From Zanthoxylum bungeanum (lineage: Eukaryota > Streptophyta > Magnoliopsida > Sapindales > Rutaceae): DNA of 64,000 nt. Below the pieces are notes generated by a model. The model ran no database searches, had not been told where the DNA came from, and worked only from the letters and a program-made list of their open reading frames with translations. The stretch lies in contig SKCR01034787.1 in NCBI GenBank assembly GCA_019454045.1, positions 141,644 to 205,643 of the forward strand, in the 5' to 3' direction. The position numbers and the translations under genes were made by a program. Positions 1 to 64,000 of the stretch are shown here, piece after piece (position 1 is the first letter of the stretch; every line of letters begins with the position of its first letter).

Positions 1-120
1 AACTATTTGAACAAAATTACAAATTGGCCTCCTACTATTTTTCAGCGAGCCTCTAACCCTCTGTTGAGTACTCGGGAAACATAGTTTCCTAGTGGACTAG
101 GATCCCATTAAATAACACAC

Positions 121-545
121 AACCTTGACTTTGGCCAACAAGCTGTATGATACTTAACTAGGTAGATCTCTAAGATCAATTGGATCTCATCCAATTCCTA
201 GATCCGGTATGTGGACCTCCAAGTCCGAAACATATATAAATATATATGTCAATATATCCAATATATTTCCTAACCTTTTCCTCTGAATCAACTGAGCCTT
301 GGCTTTGGCTCAACAAACTTAATGATTCCAGTTAAACGGGACCCATTGACAGTGGGAAAGCTTTGTAATCCATATCGATGAACAAGAAGTGACTTTGACT
401 TTGGCCAACAAGTCACAACTGCCCAAGACATGCGATATATAACAAAGCTTTCGTGGTTCAAACACATCCGCGATGGACATTGATCTTGACTTTGGCCAAC
501 AAACCAATGCTAATCTTGGATCTTGAGAGAGAACCACTTAATGGA
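121..545 (+). repeat. Repeated TTGACTTTGGCCAACAA motif and antisense ORF remnant in P1 leader
   Basis: The motif TTGACTTTGGCCAACAA or close variants appears at about 125, 298, 391 and 485. It includes TTGACT, the core bound by plant WRKY factors. The plus strand here is antisense to P1. From about 268 to 530 it can be read, with frameshifts and stops, as a protein-like string that lines up with an open antisense ORF in copy H (61398-61138); the blocks LMIPVKRDPLT and LDFGQQTNANLGS are shared or nearly shared. Function is unknown. Confidence 0.55.
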
Positions 546-2058
546 AGGAAATCGCTTAATATTGTATTGAGGGTTTTTCGCGTAAATTGGCAACCAATTT
601 ATTATCTTTGATTAGGTCTCATCATACACCCTTAAGCATGCATTCTAAAAGTATAATAAGGCGCGAAATAAATAATAATGATATGCGGATGGATATTTAA
701 CAAATTATTCCTAGAACAAATCTCTCAATTTCCTCTCTCCCGCTAGCACTATTCTAACTTCTACCCAATTACATAATACATTAAAGAAACCTCATTAACA
801 TTGAGGGGAATTGGTGAGAAGAGAAATACAAAGAGTCAAGAGATAAAAGGCTGGACACGCATGTCTAATTTAATAAATTCTAAATTTATTACAACAATTT
901 CCAAAATTTCCCTCACCCTTCTAATATCCATCCGATATACATTATTCATACAATACATCCACGTATTCACACAAAACATGTTATTCAATTAATCTAATTC
1001 AATTAATTAATCTTTGAATTAATGACCATCCAATGTTCAAACAACGATTTGATTTGCGCGAGTCCAACTCGTTTAAGAATAAGTACTCAAAGTAAGTATT
1101 CTTGAATTATATCGATCTGCAATTTTAAATCCAATTTAATTTGTATTCAATACTAATTCTAATTTAATTCCACATTAAATAATTACACTTATTTTAGTGC
1201 CTTTTAGACTTAGATTCTAAATCCAATCTTAATGGGTCTCAAAGGCCCAATTAACATCCAATGTCAATTTAATTAAAGTCCAATGGGCTTTTAATTAATT
1301 CTTAAGGCATGGGCTTTGGCCAATATGGATCAAACCCAAATGCCAAGGCCCAATTTAGGAATCACCATATTTGCCAAAAATCAATTTAGGCCCATTAGGC
1401 CCAATTAAAATTTAAAGGCCCAATTATTCTATTTGGACTTTATGGAATGATTTTAGGCCCAATTTGGATCCAATCCAATTGTCCTAAACCAAGCTTGGCC
1501 CAACCAAGCCCATTAAGCCAAAATACAACAAAATTAGCCCAATTCAAAATTAAAGACTAATTTTAATTAATACAAAATTCCAAATTTCACATTAATTTTA
1601 ATTAAAGTGTAATATCCATAATTAATTAGTTAAATCAATATTTCCAAAACACCAATTAAACTAATTAATCATGCTTTAATTAACTAACTCATGTCCAACA
1701 CAAATTGAAGCAACATCTATCTATACATGCTTCTTATAGTCACAGCAATATGGCACAAAATTTCAATCAATTTGATTTCAATCCAATTAAATCAACAATC
1801 AATTTATCTCATGCTTTAAACACATCCAATGGTCTAAAATCAAAAAATCACCATGATACACTAGGGTTATAGTTTCGGCCAAGGCTAGGAATTTAGGGAA
1901 AAATTTATCCAATTCATTTTCTCAATTCCTAAGATGAATAAATCTAATTCATCATCATCCAAGCTCAACCAAACAACCAATTTGAAGAAATCATGCTCAA
2001 AACATGAAAACCCCAAATTAAAGTATATAAACCCTAAACTCATTTCATGCTTAGAAAA

Positions 2059-2072
2059 GGCTCTTGATACCA
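2059..2072 (-). other. Primer-binding site of P1
   Basis: The minus strand reads TGGTATCAAGAGCC one base after the LTR end. This is the initiator-tRNA-Met type site of copia elements (usual core TGGTATCAGAGC) with one extra A. Copy H has the same insertion in its site (TGGCATCAAGAGCC), so the variant is a family trait. Confidence 0.85.
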
Positions 2073-2073
2073 T

Positions 2074-3986
2074 TGTTAGTGTTCCTAGAACATTCCAAGG
2101 ATCTCTAATCATGATATGTGTGTGAATACTCAAAGAAGTTGCGGAAAAACTTACATTGAGCGGATTAGATGGAAGTATGAAGTTTAAAACTTTTGATGTT
2201 GATGAAGAGCTCAAAGTCCTTTCTTTGTGTTCCAAACTCTAGGATTGGTTTCCCTAACACCTTGAATGACTCATTGATAGTGCTAGCTTGAAGAAATTTT
2301 GAAGCAAAATTTCTATCTTGAGAAAGGAAGCTCTCGGCTTTTAGAGGATGAGGGAGAGAGAATTTTTCTTTTGTGTTATGTATTTGATTTCAAAAATCAA
2401 ATTATGATTTACCAAAAAATCAAGTTGGTATATGTCATTCCAAATGAAAAAGTGTGTTGGATTTGGTTGGAGTATTTTACAAGTTAAACCAAGTCTTCAC
2501 TTAACCAAATAACAACTTCCATCACTAGTCAAACTTGTGATGTAAGATAAGTGGGTCCCACCACTTTTAAATTCTGAATTTAAGTCGGCTAATCCAACAC
2601 GCAACTTCACTCGGGCCCGAGTTCATTTTTTTTTCGAAATAAACGAATTTGCCGTTATGACATAATTAAATCCAATTTAATTAAATAATTATGCATAACA
2701 AAATTATTATTAAAATCGCTTACGAATTAATTCTAAATTAATTCATTCGCCCCAATTAAAATCTAATTTTAATTCCGCATTGAAATCTAATTTCAATTAA
2801 TATATCAAATATATTATTTAATCGATTAATTCCAAATTAATCGTTCTCTCTCTACTATTCGAATTTTATCCTAGATAAATTCTTGCACAATTAATCCTAG
2901 ATTAATTTCTTCTCTCTCATAATTAATCTTAAATTAATTCTGTTCGAGTCAAACGTCATCGATGAATCTTTGGGAAGCGACCCATGAGATTCCTGGATAT
3001 GTTGGCAGTAAATCCAGTCGTCGGACTATCCGAACACATGCATACCCTGTACCATGTTCTTACCGATTTACATGACATGGTTGGCTTCTACCAAAGCACC
3101 GTACCTACCCAATTCTCCAGAAATATTCTTTTAAGGAATACATAATCTTTATCAAGCGTAGTATACTAAGTATTGCGTATTACGATCCAGTATCAGATGT
3201 CACATGCTAGGCCTGGGGCTGGAATTGTGTCTGCTCCGTACGAAGCATATATCAGATCACTAGAAACTAGTCTATTTAATCGGATAATCATGACCTTGTC
3301 ATATTATCCCGATAGTTGAAACATATTAGAGTACCAGTTCTGTATCCCTACGTGATCATCATCTCTATATGACTGAAGTGACACTTCCATCTTGACATCC
3401 CACCCAATACACTACGATTCTCAATAAACCCAGAAGGGGCGTACACAGAACCTGTTAAAGCCCCGGACGACCAAAACCAAAGCGTACTGATTGTCGCAAG
3501 TATTAGCGATGCAAGTCTCAGGTTAAGACCAAATACACCTATCCTGATTCGGATTCCCATAGACACATAATCATACTACCAATGGGATTCCTAGGAGTCT
3601 ATCCAGAGCGAAACCTTTTCCGTACCATCGGCAAACAAAACCTCCTATTATACTTGCATGAGTATCCAATACCCAAATATATGATAACTATGCCGTTAAG
3701 CTTCCATAATGCGCACAAGTGCAATACTAGTCTATTCCGCATTATCGATGTTCAGTCTCGATAATACTACGACTAGGGATATTTATTGATTAAACCTTAC
3801 GTGGATTGATATTGTCTCATATCTTATTAATGTATAACTAATCATAAGGACTTTTATCGTTTATATATTCAAGTAATCTAATTATAAAATGATAAAATAG
3901 CAATTTCCTTTGTCACATAGTTAATTTGTACAAAAATCACAATGTCTTTTACAAATAGTGATGCTATGGGTCATAATTGTCCAACA
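2074..3986 (-). repeat. 5' LTR of P1
   Basis: On the minus strand it opens with TGTTGGACAATTATGACC and ends with CACTAACA, giving short TG..CA inverted termini. It aligns along its length with the LTR at 57348-59442. The AT-rich stretch at about 2640-2940, with alternating taatta/aattaat runs, lies inside it. Small ORFs in this region (for example at 3348-3566) are not coding: they change frame between the two copies. Confidence 0.85.
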
Positions 3987-5009
3987 AGACGAGTTTCCCA
4001 TTGTCAGATGATCGCCGCCATCGACCTTCTGATACGAGGAAAACATCTTGCTATCTGCACAGATATGACGAGTAGCCCCAATGTCTACCCACCATTCTCT
4101 CGGATTCCCAACCAAGTTGGCTTCAGTTATCACTGTTGAAAGGTTCATCTCTGAGATCTTTTCAATCAGCTGCTCATCTTCAGTGACAAGGGCCTCATTT
4201 TTCTTTTTTTTGCCCTTGTCCTGAGACTTCTTGTTTCTGAAGTCCTCTGCCATATGACCGCTCTTTCCACAATTGTAGCACTTCCCATTGAACTTCTTGT
4301 TAGCCTGGGAAGAATCAGCTCCACTGTTCTTTCTCTTCTTGCTACTCTTTACAACCTCGACGATGTTGGCCTTAGACTCCATAGTATTGTAGCTGGCCTT
4401 CTCGGTCTTCCTGTTGTCCTCTTCGATCCTCAGTCGAACTCCAAGGTCTTCAAGGCTCATATGCTTCTTCTTGTGTTTCAGATAGCTCTTGAAGTCCTTC
4501 CATGATGGAGGTAACTTTTCAATTATGGTGGCAACTTGAAACGTCTCATATAGTTTCATTCCTTCATCCAGTATTTCATGAATGATCAATTGCAGTTCAC
4601 CCAACTGAGACATTACTATTCTTGAATCTACCATTTTGTAGTCCAGGAACTTACCCACGACAAATATCTTTTGTCCGGCATCCTCTGTTTTTTATTTCTT
4701 ATCGAGAGATTCCCAGAGAATCTTCGCAGAAGTCATGCCTTGGTACACATTGTACATGGTATTGTCAAGTCCACCCAAAAGGTAGTTCTTGCACAAGAAG
4801 TCACCAGACAACCATGTATCTTCTCGCAGTTGCTTGGCAGTTTCTGATTCACCCTCCACAGGATCCAGAGGATTTTTGAGGTACTTAACCAACTGCAGAG
4901 TTGTCAGGTAGAACAACATTTTGCTCTGCCACTGTTTAAAGTTTACCCCACCAAACATTTCCGATTTTTCTCCATGAGAGACCAGTACTGTGATTTTTCC
5001 GCTAGCCAT
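3987..5009 (-). pseudogene. gag: P0: copia gag and start of protease, interrupted
   Basis: This is the capsid/nucleocapsid polyprotein of a Ty1/copia element. It starts at Met 5009 (MASGKITVLV) and runs in one frame to 3987 with a single internal stop at 4694-4692 where a Tyr codon is expected. Visible parts in order are a gag domain with FLDYKMVDS and the helix around IIEKLPPSWKDFKSYLKHKK, then a CCHC zinc knuckle (CYNCGKSGHMAEDF, with the last Cys replaced by Phe), then a lysine-rich linker, then the protease start WWVDIGATRHIC, where the active-site DTG has become DIG. The frame is cut after MGNSS by the P1 LTR. Protease remainder, integrase and RT are not in the window. It is inactive because of the stop, the altered active site and the insertion. 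Confidence 0.9.
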
Positions 5010-5599
5010 GTGTAACTGGAAAAAATCAACAGGGGTCAATAAGTCGACAAAAGATAAATTGTACAACGATCAACAAATGATCTTGTTCAAATGATATACC
5101 AAGTATCCACTCGTTATTTTATTGAAAAATAGTACCAATAAACACAAGTCCTTGAATTTCCGACTAAGGTTTCTTATGATAAGTAAATAAAGGAATATTC
5201 CCAGAGGACGAGGGGGGTCCGGACCTTATCGCATTTTTGACATAATATCCTTTAAATAATTCCTCAATAGAATCTCTTAGCAATTCAATACTCAGTATTT
5301 CACTTTTAAAATTTCACAATACAGTATTCGATATGTGTAGATATATGTGTATGTGTCAGTCAAGATTGGATGGAATTACTTGTGTATAATTACACTTTAA
5401 ATCCTCAACCAAGTATGCAACACACAATTAATTTTCAACTTTATCGCTATGTGTATGCTTGTGATAATTGAACACCATAATAATAACTTAAATCTATACT
5501 ACCAAGTTTATTGTGATTCAATATATGATTTACTAAGTTAATATTGTGATTAATTAAACTAAGTTTTTTTCCCAATGTAGAAACAATTCCAAGACTTAG

Positions 5600-5950
5600 T
5601 TCGTTAGTGTCGCGTTCGTATATACGTTCAAACGAGACTGTCCAGTGTGTGTGCGTTCGTGTAGCATTCGTAAACGCGTTCGAACGAATTGTTCCAGAGA
5701 GTTCACGTTCGTGGAGCGTTCGAGAACGCGTTCGAACGGAGTATTCCAGAAAGTTTATGTTCGTGTTGTGTTAGGACGCGTTCGAACGTTTTAAGTCAGA
5801 GGGCTTGCATTCGATTTGCGTTTGAACACGTGTTTGAACGTTCTTAGGCAGAAGGCTTGCATTCGAGTTGCGTTTGAAGACGCGTTCAAAAGTTCTTCTG
5901 AAAATTCAGATTTTTACCTTTGCGTTCGTCGGGCGTTCGAACGCCCTACG
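5600..5950. repeat. 52-bp tandem repeat with CGCGTTCGAACG core
   Basis: Seven copies of a degenerate unit lie in tandem. The cores start at about 5623, 5675, 5727, 5777, 5829, 5881 and 5932, a spacing of 50 to 52 bp. The core contains the palindrome GTTCGAAC. The two middle copies are the best preserved and the outer ones carry CG-to-TG/CA changes, as expected for methylated CpG decay. It lies in the presumed R/U5 part of the P0 LTR. Confidence 0.85.
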
Positions 5951-6434
5951 TATTTTTCATTCACAGACTTTATTTTTCCAGAAAATTTTCTTATCTAACC
6001 ATGCGAATTTCTATCTAACAACACTAATTAATAAGTTCTTAAGATTGTTGGTGGATTTGTGTCATTAAATAGAAACTAACATGCATTCAAACAAATCAGA
6101 ACTAGAAAACTCAACCAAACTATGGAAAAACCCTAAAACTTGAAATACAATGAAAAACCTGGAAATGACGAAATTTATAGTCCAAGTCGAGATAGATCTC
6201 TATCCTTAAGAACTTATTAGCCCCGTCTCGGTGCTCTACGAGTTTTGTGGCTAATGTTCTCCCAGGATAACTCAGATTCCTCTGGTTCAAGGGACACTCC
6301 TTAATAAGATATTCAACTTGAAAATGGAGGAACACTTTCTCGACTCAAAAATGAAATTATGAGACTATTTTTTTTGTTTAGGATGAATTCAGATTTTTTT
6401 TCCTCTTTTTTTGAGAATGAACATGGAGGCCTCC

Positions 6435-6441
6435 TTATAAA
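6435..6441 (-). promoter_or_regulatory. TATA-like box in presumed P0 LTR
   Basis: The minus strand reads CCTTTATAAGGA, a GC-flanked TATA element of the kind found in plant LTR promoters. It faces the gag gene 1.4 kb away. Confidence 0.4.
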
Positions 6442-6941
6442 GGCATGAAAGGGTGCCTTAGGGGCACCCTTTGGGTTGGGGTGCAACCCTTCAAAGGGTT
6501 ATACCCCTCCCATACATCCCTTGGAGCCTATAAGGATATTATTCTCAATTGGAGGACATGTCCCTATAGGGTACCATCCAAGGGCATGTCCCTCCTCCAT
6601 CCAAAATAATATTTGAAGAATTTACAACAATTATTACCTAAATGTTTATCTTAAACATTATTAAAGTATCCCCAAATTGGATTCACATCCCTAGTTACAG
6701 ATTCGTCAGTTGTGTGTGTGTGTGTGTTTGATTAACAAAATTATGTATATATTTCCTAGGATTTGTTGAAAAAGATTACAAATTTGATTCTCAAAGTTGG
6801 CTTTTTAACATCTTATCTTTCGCGATAACATTACATTGATCCTGTTTTAAATAGAAATTTACGAAGCATCAACAAAATAGTCACAAATAATTATACTTTA
6901 TTAAACTTGGAGTGGCAAATAACCAAAGGCTTACAGTTGGG

Positions 6942-7200
6942 GTGATAATTTTCCCAATCCCGTCTCGGATGAGATTTGGGAAATATTGCATGTCCTAATT
7001 TGAAAATGAGACAGGACAAAATAAAAAAAATATCTCAAAATTTTTAATGAGATAGGACAACAAGCGGGATTGAATTTTAACAGGAGGAGACGAGACGATT
7101 TTTTGTTTTGAAAAACGAGACGTTTTTTGTCCCAATTGTATAATTAAAATAGGACCGAGATTGATAAATCCTGACCCGTCTCATTTCATTGTCATCTCTT
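6942..7200. mobile_element. hAT-like MITE (putative)
   Basis: The left end TGGGGTGATAATTTTCCC and the right end, read inwards (AGAGATGACAAT), form imperfect terminal inverted repeats of the Ac/hAT type. Both are followed inside by GAGACGGG-like sequence on opposite strands. The 260-bp interior has no ORF. An 8-bp target duplication is not convincing, so this call is tentative. Confidence 0.45.
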
Positions 7201-7204
7201 ATGA

Positions 7205-8000
7205 GTTATGATAATAAATGGGTAATCTAGAATGTCACGAAATATGCATGTTATCCAAATTGTGGATTATGAGGTGATATATTATCTCTTAGTTGTTAAG
7301 TTTCATTAGGAATGTAAGACATGTTTGCTCTTTAAAGCTCATTAAGCGTTGATAAAATAAGTAGACTTGTTAATTGTTTATGTGGTGGTTGGATCATCGA
7401 AATACCAACAATTGAAAAGTCTGAATTCCCATGAATAAATTTAATATCTAATTTTTTTTTTGTCATTGTTATGGAAATTTGATATCAGGTGTTATGGAAA
7501 TTTGATATCAGGACCCATTTTTAATCTTATATTCAAGTAAACGTCGCTCCCTATCTAAAAAATTCAGTATTCAAGGAACGAAAGGGATGACGATTGTCGA
7601 AAAAAGTCTATCCTTGAAGACAAGGGTATTTTAAGAAAAAATGAATTTTATGATCTTTTGATTTTTAAAAGTTAGAATAATAAATAGTTAATCTAGAATA
7701 TCATTGAGGAGACACGTTATCACATTTTATGATTAGGAAATGAGTTTTTTTTTTTTTTTTTAATTACTTTATTATTCAGTTTTTACTATTAATGCAAGCC
7801 ATGTAGACTATTTAAACTCATTAAGCTATCAATAAAATAAGTAGATAATATTATGGCAACTCACTGATCATTTCTCTCCGATTTAGATAATAAAATTTCA
7901 TTATAAATTTTTTATTTAAAAATTATGAGCTCCACATTAGGACCCATTTAACTATTAAATGTGAAAATAAGATTGGACAGACACACTACCTCAATCCTCA
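7205..8000. repeat. Old direct duplication and a 23-bp tandem in AT-rich DNA
   Basis: Blocks around 7205-7370 and 7680-7850 share a diverged sequence (taatctagaat, then catgt..gact..taaa, then aataaaataagtaga), suggesting a duplicated unit of roughly 480 bp. Within it, 7467-7489 is repeated perfectly at 7490-7512 (TGTTATGGAAATTTGATATC plus AGG). No gene is visible from 6700 to 9050; the rest is AT-rich with poly-T runs (for example 7745-7760) and a GT microsatellite near 6711-6727. Confidence 0.5.
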
Positions 8001-8566
8001 ACAAATTGATATGGTGCGCCAATCATATATAAATTTTTTTAGAGATATGGTTATTAATTCTATGTTTGATTGATGATTACTATCATTATTATCAATTACG
8101 TGTTTACTAATATCAAACTTTTTCATCTTGTAAGTGGATGTACTTTTATATTTATTGTATTCTTACTTATCATTTTATGAATATCAAGAGAACTTTAATT
8201 TCTATCGATTTTGACCATTATGTAATAGAAAAAACACCTTATTAATAGAATTTACCAAACAAATATAATTTATTTTCCAAACTCAAAGCAATCTCACCTA
8301 CTGTTTTATTTTTTATTTTTTTTGGGGGGTTAAAAAAGAGTCGAAGGAAAGCTTTGAAACCGCGGTCCACATAACAACAAAATGGCGAATTGGCATTCAT
8401 CACTCCAACTCCAAGCGTGTTTACTGTTTCACAATTCACACCGTGCGTCGTGCGATGCGTTTGTTGAGTGTTGACTCAGCGAAAACGCTACCGTGGTCCC
8501 TACTCCCACTACGTTGCTTCCTCGTAGCTTTCTTGGGCACACCAAGCATGACCATTGCATTATCCA

Positions 8567-9053
8567 TATGGATGATAATTTTACCCACAAATCAATAAAT
8601 CCGTAAAAATTTATCCGTAATTAATAAGATTTGATAAATATTTAAGCGGATTTGATGCGAATTTGGTAATTAAGTAATCCGCAGATACCCACAGCGGGTA
8701 TCCGCCACCCACAAGCTTAATTTTTTCAATCTATATTTTTTTTAGGGCAATATAAAAAAAACCCTTGTATAAAAAGAAAGACTCACTAACACACAAAACC
8801 TAAAACACTAGTCCCACTCACAGCCGCAACTTGCTCTAGACATCTGGTCTTCATCTCATGCTTATGGTAATCTTCTCCATCAACCTGCGTCTGTGTCTGG
8901 TCTCCATCAGAGAAAAGGTGCATCTGGTTTAACAAGTTTATGCTTTTGGTAATCTTCTAGTCATGATTTAATAATTTTTTTTGAATTCTAGTTGGTCTGA
9001 TTAGATCTGACCATTTGATTAATATTTTGTTTAATTTATTTTTCATATTATAG
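8567..9053 (+). other. Probable 5' end and leader of the hAT element
   Basis: GGATGATAATTTTACCC near 8570 resembles an Ac/hAT terminal repeat. It is followed by inverted ATCCGC / GCGGAT motifs (about 8600-8710, including GCGGGTATCCGCC), typical of hAT subterminal transposase-binding repeats. It lies about 480 bp upstream of the transposase start in the right orientation. The other terminus is not in the window because element A interrupts the gene. Confidence 0.4.
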
Positions 9054-10186
9054 ATGGAGAATATTCTATCACGGGAAAGTGATGAGCAAGTGCAAGAGCA
9101 AGATCACCATCAACAAAATGAGGTAGTTTCAAACCAAACTCCACTAAGAAGTGAAGAAATTACGTGTGAGACAACTAATTGTAGATTGACTTCTGAAGTT
9201 TGGGAGCACTTCAAAAGACAAAAAATTAGTGGGGATTTAGAATACGTAGCCATTTGCAACTACTGTAAAAAGCAATTAAGTGCAAAATGTAAAAACGACA
9301 CCACTCATTTACGTTCCCATATGGAGACATGCTTTATGCAGAAGAACCATTCAATTGAATAACCTATGAAGAAATTGGAGGCTAAGAAAATGGATGAAAA
9401 ATTTAAAGTGTCCAGATTTTCCTTCAATCAAGAGGTTTCAAGATAAGAGCTTGTGAATATGATAATAATTCATGAATATCCATTAAATATGGTTGAGCAC
9501 AAGTGGTTTAGAAGGTTTACTAGCTCTCTCCAACCGATGTTTAAGCACATCTCTTACAACACATTGAAAAGTGACAATTTGAAGATCTTTGACTATGAGA
9601 AGGCTAAAACAATGAGATTGTTGGACTCAAATTGGAGTAGAATTGCAATTATTACCGATATGTGGACTTCTAGTAACCAACAAAAATGATTTATGGTTAT
9701 AACATCACATTTTGTAGATGACAGTTGGAAGTTACAAAGTCGCATCATGAGGTAGTTTCTATATAATATACTTTCTAGGTTCATTTTATCTTTAAATGTT
9801 TATGCTAATAATTTGTTTTTAAATATTTAGGTTCCTATATGTTCCATGTCCACACACTGCTGAAATGTTGTTCGAAGTTTTGGTGGCATGCTTCTTAGAT
9901 TGGAACATTGACAGTAAGTTATCTACTTTTACTGTCGATAATTGCAGCACAATTGATTCTGTGATTGATATCGTTTTAGAAAAGCTTCCTTCTAGTGCAC
10001 TTTTGATGAATGAAGATTTATTTCACATGCGTTGTTATGCTCATATTTGAATTTAATTGTGAATGAGGGGATGGGTGTGATTAAGGATAATAATGAAAGA
10101 ATTTGTAGTAGTATTCAATATTGGTCTGGCACACCTAAAAGAGAGGAAATATTTGTGGCGAATGCTCATAAAATTAATATCCCATG
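9054..10186 (+). pseudogene. hAT transposase (BED zinc finger, DAYSLEEPER/RICESLEEPER type), 5' half
   Basis: The ORF opens at 9054 (MENILSRESDE) with a BED-type zinc finger: a VWEHF block, then CNYC and a distal HLRSHMETC. A stop at 9360 and another near 9448 separate this from the next part (9453-9689), which holds NMIIIHEYPLNMVEH and IAIITDMWTSSNQQK, the start of the RNase H-like catalytic fold. After a 79-bp intron the protein continues from 9831 (VPCPHTAEMLFEVL, LSTFTVDNCSTID). A one-base frameshift near 10045 breaks the AHILNL region, and readable protein ends at PCDEH where the LTR of element A starts. The dimerisation domain is absent from the window. It is dead: several stops, a frameshift and an insertion. 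Confidence 0.9.
9752..9830 (+). other. Intron in the hAT transposase pseudogene
   Basis: GTAGTTTC at 9752 and ATATTTAG ending at 9830 are good GT..AG splice sites. Removing the 79 bases joins CGC ATC ATG AG to G TTC CTA TAT and restores the reading RIMRFLYVPCPH. An intact intron means this is a DNA copy and not a processed one. Confidence 0.85.
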
Positions 10187-11455
10187 TGATGAACATTAAA
10201 AATTGTACACTTAATAAAAGAAAAACTAATCATTTTATACTTATAATTTCATTAATCCCACTAATTTAGCACATTTGTAAAATACTAATTAAATTTATGT
10301 TTTATATATTTTTATTGTGATTTTTATTTCTTATGTAGGTGAAATAATACTTTGGATGAATAACTAGAATCTGGGTGTGACATTTGGATTTTGGAGGCCA
10401 AAAACTTAAAAGGGCGTTCTAACAGTGTACAATTTCAGAAATTCCAACCTTACGTAATTTTCGTATTTTGGCCATAACTTTTAACTTTGATATCAGGTTG
10501 AGACGATTCTAGTTCAAAATGAAAGAAGATCAAATATCTACAACTTTTCTTTTCATAAGATTTTCTAGTTCTAAGATTTTTAGATCGAAATTGACGAAAA
10601 ATCCAAAATGTATTATATGTAATTATTAAAAAACAAATTTGGTAGAGGGTTGCAATCCACCTTTCGGTGGATGCCTCCCAGTTGCAATTGTTGACAATTA
10701 CAACTTGCAATTGTTTGCAAGATTTTGAAGAGCCGAGCATCCTCTATAAATAAGAGGATGTTCAGCTCTCATATGCATACTTTCTTTCAATTCTCTGGTA
10801 GAATTTGAGAGATAATGTCTTGTGTGTTTTATTTTTTTTAAGCTTTCTTGTAATTTCTTTTTATTTTATTAATAAAATTATGCATGTTCTTATTCAAATC
10901 ATGAGTAACTAATTTCATCCTGTTGGGGTAAAAGGTGAAGCTGTTAATATGAAAATATAGATTAATCTTATTTATATTATAATATATAAATTGTAATCTA
11001 ATGATTAATATTTAATTTAAATATGGTTTAATTATTGACAAACTCTATTACCGTCTATATGGATGATTTTATTTATTTTGCATAATTGAGTACCTAACTG
11101 GACTTATTATAGAAAAATATTATCATCGTTTTTATGACTCGTTTTATTGTTTTGGCATAATTAATTCCTGAAATAAATTAATTGGGTAATAAAGACAATT
11201 TATATATTATAAAAAATAAGATTTCTCTAAACTCGAAATATTAAAAGTGGATCCTTAGCCCCATCATTTATTTTATTGTTGCAGTTTAATTTAAAGTTTT
11301 CAATCGCTTCAAACATATCACTCTTTTATTTTTATTTGAATTATTATTTTATCTTATTAAATCTATTCCCTGTGGATCGACCCCGGACTTACCAGGTTTT
11401 TTATTATTTCGACACTCTTATACTTGTAGTAAAGAACCACTTTGTGAGTGTGTCA
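10187..11455 (+). repeat. 5' LTR of A
   Basis: It begins TGATGAACATT after CCATG in the hAT gene and ends GTGAGTGTGTCA before the primer site. The first 190 bp recur at 44159-44352. It is a diverged relative of the E1/E2 LTRs: the stretch with CGTATTTTGG, CATAAC and ATCTACAACTTT (about 10465-10545) is recognisable in both. Confidence 0.85.
10745..10752 (+). promoter_or_regulatory. TATA box of LTR A
   Basis: TATAAATA in the context GCATCCTCTATAAATAAGAGG is at the U3 position expected for the LTR promoter. E1 has TATAAATA at the equivalent place. Confidence 0.6.
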
Positions 11456-11461
11456 AGTTTT

Positions 11462-11479
11462 TGGCACCGTTGCTGGGGA
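11462..11479 (+). other. Primer-binding site of A (tRNA-Asp type)
   Basis: TGGCACCGTTGCTGGGGA lies a few bases after the LTR end. It matches the Athila-lineage site (TGGCGCCGTTGCCGGGGA) with two C/G-to-T/A changes, which fits methylation-driven decay. Confidence 0.9.
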
Positions 11480-12000
11480 ATACAATTTTAGTAGATAAAA
11501 TAGTAATTTAACATCCTTACATTTTCTTTTCTTTTTATTTTGTATTTCATTTCTTCTCTTTATTTTCTGCATCTCATTTTTTTTACATTTGTGTAGATCC
11601 AAGATATCCTGATTGATCCTAAATGAATCCTGAACCCAGACACCCCATATACAAACAAACCATGTACTTGATTCTTCAATGTTACATGAGATATAAAACT
11701 CAATTAAAATGAAGCCTGTATTTTGCCAATGAATTTCTTGAACCATCCTCATCTAGAGATTCCTCCATAATTTTTTGTGAGAACCTAATTTAAGAAATTG
11801 AGACAGTTGAACGAGAAATTCAATTGAGATCTGGATTGAAAAGTATCATATGATATTTTTAGATCTAATCACTACATTTGTATTTTTTTCTTTTCTTTTG
11901 TCATTTATTTTTACTTTTTATTATTTTATTTATTTTTTTCTTTTTGTAAGTATTGCATTTACATATTTAAATTTTAGCATATAGTCTGCATTTAGGTTGC

Positions 12001-13500
12001 ATGAGACATTGGTCTCGATCATCTAGCGGTAGATTAAATAGAGAGTCTCCATCATATTCATCGTCAATCAGAATGACCGAGAACTAAAATGAAAACTCAT
12101 ATGCCCAAAATGAAAATCCAGTTGATCAAGTAGAAAACGAGTCTTAGCATGACGATCTTAATCATCATAGGAAACTCAGAAAATTCATGAATCCCACTAT
12201 GACAGGATCACTGTCTTGCATTGTTTTCCCCTAGATGCATAAAGTTTTAATTTTAAACCAGATATCATCCAACTTTTACCCACATTCCATAATCTTGATT
12301 CATAAATCCTTATCACCACTTAAGGGAATTTAAAGAGGTATGTAATACTTGCACAGATCAAAATTACAGTATGAATATAATTCGACTCAAGTTTTTTCCA
12401 TTTTCTTTAAAGGATAAAGCTAAAATTTGGCTATAGAACCTTAGGTCAGGATCCATCAGAACATGAGATGATTTGCAAGAGAAATTTCTAAAAAAATTCT
12501 TTCCCATCATATGACAAACTTCTTTAAGAGAAGAATCACTACTTTCATACAATAGTCGGAGGAAACACTTTACCAATGTTAGAAGAGATTTAAAGAGATG
12601 TTGAATGTTTGTTCACATCACAGGTTTGAAACCTGGAGGTTGGTTTCCTACTTCTACGAGGGTTTAATACCCCAAGGTAGATAAGTAGTGGAAATGATGT
12701 GTAATGGTCAGTTTAAGGACAAAAATCCCGAAGATGCACTAGATTACCTAGACACATAGCAGAGAATGCACAACAATGGGACACATTTGGCATTTATGAG
12801 TCATCTGTAAAACCACAGTCATATGGTAGAGGCATGTTCAACCTTAGGAAAGACCATGACCTTTATGCTAAATATGCATCTCTAGCTAAAAAAGTTAAGG
12901 CGTTAGAAGTGAGGAAGAATGATCATGTCAAGTCAATTCAAGAAATCACATGTCATATATGTAATACAAATGAACATGTCATACAAGTTTGCCCAATATT
13001 TCCAGCCCTGCAAGAATGTCTTCATGACCAAGTCAGTTCCATAAACACCTTCAAGAGACCAAATCCAAACCCATACTCTAAAACCTACAATTCTGATTGG
13101 AGAAACCATCCAAACTTCAATTGGAGGAATGATAACCAAGTACAACCATCGCAATAACCTCCCCATGTACACCATAATTTCCAAAATTCCTAGAATTATG
13201 CACCATATGTCCCACCACTTAGTGAAGATACCTTGCATGCATTCATTGAGAAAAAGGAAGTCGTCAATAACCAAAATGTGCAAATATTAATTGATCTGAA
13301 ATATACTTTTTCCAAAATCACATATGTATTGACCATTAATGAGAAATGAAATTTTTCTACATAACCACAGCCAAACCCCCAAAGTCATCAAAACCCTCAC
13401 GATGGTAGTTCTGATAGCCAACACATAGTCCAAGTCAAATTTGTTATTACCCTTCGCAGTGGTAAGGTCATCCACAAACCCATTCTTAAACTAAGGTAAG
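12001..13500 (+). pseudogene. gag: Athila-type gag of A
   Basis: From the ATG at 12001 (MRHWSRSSSGRLN) an Athila gag can be followed in shifting frames: the matrix-like start, a block ending in ITTFIQ near 12545, RFETWRLVSYFYEGLIPQGR at 12626-12685, then MMCNGQFKDKNPEDALDYLD at 12696-12755. A Cys-rich knuckle (CHICNTNEHVIQVCP, last Cys usable) sits at about 12950-12995, and the linker with VKFVITLRSGKVI ends near 13475. More than ten stops and several frameshifts are present. 11480-12000 is the leader, AT-rich, with no clear ORF. Confidence 0.85.
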
Positions 13501-13509
13501 AGTTGATGA

Positions 13510-14378
13510 ACCATTACCTATCGTTGATGATAACAAGTTTTCTCATGCACTTCTATTTCCTCATGCATTAAAAATGAAGAAATTTAACCATGCTCTAGAG
13601 ATATATGAAATATTCAAACAGATGAAGGTCAATATTTCTTTGTTAGATGCCATCCAATAGATATTATCTTATGCCAAATTTGTGAAAGACTTGTGCACCG
13701 TTAAAAGAAAACATCAGGTAAGAAAGAAAACTTTTCTAGCTGAACAGATAAGTTTCATTCGCTCAACCAATAATGCATTAAAATACAAAGACCCTGGTTG
13801 TCCAACTATTTTATGTATTATTGGAAATCAAAAAATTGAACATGCTTTGCTTGATCTTGGAGCCAGTGTCAATTTGCTTCCATTTTCAATTTTCCAACAA
13901 CTTAATATTGGCAAGTTAAAATCAACATCAACTATAAGTTCCATTATCTCAACCAATAATACATTAAAATACAAAGATCTTGGTTATCCAACTATTTCAT
14001 GTATTATTGGAAATCAAAAAATTGAACATGTTTTGCTTGATATTGGAGCTAGTGTCATTTTGCTTCCATTTTCGGTTTACCAACAACTTAATATTGGCAA
14101 GTTAAAACCAACATCAACTACTCTTTTACTTGCCGATAGATCAGTCAAAATACCGAAAAGAATTGTGAAAGATGTGTTATTACAAGTCGATAAATTCATA
14201 TATCATGTGGATTTTATTATCTTGGAAACACAACTTGTAACAGACAGTTATAAGCCAATTCCTGTAATACTTGGTCGTCTATTTTTAGCAACACCTAATG
14301 CTTTAATTAATTACAGGAATGATATCATGAATTTGTCTTTTGGCAATATGACATTGGAGCTTAATGTTTTTAACATGT
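13510..14378 (+). pseudogene. Aspartic protease of A, with an internal tandem duplication
   Basis: The open frame 13682-14383 encodes most of an Athila protease. A region with AKFVKDLCTVKRK leads into the catalytic block LLDLGASVNLLPFS (active-site D-L-G in place of DTG), then LADRSVKIPKRIVKDVLLQVDKF and the conserved end VILGRLFLATPNALINYRNDIM. A 186-bp in-frame duplication gives a second catalytic block, LLDIGASVILLPFS. A stop at about 13659 lies upstream. Element B is inserted just after ELNVFNM, and the protein continues at 37655 with CAQPYDGD once the CATGT duplication is discounted. Confidence 0.9.
13763..14134 (+). repeat. 186-bp in-frame tandem duplication inside the A protease
   Basis: Unit 1 (13763-13948) and unit 2 (13949-14134) both start TCAACCAATAAT and encode the protease active-site segment. 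The length is a multiple of three, so the frame is kept. The units differ at scattered sites, so the duplication is not recent. Confidence 0.9.
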
Positions 14379-16564
14379 TGTAGACACTGTATTTTTGCAT
14401 GAGCCCAATGATGAGCCTCGTATAGAGGCACTACCTGAAAAGTTGCGGAAGTTGTGAAAAACGAATGCCAGAAGGAAGGAAAACCTCCAAAATTAGCACA
14501 TCATTGGATTCAGACTCACTAGCCAGCCTCAGATTCGCTCAGTCAGTTTCTGCTTCAAACCTTAGCCCATGACCCACCATGCAAGCCCAATCCACACGCC
14601 CAAGGCCCCACACGCCCATGGACCATGAACCCATGCACACGCCCAAATCTTCCCAAATAGATAAAATCCCATGCAATTCACACGTGCAAATTCCCTCATC
14701 AACACTTTCCAATTTAACAAGATGTGAAATCCCATCCTCACCAATTTAAAAAGATTTGAGATATCCATCACCAAATTTATGAGATTGTATTCCCAAAATA
14801 AATTGAGAAAATATCTCCCAAATCAATATGATTTGTTTCCATATTTGGAGATCCCTTCAAATCATTATAAATTAGGGACCAAATCATCACAAGAGAAGGA
14901 GGTTGGACCGAAATTGGACACAAACAAAAAACCCAGGGGCGTGAGCAACAAACAAAAACCCTAGTCTTTGTTCTTCTCATCACTGAAAGAACAACACACA
15001 AAAACCCTTGAGGCTCTTTCTCTTCTTATTCTTCAAATCACCGAAACACACAAGAAAAAACCCTAAGCCATCACATAAAATAGCAGTCTTAAAAAACCAA
15101 AAATAGTCCTAAAAAAATGAGAAACAAGCAAAAAAAAAAAACCAGAAAACAGCCTCAAAAAATGCCAAAACAACGACCAAACAACCAGCCAAAAGAAGCC
15201 CCCAAAGACACCAAAACAACATCCAAATCACCGTGAAAACAACAACCAAATTAGCAGCCAAAATAACCAAAACAGCATCCAAAAAACAACCAAAACAGCA
15301 GCCAAAAAACAATCAAAATAACAGCCAAAACAACCAAAAAATAGCAGTCAAAACAGCAACCAGCAAAACAACAAAAATAGTAACCAGCGAAATAATAAAA
15401 ACAGCAACCAGAAATAGCAAAAACAACAACCCGTGAAACAGCAAAAATAGCAACCAGAAAACAGCAAAACAAGAACCAGAAATAGCAAACAACGAACCAG
15501 AAATAGCAAACAACGAACCAGAAACAGCAAACAACGAACCAGAAACAACAAACCTTGAAACCAAGCTTCAATCCTTCCGGCGATAGCCTAACGCACTTCC
15601 GAGAAAAAAACTTGAAAGGTAAAACCTGAGGGCACTCTTACCACATTTATTCTCATAGTTCCGGACGCTGCATGTCTGGCTGGACGTGAAATACGTCTAG
15701 CCGGGTATGCGAAGTCCTACATCAAAGACATCCAAATTTCTGGTCACATTCTTTTCTTTCTTCGGTATTTTGTTATTTATTTTTTTATCTATTTAATATT
15801 TATCCCTTTTTATTTATTTATTCACTTTTATCGTTATTTTATTATTTCCCATTTTGTTTGTTATTTATCTTTTTGCCTTTTTATTGTTATTTTATTATTT
15901 CGCCTTTATTTTATTTGGTCATGTTGGTGATTATCCGCATATGCATTATTATATTATTTTTTATTTACATTGCATTAATGTTTATGTGTGTTATTATCCC
16001 TTGCGGTATATCGGATGTAAACCCATACGTAAATTCCATAGCCGAATCCGAATGGACGGTAGTGCGGTTTGTACTTGGGATACAACTCCACGTGCCACTC
16101 GGGAAATATTCATACATGCGTGATTAACCCCCATTTTGTTTGCTATTTATTTATTGACGCTTTTCCGGCTTTTAATTGATTTTCGTTATTGCATCTCGTA
16201 CTTCTTAATTTAATATGCTTTTGGAATCGTGTTATTGTGATTATTATTTGCTTGGGTATGTTATTACATTTTTATTCGCTTTTGTGTATGAATTGCATTA
16301 AGACTTGGTTATACCATTGTGTGAACCCGTCCATTATACTAGCATAAGTAAATGATCATTCCGAACCCAACAGTTTTAGGTCTTCCCATGCGAGGGGTGA
16401 GTGCAGCCTTAAATCTTTTCCCAGTTCGCACTGGGTGGCGACTCATTTATTCTCATGTTTAGTCCCCCATGGGCTACTCCGTACTCTCTACGGGTTGTGA
16501 GCCCAACAGTGTCGTTGTTACCGAGCATCATAGGCATAATAGTAAACCCCGCTTCACTCCTACA
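14379..16564 (+). repeat. 5' LTR of B
   Basis: It starts TGTAGACACTG and ends ACTCCTACA. Positions 15118-15560 hold a low-complexity tract of CAGCAA/AACAACC-type units, including a clean 21-bp tandem (four units, GAACCAGAAATAGCAAACAAC, from 15473). Long frames across this tract on either strand are translations of the simple repeat and not genes. AAACCCTAG-containing sequence near 14950 precedes the tract. Confidence 0.88.
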
Positions 16565-16566
16565 GA

Positions 16567-16583
16567 TGGCGACTCCATGGGGA
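16567..16583 (+). other. Primer-binding site of B (tRNA-Arg type)
   Basis: TGGCGACTCCATGGGGA lies two bases after the LTR end. It is close to the tRNA-Arg-complementary site (TGGCGACTCCACTGGGGA) used by Ogre and other Tat-lineage elements. Confidence 0.85.
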
Positions 16584-17720
16584 TAGAGAATCAGCCCCGA
16601 AATAATGCCTTGTAGTGTCCGTGGCTTTGCCTTTGGTTACCCAAGTCTCATATGTTTTGCATACCCTTCTTACCCCGATGGCGTCATGTATCATGAAGTC
16701 ATTTTCACTCAAGGCGGCAGATCGTTATGTAATGATAACCATCACTCGTTGGCATGTACCCTATGGGATAAAAAAGGCGCGCTCACTTGGTCGCTCGAAC
16801 CCTTGAGTGGAGAGACCTAGTTGTGGGCAACCCTTCACCGATGAGAGCCTTTATCCATACCCTTGTAAGCCCACATATGAACCATAGTTATATGTCTTAT
16901 AGAAGCTACCCATATGCTTGTGTTTGAGACCATTATCATTTGGATCCATTTGGACCTCTTGTTATAGGATACGAACTTGTTGGGCCACTTAAACTGGGAC
17001 AAGTTTGCATCTGATGGTAATTGGACCAAAAGTTTTCAAAATGACGATGGGCTACCTTGTGTTTGGGCGCCCTATCATTTGAAGTTATTTAGTCACGTTA
17101 TCGCAAAAGTGTAAACCTTTTGGGCCTTTTTCAACTGGGACAAGTTTGCACTCCGCGATAATCTGGTTGAACGCTTTAAAATGATAACGGGCAAACTTGT
17201 ATGAAAACCTTGATGGGCTTGGAAGGTCCAAACATGATCCGAATATGCCATATGCATGAGTCCGATATCCGCACTGGCTTTCATCCAGGAAGGATACGCC
17301 TTGTTATGTCATATTTGTATACTTTTGGATACCTCCAAGTCCATCCCCGCCACAACCGTGATTTCTAGACAATGGCACGATCCCCATAATAGGCTTAGTC
17401 ATTTTTGTAAATGGGCGGTCTTTGTCTTTTACCGATGGAAATGGACTGAAGTAGCCAAGGTTCACCCATGTAGCGTAAGAGAGAACGATTTTGTGTACCT
17501 CACATTAGTGTATAAAATAAGCCATACATAGGACAAAAATAGACTTACCACGAGTGTGGGAGGAATAAGGTCGAAAGGATATATGTTGTTTTGATAACCA
17601 CATGCATCTCATGCATCGCATACATACACGCATCATGCTAACCCCTTGTCTTTACAGCCATCATAGATATCCGTTGGGTTATAGAAGAATGAAGACTTTT
17701 CAAAAAAAAGGTTAGCAAAC

Positions 17721-18600
17721 ATGGATACGTCAGGCAGTGAAGATTCCCGCATGGATCAATTGGAGACCAACATCACCAAATTTACTAAGCAACTACAAAC
17801 TTTCACCAACGTTATGGCCAGTTTGTCAGGACCCCGCACAGTGGGAACATAAAACAATGAGAATGGAAGGCGTGAGGAGCTCCCGAATAGAGTGAGTGAA
17901 GAAATCCCTATTTTTGATGATGACATGGCTGAATATGTCGCGAGAAGGATATCCGGGCCTCACGAAGACTTACAGAAACTCATAGAACAAGTAGAGTCAG
18001 TTACCCACAAGATGAAGGGAAAACATAAGGATCTGTTAGACTATGATGCAATGACTTTCGAAGAACAACTGTCTCCTCAGTTCAAGATGCCTGACATGGC
18101 CAAGTTCAATGGAAATGAAGATTCTAGGGTCCATCTCCGGAAATATGTTTCAGTGATGAGTTCAGTGGGTTTGTCGAAGTGCCAAGTGTAGAAGATGTTT
18201 GGGATGTCACTGGAAGGGGTGCCCGTAGTATGATATCATGGCCTGGAGAAAAAGGTCAGGGATGACTGGAGGGCATTTGCAGAGGCCTTTTGGAACCAAT
18301 ATGTCACGGACCTGGAGATAGACTTGTCACTCCGTGAACTAGAAAACACCAAACAGAAGCCAAAAGAGATTTTCAAGGATTATATGGATCGCTGGAAAGG
18401 CCAGCTCTTGAAGATGCAGACTCGACCTTCAGAGAAGAACCATATTAAGATGATCATTAAGGGCACCAAGCTCTCCATTTATAACAAGCTGAGAAGGATG
18501 ACCTCCATGATTAGTGACTTTTGATAGTTAAGAGAAACTGTCATGGATATCGAGGAAGAGGAAGCCGAGAACAGAAAATTTTACGGCCAGAATAGAAAGA
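17721..18600 (+). pseudogene. gag: gag of B (Tat/Ogre type)
   Basis: From ATG 17721 (MDTSGSEDSRMDQLETNI) one frame carries most of a gag protein with stops at about 17851, 18189, 18229 and 18522. The retrotransposon gag core is clear: FKMPDMAKFNGNEDSRVHLR, VGLSKCQV, then DDWRAFAEAFWNQYVTDLEI, ELENTKQKPKEIFKDYMDRW and IKGTKLSIYNKL. Upstream (17892 on) is an acidic coiled-coil-like linker. No zinc knuckle is visible before the polypurine tract (ATTGGGGGGCTT, 18603-18614). The stops are TAG, TAA or TGA in place of single residues and there is little frameshifting, so decay is moderate. 16584-17720 is leader without an ORF I can support. Confidence 0.85.
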
Positions 18601-18614
18601 CCATTGGGGGGCTT

Positions 18615-20212
18615 CTTAGACACTGCATTTTTACATGAGCTCGATGATGAGCCTCGTATGGAGGCACTACCTGAAAAGTTATGAAAGGTTCGAAAAATGA
18701 ATGCCAGAAGGAAGGAAAACCTCCAAAATTAGCACCTCATTGGATTCAGACTCACTGGCTAGCCTCAGATTCGCTCAGTCAGATTCTGCCTCAAACCTTA
18801 GCCCATGACCCACCATGCAAGCCCAATCCACACGCCCAAGGCCCCACACGCCCAATGACCATGAACCCATGCACATGACCAAATCTTCCCAAATAGACAA
18901 AAATCTCATGCAATTCACACATGCAAATTCCCTCATCAACACTTTCCAATTTAACAAGATGTGAAATCCCATCCTCACCAATTTAAAAAGATTTGAGATA
19001 TCCATCACCAAATTTGTGAGATTGTATTCCCAAAATAAATTGAGAAAATATCTCCCAAATCAATATGATTTGTTTCCCTATTTGGAGATCCCTTCAAATC
19101 ATTATAAATTAGGGACCAAATCATCACAAGAGAAGGAGGTTGGACCGAAAATGGACACAAACAAAAAACCCAGGGGCGTGAACAACAAAAAAAAATCCTA
19201 GTCTTTGTTCTTCTCATCACCGAAAGAACAACAGAAAAAAAAACCCTTGAGGCTCATTCTATTCTTCTTCTTCAAATCACCAAAACACACAAGAAAAAAC
19301 CCTAAGCCATCACATAAAACAACAGCCCTAAAACACCAAAAATAGTCCCAAAAAACCGAGAAATAAGCAATAAAAATACCATAAAAATACCCTCAAAAAA
19401 TGCCAAAACAGCGACCAAACAACCAGCCAAAAGCAACCCCTAAAGACACCAAAACAACGACCAAACAACCAGCCAAAAGCAGCCCCCAAAGACACCAAAA
19501 CATCAACCAAAATAGCAGCCAAATCACAGTGAAAACAGAAACCAAAACAGCGGCCAAAACAACCAAAACAGCAGCAAAAAAACAACCAAAATAGAAGCCA
19601 AAAAACAACCAAAACAACAGTCAAAACCAAAAAAAATATCAGTCAAAATAGCAAAAACATCAACCAGTCAAACAACAAAAACATCAACCAGCGAAACAGC
19701 AAAAACAGTAATAAGAAAATAGAAAAATCAACAACTTGTGAAACAGCAAAAATAGCTACCAGAAAATAGCAAAACAGGAACCAAAATAGCAAACAGCAAA
19801 CAACGAACCAGAAACAACAAACAGTGAACCAGAAACAGCAAACCTTGAAACCAAGCTTCAATCCTTCCGGCGACAGCCTAACGCACTTCCGAGAAAACAA
19901 CTTGAAAGGTAAGACCTGAGGGCACCCTTACCACATTTATTCTCATAGTTCCGGACGCTTCCAGCGGGTATGCGAAGTCCTACATCAAAGACGACCAAAT
20001 TTCTGGTCACATTCTTTTCTTTCCTCGGTATTTTGTTATTTAATTTTTTTTATCTATTTTATATTTATCCCTTTTTATTTATTTATTCACTTTCATCGTT
20101 ATTTTATTATTTCGCATTTAGTCTGTTATTTATCTTTTTGTCTTTTTATTGTTATTTTATTATTTCTCTTTTATTTTATTTGTTCATGTTGGTGATTATC
20201 CGCATATGTAGT
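18615..20212 (+). repeat. 3' LTR of B, first piece
   Basis: It matches 14379 to about 15945. The start has lost the canonical TG (CTTAGACACTG). The CAGCAA-type tract recurs at 19360-19850 with a different unit arrangement. It stops at ...CGCATATGTAGT, where C begins. Confidence 0.9.
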
Positions 20213-22739
20213 TGTTGGGGTTTTGGGCGATGGGGCACAGCGGAAGCGCGGGTTCGGGCGAAATCTTATTTTAAAACTTTTTCAAAAAACCGAATAAATT
20301 ATTCAATATCTAATATGAATAATTTATTCATATTTCACTTAAACCTATTTATTCAATATCACATATCAATATAAATATGGTGAAAACTCGCGAAACTTTT
20401 ATGAAAACCGTTTTTCCGCAAAATGGCCTAAAATGTGTTTTGACCGAACCGACCACCCGACACTTATGGAAACTGCCCAGGCCAGCTCCAATAGTCTCGG
20501 GGCAGTTCATGGGCTGCCCGAACAGAGAAGGATTCACTGTTTGGACAGCCGTCCCAGTAACACCGTTTTTGGCCGTTTTCGCTTATTTCAAGTCGGAAAC
20601 ACTTTCCGGCAATTGTGCCAACTCCTAAAACACATCCAAAACATTCAAAAGACACCAATTTCAAGACACAATCAGAATCATTTCCAGGTCACACCAGAAA
20701 ACGAAATTGAGCATAAATTCATGCTTTAATCCAATTAAAACCAAGATTAATCTAACTAATCCATCACAAAATGAATCCCACCAGAAATGAACAACTCTAG
20801 AACAATTCTAGGCTATTTAGAGTGAATCAATAACTCTAGAATGACAACAATTCATCAAATGAACAAATTGATTAAATTTGAAACTAATTACACTAATTAC
20901 CTTCAAATCTACATTTCACACATGCCAACACTTCCAAAATTTGATCCACAACCCAAAAGCCCCATTTTTTTTTTCTCAAATGAAAGAACCCTAGAACAAT
21001 TCTAAAACGCCAAGAAATAAGAAACTACTTTTCTAATCAAGGAAGTAAAAGATTACCTACTAATATTCATCTTTCCTAAGCTTTTCTTGATGGTTTCCTT
21101 CACTTTGATTGCTTGGATCATCATTCAAAATGAAAACCCATTTTCTAATAGGGCTCTCGGCAGCAGCAAAAAAAATTGGGAAAGAAGAAAACAATTTGTT
21201 TCCTTTTAAAGTGTTGACCGATTCTAGCAAAAAGAGGGGTAGAATTGTCTTTTGAAATTTATCAAATAATAAATGAATTACACCTTTTAATATCCAATCA
21301 TAATTGGAAAAATAAAAGTGTAATAAAGTCATGCCTAAAGTTCCAATAATATCTTGCCATTTATCATTCAAATAATGGCAAATTGGATAAGATATTAAAA
21401 TATCAATTATTTAATTATCTAACAATTAAATGATTAAATAAATAATCAACATACATATATGTATCTTATTTACAATAAATAAAAATACATATATTTATGG
21501 CATGTGTCAAAATCTCATTTGATGAATAATTAATGTGTAATTATTGTGTATTATGTATCAAATACAAATACACAATAATTATTATCGGTCAAAATCCCCT
21601 AATGCATGTGTTATCGTTTAACCAATTAAACGATCCGAATTAACTCATTTAATCCGGTGAAGTATTATGAATAATCCGTATTATTCATATCGTGTTGCTC
21701 AAATGCTCAACGAGTACACTTCATATTGTGGGACTCTATAAGTTTAGGTATATCCATCACGAAATCTAATTTCGTGTCCATAATCCACCCACTCATGGAT
21801 TATGACGACCACAGATAATCTCGCTAAACTATGCAAGTCGAGGTCATAGCATACGTATAATCCCTCTGTCACAAGCTATCCGTATTATACATGAGATATA
21901 GATCAGAACGTCAAATTCGTTCGCTATAATACAATTGACTTTCAATTTACGATCACGAAATAACACTCGAAACTGATTTTCGACGTTATACCACGGCCAT
22001 GGATTTACTAGATGGTAAACATGTGAGGATGCCTATGCCCTGTACACAGGACTGACGGATCATATCTTGATACGCACAGGATATCATGAGCATCAGTCCA
22101 CACCCAACGAACATGCGGATGTCTGATCATGACTAGATCGTTGACGTGACTGCCATCAAAGTGTGGAGGATAGCTCATATATCCACAGTGGTATCTTAAG
22201 TCGAAGAACCATTATGCTCGCTCAACTCGAGAAGGTTCATATTGACGTTGGTGTACCATATATTAGGAAACCTTCAGTGAGTTGTTCAGTGTCTTATCAA
22301 AGAAACACCTACATGTCTATATAAGTCTCCCAAGACTTATGGTTCACTGGGATAAACCATCGGACCAAGTCACGATATATGACATGTACTGGTCTCAACA
22401 GATTTACTAACCGACCCGTATTAGCAAATCTTGACCGGGAACTTTATTTAAGGATATATAACTAATAGTACGCTTTCCAATGTCAATTACAAACTACGTT
22501 GTAACTGTATACTATACTGTAAATCCTAGGGTTTTTGTCTAATATACACGTATCACTGAACCAAATTCAGTTTCGATCTAATCGTAATCAGATATCTAAT
22601 CTCAATTAGATCGAATAGGTGTATAAAAGACAAGGGTGCTACTATTAAATTAAGTAATATTATGAAAATATATTTGCTCGTATTTATGAATTGGACATAA
22701 ATACGATCCGGATTGGCACTCGGAGCACCAATCCTAACA
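20213..22739 (-). repeat. 3' LTR of C
   Basis: On the minus strand it runs from TGTTAGGATTGGTGCTCC to AAACCCCAACA. ORFs around 20377-20729 are conserved with 34711-35083 only as repeated LTR DNA. Confidence 0.9.
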
Positions 22740-25353
22740 ATTTCTCCCACTTGCTCTAGTGCCAGTCCATATCTTAATGTGTATCGCATACTCATGGCCC
22801 TCAAGCGCTCACCAACACTCAAGAGGTAGGCAACAACAAGTAAGCCTGCTTTAACAAAATCAAGTTTGTCAAACAAACCCAACCGTTTTCCTGATCCAGC
22901 ATCATTCATATTTTGTAGAATCCAAATTCCATATCAATATGACTTAGACGCTATATCAGTATTGGGCTATAGCTGCTGAGTTTTCTAAGTATATATGGAT
23001 CAAATCCAAAATACTACAAGACAACCGCAAGTACAAAACTAATATCAACACTTATAATCACTGAGGTCACTTTGTAACTTCTTAAGTCAATACTTCAAAA
23101 GTCGCAACTGATTCCACTAGTGCAGTCGAATAGACAGTGACACTCCCACTGCATCTTTTCTAACTTTATATGACATAGACCATCTAATGTCATAATTAGA
23201 ATCAAAACTAATCTGACCTTATGGTTGCTGACTGAATTCTCCATGAGTTGGAAACTCGTTCTCAATATCTCAAAGATCACAAAGAACATATTTATAGAAC
23301 CATCATATGGTCCACTGTATATCAAAATAATGGTAATAATTACAATTAAATTGATATTTTCAATCGTATATAATACAATATTCATTATGTCATCATTATA
23401 TGATGCATAAGATTGAATAGACATTCCAATCAATCTATCTTTCGAAAGGAATCATCATTTATGAAAGATGAATACTATATATATAAAAGACACGTTAACT
23501 GTCAAACAGTTACACTAACTGTCATACAGATAGTCTCGCTGTGTCCTTTTATTAGATCATATCTAATATGCCACCAATGAGAGTATCTCACAAGTCTTTT
23601 AGTTTTATATCTTATATAAGACTTTATATCAAATATAATAGAGGCAACTCCCACTGCTTTCACGGAGAAAAGAAGACTTAGGATATATAATATTAGAAAG
23701 AAATTCATATGCTCCCACTGACCCTACTGACAAATACGTATTCTCCATACTTTGATAAATTCAGACAATCTGACTGATATCAAAATCAGAGAATACGGAT
23801 ATCCGGAAAGCTTATCTGAGTCTATAATAGGCTTCATAAGCTAGTATATCAAACAGTGATCTTAGCAGAATACAAACTCTAGGGCAATTCTAGAATGAAT
23901 TCTTCAAACAAAGAAATCACAACGGATCTCTCATTCGAAGAAATCACTCAAGAATGCCACTTTGCATTCTTTAGCCAAAAACACACGGTTTAATATCAAC
24001 ACTAACCAACATATCCTTAATTGTTCAATTAGTGTGACTAGAGACAGGTTTTCTCAGAATCTACAATAGACTACTGAGTATAACCTTTCTCATTATTATA
24101 CTATAAAGGTCAAACCTTTATCAAGCTCGCTTTCTTTTCGCTGCCCAAATAATTTGCATATTTTATGAACTATTCATAACGGAAGCCTAATCAAGTTCAA
24201 AACTTGATCGTCGTAAGCCATGAACAACCTTAGATCTATGGTTCAATGTTAAGTTCTGGAATCGATATCAAATATCGCTCCAACTATAAGTTATAGAATA
24301 ATTTTATTCGATAAGAAAACAACAGAATCATTAAGTACCAAATACTTTGTAAATGATTCTGACATCCTATTAGACTTATACGGAAGTTGTCTAAGAGTCA
24401 TTTCATCTTATTAATTATGTAGTTCCATTACGGTTTATCATTCTCACATTTGACTACACTATGTCAAATCTTTTCTGCAATCGTTAACATCTAATGTTAA
24501 CCTACCAAGTAATAAAACAATTTTATTACTTGGGATTGTAGAAAATATATTATATCAAATAGAATACAATATTCCATTAAATAGAATAAATGATAAATCT
24601 TTCACTCGTACCTCTGAGGCACAAATACTTTCAATTATACAACAGTTATACAAAAGAAAGTCTCCAATCTCAAACTTTTCAAGATTCAAATTTTCTACTA
24701 TATGTATAATATATGTAACTGTAGAAATGAATGGAACCTTAATTAAAGAGATAAATTAATATTACTGGAGCATAACCCCAAGAGTATTGAAAACCAATTC
24801 GGTAAGACTCAATATCAACGAATTAAATCATATAAGATTCGATAACTCCCACTGACCAGTTCCATCAAAATGGAATCGCAGAAGTTTTAATATTGAGTTA
24901 GAATCATATTCATTAAATAACTTCAGAACTAATTGCCATAAATTCATGCGTCTGATCATATCAAACATATTCGAACAATTCAAAGACGCGCAATGAATTT
25001 CTAAAGATACAGTTTTCAACACTACAGAAAGAATATATTTGAACTATTCAAAATATTATATCCAAGTTTCATTAGAAACATATTGACAGTTCTTGAACAA
25101 TTCAAGACATTCAATATGTTCTCTATTAGAAACACGTAACAAAGTCATGAAAAATCATTAACTAAGTCACAGAGTATAGAAAACTATCTAAGACAATTAT
25201 TAATTCATTAAACCACATACATTCAATGTATCAGTTAATAAATCTGTGGTCCAATGACAATCATCAGTTAAATGAGATTTAATCATTACCTGAATACAAT
25301 ATTCATAAATGGATAAGGATATGTGGTGTGAACTCGTATTAGACTATCATTTC
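22740..25353 (-). other. Noncoding interior of C, left part
   Basis: No coding signal is seen. The minus strand carries several polypurine-tract-like CAGTGGGAG motifs besides the true tract (about 23130, 23650, 23712 and 24846). The remainder is AT-rich with no motif I recognise. Confidence 0.6.
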
Positions 25354-25997
25354 TGACAAGGAACCCACTTGGATTCGAAATCCAAGCAAACCCCAAGCAA
25401 CGGACAGAACCCCAAGAACCGCGAAATGATTTTGTAGAAATAAAAACCCTTCCAAGGCCACAAAGAAGACCCACAAAGAACTTGCCCTGAGAACCTTTAA
25501 GATGATTCCTTATAGTGTTTTGCTAGCAATGGAGACGCCACTAAGTGTGCCAAACTTAGATAAGTCGATTCAAACTTGAAAAGGGGAATCCCTCCCTTAC
25601 ATTAATTCGGCCATAGCCAAAGCTTTAAGCTTTTGAGTTTACAAATCGTTGGTTGCCTCAAATGAAGAAGAAAAAGTAAGCTTAAATAGTGTTACAAAAA
25701 AACCCTAAAGGCAAAAAGACAATAATGCCCATAAAAATGAAATTACACAAATATCAAGTCTTTAAGTCTTAAATGCCTAGAAGCTTTATTCTAAACTGAT
25801 TTGGGCCAAGTGAAATGGTTTTGGGCCCTTTCCATCGAAGCCCACATGCATCTCTATTTGTTTGTTGCAGTCGGCCATAAAACTCTGAACTAATCCCGCC
25901 ATTGCTTCTCTGAGTCTTTTGGTCCTCTGCCTCGTAATTGGCCCTTCTGGTACTTGTAATGCGTCCTTTGGTTTGTTGTCGCGCCTGGATCATGTCA
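25354..25997 (-). repeat. 3' LTR of D, includes end of pol
   Basis: On the plus strand it runs TGACAAGGAACCC to ATCATGTCA. The polyprotein C-terminus extends into it: frames hold NKPKDALQ and a GPITRQRTKR-type terminal segment (also open at 32658-32918 in the other LTR), and the polyprotein ends about 200 bp inside. Confidence 0.9.
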
Positions 25998-25999
25998 TC

Positions 26000-27250
26000 C
26001 CCTCCCTCTTGAAAAGGATCGACCTCGAATCTGTACCTGCATCAAAAGGAGTTAAGTCAGAAACATTAAATGTAGCAGACCATTGTACTTACCTTGTAAA
26101 TCCAGCTTGTATGCATTGTCATTAATCCGTTCCAAAACTTGAAATGGACCATCCCCTCTCGGTTGTAGCTTAGATTTACGTTGTTCAGGAAATCTCTCCT
26201 TGCGCATGTGTACCCAACCCAATCTCCAGGCTGAAATCCACACGCTTTCTTCCCTTATTAGCATGAGAAGCATATTGCTCATTCTTTCGTTGTATTTGCT
26301 CTCTTGCTTTCTCATGTATGTGCTTCACCAAATCGGCCCCCCACATGCTCATCAACAGGCAAAGGTAACAAATCCAATGGAGTTAGTGGCTGAAAACCAT
26401 AAACAATTTCAAAAGGTGAAAAAAGATGTAGAAGAATGAATGCTACGATTATATGCAAACTCAATAAATGGCAAACAATCTTCCCAACTCTTCAAATTCT
26501 TTCAACTATAGTGCGTAATAATTGAGATAAAGTCCTATTAACTACCTCTGTTTGTCCATCAGTCTGTGGATGACATGTGGTAGAATACAATAGTTTGGTG
26601 TCCTAGTTTAGCCCACAACACCTTCCAAAAATGGCTAAGGAACTTAACATCTCTATCTGATACAATACTCCTAGGTATACCATGGAGTCGCACTATGTCT
26701 CTGAAAAATAAATCTGCAATGTTTGTAGCATCATCGGTTTTATGACATGCAATGAAATGAGCCATTTTACTAAACCTATCAACTACAACAAAGATTGAAT
26801 CTCTACCCCTCTTTGTCCTAGGCAAACCTATCACAAATCCATCGATATATCAACCCAAGGTTCACTAGGTACAGGCAAAGGAGTATACAAACCATGTGCA
26901 TTAATTTAGATTTAGCATGCTTACATGTTAGACACTTATCACAAATACGCTCACATCACGTTTCATTTTAGGCCAATAAAAGTGCTCATGTAAAATAGCT
27001 AAAGTCTTAGTAATCCCAAAATGCCCCATCAAACCTCCCCCATGCGCTTCCTTCTTCACAAGCAACTCACGCATACTACAAGCAGGAACACACAACCTGT
27101 TCGCTTTAAATAAGAATCCGTCATGAATGTAAAACTTTCAAAAGATGACTTTGCACAAGTAGCAAAAATCTCACCAAAATCAGAATCACACTCATATAAT
27201 TCCTTAATCAAATCAAATCCCAACATCCGTGCATGCATTGAAGTAAGTAA
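26000..27250 (-). pseudogene. Integrase of D
   Basis: A Cys pair of the HHCC finger (CLTCKHAKSK) is readable near 26945-26915. The core follows: [20 protein letters not shown] (first Asp region, 26834 on) and [18 protein letters not shown] with the second Asp. The Glu-bearing [16 protein letters not shown] is in the next frame after a one-base shift near 26570. The C-terminal domain ([32 protein letters not shown]) ends near 26052 and continues in a shifted frame into the LTR. No chromodomain signature is visible. Confidence 0.9.
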
Positions 27251-28600
27251 AACATACCTGCGAGATAATGCATCGCCACTATGTTTTCTTTACCTTGCTT
27301 GTAGCGTATACATATGGAAATGACTCAACGAATTCCATCCACTTTGCGTGTCGCTTATTTCAGCTTACCTTGACCCTTCAGTGTTTTAATGATTCATGGT
27401 CGGTGTGGATCACGAACTCTTTAGGCCACAAGTAGTGCTGCCATGTCTCAAGTGCTCTCACAAGCGCATATAACTCTTTGTCATACGTGGGGGTACCTCA
27501 AAGCTGCTCCATTCAGCTTCTCACTAAAATAGGCTATTGGCCGCTTTTCTTGCATGAGAACTGCTCCAATACCTAACCCTGATGCGTCGTACTCAATCTC
27601 AAATGTCTTCTCGAAGTTGGGTAGTGCTAAAATGGGTGCACTGCATAACTTCGCTTTAAGGTCCTGGAATGCTCGCTCTTGCGCCTCGCCCCATTGAAAA
27701 CCAACTGTCTTCTTTACTACCTCAGTCAATGGCGCGGCAATGCTACTGAAGTCCTTGACAAATCTCCTATAGAAGCTCGCTAACCCATGAAAGCTTCGGA
27801 CTTCTGTCACTGTAGTTGGTGTAGGCCATTCCTGAATTGCCTTACCTTCTCCACATCTACCTCGATGCCATCTGCACTCACAACAAAGCCAAGAAAAACA
27901 ATTCTATCCATGCAAAATGTGCATTTGTCAGAGTTAGCATACATTGTTCTTTTCGTAAAACATCAAGTACATGCTTCAAATGTATCACATGCTCATCTAC
28001 TGTTTTACTGTAAACTAAGATGTCATCAAAATAAACCAAACAAACTTTACCTAAAATGCACGCATAACATGATTCATCAATCTCATAAATGTGCTAGGTG
28101 CGTTTGAGAGACCAAATGGCATAACTAACCATTCTACAAGCCATATTTAGTCTTAAATGCAGTTTTCCACTCATCTCCCTCTCTCATCGAATTTGATGGT
28201 ATCCACTCTTTAAGTCAATCTTACTAAAAATTTGGAACCATGCAATTCATCCAACATGTCATCTAGCCTAGGAATGGGGTGACGATACTTTACCGTAATA
28301 TTGTTGATAGCCCGACAATCAACTCACATACGCCCACGTCCCATCTTTCTTTCTTAGGAACTAGAAGTACTGGTACTGCACAAGGGCTCATGCTTTCCCT
28401 TACATACCCCGTTCCATCAATTCCCGTACTTGCCTTTGTAGCTCATTTGTCTCCTCGGGATTGCTCCTATAAGCGGGCTGTTAGGAATGACTGCTCCAGG
28501 TATGAAGTCTATCTGGTGCTCAATACCTCTAATGGGTGGAAGCCCACTAGGTATGTCCTCTGTGAGTACGTCACTGTAATCCTGCAAAAGAGATGAAATA
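27250..28600 (-). pseudogene. pol: Reverse transcriptase and RNase H of D
   Basis: DIPSGLPPIRGIEHQIDFIP opens RT (about 28580-28520). The template-grip and palm motifs are readable in shifting frames: VPVLLVPKKDG, then [18 protein letters not shown] near 28110-28060, and an intact catalytic VYFDDILVYS near 28025. The open frame 27810-27481 holds the connection ([16 protein letters not shown]) and the RNase H start ([20 protein letters not shown]), with the first catalytic Asp. At least five frameshifts or stops are present. Confidence 0.9.
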
Positions 28601-28769
28601 GACACAGGAAGCAAATGGTCAGAGTTAGTAAAATAAATATGAGGCTCCTTATAGACTAACAATAGCATGAGCTTGCTAGCCTTGAACGCTTTCCTTCGCT
28701 TCACCCTCACCCATGTAGAACTCTTTTTAACTTCTCTCTTTTGTTTCCCTCTCACGTTCACTCACACTC

Positions 28770-29330
28770 CCCTTGGGAACTCCCACGGCCTTGGCCTTAT
28801 TTTTCTCACCAGATACACCACTCTCACTAGTCTCACCCAAGGTGGTGTTTCCCTTTCGCTCTCTCTTTGTCACGCTCAAGTTGCAACTTAACCTGATCGT
28901 CATGGACTTGTGCAGGTGTAGTGGGATATAATGTAATGGGTTTTCCCTTATGCTGGAAAGAGTACTTGTTCTTGAACCCATCATGAATAACCTTCTTATC
29001 AAACTGCCACGGCCTGCCCAAAAGAATATGTCCTGCATGCATCGGTATCACATCACATAGGACATCATTTGTGTATGGCCCAATGGTAAAGCTCAACAGT
29101 ACCTGCTTTGTCACACTTATCTCCCCACAATCATTTAACCACCACTGGCAACTTGTAAGGCTTCGGGTGTCTCAAGCAACTCAACCCCAATCGCTCAATC
29201 AAAGCTGTGCTAGCAACATTAGTACAACTGCCCCCATCTATGATCATACTACACCCCTTGCCATTCACACGGCACCTAGTATGGAATATATTCTCTCTCT
29301 GCTGCACACTCTCATCCTCTACAACATTGC
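28770..29330 (-). pseudogene. Aspartic protease of D
   Basis: The region after gag reads IFHTRCRVNGKGCSMIIDGG, with the catalytic D-G-G-S, and STALIERLGLSCLRHPKPYK. After a frameshift at about 29130 the open frame 29114-28833 follows, with DVIPMHAGHILLGRPWQFDK, the second conserved part of the fold. A Lys/Glu-rich linker leads to RT. Confidence 0.85.
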
Positions 29331-30704
29331 ACTCAAAGCACGCTTGACAACTAAGGATAAGTTATCCAGCGGGTATGCAGCTCCCTCATGGTCACTAGCA
29401 TCCTCCAACTCTGGCATCTCCTCCTCGACCTCACTATCGGTAGAGTACACCTCTCCACTCTTTTTATCAATCACTAAGGTACGCCTATTGGGACATTGTG
29501 AAGCATAGTGTCCCATGCCCAAAACACTTGAAACACTTGACATCTTAGTTCTAGCAGCTGCACCCTCAGGTTTTGGTCTAGTTTTGCTCGGTTCCGCAGC
29601 CTCTTTACCCTTGGCACTAGGTTCGGCCCTAGGCTTATTAAAGCCTCCACTGAATTCGCCTCTAGGCTTGTCAAAGCCTCCATCTCGCTTCTCATTCGGA
29701 ACCCATTTCCCTTTCCATGCAGAAGTAGCCTGAGTACCAAATCTGGATGTTGACTTTTTCTTGAGTTGCCTTTCTATCTTGATAGCCATGTGAAGCATAT
29801 CCTCCAAATCAACATAATGATGCAACTCCACCACTGTTTGCAATCTCTCTATTCAAGCCCCCTAGAAACCGTGCCATAGTAGCTTCTGCATCCTCAACTA
29901 CATTTGCCCTGATCATGGCAACTTCCATCTCTGTGTAATAGTCCTCAACACTTTTGGTCCCCTGATACAGATGTTGTAGTTTTTGATACAACTCCCTATA
30001 GTAATGGCTGGGTATAAATCTCTTTCTCATGAGACCCCTAAGTTCTGCCCATGTCTGAACCGGTCTCTCATAGTTTCTCCTCCGAGTAGAGACAAGCTGA
30101 TCCCACCAAATCATAGCATAATCGGTAAACTCAATTGCTGCTAGACTGATCTTCTTCTCGTCTGAGTAGTGATGACAGTTAAAAATCAATTCTATTTTTC
30201 TTTTCCCATTCTAAATAAGCTTCAGGATCATCTCTTGCCTTGGAATGTTGGTATCTTGATCTTGATGCTACCTAGATCACCATCTATATCTCCTCGCCTA
30301 CCATATCCTCTCCGATCATAATCCCCTCTTCTGGCATCAAATGCACCTCTATCATCAAACCGTCTATCCCTCCTATCATTCCTCCTATCAAACCTCCTAT
30401 TAGGCCTCCTATCATGCCCAGGCTGAAATCTCTCCTCCACATCATCAAAACCATCAGAATCATCAAACTCATTTTCAGCTTCCTCTCTCATCTGGTGGTA
30501 CATACTGTGGTGGTACACACGACGAGGTGGTACATTGAGAGGTGGTGGTACATTCTGAGGTGGTGGTACTCTGGGACCGCTACCAGTTTGAATACTCTCG
30601 ACACTCTTGGACAATCTCTCCAAAGCAGTATTCATATTCTCCATCATATCTGTAAATTTCCTATCCAAAGCCTCAAGCTTTTCATCAGTAGTTAGACCTG
30701 CCAT
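29319..30704 (-). pseudogene. gag: gag of D
   Basis: It starts at Met 30704 (MAGLTTDEKLEALDR) with a coiled-coil-like segment, a Pro-rich part and an Arg/Asp-rich tract full of DRR and RRFD units (about residues 85-145). LGSIKIKIPTFQGK opens the gag core. Two frameshifts near 30228-30190 precede the core helices (IEFTDYAMIWWDQLVSTRRR, LMRKRFIPSHYYRELYQKL). A further frameshift at 29843 leads to ELHHYVDLEDMLHMAIKIER. The zinc knuckle survives only as GHYASQCPN because its first half has shifted frame. It ends in an acidic stretch (SEVEEEMPELEDASDHEG). It is inactive. Confidence 0.9.
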
Positions 30705-31269
30705 CTCAACACTAAACAAACAGATTAGAAATAACAAGAAAGTAAACAAATATCTAAATCCTCACACTCTCACGTGTTTACACTCGAATGATATCACTCC
30801 ACTCGTGTTTGCACTCTATTGGCTTTTACCCCCCGATATTGTGCTCACAATCACTGCCTTTTACCACTCTTGAGTTCGTCCTCAATTCAAATGTGAATCA
30901 CACTCTATCCAAGAATACAAACCAAATGTAGTCCTCAAGCCAGCATGAAACACAAAGGTCTAATAATAATATATAGGACAGGTGGAAACAAAATACGAAC
31001 AGGAATAGCAACGACGAAGACTCAATCAATAATACTTAAAACTAGAGTATTAGAAATAAGGAGTAAACAATTAGCACAATGGAAAAAAAATAAGCATGCA
31101 AATTCGCGGTCGTATGCAATTTCGGTAGAAAATTTGGCACCGCTATAGAAATTTTGATGGAATACCCTCCACGGGCACCTAAATGATAATATGGAACAAA
31201 CTAATTCAACCAAAAAATTTCACTTTTTTTACTCTTTTTTTTTTTTTTTGATAACGTCAGATGCTAAAT

Positions 31270-31795
31270 GTGGTTCTGATTTCAGAGGTTGATTTAGGTT
31301 CTGATTTCAGAGGCTGGTTTTCAAAGCCTGATTTCAGAGTCTGATGATGGTCTGAATCTAAGGTCTGAATTCAGAGGCTGCTGGTCAGTGTCTGATTTCA
31401 GAGTCGAATAAGGGTCTGATTTCAGGGTCTGAATTCAGAGGCTAATTTTCAGAGGTTACTGGTTAGAGTCTGATTTCAGGGTCTAATTTTCAGAGGTTAC
31501 TGGTCAGAGTCTGATTTCAGAGGCTACTGGTCTGGGTCTGATTTCAGAGGCTACTGGTCTGGGTCTGATTTCATAGGTTAAGTTTCAGGGTCTTATCTCA
31601 GAGTCTGATTCAATGGTTAAGTTTCAAGGTCTGAACTCAGAGTCTGATTCAATGGTTAAGTTTCAAGGTCTGAACTCAGAGTCTGATTTCAGAGGCAGAT
31701 TTCAAAGGTTACGTTTTAGGTCTGATTTCAGAAGCTAAGATTTCAGGGTCTGATTTCAGACTTCACTTAGTTTCTCAGGGTCTGATTTCACACTT
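31270..31795. repeat. TCTGATTTCAGAG minisatellite in the D leader
   Basis: More than twenty degenerate units, built around GTCTGATTTCAGAG with spacers such as GCTACTGGTC and GTTAAGTTTCA, fill about 500 bp between primer site and gag. TTTCAG is also a splice-acceptor-like string, repeated many times. On the minus strand the unit reads CTCTGAAATCAGAC. Confidence 0.9.
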
Positions 31796-31971
31796 CACTA
31801 GGGTTTAGAGACAAAACACACAGCCACCAAGAACATGCTTATTTCTTAAACATATGTTAAAGAACAAAATGAATATGACGAACTGATATGAAGAACAAAA
31901 CAGAAGCCCAGAACTGGAAAAGTGATGAAAATGAACTGATATGCAACTGGAATGAACTGATATGCAGAACA

Positions 31972-32150
31972 CACCAATAACAGATCCAGAAATAAACAAA
32001 ACAAAAAAACAGAATCAAGAACCAACAAGGACTGAAACGAAAATAACAAAGAACAAACACACCAAAAACAGATCCAGAAATAAACAAAACAAAAAAACAG
32101 AAACAAGATCCAACAAGAACTGAAACGAAAATAACAAAGAACAAGAGAAA
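31972..32150. repeat. 88-bp tandem duplication in the D leader
   Basis: CACCAATAACAGATCCAG at 31972 recurs as CACCAAAAACAGATCCAG at 32060 and is followed by the same A-rich stretch. Minus-strand frames here encode only hydrophobic low-complexity strings. Confidence 0.85.
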
Positions 32151-32194
32151 AACAGAATCAAACAAAAGGAAAGATAGAAAAATCAGACCTTGGA

Positions 32195-32215
32195 ACCCTG
32201 AGCTCTAGATACCAA
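32195..32215 (-). other. Primer-binding site of D
   Basis: The minus strand reads TTTGGTATCTAGAGCTC after the 5' LTR. This is an initiator-Met-like site with an inserted base (usual core TGGTATCAGAGC). Confidence 0.6.
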
Positions 32216-32216
32216 A

Positions 32217-32862
32217 TGACAAGGAACCCACTTGGATTTGAAATCCAAGCAAACCCCAAGCAACGGACAGAACCCCAAGAACCGCGAAATGATTTTGTAG
32301 AAACAAAACCCTTCCAAGGCCACAAAGAAGACCCACAAAGAACTTGCCCTTGAGAACCTTTAAGATGATTCCTTGTAGTGTTTTGCTAGCAATGGAGACG
32401 CCACTAAGTGTGCCAAACTTAGATAAGTCGATTCAAACTTGAAAAGGGGAATCCCTCCCTTACATTAATTCGGCCATAGCCAAAGCTTTAAGCTTTTTGA
32501 GTTTACAAATTCGTTGGTTGCCTCAAATGAAGAAGAAAGTAAGCTTAAATAGTGTTACAAAAAGAAACCCTAAAGGCAAAAAGACAATAATGCCCATAAA
32601 AACGAAATTACACAAATATCAAGTCTTTAAGTCTTTAAATGCCTAGAAAGCTTTATTCTAAACTGATTTGGGCCAAGTGAAATGGTTTTGGGCCCTTTCC
32701 ATCGAAGCCACATGCATCTCTATTTGTTTGTTGCAGTCGGCCATAAAACTCTGAACTAATCCCGCCATTGCTTCTCTGAGTCTTTTGGTCCTCTGCCTCG
32801 TAATTGGCCCTTCTGGTACTTGTAATGCGTCCTTTGGTTTGTTGTCGGCCTGGATCATGTCA
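32217..32862 (-). repeat. 5' LTR of D
   Basis: It matches 25354-25997 with few differences. The ORF at 32658-32918 is the duplicated pol tail and is not a separate gene. Confidence 0.9.
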
Positions 32863-34481
32863 TTTTCTATACGGAATAAGCATATAATGATTTTATGATA
32901 AAATCTCTTAAAGCACATATCCCAGTTATTTATTTTACTGGATTGTTTTTCTTAATGTTTATCTTTCATTAATGACACTACTAGTCGTATTAAAATATGT
33001 AACAACTGTTTATACAGAACAAGTAACTATCCAATAGTCACAATTTATGATATCAAATATCAAAATAGTTATTAAATATTATTTTAAATAATTAGACGGG
33101 AGATCTGGTATCCAATACATACAGTTGTCGTATTGCGAGAATTGATATTCTCTATACACAACTATACATATCTAATTTTTTAAGCTTTATGATTTGCGTT
33201 CAATTTTTTCACAACGATTGCAAATAATTGATTAACAAACTGTTTCATACACGCGACTTCTAAAAGTCACCAAAGCTAAGAAACGTCATTAAAAGATAAA
33301 CAAACACTTAAAGGGTTTTCTTAATGCCAGTCAAGAATCTCGAGACATGAACTGATTCGTGTCAATTCTTACTGCATAAGAAACAGTTCTAACTAGAATA
33401 ATATCCTAAACACATATATCCTTTTAGATTACCTAATTGTGACTTAGAAACTAAGTCACAAACCATCTTGATTTTTAAAGAAATCGGAACAACAGTTCCC
33501 GATGGTTTCAACTAATCTAACAATATCTAAGTCTACCATCTTTCTAGAAACTATTCTAGAACTACGCAACCATAAGTAAAGTCAGAAAATCTATTCTAAT
33601 AAAAGACATGCAGTGGATTAGAAGCATAAATCTATAAATAGTATAGAATATAAGGAAAAACAAAGCAGTAAACTCCATAATATTTCACACTGCCTGAGTT
33701 ATGATTTTAAACTCAGCAGTGTCTCCCACTACTTTACGTAATACCATAATCCCCAACGGGAATTCAATAATTAAATCGAATTCCATAGTGAGAGTGGGAT
33801 CCCATGAATATATTTCGACTCACAGATTTGGCACAATCCCGCCTACGTATATTCATTAGGTAGATAACTCATTGTCAATCACTCGCCAGTAACTCCTAGT
33901 TTCGGTCCTGAGCGCTTCTCGCTGTGACAGCTTTGTCACGTTCACAGGGAGGCGTATCATGGCTTCACTTGTCAATGACAAACTCAAGCTACCGATGTAG
34001 TCTTGACAGCTTTGGCATGTTCAGGATTTCCACTTTCACTTGAATTTGTCTAGTATCATTATACAACTGGCATGGATAAAATTCTATCAACTACACCCTC
34101 ACTGCTTTGGCACGATCTCGGATGCAGCCATAGAAAGTTACCCATAAATCGTATTGACAAGACGGACCAAGAAACATGCATCCAATACACGTTACTTTAC
34201 AGTCATATTTAAAAGCGGAGATTTTCCTACAGAATCTATACTCTACATCCAATGCAGAATTTTAATCTAAATAATTTTATAAACATTTCAATTCTACTTT
34301 AGAAAACATAACATAATTTAACTATTAAATTTCCGTTATATTTTCCGTTAGCGTAGAACTGAACAGTTAAGAAACATATCTAGATTCCTAGCATGTGCGA
34401 ACATTAAATTGGATTATATATCTAATATCAAGCATGAATAATGTAATGGATGAAGCATCAGACCCGCTCTGATACCATTTT
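32863..34481 (-). other. Noncoding interior of C, right part
   Basis: No coding signal is seen. Between 33725 and 34160 the plus strand carries repeated GCTTTG(G/T)CACG or GCATG elements (about 33825, 33930, 34010 and 34110) and another CTCCCACT motif at 33723. Confidence 0.6.
34466..34477 (-). other. Primer-binding site of C
   Basis: The minus strand reads TGGTATCAGAGC, a perfect initiator-tRNA-Met site, four bases inside the LTR. Confidence 0.95.
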
Positions 34482-37029
34482 TATTGGGGTTTTGGGCCAT
34501 GGGGCACAGCGGAAGCGCGGGTTCGGGCGAAATCATATTTTAAAACCTTTTCAAAATACTGAATAAATTATTCAATATCTAATATGAATAATTTATTCAT
34601 ATTTCACTTAAACCTATTTATTCAATATCACATATCAATATAAATATAGTGAAAACTCACGAAACTTTTACGAAAACCGTTTTTTCCGTAAAATGGCCTA
34701 AAATGCGTTTTTGACCGAACCAACCACCCGACACTTATGGAAACTGCCCAGGTCAGCTCCAATAGTCTCAGTGCAGTTCATGGGCAGCCCAAACAGTGAC
34801 AGATTCACTGTTTGGACAGCTGTCACCCGGTTGGCTCAAAATCCACCCGATAACGCCGTTTTTGGCCGTTTTCGCTTATTTCAAGTCGGAAACACTTTCC
34901 GGAAATTGTGCCAACTCCCAAAATAAATCCAAAACATTCAAAAGACACCAATTTCAAGACAAAATCAGAATCATTTCCAGGTCATACCAGAAAACAAAAT
35001 TGAGCATAAATTCATGCTTTAATCCAATTAAAACCAAGATTTATCTTATTAATCCATCACAAAATGAATCCCACCATAAATGAACAACTCTAGAACAATT
35101 CTATGCTATTTAGAGTGGATAAATAACTCTAGAATGGCAATAATTCATCAAATGAACAAATTGATTAAATTTGAAACTAATTACATTAATTACCTTCAAA
35201 TCTACATTTCACACATGCCAACACTTCCAAAATTTGATCCATAACCCAAAAGCCCCAATTTTTTTCTCAAATGAAAGAACCCTAGAAAAATTCTAAAACG
35301 CCAAGAAATAAGAAACTAATTTTCTAACTCAAGGAAGTAAAATATTACCTACTAATCTCCATCTTTCCTAAGCTTTTCTTGATGGTTTCCTTCACTTTGA
35401 TTGCTTGGATCATCATTCAAAATGAAAACCCATTTTCTAATAGGGCTTTCGGCAGCAGCAAAAAAAATTGGGAAAGAAGAAAACAATTTGCTTCCTTTTA
35501 AAGTGTTGACTGATTCTAACAAAAGGAGGGGTAGAATTGTCTTTTGAAATTTATCAAATAAATAAATGAATTACACCTTTTAATATCCAATCATAATCAA
35601 ACAAAAGAGTAATAAATTCATGCCTAAAGTTCCAATAATATCTTGCCATTTATCATTCAAATAATGGCAAATTGGATAAGCTATTAAAATATCAATTTTT
35701 AATTATTTAACAATTAAATGATTAAATAAATAATCAACATACATATATGTATTTTATTTACAATAAATAATAAATACATATATTTATGGCATGTGTCAAA
35801 ATCTCATTTGACGAATAATTAATGTGTATTTAATCGTATTATGTATCAAATACAAATACACAATAATTATTATCGGTCAAAATCCCCTAATGCATGTGTT
35901 ATCGTTTAACCGATTAAACGATCCGAATTAACTTATTTAATCCGGTGAAGTATTATGAATAATCTGTATTATTCATATCGCGTTACTCAAATGCTCAACA
36001 AGTACACTTCATATTGTGCGACTCTATAAGTTTATGTATATCCATCACGAAATCTAATTTCATTTCCATAATCCACCCACTCATGGATTATGACGACCAC
36101 AGATAATCTCGCTAAACTATGCAAGTTGAGGTCATAGCATATGTATAATCCCTCCGTCACAGACTATCCGTATTATACATGGGATATAGATCAGAACGTC
36201 AAATATGTTCGGTATAATACAATCGACTTTCAATTTATGATCACGAAATAACAATTGAAATTGGTTTCCGACGTTATACCACGGCCATGGATTTACTAGA
36301 TCGTAAACACGTGAGGATGCCTATGTCCTGTACACAAGACTGACAGATCATATCTTGATACGCACATGATATCATTATCATCAGTCCACACCCAACGAAC
36401 AGGCGGAGGTCTGATCATGACTAGATCGTTGACGTGACTGCCATCAAAGTATGGAGGATAGCTCATATATCCACAGTGGTATCTCAAGTCGAATGACCAC
36501 TATGCTCGCTCAACTCGAGAAGGTTCCTATTGACGTTGGTGTACCATATATTAGGAAACCTTCAGTGAGTCATTCAGTGTTTTATCGAATAAACACCTAC
36601 ATGTATATATGAGTCTCCCAAGACTTATGGTTTACTGGGATAAACCATCAGACCAAGTCACGATATACGACATGTACCGGTCTCAACGGATTTTACTAAC
36701 CGACCTGTGTTAGCAAATCTTGACCAGGAACTTTATTTAAGGATATACAACTAATAGTGTGCTTTCCAATGTCAATTACAAACTATGTTGTAACTGCATA
36801 CTATACTGTAAATCCTAGGGTCTTTGTCTAATATACACGTATCACTGAACCAAATTCAGTTTCGATCTAATCATAATCAAATATCTAATCTCAATTAGAT
36901 CGAATAAGTGTATGAAAGACAAGGGTGCTACCATTAAATTAAGTAATATTATGGAAAATATATTTGCTCGTATTTGTGAATCGGACATAGATACGATCCG
37001 AATTGGCACTTGGAGCACCAATCCTAACG
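34482..37029 (-). repeat. 5' LTR of C
   Basis: It is nearly collinear with 20213-22739, with scattered substitutions and small indels. The terminal dinucleotides have mutated (TATTGGGG in place of TGTTGGGG at the left edge, CCTAACG in place of CCTAACA at the right). Confidence 0.9.
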
Positions 37030-37654
37030 GTATTATTATATTATTTTTTTTATTTACATTGTATTAATGTTTATGTGTGTTATTATCTCTTGCGGTATAT
37101 CGGATGGAAACCCAAACGTAAATTCCGTAGCCGAATCCGAATGGACGTTAATGCGGTTTGTACTGGGGATACAACTCCACGTGCCACTCGGGAGATATTC
37201 ATACATGCGTGATTAACCCCCCTTTTGTTTACTATTTATTTATTGACGCTTTTCCCGCTTTTAATTGATTTTCCTTATTGCATCTCGTACTTCTTAATTT
37301 AATATGCTTTTGGAATCGTGTTATTGTGTTTATTATTTGCTTGGGTATGTTATTACATTTTTATTCGCTTTTGTGTATGAATTACATTTAAGACTTGGCT
37401 ATACCATTGTGTGAACCCGTCCATTATACTGGCATAAGTAAGGGACCATTCCGAACCCAACGGTTTGAGGTCTTTCCTTGTGAGGGGTGAGTGCGGCCTT
37501 AAATATTTTCCCAGTTCACACTGTGTGGCGACTCTTTTATTCTCCTGTTTGGTCCCCTGCGGGCTACTATGTACTCTCTACGGGCTGCGAGCCCAACAAT
37601 ATCGTGGTCGCCGAGCATCTTAGGTATAGCGGTAAACCCCATTTCGCTCCTACA
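37030..37654 (+). repeat. 3' LTR of B, second piece
   Basis: It resumes with GTATTATTATATTA, matching about 15950 in the 5' LTR, and runs to GCTCCTACA. Then comes the CATGT target duplication. Small ORFs here (37487-37829) are LTR sequence or run into element A. Confidence 0.9.
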
Positions 37655-39720
37655 CATGTGCACACAACCATACGATGGGGACATTGAAAATGAGAGCATG
37701 AAACTAATTGAATCAATTTTAGAGAAACATATTCAGGGGAGTTTATCAAGTACGCAATTAGATTTGGATATCCCTAATGATTTCTTACTTGATTCCACAT
37801 ATGTACTGAAAGATGATGGAGAAAAATAAAAATTTGAGGAACTAGGAACACTGTAAGAAGAAAACCATGAGGAATAACCCAAATTGGAATTAAAGACTTT
37901 GCCAAAAGGATTGAAGTATGCATTTCTTGGAGATGAATAAATTTACCATATGGTAATTTCTTATTCTCTCACAAGTAATCAAGAAGGTAAGTTGTTAAAT
38001 GTGTTAAGAGAATATAAACTGGCAATTTGATGGACTTTAAAATACATAAAAAAAACATTAATACTTTGATCTGCACACACAGAATACATTTAAAAGATAA
38101 ATAATCCTAATGATTTTTTACTTGATTCCACACAGATACTGAAAGACGATGAAGAGAAATATAATTTTGAGGAATTAAGAACACTGTCAGAAGAAAAACA
38201 TGAGGAATAACCCAAATTGGAATTAAAGACTTTGCCAAAAGGATTGAATTATGCATTTCTTGGAGATGAACAAAATTACCATATGGTAATTTCTTCTTCC
38301 CTCACAAGTAATCAAAAAGGTAAGTTGTTAAACATGTTAAGAGAACATAAATTGGCAATTTGATGGACTTTAAAAGACACAATGCATTAATCCTTTGATC
38401 TGCACACACATAATATATTTAGAAGATAATGCTAGGACATATCATTAACCCTAATGAAGATTAGACCCTCACATGAAATAAGTGGTAAAAACAGAAGTCC
38501 TTAAACTTCTTGATGTAGGCATTATCTACCATATCTCCGATAATAAGTGGGTAAGTCCTACACAAGTTGTGCGTAAAGAGTTTGGAATAACTGTCATAAA
38601 AAATGATAAATGAGAATGAATTCCAACCCGAATCCCATCTAGTTGGCGTATGTGCATTGATTATAGAAAACTAAATGACGCCACTAGAAAAGATCAGTTT
38701 CCTTTACAATTTCTTGACCAAATTTTAGAAAGAGTAGTAAGACATCCTTACTATTGCTTTCTTCACGGTTACTTAGGATATTATCGAATTCCTATTACTT
38801 TAGAAAACTAGAAAAAATACCACATTCATATGTCCCTTTGGAACATTTACATTTAGGAAAATACCTTTTGGACTTTCTAATGCACCGACAACATTCTAAC
38901 GATGCATGTTAAGCATATTTAGTGACATGGTTAACATTGTTTAGAGGTCTTTATGGATGATATAATTATTTTTAGGAACTCATTTGATAATTGCTTGAAT
39001 AATTTGGAAAATATTTTGAAAAGATGTGAAGAAAAATGACTTATGTTAAACTGAGAAAATGCAATTTCATGACTAATTCATGAATTATTTTGGGTTACAT
39101 TGTGTCATCGAAAGGTATTGAGGTTGACAGGGTAAAAATAGAGGTGATATATAAATTGCCACCACCAAAACAATCAAAGAAATCCGTTCTTTTTAAGGAC
39201 ATACATGATTTTATAGGAGGTTCATTAAATGCTTTATTACCATATCCAGGCCATTGTGTAACTTCATATTGAAAGATGCAATATTTGAATAGACAGAAGA
39301 ATGTCAAAAATCATTTGAAAATATTATCAGTCTTTTAACTTCTGCTCCTATAATGCAATCATCTGATTGGTCTTTGCCTTTTGAGCTAAAGTGTGATGCC
39401 AGTGATTATGCAGTTGGCGCAATATTAGGACAGAGAAAGAATGGTAAGCCGTATGTAATTTATTACGCAAGTAGAACTTTAAACAGTACACAAATGAATT
39501 ACACTACCACGAAAAAAGAACTACTTGATGTAATATTTACATTGGATAAATTTCGATAATATTTAATTGGTTCCTCAACCATTGTTTATTCTGACCATGC
39601 TGCTGTTAGATATATGATGTCTAAACAGGATGCAAAGCCAATATTACTGCGGTGGATTTTGTTGCTTCAAGAATTCAATCTCACAATCAAGGACAAGAAA
39701 TGAGCAGAGAATGTGGTTAT
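37655..39720 (+). pseudogene. pol: Reverse transcriptase and RNase H of A
   Basis: After element B the polyprotein resumes with a linker (37655-38438, containing a 333-bp duplication). RT then reads across frames: RIPSSWRMCIDYRKLNDATRK near 38624-38690, FMDDIIIF (the catalytic Asp pair) at about 38950-38973, and the thumb with GYIVSSKGIEVDRVK at 39091-39135. RNase H has WSLPFELKCDASDYAVGAIL at 39368-39430, where the first catalytic Asp is kept, and YYASRTLNSTQMNYTTTKKELL. Stops and frameshifts are scattered throughout, and about 100 bases after 39170 are disturbed by an insertion or deletion. It is non-functional. Confidence 0.9.
37773..38438 (+). repeat. 333-bp in-frame tandem duplication upstream of the A RT
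   Basis: Unit 1 (37773-38105) and unit 2 (38106-38438) start CCTAATGATTT and carry ACTTTGCCAAAAGGATTGAA and CTGCACACACA at matching places. The unit is 111 codons long. It repeats the protease-RT linker and the very start of RT. The copies differ by substitutions and small indels. Confidence 0.88.
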
Positions 39721-41107
39721 AAATCATTTATCGAGACTAAAAAATGAGTCATCAATTGACACAACTCATATCAATGACTTTTTTCCTGATGATTTTTTAT
39801 TTTCTGTAAATACAATGCCTTGGTATGCTAATATTATTAATTTTCTTGCAATAGGAAAAATACCTCCAGATTGGAGTCATCAAGATATGAAGAAATTTTT
39901 GAACGAAGTCAAAAGATTCTACTGGGACAATCCATATCTTTTCAAGTATTGCCATGATTAGATTTTCCGACGATGAATACCAAATAATGAGATAAATGGT
40001 GTTATTCAGTTTTGTCATTCACAAGCATGCGGAGGTCACCTCTCATCTAAAAAAACAGCTACAAAAATCTTACAGTGTGGATTTTATTGGCCTACCCTAT
40101 TTAAAGATACACATGCTTTCTGCAAAACTTGTGAAAATGGTCAAAAGTTGAGATCCATTTCAAAAAGAGACATGATGCCCTTAAATATCACCATTGTCAT
40201 CGAAATCTTTGATTGTTGGGGAGTAGATTTCATGGGTCCATTTCCATCGTCATTTGGATATTTATATATTTTAGTTACAGTCGATTACGTCTCAAAATGG
40301 GTTGAGGCGATTCATTGTCGAAACAATGATCACAAAACTGTGATTAAATTTTTAAAGAAAATATTTTAAGTCGATTTGGAATCCCTCAGACCATTATAAC
40401 TGATGGAGGTAAATATTTTTGTAACAAACCTTTTGAGTCCTTAATGAAAAAGTATGGAATTACATATAAAGTTTCTACCTCCTATCACCATTGGACAAAT
40501 GGTCAAGTTGAACTAGCGAATATGGAAATAAAATAAATTTTGGAAAAAATGGTTAATCCAAATCACATAGATTGGTTTTTTCGACTAACTGATGCAATTT
40601 GAGCATATTAAACAACTTTTAAAACATCTTTGAGAATTTCTTTATATCTTCTAGTTTATGGAAAACCTTGTCACTTTCCTGTAGAACTTAAGCATAATGC
40701 ATATTGGGCTATTAAAGCATTCAATTCAAACCTTGAAAACGCCATTAATGAATGTAAATTGCAATTAAATGAACTTAAAGAGTTAATGAATGATTCAAAT
40801 GAGAATGCAAAAATTCTTAAAGCAAAAACTAAGGCCTTTCATGATAGTCGAATTTCACGAAAAATATTTGAAATTGGTCAAAAAATTGTACTTTAAAATT
40901 ATCGTCTTCATTTATTTCCTGGAAAATTGAAATCCAAATGGAGTGGCCATTTATTGTGAAGCACGTTTACCCATATGGAGCTATTGACATTGAAAATCCT
41001 AGGGATTGTGATGTATTTAAAGTGAATGGACAACGTCTGAAACCATTTTTGGAGTGTTCAAATTTTCAAGAATCTATTTTCCTTTCAAACTCAGTGTACG
41101 ATGATTG
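39721..41107 (+). pseudogene. Integrase of A
   Basis: The N-terminal HHCC finger is readable (CHSQACGGHL, then CKTCENGQK at about 40120-40146). The core has the first Asp in CWGVDFMGPFPSSFG (40213-40257) and the second in IITDGG (about 40395-40412). The third position appears in GQVELANMEIK at about 40502-40534. The C-terminal part ends with FPGKLKSKWSG (about 40915-40950) and a terminal FKVNGQRLKPFLE-like stretch at about 41017-41055. Several in-frame stops (for example at 40366 and 40533) and a frameshift are present. The passenger genes begin 180 bp downstream. Confidence 0.9.
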
Positions 41108-41287
41108 ATGTATTTTCTTTTCTTTTCTTTCGTATTTGTCTAATTTCTATTTTTTCTTGAGTTTTGCAACATTTTTTTTCTATTTGTCATAGTCTTGCAC
41201 CCCGATTAAATAACGGATAATGGTATTCTGTGACTCTCAGTCTATTCTTTTAGTTTCGTAAAATTACTAATACTCTACAATCAAGGC

Positions 41288-41731
41288 ATGGAAGAATTCT
41301 CGTAAAATTTCACAATCATTTTCCTTCTCTCCCTAAAATACTCTATTGAAAATTTACAAAGCACGCACCGAAAGAATGTGGCTTTTTTATGATCAATGGT
41401 ATTCTAGTGATATTCGTTGGGTAATTGAAGTAAGAGTTCGCTTGTAAAGTGAGTCATCTGACTCTTTCATTTCTTACATACTTGATTGAGGGAAAAACAC
41501 TCATGCTAAAAGCTGTCGAGCTAAACAATTAGGTGTTTGTTATAAATATGTAAGCTGGACGTGCAACACTCGTTGTCGTTCGTGTCTGACAATCGCGAAG
41601 ATAAAATTCAATTCATTAGAGATGGCTTGAGTAAGAAGTCTTTAGATGATATATGATTGACTCTTGAGATTCATCATAGTGGACATGTTAATCGAGTAAT
41701 TCGCAATTTGAATACACAATTTCAAAAATAA
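41288..41731 (+). pseudogene. Carlavirus NABP-like Cys-rich ORF in A (decayed copy)
   Basis: This is the counterpart of the open ORF at 52319-51870. The same Met-Glu-Glu start (41288), the block DIRWVIE, the stretch SESSDSFIS, and CNTRCRS are readable, and the two proteins end alike (HTQF). Stops interrupt it (for example after VRVRL and ISYILD), one Cys of the cluster has become Tyr (CYKY), and a frameshift follows CNTRCRS. It lies between integrase and the LOG-like gene, as in E1. The family call rests on the E1 copy. Confidence 0.7.
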
Positions 41732-42122
41732 AGATAATAATACAGTCTCAGGAATCTGACTTTAAAAACCCTGTTTGCCAATTTATAAGAAAATTGGATG
41801 GGAAGCATATCCCTGAACCATAGAGGTCTTTCAATCCGTTACTGGACGTAAAACCAGAGGAAGATATGAGCCACAATCACAACTACCAGTACATATTGTT
41901 TTAATTTATTGCTTTGATTTTCTTTATTTTAATTTACTGTCTTGATTTCCTTTACTTTTGCTGACAATATCTAAACTTTTTGACTTTCACGGTCTATTTT
42001 AATGTTCATCTGAAAATTGTCATTTTGCAGGTACTAGTGCTTTTATTACTCACCATTTTTCAGGATCTATAAATACAACTCATCATTTCCCTATTCAACA
42101 GATACATATAAGAGAGAATAAA

Positions 42123-42807
42123 ATGGAGAAAACTTCAAGACGACGAGTCACTAATATCTTTGGTTTTATGGAACTAGCATTGGAACTAAACCATCATTTG
42201 TTGAAGCTGTAAAAGAATTGGGTAGAGTTATGGCGGAAAGAAACATGCACATAGTATATGGCAGTGGAAATCTTGAATTGATGAGATATGTTTTAAAGGC
42301 CATGCAAGAAGGTGGCAGTAAAGTTTTGGTGATCATTCCAAAACCTTTGGCAGACATAAGCCTTATTGGAAAATCAAATGGAGAAGAATACATTGTCTCA
42401 TGTATGTCTGGAAGACTTAATGAAATGATTAATCATACTGACACTTTTTTCTTTACCACATTGGCTGGGCACGTTGGAGGAAATATTCACAGTTGCGTCA
42501 TGGGCGAAATTAAACATTCACCCAAAATCCATTGGACTACTTAATGTTGATCACTTTTTTGATTTTCTTTTAGTATTTCTTGAGGATGCCAAAAGACTTG
42601 GGTTCATTTCGAAATCGATAAAAGATATCATCTTTTTTTTTTTGAAAAAGGATAAAAGATATCATCTTAACTGTAATAAAAATTGATGAATTAATTGACC
42701 AACTCTTAGCTTATGAACTAAAAATCGACCTCATTCTTTCCAAGTTGAACTGGTCTGATAACGATCATGGCAAGAGGTGTAGAGTGGACTTGAATCTTAA
42801 TTTGTAA
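42123..42807 (+). pseudogene. LOG-type cytokinin phosphoribohydrolase captured in A (decayed copy)
   Basis: LOG enzymes release active cytokinin bases from cytokinin riboside 5'-monophosphates. Readable in order are MEKTSRRRVTNI at 42123, GTSIGTKP, RNMHIVYGSGNLELM, a helix YVLKAMQEGGSKVLV that is missing from the E1 copy, IIPKPLADISLIGKSNGEE, the degraded nucleotide-binding motif (P-H-W-L-G-T-L-E-E in place of PGGxGTxxE), IFTVASWAKLNIH, and the C-terminal LSKLNWSDN. A frameshift in the T-run near 42450, a deletion at CVFCGSS and a poly-T insertion near 42635 break it. The frame ends at 42805-42807 after a tail, GKRCRVDLNLNL, that ordinary LOG enzymes are not known to me to have. Confidence 0.85.
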
Positions 42808-44158
42808 CTTTTTTCTTTTAAATAGTCGTAGATTCAATTGTCAATTCCACACAAACTAGGTGATGTCTTCTAAGCTCTACTTCTTGTTATTCAGACTCGG
42901 GACACTGTCTCAATTTGATTGGGGGGAGTGGATAGTTGACTAGACAGTTTTAGTTTTTTTTTCCCGTTTTCGTGTTATTGTTTTATATAAAAATGTTTTT
43001 TATATTATTTTTGATTTGTTGTTATTTTGTGTACAAAAAAAATAAAAAATATTTGTGTTGATTTTTTTTTATCATTTTAACAAAAAAAAAACTACACACA
43101 ACCAACAATAAAGTTTTGATTAACCAAGTGGAATTGTTATTCAGAGATGACAATGTAAGGAGTTTTCACTCCTGAAACGCATCTCAATGTAATTCGTAAC
43201 AAATTATTTTTGTTCCTTTCTTTTTGAATCATTTAAATTTTTGAATTTTCCATAATATTGATTAAATTTGATTTTCATATGCTCATTTGACAGATATTAT
43301 CAGCATACACGGTAACAGATGATCGTGGGTTGTAAGTGAAAATTTTGTAATATTCAGTTCTCCAATTTGTTGGAGATGTCACCTAAAGGCAATGAATTTA
43401 TGTTTTTATTAAAAAAAATACAAACCAAGCTTTTACTTAGTAATCAGATATCTTGTCTCGGCAAGTAGTGATTGTTCGCGTAAAACGGTAGATCTTGAGT
43501 TAGTTTAAAAAATGATAATAATAATCAAGCTTTTACTTAGTAACCAGACATCTTGCCCCAGTAAGCAATGATTGTTTGCGTAAAATGGTAGAGCTTGAGT
43601 TTAAAAAAATATGTGTTTGAATAAGTTCAATTTCATAGCATCTCTAACTCAAGCAATTAAGTCCGTATGAATATTTTAACACTTAGTGCCCTAATGCCAA
43701 CTGGTCTGGGAGTCAATGACCTAAAGCTCGTTACAAGAGTTAACGAGAAAGCTTAAGGAATGAACACTCTTTCTTTTTTAACTATGAGATCCGATCAATT
43801 AAGTCCATAGGGGTGTCTTAACACCTAGTGTCCTAAAGCCAACTGGTTTGAGAGTCACTGGCCCAAAGCTCGTTACGAGGGTTAAAGATGCATTATAAAA
43901 AAACTATTTTTGTATATAAATAAATTACCATTGCCAAAAGGTGTGAATTCTGATATAACTTTAGGACAAAAATATTATTTTCTTTTCAACGAGACCTGTG
44001 AATATTGTGGGCATAATGAATTGATTGATACTTTATTTTATGTATGTATGGAAGAATGGTAAAAAGTACGAAAGAAAACAATTACTGACTTGGATAAGAT
44101 TTTTTTTAAAGTTTTCGCTTAAATTACTGAGGACTAGTAATAAACTGGTTGGGGGGTA
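42808..44158 (+). other. 3' noncoding block of A with two tandem repeats and polypurine tract
   Basis: No ORF is supportable. Two direct repeats are present. A 100-bp unit starts at 43426 and 43526 (CAAGCTTTTACTTAGTAA), and a 142-bp unit starts at 43654 and 43796 (CAATTAAGTCC, then CCAACTGGT and AAAGCTCGTTAC). The second repeat also exists, in two copies, in E1 (50190-50400, reverse orientation). Other anchors shared with E1 are AAGGAGTTTTCACTCCTGA (43160) and AGGACAAAAATATTA (43962). A polypurine tract, GGTTGGGGGG, ends two bases before the 3' LTR. Confidence 0.8.
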
Positions 44159-44352
44159 TGATGAACATTAAAAAGTGTACACTTAATAAAAGAGAAATTA
44201 ATTATTTTACACTTATAATTTCATTAATCCTTTTTTAATTTAGCACATTTGTACAATAATAATTAAATTTATATTTATATATTTATATTTTGATTTTGAT
44301 TTCTTATGTTGATGAAATAATTCTTTGGATGCATAACTAGAAAATTGGGTGT
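44159..44352 (+). repeat. 3' LTR of A, truncated by F
   Basis: TGATGAACATTAAAAAGTG to AATTGGGTGT matches the first 190 bp of the LTR at 10187. The rest is displaced by F, which starts with TGTTGGGG at 44353. Confidence 0.9.
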
Positions 44353-46040
44353 TGTTGGGGGGGGGGATGTGGAACCCCTAGGATCGGATTGGAAACCCGC
44401 GCAATGGAAGTGGGTCTAACCCATGGATATAAGGTATGGGTTTTATTTTAAAATATTAAATAAAATACTATATTTCTTTACGAGTGTACATGAAAAAACC
44501 GGGGATGAATCGGAGTTAAGAAACTCAAAAACAGAGAAAAACAAAATTCCCTGCGTGTAACTCGTGACGCGCACGCTACAGTACTGTAGTGTCCAACTGA
44601 TTTTTTTTTAATTATTTTTTATTTCATTTGTTTCTCAAATGTCATTCAGCTCTCTGGAAATAGAAAGCTAAAGAAATTAAGTTTTTCAACCCTAAATCCT
44701 TCCAACCTTCCCTAAATACTTCCAAAACAACCAAAATTAATTTTAATATCAAAACCAACATCAACACATGTTATAGAACAAAAATCAAAATTTATAAAAT
44801 ATCAGATATTTTTTACAAAAATATAAATTTATTCTAAATACGCACTTGCGTAAATTTTGAAACACAAACCAAATTAGAATTTCACAATGAAATGACCCGT
44901 GAATAATTCTAGGTCACCAAAAGGTGGTCAAATGATTCTAGAATGATAGTCATAACTCTAAGCTTTCATCTAGAGTTCCAAACTCTAATTTTATGTCTAT
45001 GTCTAACATAAAATTTTGACCCAATTACAAGCATATTGTGTTTATACTTCTAAATCATCCTAACACAATTAATTAGCCTAATTTCAACATTATGTATCTA
45101 ATACATAATTCATCACTATATGTCTCACTAATGAAAAACATAGCTTTTAGAGAAGATCAAACTTACCTAGCAAGATTGATTCAAAGATCCAATCTACTTC
45201 TCCTTGTTGAAATGTTGTGGAGAAAATTCAAAGTTAGCAAGCTTGACTCCAAGATCCAATCTTGATTCCAATACTAGCAAGCTTCACTCCAAGATCCATT
45301 CTTGATTTCTCCTAATTGAAATGTTGTTGAGATATCACAAAGCTTCTCTAAACACTTCTCTAACTTAGGCTAATTTCTCTAATTCTTTCTTGTATTTAGC
45401 TTTCTCAAGCTTTTGCTTTTTTGCTTAATTAAAACCTTCCTAAAGCTTGCAATTTATGCAAAATTTAGGTAATTTTAATTAATAAAAGTTGTAATCAAAT
45501 TTTATGTGGGCTTAATCTAATTTGTCAAAATATGTATAATTAGGTGTGACTAATCTCCATTGTCTACCACTTTGATTTAATCCAATTAAATCAAGATAAG
45601 GATTAGGAAATGGATTAGTTCAATATTTTCCACTTTGATTTAATCCAATTAAATCAAGCCAAAACCACATATTATTACATACTTACAATTACCATAATAT
45701 CCTCAAATGATAGAGATAATTATGATTTTAGAATTAAGCCCTTGTGTAAGTATTGGATTAATCCAATTAGGTCAAAGTAAATAATCAATGTTATCCAATA
45801 ACACTTGATTATCTTAGTTGATAATTATAACTTTGAATATTATGTTTTTATCAAAATTAATCGTCTACCCAAGTGCTCAACAAGTACATTTCATATTGGG
45901 ACTCTACAAGTTCAGACATGTTCGTCATATAAACCTAGCTAATATGTACGCAATTCGGCCACCTCCGAATTCGTGAAGAACACGAACGACCTTTCTGAAC
46001 TCTACAAATCAAGGTCATCATATATGTTTAACAATCATTC
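44353..46040 (-). mobile_element. F: partial LTR of a C-related element
   Basis: It starts TGTTGGGGGG at 44353 inside the A LTR and is cut at 46041 by G. Its layout follows the C LTR in the same order: the GTGCTCAACAAGTACA block at 45875, GGGACTCTACAAGTTC at 45896, and CAAATCAAGGTCATCATA at 46004, against about 21700-21850 in C. The sequence itself is well diverged, so it is a separate family or an old relative. It has no ORF. Two direct repeats of AAGCTTxACTCCAAGATCCA lie near 45240 and 45283. Confidence 0.65.
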
Positions 46041-47434
46041 TGTAACATCCGGTGACCCCGATGACTTATACATTACCTGAGCTTGACGACTATTAAAGTT
46101 CAGAGGTACAATACTTGCTATAAATCATGTTCGAGCAAGTACGTGCTCATGAATGACATTCGGGACATTCAAAAGATTTTTTGAAATTTCGACGCAGAAC
46201 TTAGTTTACGTCCCACCTTAAACAACCTTTAGTAATAGGGTCGTAACTGTTTCATACAATCTCCGATTTTTATGAAAAAGATATCGTCAGAAATCTTAAA
46301 CCGAGAGCTACAACTTATGTGTTGAAACTTTTTCCAAATTTGGACCAGAAATGGGTCAAACATCATAATTTCCGCGGATGCTACATTAATTTCGAGAATT
46401 CACCAGAAGTGGGTGATGTGGCATCATCTCAACCATTCAATTCATCACAAAATCACCCCCATTTGTCTATAAATAACACACTATTCACTCTATTCTTTAA
46501 CATCAAAACGTGAGTGGTGAGGAGGGAAATTCTTCAAATTGTTTTCTCAAACTTCAAGCTAATTTTGGGAAGCATCAAGTGATAAATTCAAGTCCATCTT
46601 ATGCGAAGTAAGTTTCTTATCACTTTCCTCTTCTATTTTTCAGTTTTAAGATTGAATTGTTGGAGCCCCAATTTGCACCTTACTTTACCCTAGCAAAGGA
46701 AGTTGTATAATTGGCTTTGATAGAGTTAGTAACATGTATTTTGGGAAATGTTTTGAAGTTATAAACATGTAATAATGATGGTAAGACTATGGATATAATT
46801 GAGGGATTATGTTTTGGTGATCTTAGAATTTTAAAGAATGGTTGGATAATAGGTGATGATATAAGGTGAGTTTTGAAGTTGGAAAAGTTCCTTGTGATGG
46901 TATTATATATGTTGGATTGAGGACTTTGTGTATGTGAATGTATTGGAAGGGGAAGTTGAATGTGCTTTTTGTGTTTATGTTAATGATAAATTGGTTCATA
47001 AAGTGGGATTATGTATATATGTCTCTTGAGTATACATTGTGTAATTAAAGTTAGGTTTATGTGATGGTTTTAATGTGGGGAAGTATGGTAAAGCAAGTTC
47101 GACTTGGAAAAGATGATATTAGGCCCCCAAACCGGCCTCGCGTGGCGACACCAAGCACCTTGCGTCGCGACGTGTTCTGGAAAAACAAGGCCAAATTCGA
47201 TTATGTCTTGCGTGTGTTGTGACACATATGGACTCGTGCCGTGACGCGAACCAGAAACCAAGCCACTGTCTCGACCTTTCCAGGTCGCGTCGCGACGCAC
47301 AACTCTGTGCGTCACTACACGAGACCATTTCTCAGGATAATTTTTTTTACCCAATTCAGTTTTACCCCAAGACATACAGACAACTTGAAGGGCTCCGTAT
47401 CATACTATATTCATGTCAACTACCATAACACAAA
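46041..47434 (+). repeat. G: Tekay/Del-like LTR, first piece
   Basis: TGTAACATCCGGTGACCCC at 46041 is a typical start of a Tekay/Del-lineage LTR. A TATA box lies at 46468, and the downstream part holds CG-rich palindromes (CGTCGCGACG at 47163 and 47287). Short ORFs at 47070-47375 and 47219-47501 overlap the palindromes on both strands and are not coding. E1 interrupts at 47435. The strand is inferred from TATA orientation. Confidence 0.6.
46468..46475 (+). promoter_or_regulatory. TATA box in LTR G
   Basis: TATAAATA in TTTGTCTATAAATAACAC, with CA-rich sequence about 30 bases downstream, is a good plant promoter context. Confidence 0.55.
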
Positions 47435-48464
47435 TGTAGAACATCGTATAGTTACAAAAATTACGGAATATATCCTACAACATGAATTCTTATCGAGTTG
47501 ACCTTTGAGGGTTATGGCAGGAACCACAAAATGCTTCGACTAAGTAACACTATTGACCGGTGCTTACACACGCGTATAACGCAAGCGCACGTATCGTTCA
47601 AGTAGTATAAAAAGTATCGATTCCACAAGGACTTAATACCTAAGCTATTAATTTTATGAGGTCAAATGATTACTAGTATCTAACAGGTTGTTTGATTGAT
47701 TTGAAATGGTGACAATCCTAAATTTAAAAACAAGTAAATAAAATTGTTCGAAAATAGATTTTAAGAAAATTCAATATTAAAAAACTATCTAGGGTTGTGA
47801 TTTCCTCCAATACCATTTTAAAGATGAAGTGATTATTTTATAGTTGGGTAATATATTGATTTATTATCCTGGAACACTAAATTATTTGAAAGCCTCTGTC
47901 GATGGTCAGACGCAAATACCCAGTTTAACCCAATTGAACCATATGTTTATGTCAACCAAATTATTTGGATTCATTAAGTTTAAGTTCCAATTATGGCTAC
48001 CCCCGCCCGACAGGTATATGTCTATCCTGTAAGGAAATCTATTAAAGGGTTATCTATCCTCAAGGAAGATCATGGGCTATTGAGTCTAAGGTCTTAAACA
48101 TAAAATCCCTATGTCTAGTTCATTTTAAGTTTCCCAGTTCAATTTTATTAATGGCCAGTTAATGAAAAAGCATTAAGATTAAGACTCAATAAATAAATCT
48201 TTATATTACCCAAACTATAATCTAACCCCTTATAAACCGGTGATATTAAAAGTCATCACAACCCCAGATAACTAATTTAGTTACAACAAATAACTAGGGC
48301 TTTAAAAGACATAAAGTAAAAATACTGAAAAGTAATTGCGGTAAAGTAAAAGTTGAAAAGTAAATTGCAATAAAATAAAATAAAATGCTAAGGCAAAAAG
48401 ATCAACTTTTACTACTACTAATTTAGATATCTCCCATAATATAATATATAAACTTGTGATAACA

Positions 48465-48660
48465 TTACCAACTAGCCATATAGGCGGTATCCTGATTAAG
48501 TCAAATTAAGTCCAACCGGCCATTAAGGCGGAACCAAAATAAACCTGCCATATAGGCGGTAAGAAAATTTAATTACCAACCGACCAATCTGGCGGTATCC
48601 TTAGTCAAGTTTAAACCATATTAAAATGAATTACCAACCGATCAATCTGGCGGTATCCTT
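48465..48660. repeat. Five GCCATATAGGCGGTATCC-like units in LTR E1
   Basis: Degenerate units of the form CCAACCGxCCAxTxxGGCGGTATCC are spaced 30 to 60 bp. The same block recurs in LTR E2 at about 55210-55405. The GGCC/GGCGG parts make short inverted repeats. Confidence 0.75.
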
Positions 48661-48983
48661 TTTATGTCAAATTTTAAATAGTGAATATATTATATTAAAG
48701 GGAGATTAATCTAAATAGCAATAGTAAAAGAATTACATTTCACCCTAGCAGGGGGAAGTTACCTCCTCATTACTGAAAAGTAAAAACTGAAAATTAAAGA
48801 AAGAAAAGTACTGTGCGTAAAAGTAAATTACGGAAAGTGAAAACTGAAAAGTAAAGAAAGGAAAGTGCGAAAGCGGAAATTAATTACTGAAAGCTGTAAA
48901 TAAACAAACAAGATACAATATTCTTAGTATTCTTAAGGAATTCCTTAGAAGAAAGTATGAATTTTACAAATGAAACGGCTTGG

Positions 48984-48991
48984 TATTTATA
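48984..48991 (-). promoter_or_regulatory. TATA box of LTR E1
   Basis: The minus strand reads CCTATAAATACCAAGCC. It lies downstream of the region homologous to U3 of A, at the equivalent place. The E2 LTR has changed it to CTGTAAATA. Confidence 0.6.
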
Positions 48992-49613
48992 GGCAAAATT
49001 TTGCCTCCATCAAATCATCCATCAAATTCTCCACCAAATCCATTATTAATTTCTCCACTAATTACTCCACCAAATCCATTATTAATTTCTCCACTAATTT
49101 CTTATCATGTTTGGTGATGATTTGATAATTTGATAATTTATTTATTAATTTATTTTTTGCTTTGAAAATGATTGAAAATGACTTTAATAATTACACACAA
49201 CACACTTCTGGATGGTTCATCAATTTCGGTCATGAAATCTTCAGAATTCGAAAATATTTTGTCTTTCAAAGTTGTAGATCTTTGAGTCTTCTTTAATCTG
49301 GAACTCGAATCAGCTCAATTCCATATTGGAGTAAAAGGTTATGCCCAAAATACGACAGATGTGAAAAATTGGAATTTCCATAACTGTACTTTGTCAAAAA
49401 TGCCCTTTCAAGTTTCCAATCTCCAAAATTAAAATATCAAGTCCAATAATTGCCCTTATTTGACCCATATTTTGTCCTAAATGATTTCATTGAGACTCGA
49501 TATTATTTTATCTGCAAAATAAACTAAAACACATCAAAATGTTCATCAAACCCGAGCTAAACAAAATATTAAGTTAAATGGGCGGTAAATATTGATATAT
49601 TTTCCGCTCATCA

Positions 49614-50913
49614 CACCCCCAAACCTAACATTTTGCTAGTCCTCGAGCAAAATAAAAAAAAAATTAAACTAAGCCACTTTCGTAGGGATCACGGTTGCAT
49701 TTAGCGTATGCAACAAGCCTTTAAACCCCTAGGTGTCCGTAGTGGACGAGTTGTAGTCTTGTGAGGGTTTACAACAATGATACCCACAAAATTTTACAAA
49801 AGTAAAAAGGTAGTAAAACTAATGCACACAAAAGCAAAAAGACAAGAGAAAAGAGAATAAAGAAAGTTAGTGACTAATCAGGTGAAACTTCTACTCCAAG
49901 TTACTAGTTGTTTTGTTTCTTTCTAAATTACCGAATAAGTAAATTCTCCGATTATATTTACCATTCTCCATATACACAGCCAACAAAGTATTAATCAATC
50001 TCATTTTTGCCCACAACAGTCACAAGTGTAGTTGATAAGAGCGTAATATTTTTGTCCTAAAGTTCTATCAGATTTCACACCTTTTTTATGGCAATGGAAT
50101 AATTTTTCTCATTTTTCTGATTTTTTTCTTTGATTTTAGATTTTTTTTTTATTTATATACAATACCTTTCGTCTATGTAGCGAGTATTAGGTCGGTGACT
50201 CCCAAACCAGTTGGCTTTAGGGCACCAGATGTTAAGACACCCCTACAGACTTAATTACTCAGACTTTAGATATATATATATATTTTTGCAACATCTTTGA
50301 TCCATGTAGCGAGCTTTGGGCCAGTGACTCCCAAACCAGTTGGCTATAGGGCACTAGGTGTTAAAACACCATTACAAACTTAATAACTCGGATCTCAGAT
50401 TTTTTTTTACTCCATCACTTTCTGAGATGCTTCCTCCAATTAAACTAGAGCACTGAATATTACAAACTTTTCAATTATAGCTCATGTCCATACGTTACAA
50501 TGCATGTTGATAATATCTGCTAACTGAGCATATGAAGATCCATTTAGTCAGTTTTATGGAGAATTCACAATTAAATAATTTAAAAGGAAATAAACAAAAA
50601 TTAACTTGTTTCGAAATAGATTTGAGATACGTCTCAGGAGTGAAAACTCCTTACTCAGCTATCTCTTACCAATTTCACATTTTTAGTCAAAATAAAAACA
50701 CAAAAACACAAAATATTTTTGTAATTTTTGAAATTTTTTTGTATTTTTCGAAAATTTTGGACTAAAAATAAAAACAACACACAACTAAAAAGAAGATACT
50801 AATCAACTAATTCCCTCCCCCAAACCTAAATGAGACATTGTCCCCTATGTTTAAAACGGTAGAAGAAGAGTTTAGAAGATAATACCTGGTTAGCTGAAAT
50901 TCTACACGAAAAG
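49614..50913 (-). other. 3' noncoding block of E1
   Basis: No ORF is supportable. It holds two copies of a motif with CAGTGACTCCCAAACCAGTTGG (variant, first 20 bases near 50193 and 50332), spaced 139 bp and homologous to the two-copy block in A at 43654-43890. It also shares with A the inverted AGGAGTTTTCACTCCTGA element (near 50635-50655). Part of the block (49614 on) recurs at 56357-56718 as E2's interior. Confidence 0.8.
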
Positions 50914-51522
50914 TTAAAGGTTAAGATCCAGATTAACACGACGCCTCTTACCACGATCGTCCTCGGACTAATTTATCTTTGAAAGGATAGGGTCAACTTG
51001 TGGTTCATAGGCTAAGATTTGGTCAATTAGATCCGGAGCAGTTCTGGCAGTAAAGAGGAGTTCTTTCATAGGTTTTGACACGAACCCATTTCTTCGAGCA
51101 TCATCAAGAAACACACAAAGAAAATCATAAAATCCTTCAACGTTGTACAGTCCAAGCGGTTTCTGGTGTATGTTCAAGTTCGCCCAAGATAACACTGTAA
51201 ATATTTCCTCCAATGTACCCAAGCCACCTGACAAAGTAATAAAAGCATCAGCACGGTTAATCATTTCTACCAATCGTTCAAACATACCTGGCACGATCAG
51301 TTCCTCTCCATTTGATGGTTCAATAAGATTTGCCTCCGCCAAAGGTTTTGGGATGATTCCCATAAGTCCAAGATTGCCACCGCCATATACTAAGTGCATA
51401 TTTCTTGCAGCTAAGACTCGACCCAATTCTTGTGCTGCTTCTACGTATTGTGGTTTAGTACCAACACTACTACCGCAAAACACGCAGATATTTTCAACTC
51501 GTCTTCTTGAAGTGGCTTCCAT
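50914..51522 (-). CDS. LOG-type cytokinin riboside 5'-monophosphate phosphoribohydrolase captured in E1
   Basis: LOG enzymes hydrolyse cytokinin nucleotides to free bases in the cytosol or nucleus. The ORF starts at Met 51522 (MEATSRRRVENICVFCGSS) and is open for 184 codons to a TAG at 50970-50968. Seen in order: CVFCGSS (residues 13-19), LVYGGGNLGLMG (44-55), SGGLGTLEE (98-106, the PGGxGTxxE motif with Pro changed to Ser and the catalytic-type Glu kept), LSWANLNIHQKPLGLYNVEGF. Relative to the A copy, 45 bp (15 codons after GLMG) are deleted in frame, removing a helix of the Rossmann fold, so activity is doubtful. Past the stop the frame continues 17 codons to a TAA at 50916-50914: SEDDRGKRRRVNLDLNL. 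In A the stop codon is TGG (Trp), so the tail was once part of the protein. Possible splicing was not seen. Confidence 0.85.
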
Positions 51523-51869
51523 GTTTTACTCTGGATGCTTTCAAATGTGCAATGATGAATTGAATTTATAACACCTAAAAAATGTGAGTAACAATAATAG
51601 AACTAGTACCTGCCAAATGAAAATTATTAGTTAAATAGTATAATGAATCGTGATAGTCAAAAAGGTCGGGATTCTGTCGGAGAAAATAAAAGAAAACAAC
51701 AAAACAAATCCCAATTATTAGGAAAAGACAAAGATATAAATATGTACAAGAATATACAGCTTGATTGACGTCTATCGTCAGAGACAAGCTTCCCATCCAA
51801 TTTTCTTATAAATTGGCAAACAATGTCTTTTTTAGTCAGATTCCCAAGACTTAACTGTTGTCTTTCTTT

Positions 51870-52319
51870 TTAAAATTGTGTATGTAATTTGCGAAAGGCT
51901 TTGTGAACATATCCACTAGGATGCGTCTCAAGAGTCGAAGATATATCATCTAAAGACTCCTTACTCAAGCCATCCCTAATGAATTTAATTTTGTCATCGC
52001 GATTATCAGACACCATTCCTAAAGAACGACAACGAGTATTGCAATTCCAGCGTGCACATTTGTAACAAACACCCATTTTCTTAGCTCTACGTTTCTTTGC
52101 ATAGGTGCTTCTTCCAAAACCAGACAGATGTGAAATAAAAGAGTCAGAAGACTCACCTGCCAATCGGATTCGTGATTCAATTACCCATCGAATGTCATTA
52201 GGAACACCATGGATTGTTAGTAGTCTCATCCGTTCCAAGCGAGCTTTGTAAACTTTCATCAGAGATTTTTGAGGGAGAGAAGGAAATTGCTTGTGAAGAT
52301 TAGCTAGAGCTTCTTCCAT
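51870..52319 (-). CDS. Small basic Cys-rich protein resembling carlavirus nucleic-acid-binding protein
   Basis: This is an open ORF of 149 codons from Met 52319 (an upstream Met at 52352 gives 160; the shorter start is shared with the A copy). Residues 69-80 read GRSTYAKKRRAK, a basic patch directly followed by a Cys cluster, C85-x2-C88-x4-C93-x3-C97 (CYKCARWNCNTRC), then DNRDDKIKFIRDGLS. This arrangement, a Gly-Arg-Ser-x-Tyr-Ala basic box, a zinc-binding-like Cys cluster and a hydrophobic Ile-Arg-x-Gly segment, is that of the Cys-rich nucleic-acid-binding proteins at the 3' end of carlavirus and related plant RNA virus genomes (Pfam Viral_NABP). These bind RNA and influence symptoms or silencing. 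The N-terminal 65 residues are unfamiliar. It sits between the integrase tail and LOG on the same strand. The alternative is an unrelated plant zinc-binding protein. Confidence 0.6.
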   Translation of the reverse strand: MEEALANLHKQFPSLPQKSLMKVYKARLERMRLLTIHGVPNDIRWVIESRIRLAGESSDSFISHLSGFGRSTYAKKRRAKKMGVCYKCARWNCNTRCRSLGMVSDNRDDKIKFIRDGLSKESLDDISSTLETHPSGYVHKAFRKLHTQF

Positions 52320-52454
52320 CTTAAAATGACTTAATCTGCAAAAACTAAACACACAAAATTAAATCACACCAAATCACAATATATACACAAATTGCATGGG
52401 TTGCCTCCCTCCGAGCGCTAAGTTTAAAGTCGTCAGCTAGACGTGACTCGAACG

Positions 52455-52880
52455 TTAAGCTGGATCTGAAAGTGTTACACTTTCTTTTTTTCGCTCAAAT
52501 GATTCTCCCCAGTAGTGTTTGACACGCTTGTTTTTAACCTTGAAAGTTTTGTTGGAGTCAGGATCATGTATCTCAACGGCTCTGTCTTGTAAAACCATTG
52601 TGATCACAAATGGACCTGAACACCGTGATTTTGGCTTCCATGGGAAGAATTTCACCCTTGATTTGTTTAACAGTACCTTCTGCCCTGGTTCCAGTTGTAT
52701 GCGCACTAACTTCTCATCATGTCTCTTCTTGGCCTTTTCTTTGTACAATTTGGCATCCTCAAAAGGCTGATTGTGAAATTCCTCCAATTCGTTGAGCTGA
52801 TGGAACTTTTTCTCTTCTGTTGATTGTAGAGCAATAATAGGCTTCTTCAGTACGCAGTGCGCTTTATCTTCAGACTCCAC
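52455..52880 (-). pseudogene. Integrase C-terminus of E1, joined to protease by an internal deletion
   Basis: From about 52820 the frame reads FHQLNELEEFHNQPFEDAKL and RHDEKLVRIQLEPGQKVLLN, then FFPWKPKSRCSGPFVITMVL and FKVNKRVKHYWGE-like end residues: the Athila integrase C-terminal domain, same as 40730-41060 in A. Upstream there is no integrase core, RNase H or RT. The protease ends only 40 to 100 bases before. A functional integrase cannot be made, so the copy depended on relatives. Confidence 0.88.
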
Positions 52881-52916
52881 AAGTAATTGACATGCTTTAA
52901 GTTTGTCAGTAGATCT

Positions 52917-54178
52917 TTATCTTTTATCAGAGTTCTGAATGGTACTATGTATCACATCAAGTCTGAAACATTCCTCATTCTCGTCATTCGGGAAATTCAT
53001 GGCTTTAAAAGCATTGAATGTTACTTCTTGGTCCTGTACCCTCATGGTTAGTTCTCCTTTTTGTACATCAATAATGGTTCGACCTGTAGCCAAGAATGGT
53101 CTCCCGAGGATGATTGGCACGTCTGCGTCTTCCTCCATATCAAGGACAATGAAATCTGCTGGGAAAATGAATTTGTCAACCTTGACTAGCACATCTTCAA
53201 CTAAACCTCTCAGAAATATGAGCGTTCTATCAGCAAGTTGTAGTGAGACTGAAGTGGGCATTGTTTCACCAATCTGCAGTTTCTTGAAAATAGAAAAAGG
53301 TATCAAGTTAACACCAGCACCTAAATCACACAGAGCCTTACCGAAGTCATGTTCTCCTATGGTGCAAGGAACAGTGAAACTGCCAGGATCTTTCAACTTT
53401 GGAGGAAGTTTTCTCTGAATGATGGCGCTGCATTCTTCTGATAATGCTACTGTCTCATAATCTCCCAATCTCCGCTTTCGTGATAGAATGTCTTTCATAA
53501 ATTTGGCTTAGCTGAGCATTTGTTCCAACGCTTCTGCAAATGGAATGTTGATATGCATTTTTTTGAACACCTCCAAGAATCGAGCAAATTGCTTGTCCAG
53601 TTTATTCTTCTGAAGACTCTGAGGAAAATGTGGAGGTGGAGTGATCTGTTCTTTTTCCTTTGCTTCTTTTTCCTCCATTTGTTGCTTTGTTTCTTTTAGA
53701 ACTTCCTCAGCAGTTGTTTTGGCTCCAACATCTTTGTTGATTTCAGTACCACTTTTTAACATGATGGCATGACACTGCTCCTTCCCCATGTTCCTCGGAT
53801 TTGGTTCAGTGTTGCTAGGAAGGTTACCTGGCGGTCTGTAACTCTAAGCATTGGCCAGTTGTCCAATTTGATTCTCCAGTGCTTTAATAGAAGCTGATTG
53901 ACTTTGAATTAATGCTGTTTGGGATTGAAACATAACATCATATCTTGCTGCTTGAGAGTCGTGTTTTGCTTCTATCTTTTTCAAGTGGATCAACACTTCT
54001 GTTATTCTTGATTCATTTGACTGCTCCTGGCCTTTGTTCTGTTGTTGGAATCTGGGTGGTGGGTTGTTCATTTGCCCTGAATTGTTGCTCTATGCAAAAT
54101 TTGGATGATTCCTCCACCCTGGGTTGTAGGTGTTGGAATATGGATTGTTCCCATGTCTGTTGAAATTGTTGAAACAAA
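52917..54178 (-). pseudogene. gag: gag C-terminal part and protease of E1
   Basis: The frame runs from the truncation at 54178 through a nucleocapsid end (NPYSNTYNPGWRNHPNF), the Gln-rich block with QSASIKALENQIGQLANA, and a linker (MGKEQCHAIMLKSGTEI, 53789 on) to LDKQFARFLEVFKKMHINIP. The protease proper (53498 on) follows, with CDLGAGVNLIPFS (active-site DLG), SLQLADRTLI, VLVKVDKFIFPADFIVLDME and VPIILGRPFLATGRTIIDVQ. Only three stops (near 54091, 53844 and 53505) break one continuous frame. They sit where Trp, Asn-like and Tyr codons are expected, so this copy is much less decayed than A. It ends at 52917. Confidence 0.92.
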
Positions 54179-56356
54179 TGTAGAACATCTTATAGTTACA
54201 AAAATTACGGAATATATCCTACAACATGAATTCTTATCGAGTTGACCTTTGAGGGTTACGGCAGGAACCAAAAAATGCTTCGACTAAGTAACGCTATTGA
54301 ACGGTGCTTACACACGCGTATAACGCAAGCACACGTATCGTTCAAGTAGTATAAAAAGTATCGATCCCACGAGGACTTAATACCTAAGCTATTAATTTTA
54401 TGAGGTCAAATGATTACTAGTATCTAACAGGTTGTTTGATTGATTTGAAATGGTGACAATTCTAAATTTAAAAACAAGTAAATAAATTATTCGAAAGTAG
54501 ATTTTTAAGAAAATTCAATATTAAAAAACTATCTATGGTTGTGATTTCTTCCAATATCATTTTAAAGATGAAGTGGTTATTTTATAGTTGGGTAATATAT
54601 TGATTTATTAACCTGGAACACTAAATTATGTGAAAGCCTATGTCGATGTCAGACGCAAATACCCAGTTTAACCCAATTGAACCATATGTCTATGTCAACC
54701 AAATTATCTAGATTCATTAAGTTTAATTTCCAATTATGGCTACCCCCGCCCGACATGTATATGTCTATCCTGTAAGGAAATCTATTAAAGGGTTATCTAT
54801 CCTCAAGGAAGATCGTGGGCTATTGAGTCGAAGGTCTTAAACTTAAAATCCCTATGTCTAGTTCATTTTAAGTTTCCCAGTTCAATTTTATTAATGGCCA
54901 GTTAATGAAAAAGCATTAAGATTAAGACTCAATAAATAAATCTTTATATTACCCAAAATATAATCTAACCCCTTATAAACCGGTGATATTAAAAGTCATC
55001 ACAACCCTAGATAACTAATTTAGTTACAACACATAACTAGGGCTTTAAAAGACATAAAGTAAAAATATTGAAAAGTAATTGCGGTAAAGTAAAAGTTGAA
55101 AAGTAAATTGCAATAAAATAAAATAAAATGCTAAGGCAAAATGATCAACTTTTACTACTTCTAATTTAGATATCTCCCATAATATAATATATAAACTTGT
55201 GATAATATTACCAACCAGCCATATAAGCGGTATCCTGATTAAGTCAAATTAAGTCCAACCAGCCATTAAGGCGGAACCAAAATAAACCTGCCATATAGGC
55301 GGTAAGAAAATTTAATTACCAACCGACCAATCTGGCGGTATCCTTAGTCAGGTTTTAACCAGATTAAAATAAATTACCAACCGACCAATCTGGCGGTATC
55401 CTTTTTAAGTCAAATCTTATATAGTGAATATATTATATTAAAGGGAGATTAATCTAAATAACAATAGTAAAAGAATTACCTTTCACCCTAGCAGGGGGAA
55501 GTTACCTCCTCATTACGGAAAAGTAAAAACTGAAAATTAAAGAAAGAAAAGTAATGTGCGTAAAAGTAAATTACAGAAAGTGAAAACAGAAAAGTAAAGA
55601 AAGGAAAGTGCGAAAGCGGAAATTAATTACTGAAAGTTGTAAATAAACAAACAAGATACAATATTCTTAGTATTCTTAAGGATCTCCTTAGAAGAAAGTA
55701 TGATTTTACAAATGAAATGGCTTGGTATTTACAGGCAAAATTTTGCATCCATCAAATCATCCATCAAATTCTCCACCGAATCCATTATTAATTTCTCCAC
55801 TAATTACTCCACCAAATCCATTATTAATTGCTCCACTAATTTATTATCATGTTTGGTGATGATTTGATAATTTTATTATTTATTTATTAATTTAGTTTTT
55901 TGCTTTGAAAATGATTGAAAATGACTTTAATAATTACACACAACACACTTTTGGATGGTTCATCAATTTGGGTCATGAAATCTTCAGAATTCGAAAATAT
56001 TTTGTCTTTAAAGGTTGTAGATATTTGAGTCTTATTTAATCTGGCACTTGAATCAGCTCAATCCGATATTGGAGTAAAGAGTTATGCCCAAAATACGACA
56101 GATGTGCAAAACTGGAATTTCCAAAACTGCACTTTGTCAAAAACTCCCTTTCAAGTTTCCAATCTCCAAAATTAAAATATCAAGTCCAATAATTGCCCTT
56201 ATTTGACCCATATTTCATCCTAATTTTCATTTAGACCCGATATTATTTTATCTGCAAAATAAACTAAAACACATCAAAACGTTCATCAAACCTGAGAAAC
56301 TAAACAAAATATTAAGTTAAAGGGGCGGTAAATATTGATATATTTTCCGATCATCA
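54179..56356 (-). repeat. LTR of E2
   Basis: It is collinear with 47435-49613 and has the same termini (TGATGA..TTCTACA on the minus strand). Differences are scattered substitutions and few indels. Confidence 0.92.
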
Positions 56357-56718
56357 CACCCCCAAACCTAACATTTTGCTAGTCCTCGAGCAAAAAAAAA
56401 AAAATTTAAACTAAGCCACTTTCGTAGGGATCGCGGTTGCATTTAGCGTATGCAACAAGCCTTTACAACAATGATACCCACAAACATTTTACAAAAGTAA
56501 AAAGGTAGTAAAACTAATGCACACAAAAGCAAAAAGACAAGAGAAAAGAGAATAAATAAAGTTAGTGACTAATCAGGTGAAACTTCTACTCCAAGTTACT
56601 AGTTGTTTTGTTTCTTTCTAAATTACCGAATAAGTTTTAGGTCGGTGACTCCCAAACCAGTTGGCTTTAGGGCACCAGGTGTTAAGACACCCCTACAGAC
56701 TTAATTACTCAGACTTTA
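54179..56718 (-). mobile_element. E2: same-family fragment, 3' LTR and 362 bp of 3' interior
   Basis: An LTR (54179-56356) is followed on the right by 3' interior sequence (56357-56718), which is what the left end of a minus-strand element looks like. It is joined on the left to the middle of E1's gag. I read this as E2 inserted in E1's gag, with a later deletion that removed the rest of E2 and the 5' end of E1 up to G sequence at 56719. Its interior has two deletions relative to E1: about 50 bp near 56466 and about 250 bp near 56633. Confidence 0.75.
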
Positions 56719-57347
56719 GCATCCTAGTTCAGGGCTAGGGTGATGGTGATACGTAACGCCCCTAGACCCTAGTTTCAGGGTCAGATTGTAGCGTGGATCA
56801 TCACTACCGGCTCTAATTCAGTGGCTTGGGGGACGACGATATGTAACACCCCAATACCACCAATTTTCAGGGACAATAGTGGCATGCTTTGGGGGACGAC
56901 GATATGTAACGCCCCAAAGTCACAGATTTGTACTGCTGGCTCTAGTTAGGCGTATGAGGAGACGTCGATACGTAACGCCCCCTTGAGTCAAGTTTTTCAG
57001 CAGACATACAGATCTCAATTTTCAGAAGTAATTTCAAACTCAACTTTCAGAATACTTTTCAGATACAGTTTTTAGAAAGTTTCAGAAAAGCTTTTCTAGA
57101 ATAAGATTTTTAGAAAAGCAGTTTATAAGAGGTTTTCAAAAAGAGTTTAGAGTTTTCAGACAGGAAAATAGTGTTTCCTATTAAGCTACTTCTGAACTTT
57201 GGTTTTTAAAACAAATAGTTTCATAACAGTATTTCAGTTTTCATCTTCTAACTCGTCCACTCACTTAGATCTTTCAAACGATCTAACCCCCTCCCAGTGT
57301 TTTATTTTGCAGGATCGTGAGGACAGGCTGAGAAGGATGGATACTGA
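56719..57347 (+). repeat. G: Tekay/Del-like LTR, second piece
   Basis: Four units with GATA(C/T)GTAACGCCCC (one with CACC) start near 56747, 56837, 56900 and 56967 and are followed by a pyrimidine stretch and TTTTGCAGGATCGTGAGGAC. I attach it to the piece ending at 47434 because E1/E2 lie between and both ends are then accounted for. No second G copy in the window proves the join. H cuts it at 57348. Confidence 0.5.
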
Positions 57348-59442
57348 TGTTGGACAGTTATGACCCATAGCGTCACTATTTGTACAGATCATAGTGTTGT
57401 TGTATAAATTAACTATGTGACAAAGGAGATTGCACTCTTATCATTTGTGATTAGATCACCTTAGATATATAAATGATAGGAGGTTCTTATGATTTGTTCC
57501 TAGATTGAGAATGATATGAGACAGTATCAATCAACGAAGGATAAATCATTAAACATCCCTAGTCAGAGCATTGTCGAGATTGGACATCGATAGATGCGTA
57601 CAAGACTAGTATTACACTTGTGCGTGTTATGTGAGACATAACGGCATAGTTCTCATATATTTGGGTATAGGATACTCGGGCAAGTGTAATAGGAGGTTGT
57701 GTTTCACCGATGGTACGGGAAACAGCTTCGCTCTGGATTAGACCACCGCAGAATCCCATTGGTAGTATGACCTTGTGTCTATGTGAGTCTGCAATCAGGG
57801 TATGTGTATTTGGTCTTAACCTGAGACTTGCACCGCTAATACTTGCGACAATCAATGTACTTTAGTTGAGGTCGTCCAGGGCTTTAACAGGTTCTGTGTA
57901 CGCCGATGCTGGGTATATTGAGAATTGTAGTGTATTGGGTGTGATGTCAAGACGGAAGTGTCACTCCAGTCATATGGAGATGATGGTCACGTAGGATACG
58001 GTATTAGTGCTCTTATATGCTGCGCGGCTATCGGGATATTATGACTCGGTCATGTATATCCGATTATAGCCTAGTTACCAGACATCCGACATGTGCTTCA
58101 TACGGGGCAGACACATATCCAGCCCCAGGCCTAGCACGTGATCATTCGATATTGGATCGAAATACGCAATACTACGTATACTAAGCCCGATATAGATCAC
58201 ATATTCCTGTAAGGATATTTCCGGAGAATTGGGTAGGCATGGCGCTTTGCTAGAGGCCAACCTTGTCTTGTAAATTGGTAAAACGTATACTTGGTACTTA
58301 CGTGTTCGGATAGTCCGACGACCGAATTTACTGCCAACATATCCGGAGATCTCATGGGTCGCTTCCCAATGATACACCGATGACGTATGACTCGCATTAT
58401 TATTAATCTGGGATTAATTAGAAGAGAGAGAAAATTAATCTGGGATTAATTACGGAGATATTTTATCTAGGATAAAATATCAATTTAAAGAGAGAGAACG
58501 ATTAATTTGGAATTAATCGATAAATAATATATTCGATATATTAAACGAAATTGGATTTCGATTAGGAATTAAAATTAGATTTTAATTCGGGTACTTGAAT
58601 TAATTTAGAATTAATTCTCGAGCGACGTGATTAGTAAATTGGATTTATTAACGAGGCATCGAGAAAATCGTTAATTTAGAATTATCGAAATCGAGCTCAG
58701 AATGTGTTTGCGAAGTTACGTCGATTTTGAATCACGTGCCGCAAGTCGCATCACAAATCACATCGCAAGTCATAAAAGTCAAATCGCTTTTTGGAAAAGT
58801 AACTTTGACTCTTTGACTTTGACCTTTAAAATTTGGAGGGAAATTTTGGGGGGGGGGGGGGGGAAAGACTTTTAACTTTTTGGAAAAGTGAAAGCCTTTT
58901 CCTTTTCACCTTTTACCAAGGGTAAAATGATTTAATAAACATTATTACATTTGTTTTATTCTTTTTGGAAAGAAAATAAATGGTAAAACATTTTAGTAAT
59001 TTTGGAAATTATATAAGTGAAATGTTTACACACTTTTTCCCTTAACCTAATCTCTCATCCATCTCTCTTTTCCTCTCACATGGTCACGCCCAAGGCAGTG
59101 AACTGCCCAGGGTTGGCCGAAAATGATGATCCATTTTGAGGGTTTTGTGGCAAGATCCAAGTGCTAGCACACTCCTAAGAGGCATACGAAGGTGTTAGGG
59201 AAACTCACCCACGAGCCGGGAATCGTTTGACGCAAGTTCGAGGCTCAAATTCATGGACCAAAACTGAAAACAGTGAGCAGTGGATTGCACACTATTGGCG
59301 CCACTTTGAAGGGGAAAATCTTTGTGTTCTTCTTCAAATTGTCACAACCGATCGATGTGAGTATTCCGCTATCTCCTTTGATGTATTCACACTTATTATT
59401 CATGCTTGTTTGATGATCTTGGGACCTAGAATAAAACCAACA
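57348..59442 (+). repeat. 5' LTR of H
   Basis: TGTTGGACAG to AAACCAACA. It contains a run of 16 G (58848-58863) just after three TTTGAC repeats (58803-58822), both missing or altered in P1. ORFs on the minus strand at 57559-58397 are not maintained in P1. Confidence 0.88.
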
Positions 59443-59443
59443 A

Positions 59444-59457
59444 TGGCATCAAGAGCC
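59444..59457 (+). other. Primer-binding site of H
   Basis: TGGCATCAAGAGCC lies one base after the LTR end. Initiator-tRNA-Met type, with the same extra A as P1. Confidence 0.85.
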
Positions 59458-61137
59458 TAGGTTCAAGCATGAAAGTTTAAGGCTTAAAATTGGGTATTTT
59501 GTATTTGAGCATGATTTGAATAAATTGGATGTTTAAGTATGCTTAATACATATTTAATTGAATATTGATTAGATCAATTTCATGAATTAATGTTTGAAAC
59601 ATTTTTCCCCAAATATTAAAGTTGGCCTAAAATGATAAATTGGGTATTTTGAATTTGAGCATGATTTTATGAAATTGGATGATTAAGTATGCTTAAATAT
59701 GGTTGAATTGAAGATTGATTGGATCAATTTCATGAAAATGTGATTGGATCATTTTTCCCAAATGTGCTTATGGTGGCCGAATTTGATAAGTCCTAATTGT
59801 CTTGGAATTTTGATTTTTTGTTCATTAGATGAATTGGAAATCATTTGGGGATATGATTTAATGTCGATTGTGTAATTGATTGGATTGAATTTGAATCGGA
59901 CATAAAATCCCCAAATTGCCAAGACTTTGAAGCATGAAATGGGTTTGATTTTTCATTAAATGTGTGGGCATGTGATAATGAAATTGTGCATGATTAATTG
60001 TAAAATTAATGTTTTAGAAATGTTAATTTGGGTAATTAATCATGTAATACAATTTAGGTTAATTGAATGTGAAATTGGATTTTTGTATTTAATTAATTGG
60101 GCCTTGAAATTGGATTTTGGCTTTTAAAGTTGTCATTGGGCTTGTTGGGCTTTGTTGTACAAAGTTAGGTTTAGGCAAATTGGATTGGATCCAATTGGCC
60201 CAAAACCGCTTCCATAAAGCCCAAATGCGATTTAATGAACCTTTAAAGTTTAATTGGGCCTAATGGGCCAAGATTGATTTATGGGCTTATGGGGTAAATC
60301 CCGGATTGGATTTTGGTTATTCGGTTTGACCCGAGTTGACCAAAAGTCCACGCCTTAAGAAATCAATTAAAAGCCCATTGGACTTTAATTGAATTGACGT
60401 TGGACGTTAATCGGTCTTTGAGACGCGTTGCGATTAAATTTGGAATTTAAGTCGTAAAAGGTTTATTATTAAAGTGTAATATTTAATTTGGAATTAAATA
60501 ACGAATTAGAATTGAATGCATATTAAATTGGATTTAATGACGTAGTTTAATTTAATTCGAGAATTCGTACTTTGAGTACTTATTCGCAAAACGAGTTTGA
60601 CTCGATCAAAATCAAATCGTTGTTTGAACATTGGATGATCACTAATTATCAGATTAATTAATTTGATTAGATTGATTGATAACATGCTTGTGTGAATACT
60701 TGGTTGTGATGAATGAATAGTGTATGTCAGATGGATATAAGTCGGGTGGGGGCAATTGGAAATTGTTGTAATAAATTCGATTTATTAAATTGGACCTGCG
60801 TGTCCAGCCTTATCACCTCTATTCTATTTGTATTCTCTTCTCATCTATTCCCCTCAATATATATGAGGTTTCTTTAGAAGTGTAGTGTAACGGGTAGAAG
60901 TGATACAAGTGCTAGCATGGGAGTTAAAGAGAGATTTGATCTAGGATCAATGTGTTAAGTATCCATCCGCATATCATTATTGTTTATTTTCATATGCGCT
61001 TTATTATGTATTTAGAATGCATGTTTAAGGGTGTATGATGATGAGACCTTAACAAAGATAATAAATTGGTAGCCAATTTGCACGCGAAAAACCATCATCA
61101 AATATCATGCTTTTTTCCTTCATTGAGTCATTCTTAC
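59458..61137 (+). other. Leader of H, noncoding
   Basis: AT-rich, no ORF supportable. A duplicated segment is visible: AAATTGGGTATTTTG and the following 80 bases occur near 59488 and 59637. The stretch matches 550-2050 of the window inverted. Confidence 0.6.
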
Positions 61138-61398
61138 TCAAGATCCGAGATTGGCATTGGGTTGTTGGCCAAAGTCAAGCCCTTTGTCCGTCGAAAATGT
61201 GTTTGAATCACGAGAGTTTTGTTCTATATTGGTGTCTTGTCCAAGTTGTGGTTTTTTGGCCAAAGTCAAGACCACTTCTTGTCCATCGACATTGATTACG
61301 AAGCTTTCCATGGTCAATGGGTCGCGCTTGACTGGGATCATTAAGCTTGTTGTGCCAAAGCCAATGCTTAGTTGATTCAGAGGAAAAAGGTTAGGCAA
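61138..61398 (-). other. Open antisense ORF in the H leader (unknown)
   Basis: An 86-codon ORF runs opposite to H. It contains LMIPVKRDPLTMESFVINVD, QEVVLTLAKK and ends LDFGQQPNANLGS before TGA. The inverted copy P1 (about 268-530) carries the same reading with frameshifts and amino acid differences. I recognise no family. It may be a relic gene transcribed against the element or chance openness of a repeat-bearing region; the repeated DNA motif TTGACTTTGGCCAACAA overlaps it twice. Confidence 0.4.
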
Positions 61399-61929
61399 TA
61401 TATTGGATGTATTGGCATATATAAGATATATGTTAAGGATTTGGATATCCTCCTACTGGATCTAGGAATTGGATTGGATCAAATTGATCTTAGAGATCTA
61501 CCTAGTTAAATATCATACAATTTGTTGGCCAAAGTCAAGATTGTGTGTTATTTAACGGGATCCTAGCCCACTAGGAAACGCGGTTTCCTGAGTACTCGAC
61601 AGAAGGTTAGAGGCTCGCCGAAAAATAGTGGGAGGAAATTGAATTTGCAATACTCGTTTATTACTTGCCATACACGCTCAAAAAATATCATTCGTCGTTA
61701 TGATTTAAATGTCAGTTAGACTAATATTTAAATCGTTGTTTTATTAAATAGTTGGACTATATATTCAAACTATTCAATTATAGTTGATTTTATAATTGGA
61801 TTATAGTAATCAATGTAATGGATTTTAAAATCAATATATTATAGTACCTTAATTATTGATTAAATAGTTGGACTATTAAAAATCAAGATATATATGAAAG
61901 ATTGGACATTTAAAACATAATCTTGGATT

Positions 61930-62470
61930 AAAATGTTTAAATGGTTTAATTTTCAAATTGGGAATAATTTCAGGATGGCCCTGGAAATAAATAATAAGTT
62001 ACTTTATTTGATAAATAACTTGTTAAGCCTAAGCCCAGAATTAAGCAAATTAGTAGAGCATAATCTTTGGAAGATTTATGTGATGATGACTTTAGTGCTT
62101 ATTCAATTACTTAATAAATCTATGTTTAGATTTAAGAAGTATTATATTTGCAATTAATATTCTTGGAGAATTAATGAGTAATCTCAAGGAGATAAAAGTC
62201 AAACTTTGCAATTAGAAAAATAGCGCAAGGCACCTTACGTCAATATTCTAGAAATCCAAGGCTTGGCCAAAGATTCTGAAATATTGAAAAAGGTAAAGGC
62301 AAAATCATTATGATCTTCTGGGAAGATAAAAGACATATCCCAAAGTAACTGTCGTTTGGATATGGCAGACACGAAGGAATTAAAGAAAGGGCAAGGCTCT
62401 GACTTTAAGGATGTTTGTCAAAATTATGTCCATTACTAGTATTAAAATTGGATTTTAAAATACTTAGTAT
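61930..62470 (+). pseudogene. Possible copia gag remnant of H
   Basis: The ORF 61933-62157 includes LSPELSKLVEHNLWKIYVMM, which has the look of the copia gag helix region, and lies directly upstream of the protease-like remnant. It is followed by Lys-rich short frames (about 62280-62400). No zinc knuckle survives. Low certainty. Confidence 0.35.
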
Positions 62471-62509
62471 GGAACATAAATATATGTATTGATGTTCAGA
62501 ATCTGCTGT

Positions 62510-64000
62510 GAGCAGGATACTGACTTCAAGCTGAGGTTAATCTGCGAATCCGAAACGGGACGAAAGTCGCTGTTTCGACCATAGATACCTAAATTTAGGA
62601 ACTACCTTCGGGTATGTACTTAAATTAGGAAACTGTTATAATGTAACTAGTTAGACTAGAAACATTATCTCTATATCAGTGATTAATCCGTTGCGGATAA
62701 ACCTTTATATTCTAGAACACTAAAGTGTTTCATTATATAAATATGATATTGAGATAAACACATTAGATGTGAATTACAGTATTTATATTTTGAATATAAT
62801 AAATCTCAACATATAATATGACAAATAAATAGCTATAACTGATTTGATCAGAAAAGACTTAAATGTGGCATTGTTGTCTAGGACACAATAAACAAGACTC
62901 GTATATCCACACTTTTGAAGAGTGGGTACTAGGACTGATTTGATTATTCAAATAAAGTCTATACGAATCTAGTTCCTTAGGTAAAAACCAAATAAATATT
63001 TACTTGGTAATAGTGATAAATGCCATCGATCTGTAAGCCCTATTCATAGTGAAGTTAGTGGGACCATATCTAGCTAGCCTAGATGTGGATATGAATATTT
63101 CGTGACCTATACGGATGTGGCATCACGTTATGGTTATGTGTTACTTTTGAAGAACACAAATCAGAAACTTTTAATTTTCACACACGAAGTAGACAAACAG
63201 ATCGGCTAAAGTATAAAACATCACGTGATGAACATGATGAAAATACTTAAGCAATAAGTTTCACAATACTTGAAAGAGTATAATATTCTTTCAAATGAGG
63301 ACTCCTCCCGAGACACGTCAGTTTGACGGTGTGTCCGTACGGAGAAATCGAATTTTGTTGGATATGATAAGGTTTATCATGAGTCGCTCCGAGATATCGT
63401 TTCCTTCAAACGGATATACATTAACAGTGCAAAACTTATTTAGAATAAGGTTCCATGAAAATCAATATGACAGAATTCATATTGGATATCAACGGGAAAG
63501 AAATTGGGTTTCGCATTCCTGTAGATTTGGGTATGCTGGGCATATGTTTGGATGATGCCAAACTAAAACCTAAATCGGATAAGTGCCAAATGTAGGTTAT
63601 CCTAGGAAAACCATAAGTATAGTACTTATACAACTCACTGGAGAACAATTGTAATTGTTGCTCACCATGCGGTCTTCCTTAGAGGAATACCGATATGCAG
63701 TGGTAAGTGGAGGACAGTAAAACTCGATGAAATCGGAGTAATACTGTTCAAGGCATTAAGTCCTTAATGGAACACAAACTGTTCATCAAGGATGAACATA
63801 TACCATTAATCTTCTTATACACAAGAACCGCGTAGATCGGAGAGAGTCAGAAAACAACCTAGGGTATGGGTTTTGATCTCACCTCATAAAGATGTCAATC
63901 TTATTGAGGAAGACCTAACTACGTATGAGGAAGTGATACAGGTATCGACTCCCTATTATGGCAAAGTGCCATGAGTCCGAAATGGATTCATGTAAAACAA
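62510..64000 (+). pseudogene. pol: Copia protease, pre-integrase and integrase of H, running into RT
   Basis: Degenerate but readable in shifting frames. 62532 on gives EVNLRIRNGTKVAV (protease end). 63050-63110 gives a stretch with VKLVGPY (integrase core, first Asp lost). About 63235-63290 resembles the run-up to the third catalytic residue. The open frame 63295-63555 carries GVSVRRNRILLDMIRFIMS, the conserved integrase helix (the usual E-R-R-N-R-T has V-R-R-N-R-I). 63830-64000 holds DLTTYEEVIQ, the segment just before copia RT. Stops occur about every 20 codons. RT itself lies beyond the window. Confidence 0.8.

What the first reader, a model, noticed from the sequence alone, without database searches (positions are those of the whole stretch)
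50914..51522. An Athila-type retrotransposon carries a LOG cytokinin-activation gene in sense orientation
The ORF at 51522-50914 has the full LOG layout: CVFCGSS start, VYGGGNLGLMG, a GGLGTLEE nucleotide motif and a NIHQKPLGL segment. It lies between the integrase tail and the 3' LTR of E1, on the element's sense strand, where env-like ORFs sit in other Athila elements. A second copy at the same place in element A excludes chance insertion next to a host gene. An LTR element spreading a hormone-activation gene would be new to me.
Basis: partly seen in the sequence, partly recalled or inferred. Interest (0 to 1): 0.92.

Follow-up and report, generated by a model that had tools for sequence, protein, structure and literature searches.

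The report
Plant retrotransposon carrying a cytokinin-activating gene
A jumping-DNA family in this plant genome carries its own copy of a plant hormone-activating enzyme gene; such elements were reported before in citrus, but here a piece of the gene occurs in about 22,000 places, mostly decayed, often next to a second, virus-like gene.

Summary
The ORF is real and LOG-like: 50968-51522(-), 184 aa, Pfam Lysine_decarbox E 8.7e-31. The E1 copy is broken: 15 core residues missing, P to S in PGGxGTxxE, early stop. E1's "5' LTR" is a duplicated 3' block without primer site.

In other copies of the same 3.96-Gb genome LOG lies inside genuine elements: LTR pieces on both sides in 10 of 11 copies, exact 5-bp target duplications in 3 of 4 inspected. 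The element LOG motif occurs 21,808 times, the canonical LOG motif 21 times. Of 18 motif places taken in contig order 0 are intact; hundreds of ranked matches are open. dN/dS between element clades is 0.11-0.18.

Element LOGs run uninterrupted, follow a splice-site-like tract (36 of 37) and usually end in LxLxL (25 of 29; 0 of 108 canonical LOGs). Upstream often sits an ORF matching carlavirus nucleic-acid-binding proteins.

LOG-bearing LTR elements were already reported from Citrus and Populus, so the capture is not new; scale, selection, tail and partner gene I did not find in print.

The parts
50968..51522 (-). LOG-like ORF (184 aa), with a 15-aa in-frame deletion and a premature TAG relative to 217-aa relatives
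51570..51600 (-). 3' splice-site-like tract (pyrimidine run + AG, then GTGTTATAAAT) upstream of the LOG ATG; approximate coordinates
   Evidence: AG kept in 36 of 37 copies examined, E1 (L001) among them
51870..52352 (-). ORF similar to carlavirus nucleic-acid-binding / cysteine-rich protein (in-frame ATG near 52319)
   Evidence: (PF05515 E 1.3e-6, PF01623 E 3.3e-6, both above cut-off)
52455..52880 (-). integrase C-terminal tail-like ORF (label by resemblance)
   Evidence: ORF; found upstream of the NABP-like ORF in 15 of 20 genome copies; no Pfam match
52917..53498 (-). aspartic-protease-like ORF, 37 nt upstream of the integrase tail
   Evidence: no Pfam match for this ORF; a genome copy matches Asp_protease_2 only at E 0.022, below cut-off
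53499..54173 (-). C-terminal part of gag, frame-disrupted (label by resemblance to the genome copies)
   Evidence: gag of another copy (L031) matches PF03732 E 2.6e-23
47554..49613 (-). 3' LTR of E1 (TGATGAGCGG...CCGGTCA), preceded by the purine-rich TTTGGGGGTG
42123..42804 (+). second, degenerate LOG copy, in element A
41288..41834 (+). remnant matching the NABP-like ORF region, upstream of the second LOG copy
10187..11455 (+). probable 5' LTR of element A (TGATGAACATT...GTCA), followed by a primer-site-like sequence at 11462-11479; its link to the LOG at 42 kb across nested insertions is inferred
44159..44352 (+). start of the probable 3' LTR of element A (87.7% to 10187-10378; the rest was not matched), preceded by TTGGGGGG

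Best explanation
An Athila-type Ty3/gypsy lineage took in an intronless LOG copy long ago and kept it as an accessory gene between pol and the 3' LTR. Source copies still encode a LOG-fold phosphoribohydrolase, most likely made from a spliced subgenomic RNA, and selection on those sources has kept the protein while the family multiplied. Inferred step: LOG releases active cytokinin in the cells where the element is transcribed, favouring division of cells that carry new insertions and so their passage to the germ line. Thousands of daughters, E1 among them, are internally deleted and decayed passengers. Shown: anatomy, motif copy number, open frames in a minority, purifying selection, predicted fold, conserved splice-site-like tract. 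Inferred: mRNA origin, expression, enzyme activity, benefit.
For: LTR pieces on both sides of LOG in 10 of 11 copies; target duplications in 3 of 4. 21,808 exact matches of the element LOG motif, reversed-pattern control 0, against 21 for the canonical motif, control 0. No stop in the matched part in 143 of 150 and 142 of 150 best-scored matches; these lists overlap. dN/dS 0.11-0.18 between clades A, B, C and 0.22-0.23 within A and B (29 open-frame copies). PGGxGxxEE invariant in 30 of 30 relatives aligned (T in at least 90%). Model pLDDT 86.6, best match 2a33 at rmsd 1.2. With a Nicotiana LOG3 query, the 150 matches scored (of 58,360 candidates) are uninterrupted element copies at 49-52%; none is a near-identical full-length match, as expected if host LOGs are split by introns and element LOGs are not. 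Splice-site-like AG in 36 of 37 copies.
Against: 0 of 18 copies taken in contig order have an intact ORF, so the typical copy makes no enzyme. Copies used for dN/dS were ranked by protein similarity, which lowers dN; the 18 unranked copies against the nearest open-frame copy give 0.38. An open frame is not always an intact protein (L054 has a frame-shifted stretch without stop). Many copies lack pol, so LOG would act in trans, which selection on single elements explains poorly. No expression or activity data. RT was not retrieved, so Athila placement rests on primer site, LTRs, gag and layout. dS between clades (1.0-1.5) is near saturation.
Confidence: 0.6

Rival explanations
1. The LOG fold was repurposed: the element protein works in the nucleus through its basic + LxLxL (EAR-like) tail, for example by recruiting a corepressor, or on other nucleotides, and cytokinin release is not its selected role.
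For: C-terminal LxLxL in 74 of 85 full-length element-type proteins and 25 of 29 open-frame copies here, 0 of 108 canonical LOGs; tail predicted disordered, residues 204-217, as for a short linear motif; element clade separate from the canonical LOGs sampled.
Against: PGGxGxxEE invariant in 30 of 30, which pure repurposing need not keep; early-branching Xanthoceras members have only the basic part. The nuclear and EAR readings are recalled knowledge, not tested.
Confidence: 0.25
2. Passenger: the LOG was captured once and is copied along with no function; open-frame copies are simply young.
For: 0 of 18 unranked copies intact; the seven LTR pairs dated are young, 93.7-98.6% identical; other plant LTR elements carry captured host domains.
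Against: dN/dS 0.11-0.18 over inter-clade distances far larger than the LTR divergences; second codon positions change about a quarter as often as third (1414 to 5506); frame, C-terminus and splice-like tract kept across clades.
Confidence: 0.12
3. Chance neighbour: a host LOG lies beside retroelement debris and the repeat is an assembly or duplication effect.
For: E1 itself is a rearranged, duplicated block.
Against: LOG between LTRs with target duplications on different contigs; 21,808 motif matches.
Confidence: 0.01

Closest known systems
Athila-like elements with a LOGL4-similar extra ORF (Steinbauerova et al. 2011, recalled, not held) and YgdH-domain LTR elements of Citrus and Populus (PMC9289625, section 12 read)
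   Same: LOG/YgdH domain coded within Ty3/gypsy LTR elements of eudicots
   Different: The section read gives no copy number against host LOGs, no selection test on LOG, no C-terminal tail and no viral-like partner gene. Here: 21,808 motif matches, an adjacent NABP-like ORF in 15 of 20 copies, a conserved splice-like tract
Canonical plant LOG (LOG1-LOG8) cytokinin riboside 5'-monophosphate phosphoribohydrolases
   Same: Fold (2a33 at rmsd 1.2), PGGxGTxxE motif, length
   Different: 46% identity of relative P0001 to At2g37210; uninterrupted coding frame inside LTR elements; C-terminal basic + LxLxL tail; separate clade
Carlavirus nucleic-acid-binding / cysteine-rich proteins (PF01623, PF05515)
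   Same: Basic stretch followed by a Cys-rich segment; both Pfam cut-offs passed by the window ORF
   Different: Coded upstream of LOG in LTR elements; relatives in eudicot genomes; function untested
Orchid Ty3/gypsy elements with a captured m6A demethylase (PMC9289625)
   Same: Host-type enzyme domain kept by plant LTR elements
   Different: Different enzyme; found in two Phalaenopsis species in that screen (section 12)

Membership tests
Athila lineage of Ty3/gypsy | LTRs starting TG and ending CA with 5-bp target duplication | tested here: met
   Genome copies C36125 (GATAG), C23074 (CTAAA), C49406 (CTTAT), 3 of 4 inspected; fourth unresolved. Not met by E1, which lacks a 5' LTR
Athila lineage of Ty3/gypsy | tRNA-Asp-type primer site TGGCGCCGTTGCCGGGGA after the 5' LTR (pattern and label recalled) | tested here: met
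   9 of 11 copies within 4 mismatches, 4 of them exact; element A 2 mismatches; not found in E1
Athila lineage of Ty3/gypsy | Retrotransposon gag domain | tested here: met
   PF03732 E 2.6e-23 in genome copy L031
Athila lineage of Ty3/gypsy | Aspartic protease | tested here: inconclusive
   E1 ORF no Pfam match; genome copy L027 E 0.022, below cut-off; element A's ORF passes Asp_protease_2 (25.9 of 24.3 bits)
Athila lineage of Ty3/gypsy | Extra sense ORF(s) between pol and 3' LTR | tested here: met
   NABP-like and LOG ORFs
Athila lineage of Ty3/gypsy | Reverse transcriptase groups with Athila | not tested
   RT was not searched for in the copies fetched
LOG (cytokinin riboside 5'-monophosphate phosphoribohydrolase) | Lysine_decarbox / TIGR00730 profile above curated cut-off | tested here: met
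   E1 ORF; 30 of 30 relatives match PF03641. The equivalog NF058542 stays below its cut-off, 87.5 of 300 bits
LOG (cytokinin riboside 5'-monophosphate phosphoribohydrolase) | PGGxGTxxE motif and complete Rossmann core | tested here: not met
   Not met in E1 itself (SGGLGTLEE, 15-aa deletion); met in 217-aa genome copies and relatives
LOG (cytokinin riboside 5'-monophosphate phosphoribohydrolase) | Phosphoribohydrolase activity on cytokinin ribotides | not testable with these tools
   needs a bench assay
Carlavirus NABP / cysteine-rich protein | PF01623 and PF05515 above curated cut-off | tested here: met
   Window ORF 27.4 bits (cut-off 20.9) and 29 bits (cut-off 23); 19 and 20 of 24 relatives at E <= 0.001; of three genome copies scanned, L022 passes both, L013 only PF05515, L027 matches neither
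Carlavirus NABP / cysteine-rich protein | RNA silencing suppression, nuclear transcription-factor activity | not testable with these tools
   Properties of viral CRPs taken from passages of PMC12172455

The most novel reading that the evidence does not exclude
This retrotransposon lineage carries a two-gene host-manipulation cassette: a carlavirus-type nucleic-acid-binding protein (viral relatives suppress RNA silencing, and one induces cell proliferation as a transcription factor) and a cytokinin-activating LOG with an added nuclear/EAR-like tail. Together they would blunt silencing and push carrier cells to divide: a retroelement that works on the hormone state of its host, which could explain how one genome came to hold some 22,000 element LOG segments against about 21 canonical ones.
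Probability: 0.22. Interest if true: 0.88.

Novelty: new member of a known kind. Interest (0 to 1): 0.58.

Why it matters
LTR elements are usually thought to need only gag and pol. A hormone-activating gene kept under purifying selection in an element family, at about a thousand motif copies per canonical motif copy, would make the question 'do plant retrotransposons manipulate development to reach the germ line?' directly testable, starting with a single-enzyme assay. It is also a practical warning: in this genome the 150 best-scored matches to a canonical LOG query are all element copies, so LOG gene counts in large eudicot genomes can be swamped.

Tried and rejected
Considered and rejected: host LOG beside debris; E1 as an intact LTR element; my own early reading that most copies are intact, which came from similarity-ranked lists and fell when 18 unranked copies were read.

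Paper searches (ten): I saw the listings, passages of PMC9289625, PMC7264820 and PMC12172455, and section 12 of PMC9289625. One search (retrotransposon + carlavirus + nucleic acid binding protein) held no paper; no listed paper held the two NABP family names. Nothing in the other listings pointed to a LOG amplification by elements; those papers were not opened. The library lacks most subscription journals.

Slip: the tree label calls 5zbj a Corynebacterium protein; it is the Pseudomonas aeruginosa LOG. It served only as outgroup.

Full report
OBSERVATION. It matches Pfam Lysine_decarbox (PF03641, E 8.7e-31) and TIGR00730 (E 2.2e-43); the best solved-structure match is Arabidopsis At2g37210 (E 2.7e-46). 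Chance is excluded. Against 217-aa relatives at 79-83% identity (P0001-P0003) the E1 copy lacks 15 residues between GLMG and IIPKP, has SGG for PGG and ends early where relatives have a Trp. In the model of P0001 the missing residues 56-70 cover most of helix 52-63 and half of strand 68-73. E1's LOG is very probably dead.

SURROUNDINGS. In sense, E1 reads: C-terminal gag, protease-like ORF, integrase-tail-like ORF, NABP-like ORF, LOG, purine tract, 3' LTR (49613-47554). The block taken for a 5' LTR holds pre-LTR sequence, an LTR and about 125 bp of post-LTR flank and joins gag without a primer site: a segmental duplicate. A second LOG copy, degenerate, sits at about 42123-42804(+). It probably belongs to element A, whose 5' LTR (10187-11455) is followed by a primer-site-like sequence with 2 mismatches and whose 3' LTR starts at 44159; the two LTRs match over only about 195 bp (87.7%) and the link across nested insertions is inferred.

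THE FAMILY IN THE SAME GENOME. The window lies in an unnamed 3.956-Gb assembly of 51,709 contigs; a search with the E1 LOG had 67,850 first-look candidates, of which 150 were scored. I fetched 20 six-kb stretches round LOG matches from the rows listed there: NABP-like ORF and integrase tail lie upstream in 15 of 20; five lack both within the stretch, and the two of these looked at further have other ORFs between primer site and LOG. In 9 of 20 the protease-like match ends 40-46 nt before the integrase tail, so RT, RNase H and integrase core are gone there. For 11 of the 20 I fetched more upstream flank, for 6 of these also downstream. LTR pieces lie on both sides of the LOG in 10 of 11 (one interrupted by an insertion) and a tRNA-Asp-type primer site lies downstream of the 5' LTR in 9 of 11, 4 exact. 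Target duplications: GATAG, CTAAA, CTTAT in 3 of 4 copies inspected; the fourth was not resolved. LTR identities of seven copies are 93.7-98.6%; ages of 0.5-4.7 My follow from substitution rates that I recalled.

COPY NUMBER AND INTACTNESS. The back-translated element motif WANLNIHQK has 10,917 + 10,891 = 21,808 exact matches, reversed-pattern control 0; it misses diverged copies such as element A's. The canonical motif WAQLGIHDK has 21, control 0. A NABP motif has 2,909 + 3,015 = 5,924, control 0. Of the 20 NABP places in the contigs that both capped lists cover, 10 have a LOG motif 902-962 nt downstream on the same strand; chance is about 5.5e-4 each. Best-scored lists show mostly open frames: no stop in 143 of 150 and 142 of 150, overlapping lists; of 25 copies, 23 read in full, 18 are open to 217 codons or more (three of them near-identical) and 7 have stops; of 15 fetched, 14 read through as LOG and one, L054, is frame-shifted without a stop. 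But of 18 copies taken in contig order from the pattern list 0 are intact (95% upper bound 18.5%). At least 4 of the first 100 motif places (C39, C62, C85, C126) recur among open-frame rows, which by extrapolation suggests some 240-2,165 open copies (rough). So: a minority open, the bulk decayed.

SELECTION. 29 open-frame copies fall in three clades (23, 5, 1); dropped before the count were copies with stops, the near-duplicates L008 and L011, the duplicate L047 and the frame-shifted L054. dN/dS is 0.22-0.23 within clades and 0.11-0.18 between them. On 23 copies with stops included it is 0.23, with codon-position differences 3040/1414/5506; NABP 0.34 (14 copies), protease 0.16 (7), integrase tail 0.36 (17). 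In the first sample of 20 the 3' noncoding flank differs by 0.11 on average and LOG dS is 0.15. The 18 unranked copies against the nearest open copy give 0.38, a mixture of old constraint and later decay. Ranking by protein similarity biases within-clade values down; inter-clade values are less affected but near saturation in dS.

PROTEIN. In 30 aligned relatives PGGxGxxEE is invariant and the T nearly so. The model (pLDDT 86.6) matches 2a33 at rmsd 1.2. C-terminal LxLxL: 25 of 29 open-frame copies, 74 of 85 full-length element-type proteins (those of 214-260 aa among the 120 listed), 0 of 108 canonical plant LOGs from the capped list. The tail is predicted disordered. The element-type proteins (34 + 29 own) form one clade (support 0.94) beside 102 canonical LOGs (0.96), rooted on a bacterial LOG; long-branch effects are possible. 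That the relatives from other eudicots are element-borne is an inference from their multiplicity (for instance Xanthoceras clusters of 35 and 39 members) and from the published Populus case.

INTRONS AND EXPRESSION. With a Nicotiana LOG3 query the 150 matches scored (of 58,360 candidates) run uninterrupted over about 200 codons at 49-52% identity; no near-identical full-length match appears, as expected if host LOGs are intron-split. A tract of the form ACTCACCCTTTTCAG|G, followed by a TATAAAT that starts 48-70 nt before the ATG, keeps its AG in 36 of 37 copies, from all three clades; a 3' splice site is the simplest reading. Athila env-like genes are thought to use spliced RNA (recalled). No RNA evidence was available.

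PARTNER GENE. The ORF upstream matches Viral_NABP and Carla_C4 above cut-off. 212 proteins match it at E <= 0.001; of the 120 listed, those with a named species come from Populus, Acer, Xanthoceras, Orobanche and Rhamnella. Of 24 relatives aligned, 20 and 19 match the two families; of three genome copies scanned, one passes both, one only PF05515, one neither. Viral cysteine-rich proteins of this kind are silencing suppressors, and that of chrysanthemum virus B acts as a transcription factor inducing hyperplasia (passages of PMC12172455). Whether the element took it from a virus or the reverse is open.

KNOWN. PMC9289625 (section 12 read) reports the YgdH/LOG domain in Citrus and, without its filter, Populus LTR elements, in line with Steinbauerova et al. 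2011 (not held; abstract recalled). PMC7264820, a review of extra ORFs in plant LTR elements, does not mention LOG or cytokinin (term search). The capture is therefore known. I found no print record of the copy number, the selection, the tail or the NABP partner in the ten searches made, judged from listings and the passages named, in a library that lacks most subscription journals.

VERDICT. A genuine new member of the LOG-bearing Athila-type elements. The individual E1 copy is a broken passenger; the family is the interesting object.

Noticed in passing
51870-52352(-), and 15 of the 20 loci L009-L028: Carlavirus-type nucleic-acid-binding ORF beside the LOG, with relatives in several eudicot genomes; no report of it in retrotransposons found.
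   Followed up: partly
L014, L028 with flanks L044, L043 (contigs C34436, C15959): Shorter element class with LTR pieces, primer site and LOG but no detectable protease, integrase tail or NABP; it carries other ORFs with a Cys-rich piece.
   Followed up: partly
C-terminus of element LOGs: Basic stretch plus LxLxL (EAR-like, recalled) tail in most element-type LOGs and in 0 of 108 canonical plant LOGs.
   Followed up: partly
L001, L002, L003: Three copies on different contigs share the 15-residue in-frame gap in LOG, so deleted LOGs may also have been copied, or arise repeatedly between short repeats.
   Followed up: no
13748-14119: Tandem 186-bp duplication inside the protease-like ORF of element A.
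   Followed up: no
14-1674 / 59988-61646 and 2724-3986 / 57348-58617: Two inverted repeat pairs (81% and 83%) towards the ends of the window.
   Followed up: no
20212-22738 / 34481-37028: A 2.5-kb LTR-like direct pair (93%) nested between the two ends of element A.
   Followed up: no
3921-4658(-): Copia-type gag ORF with zinc knuckle (PF14223, PF00098).
   Followed up: no
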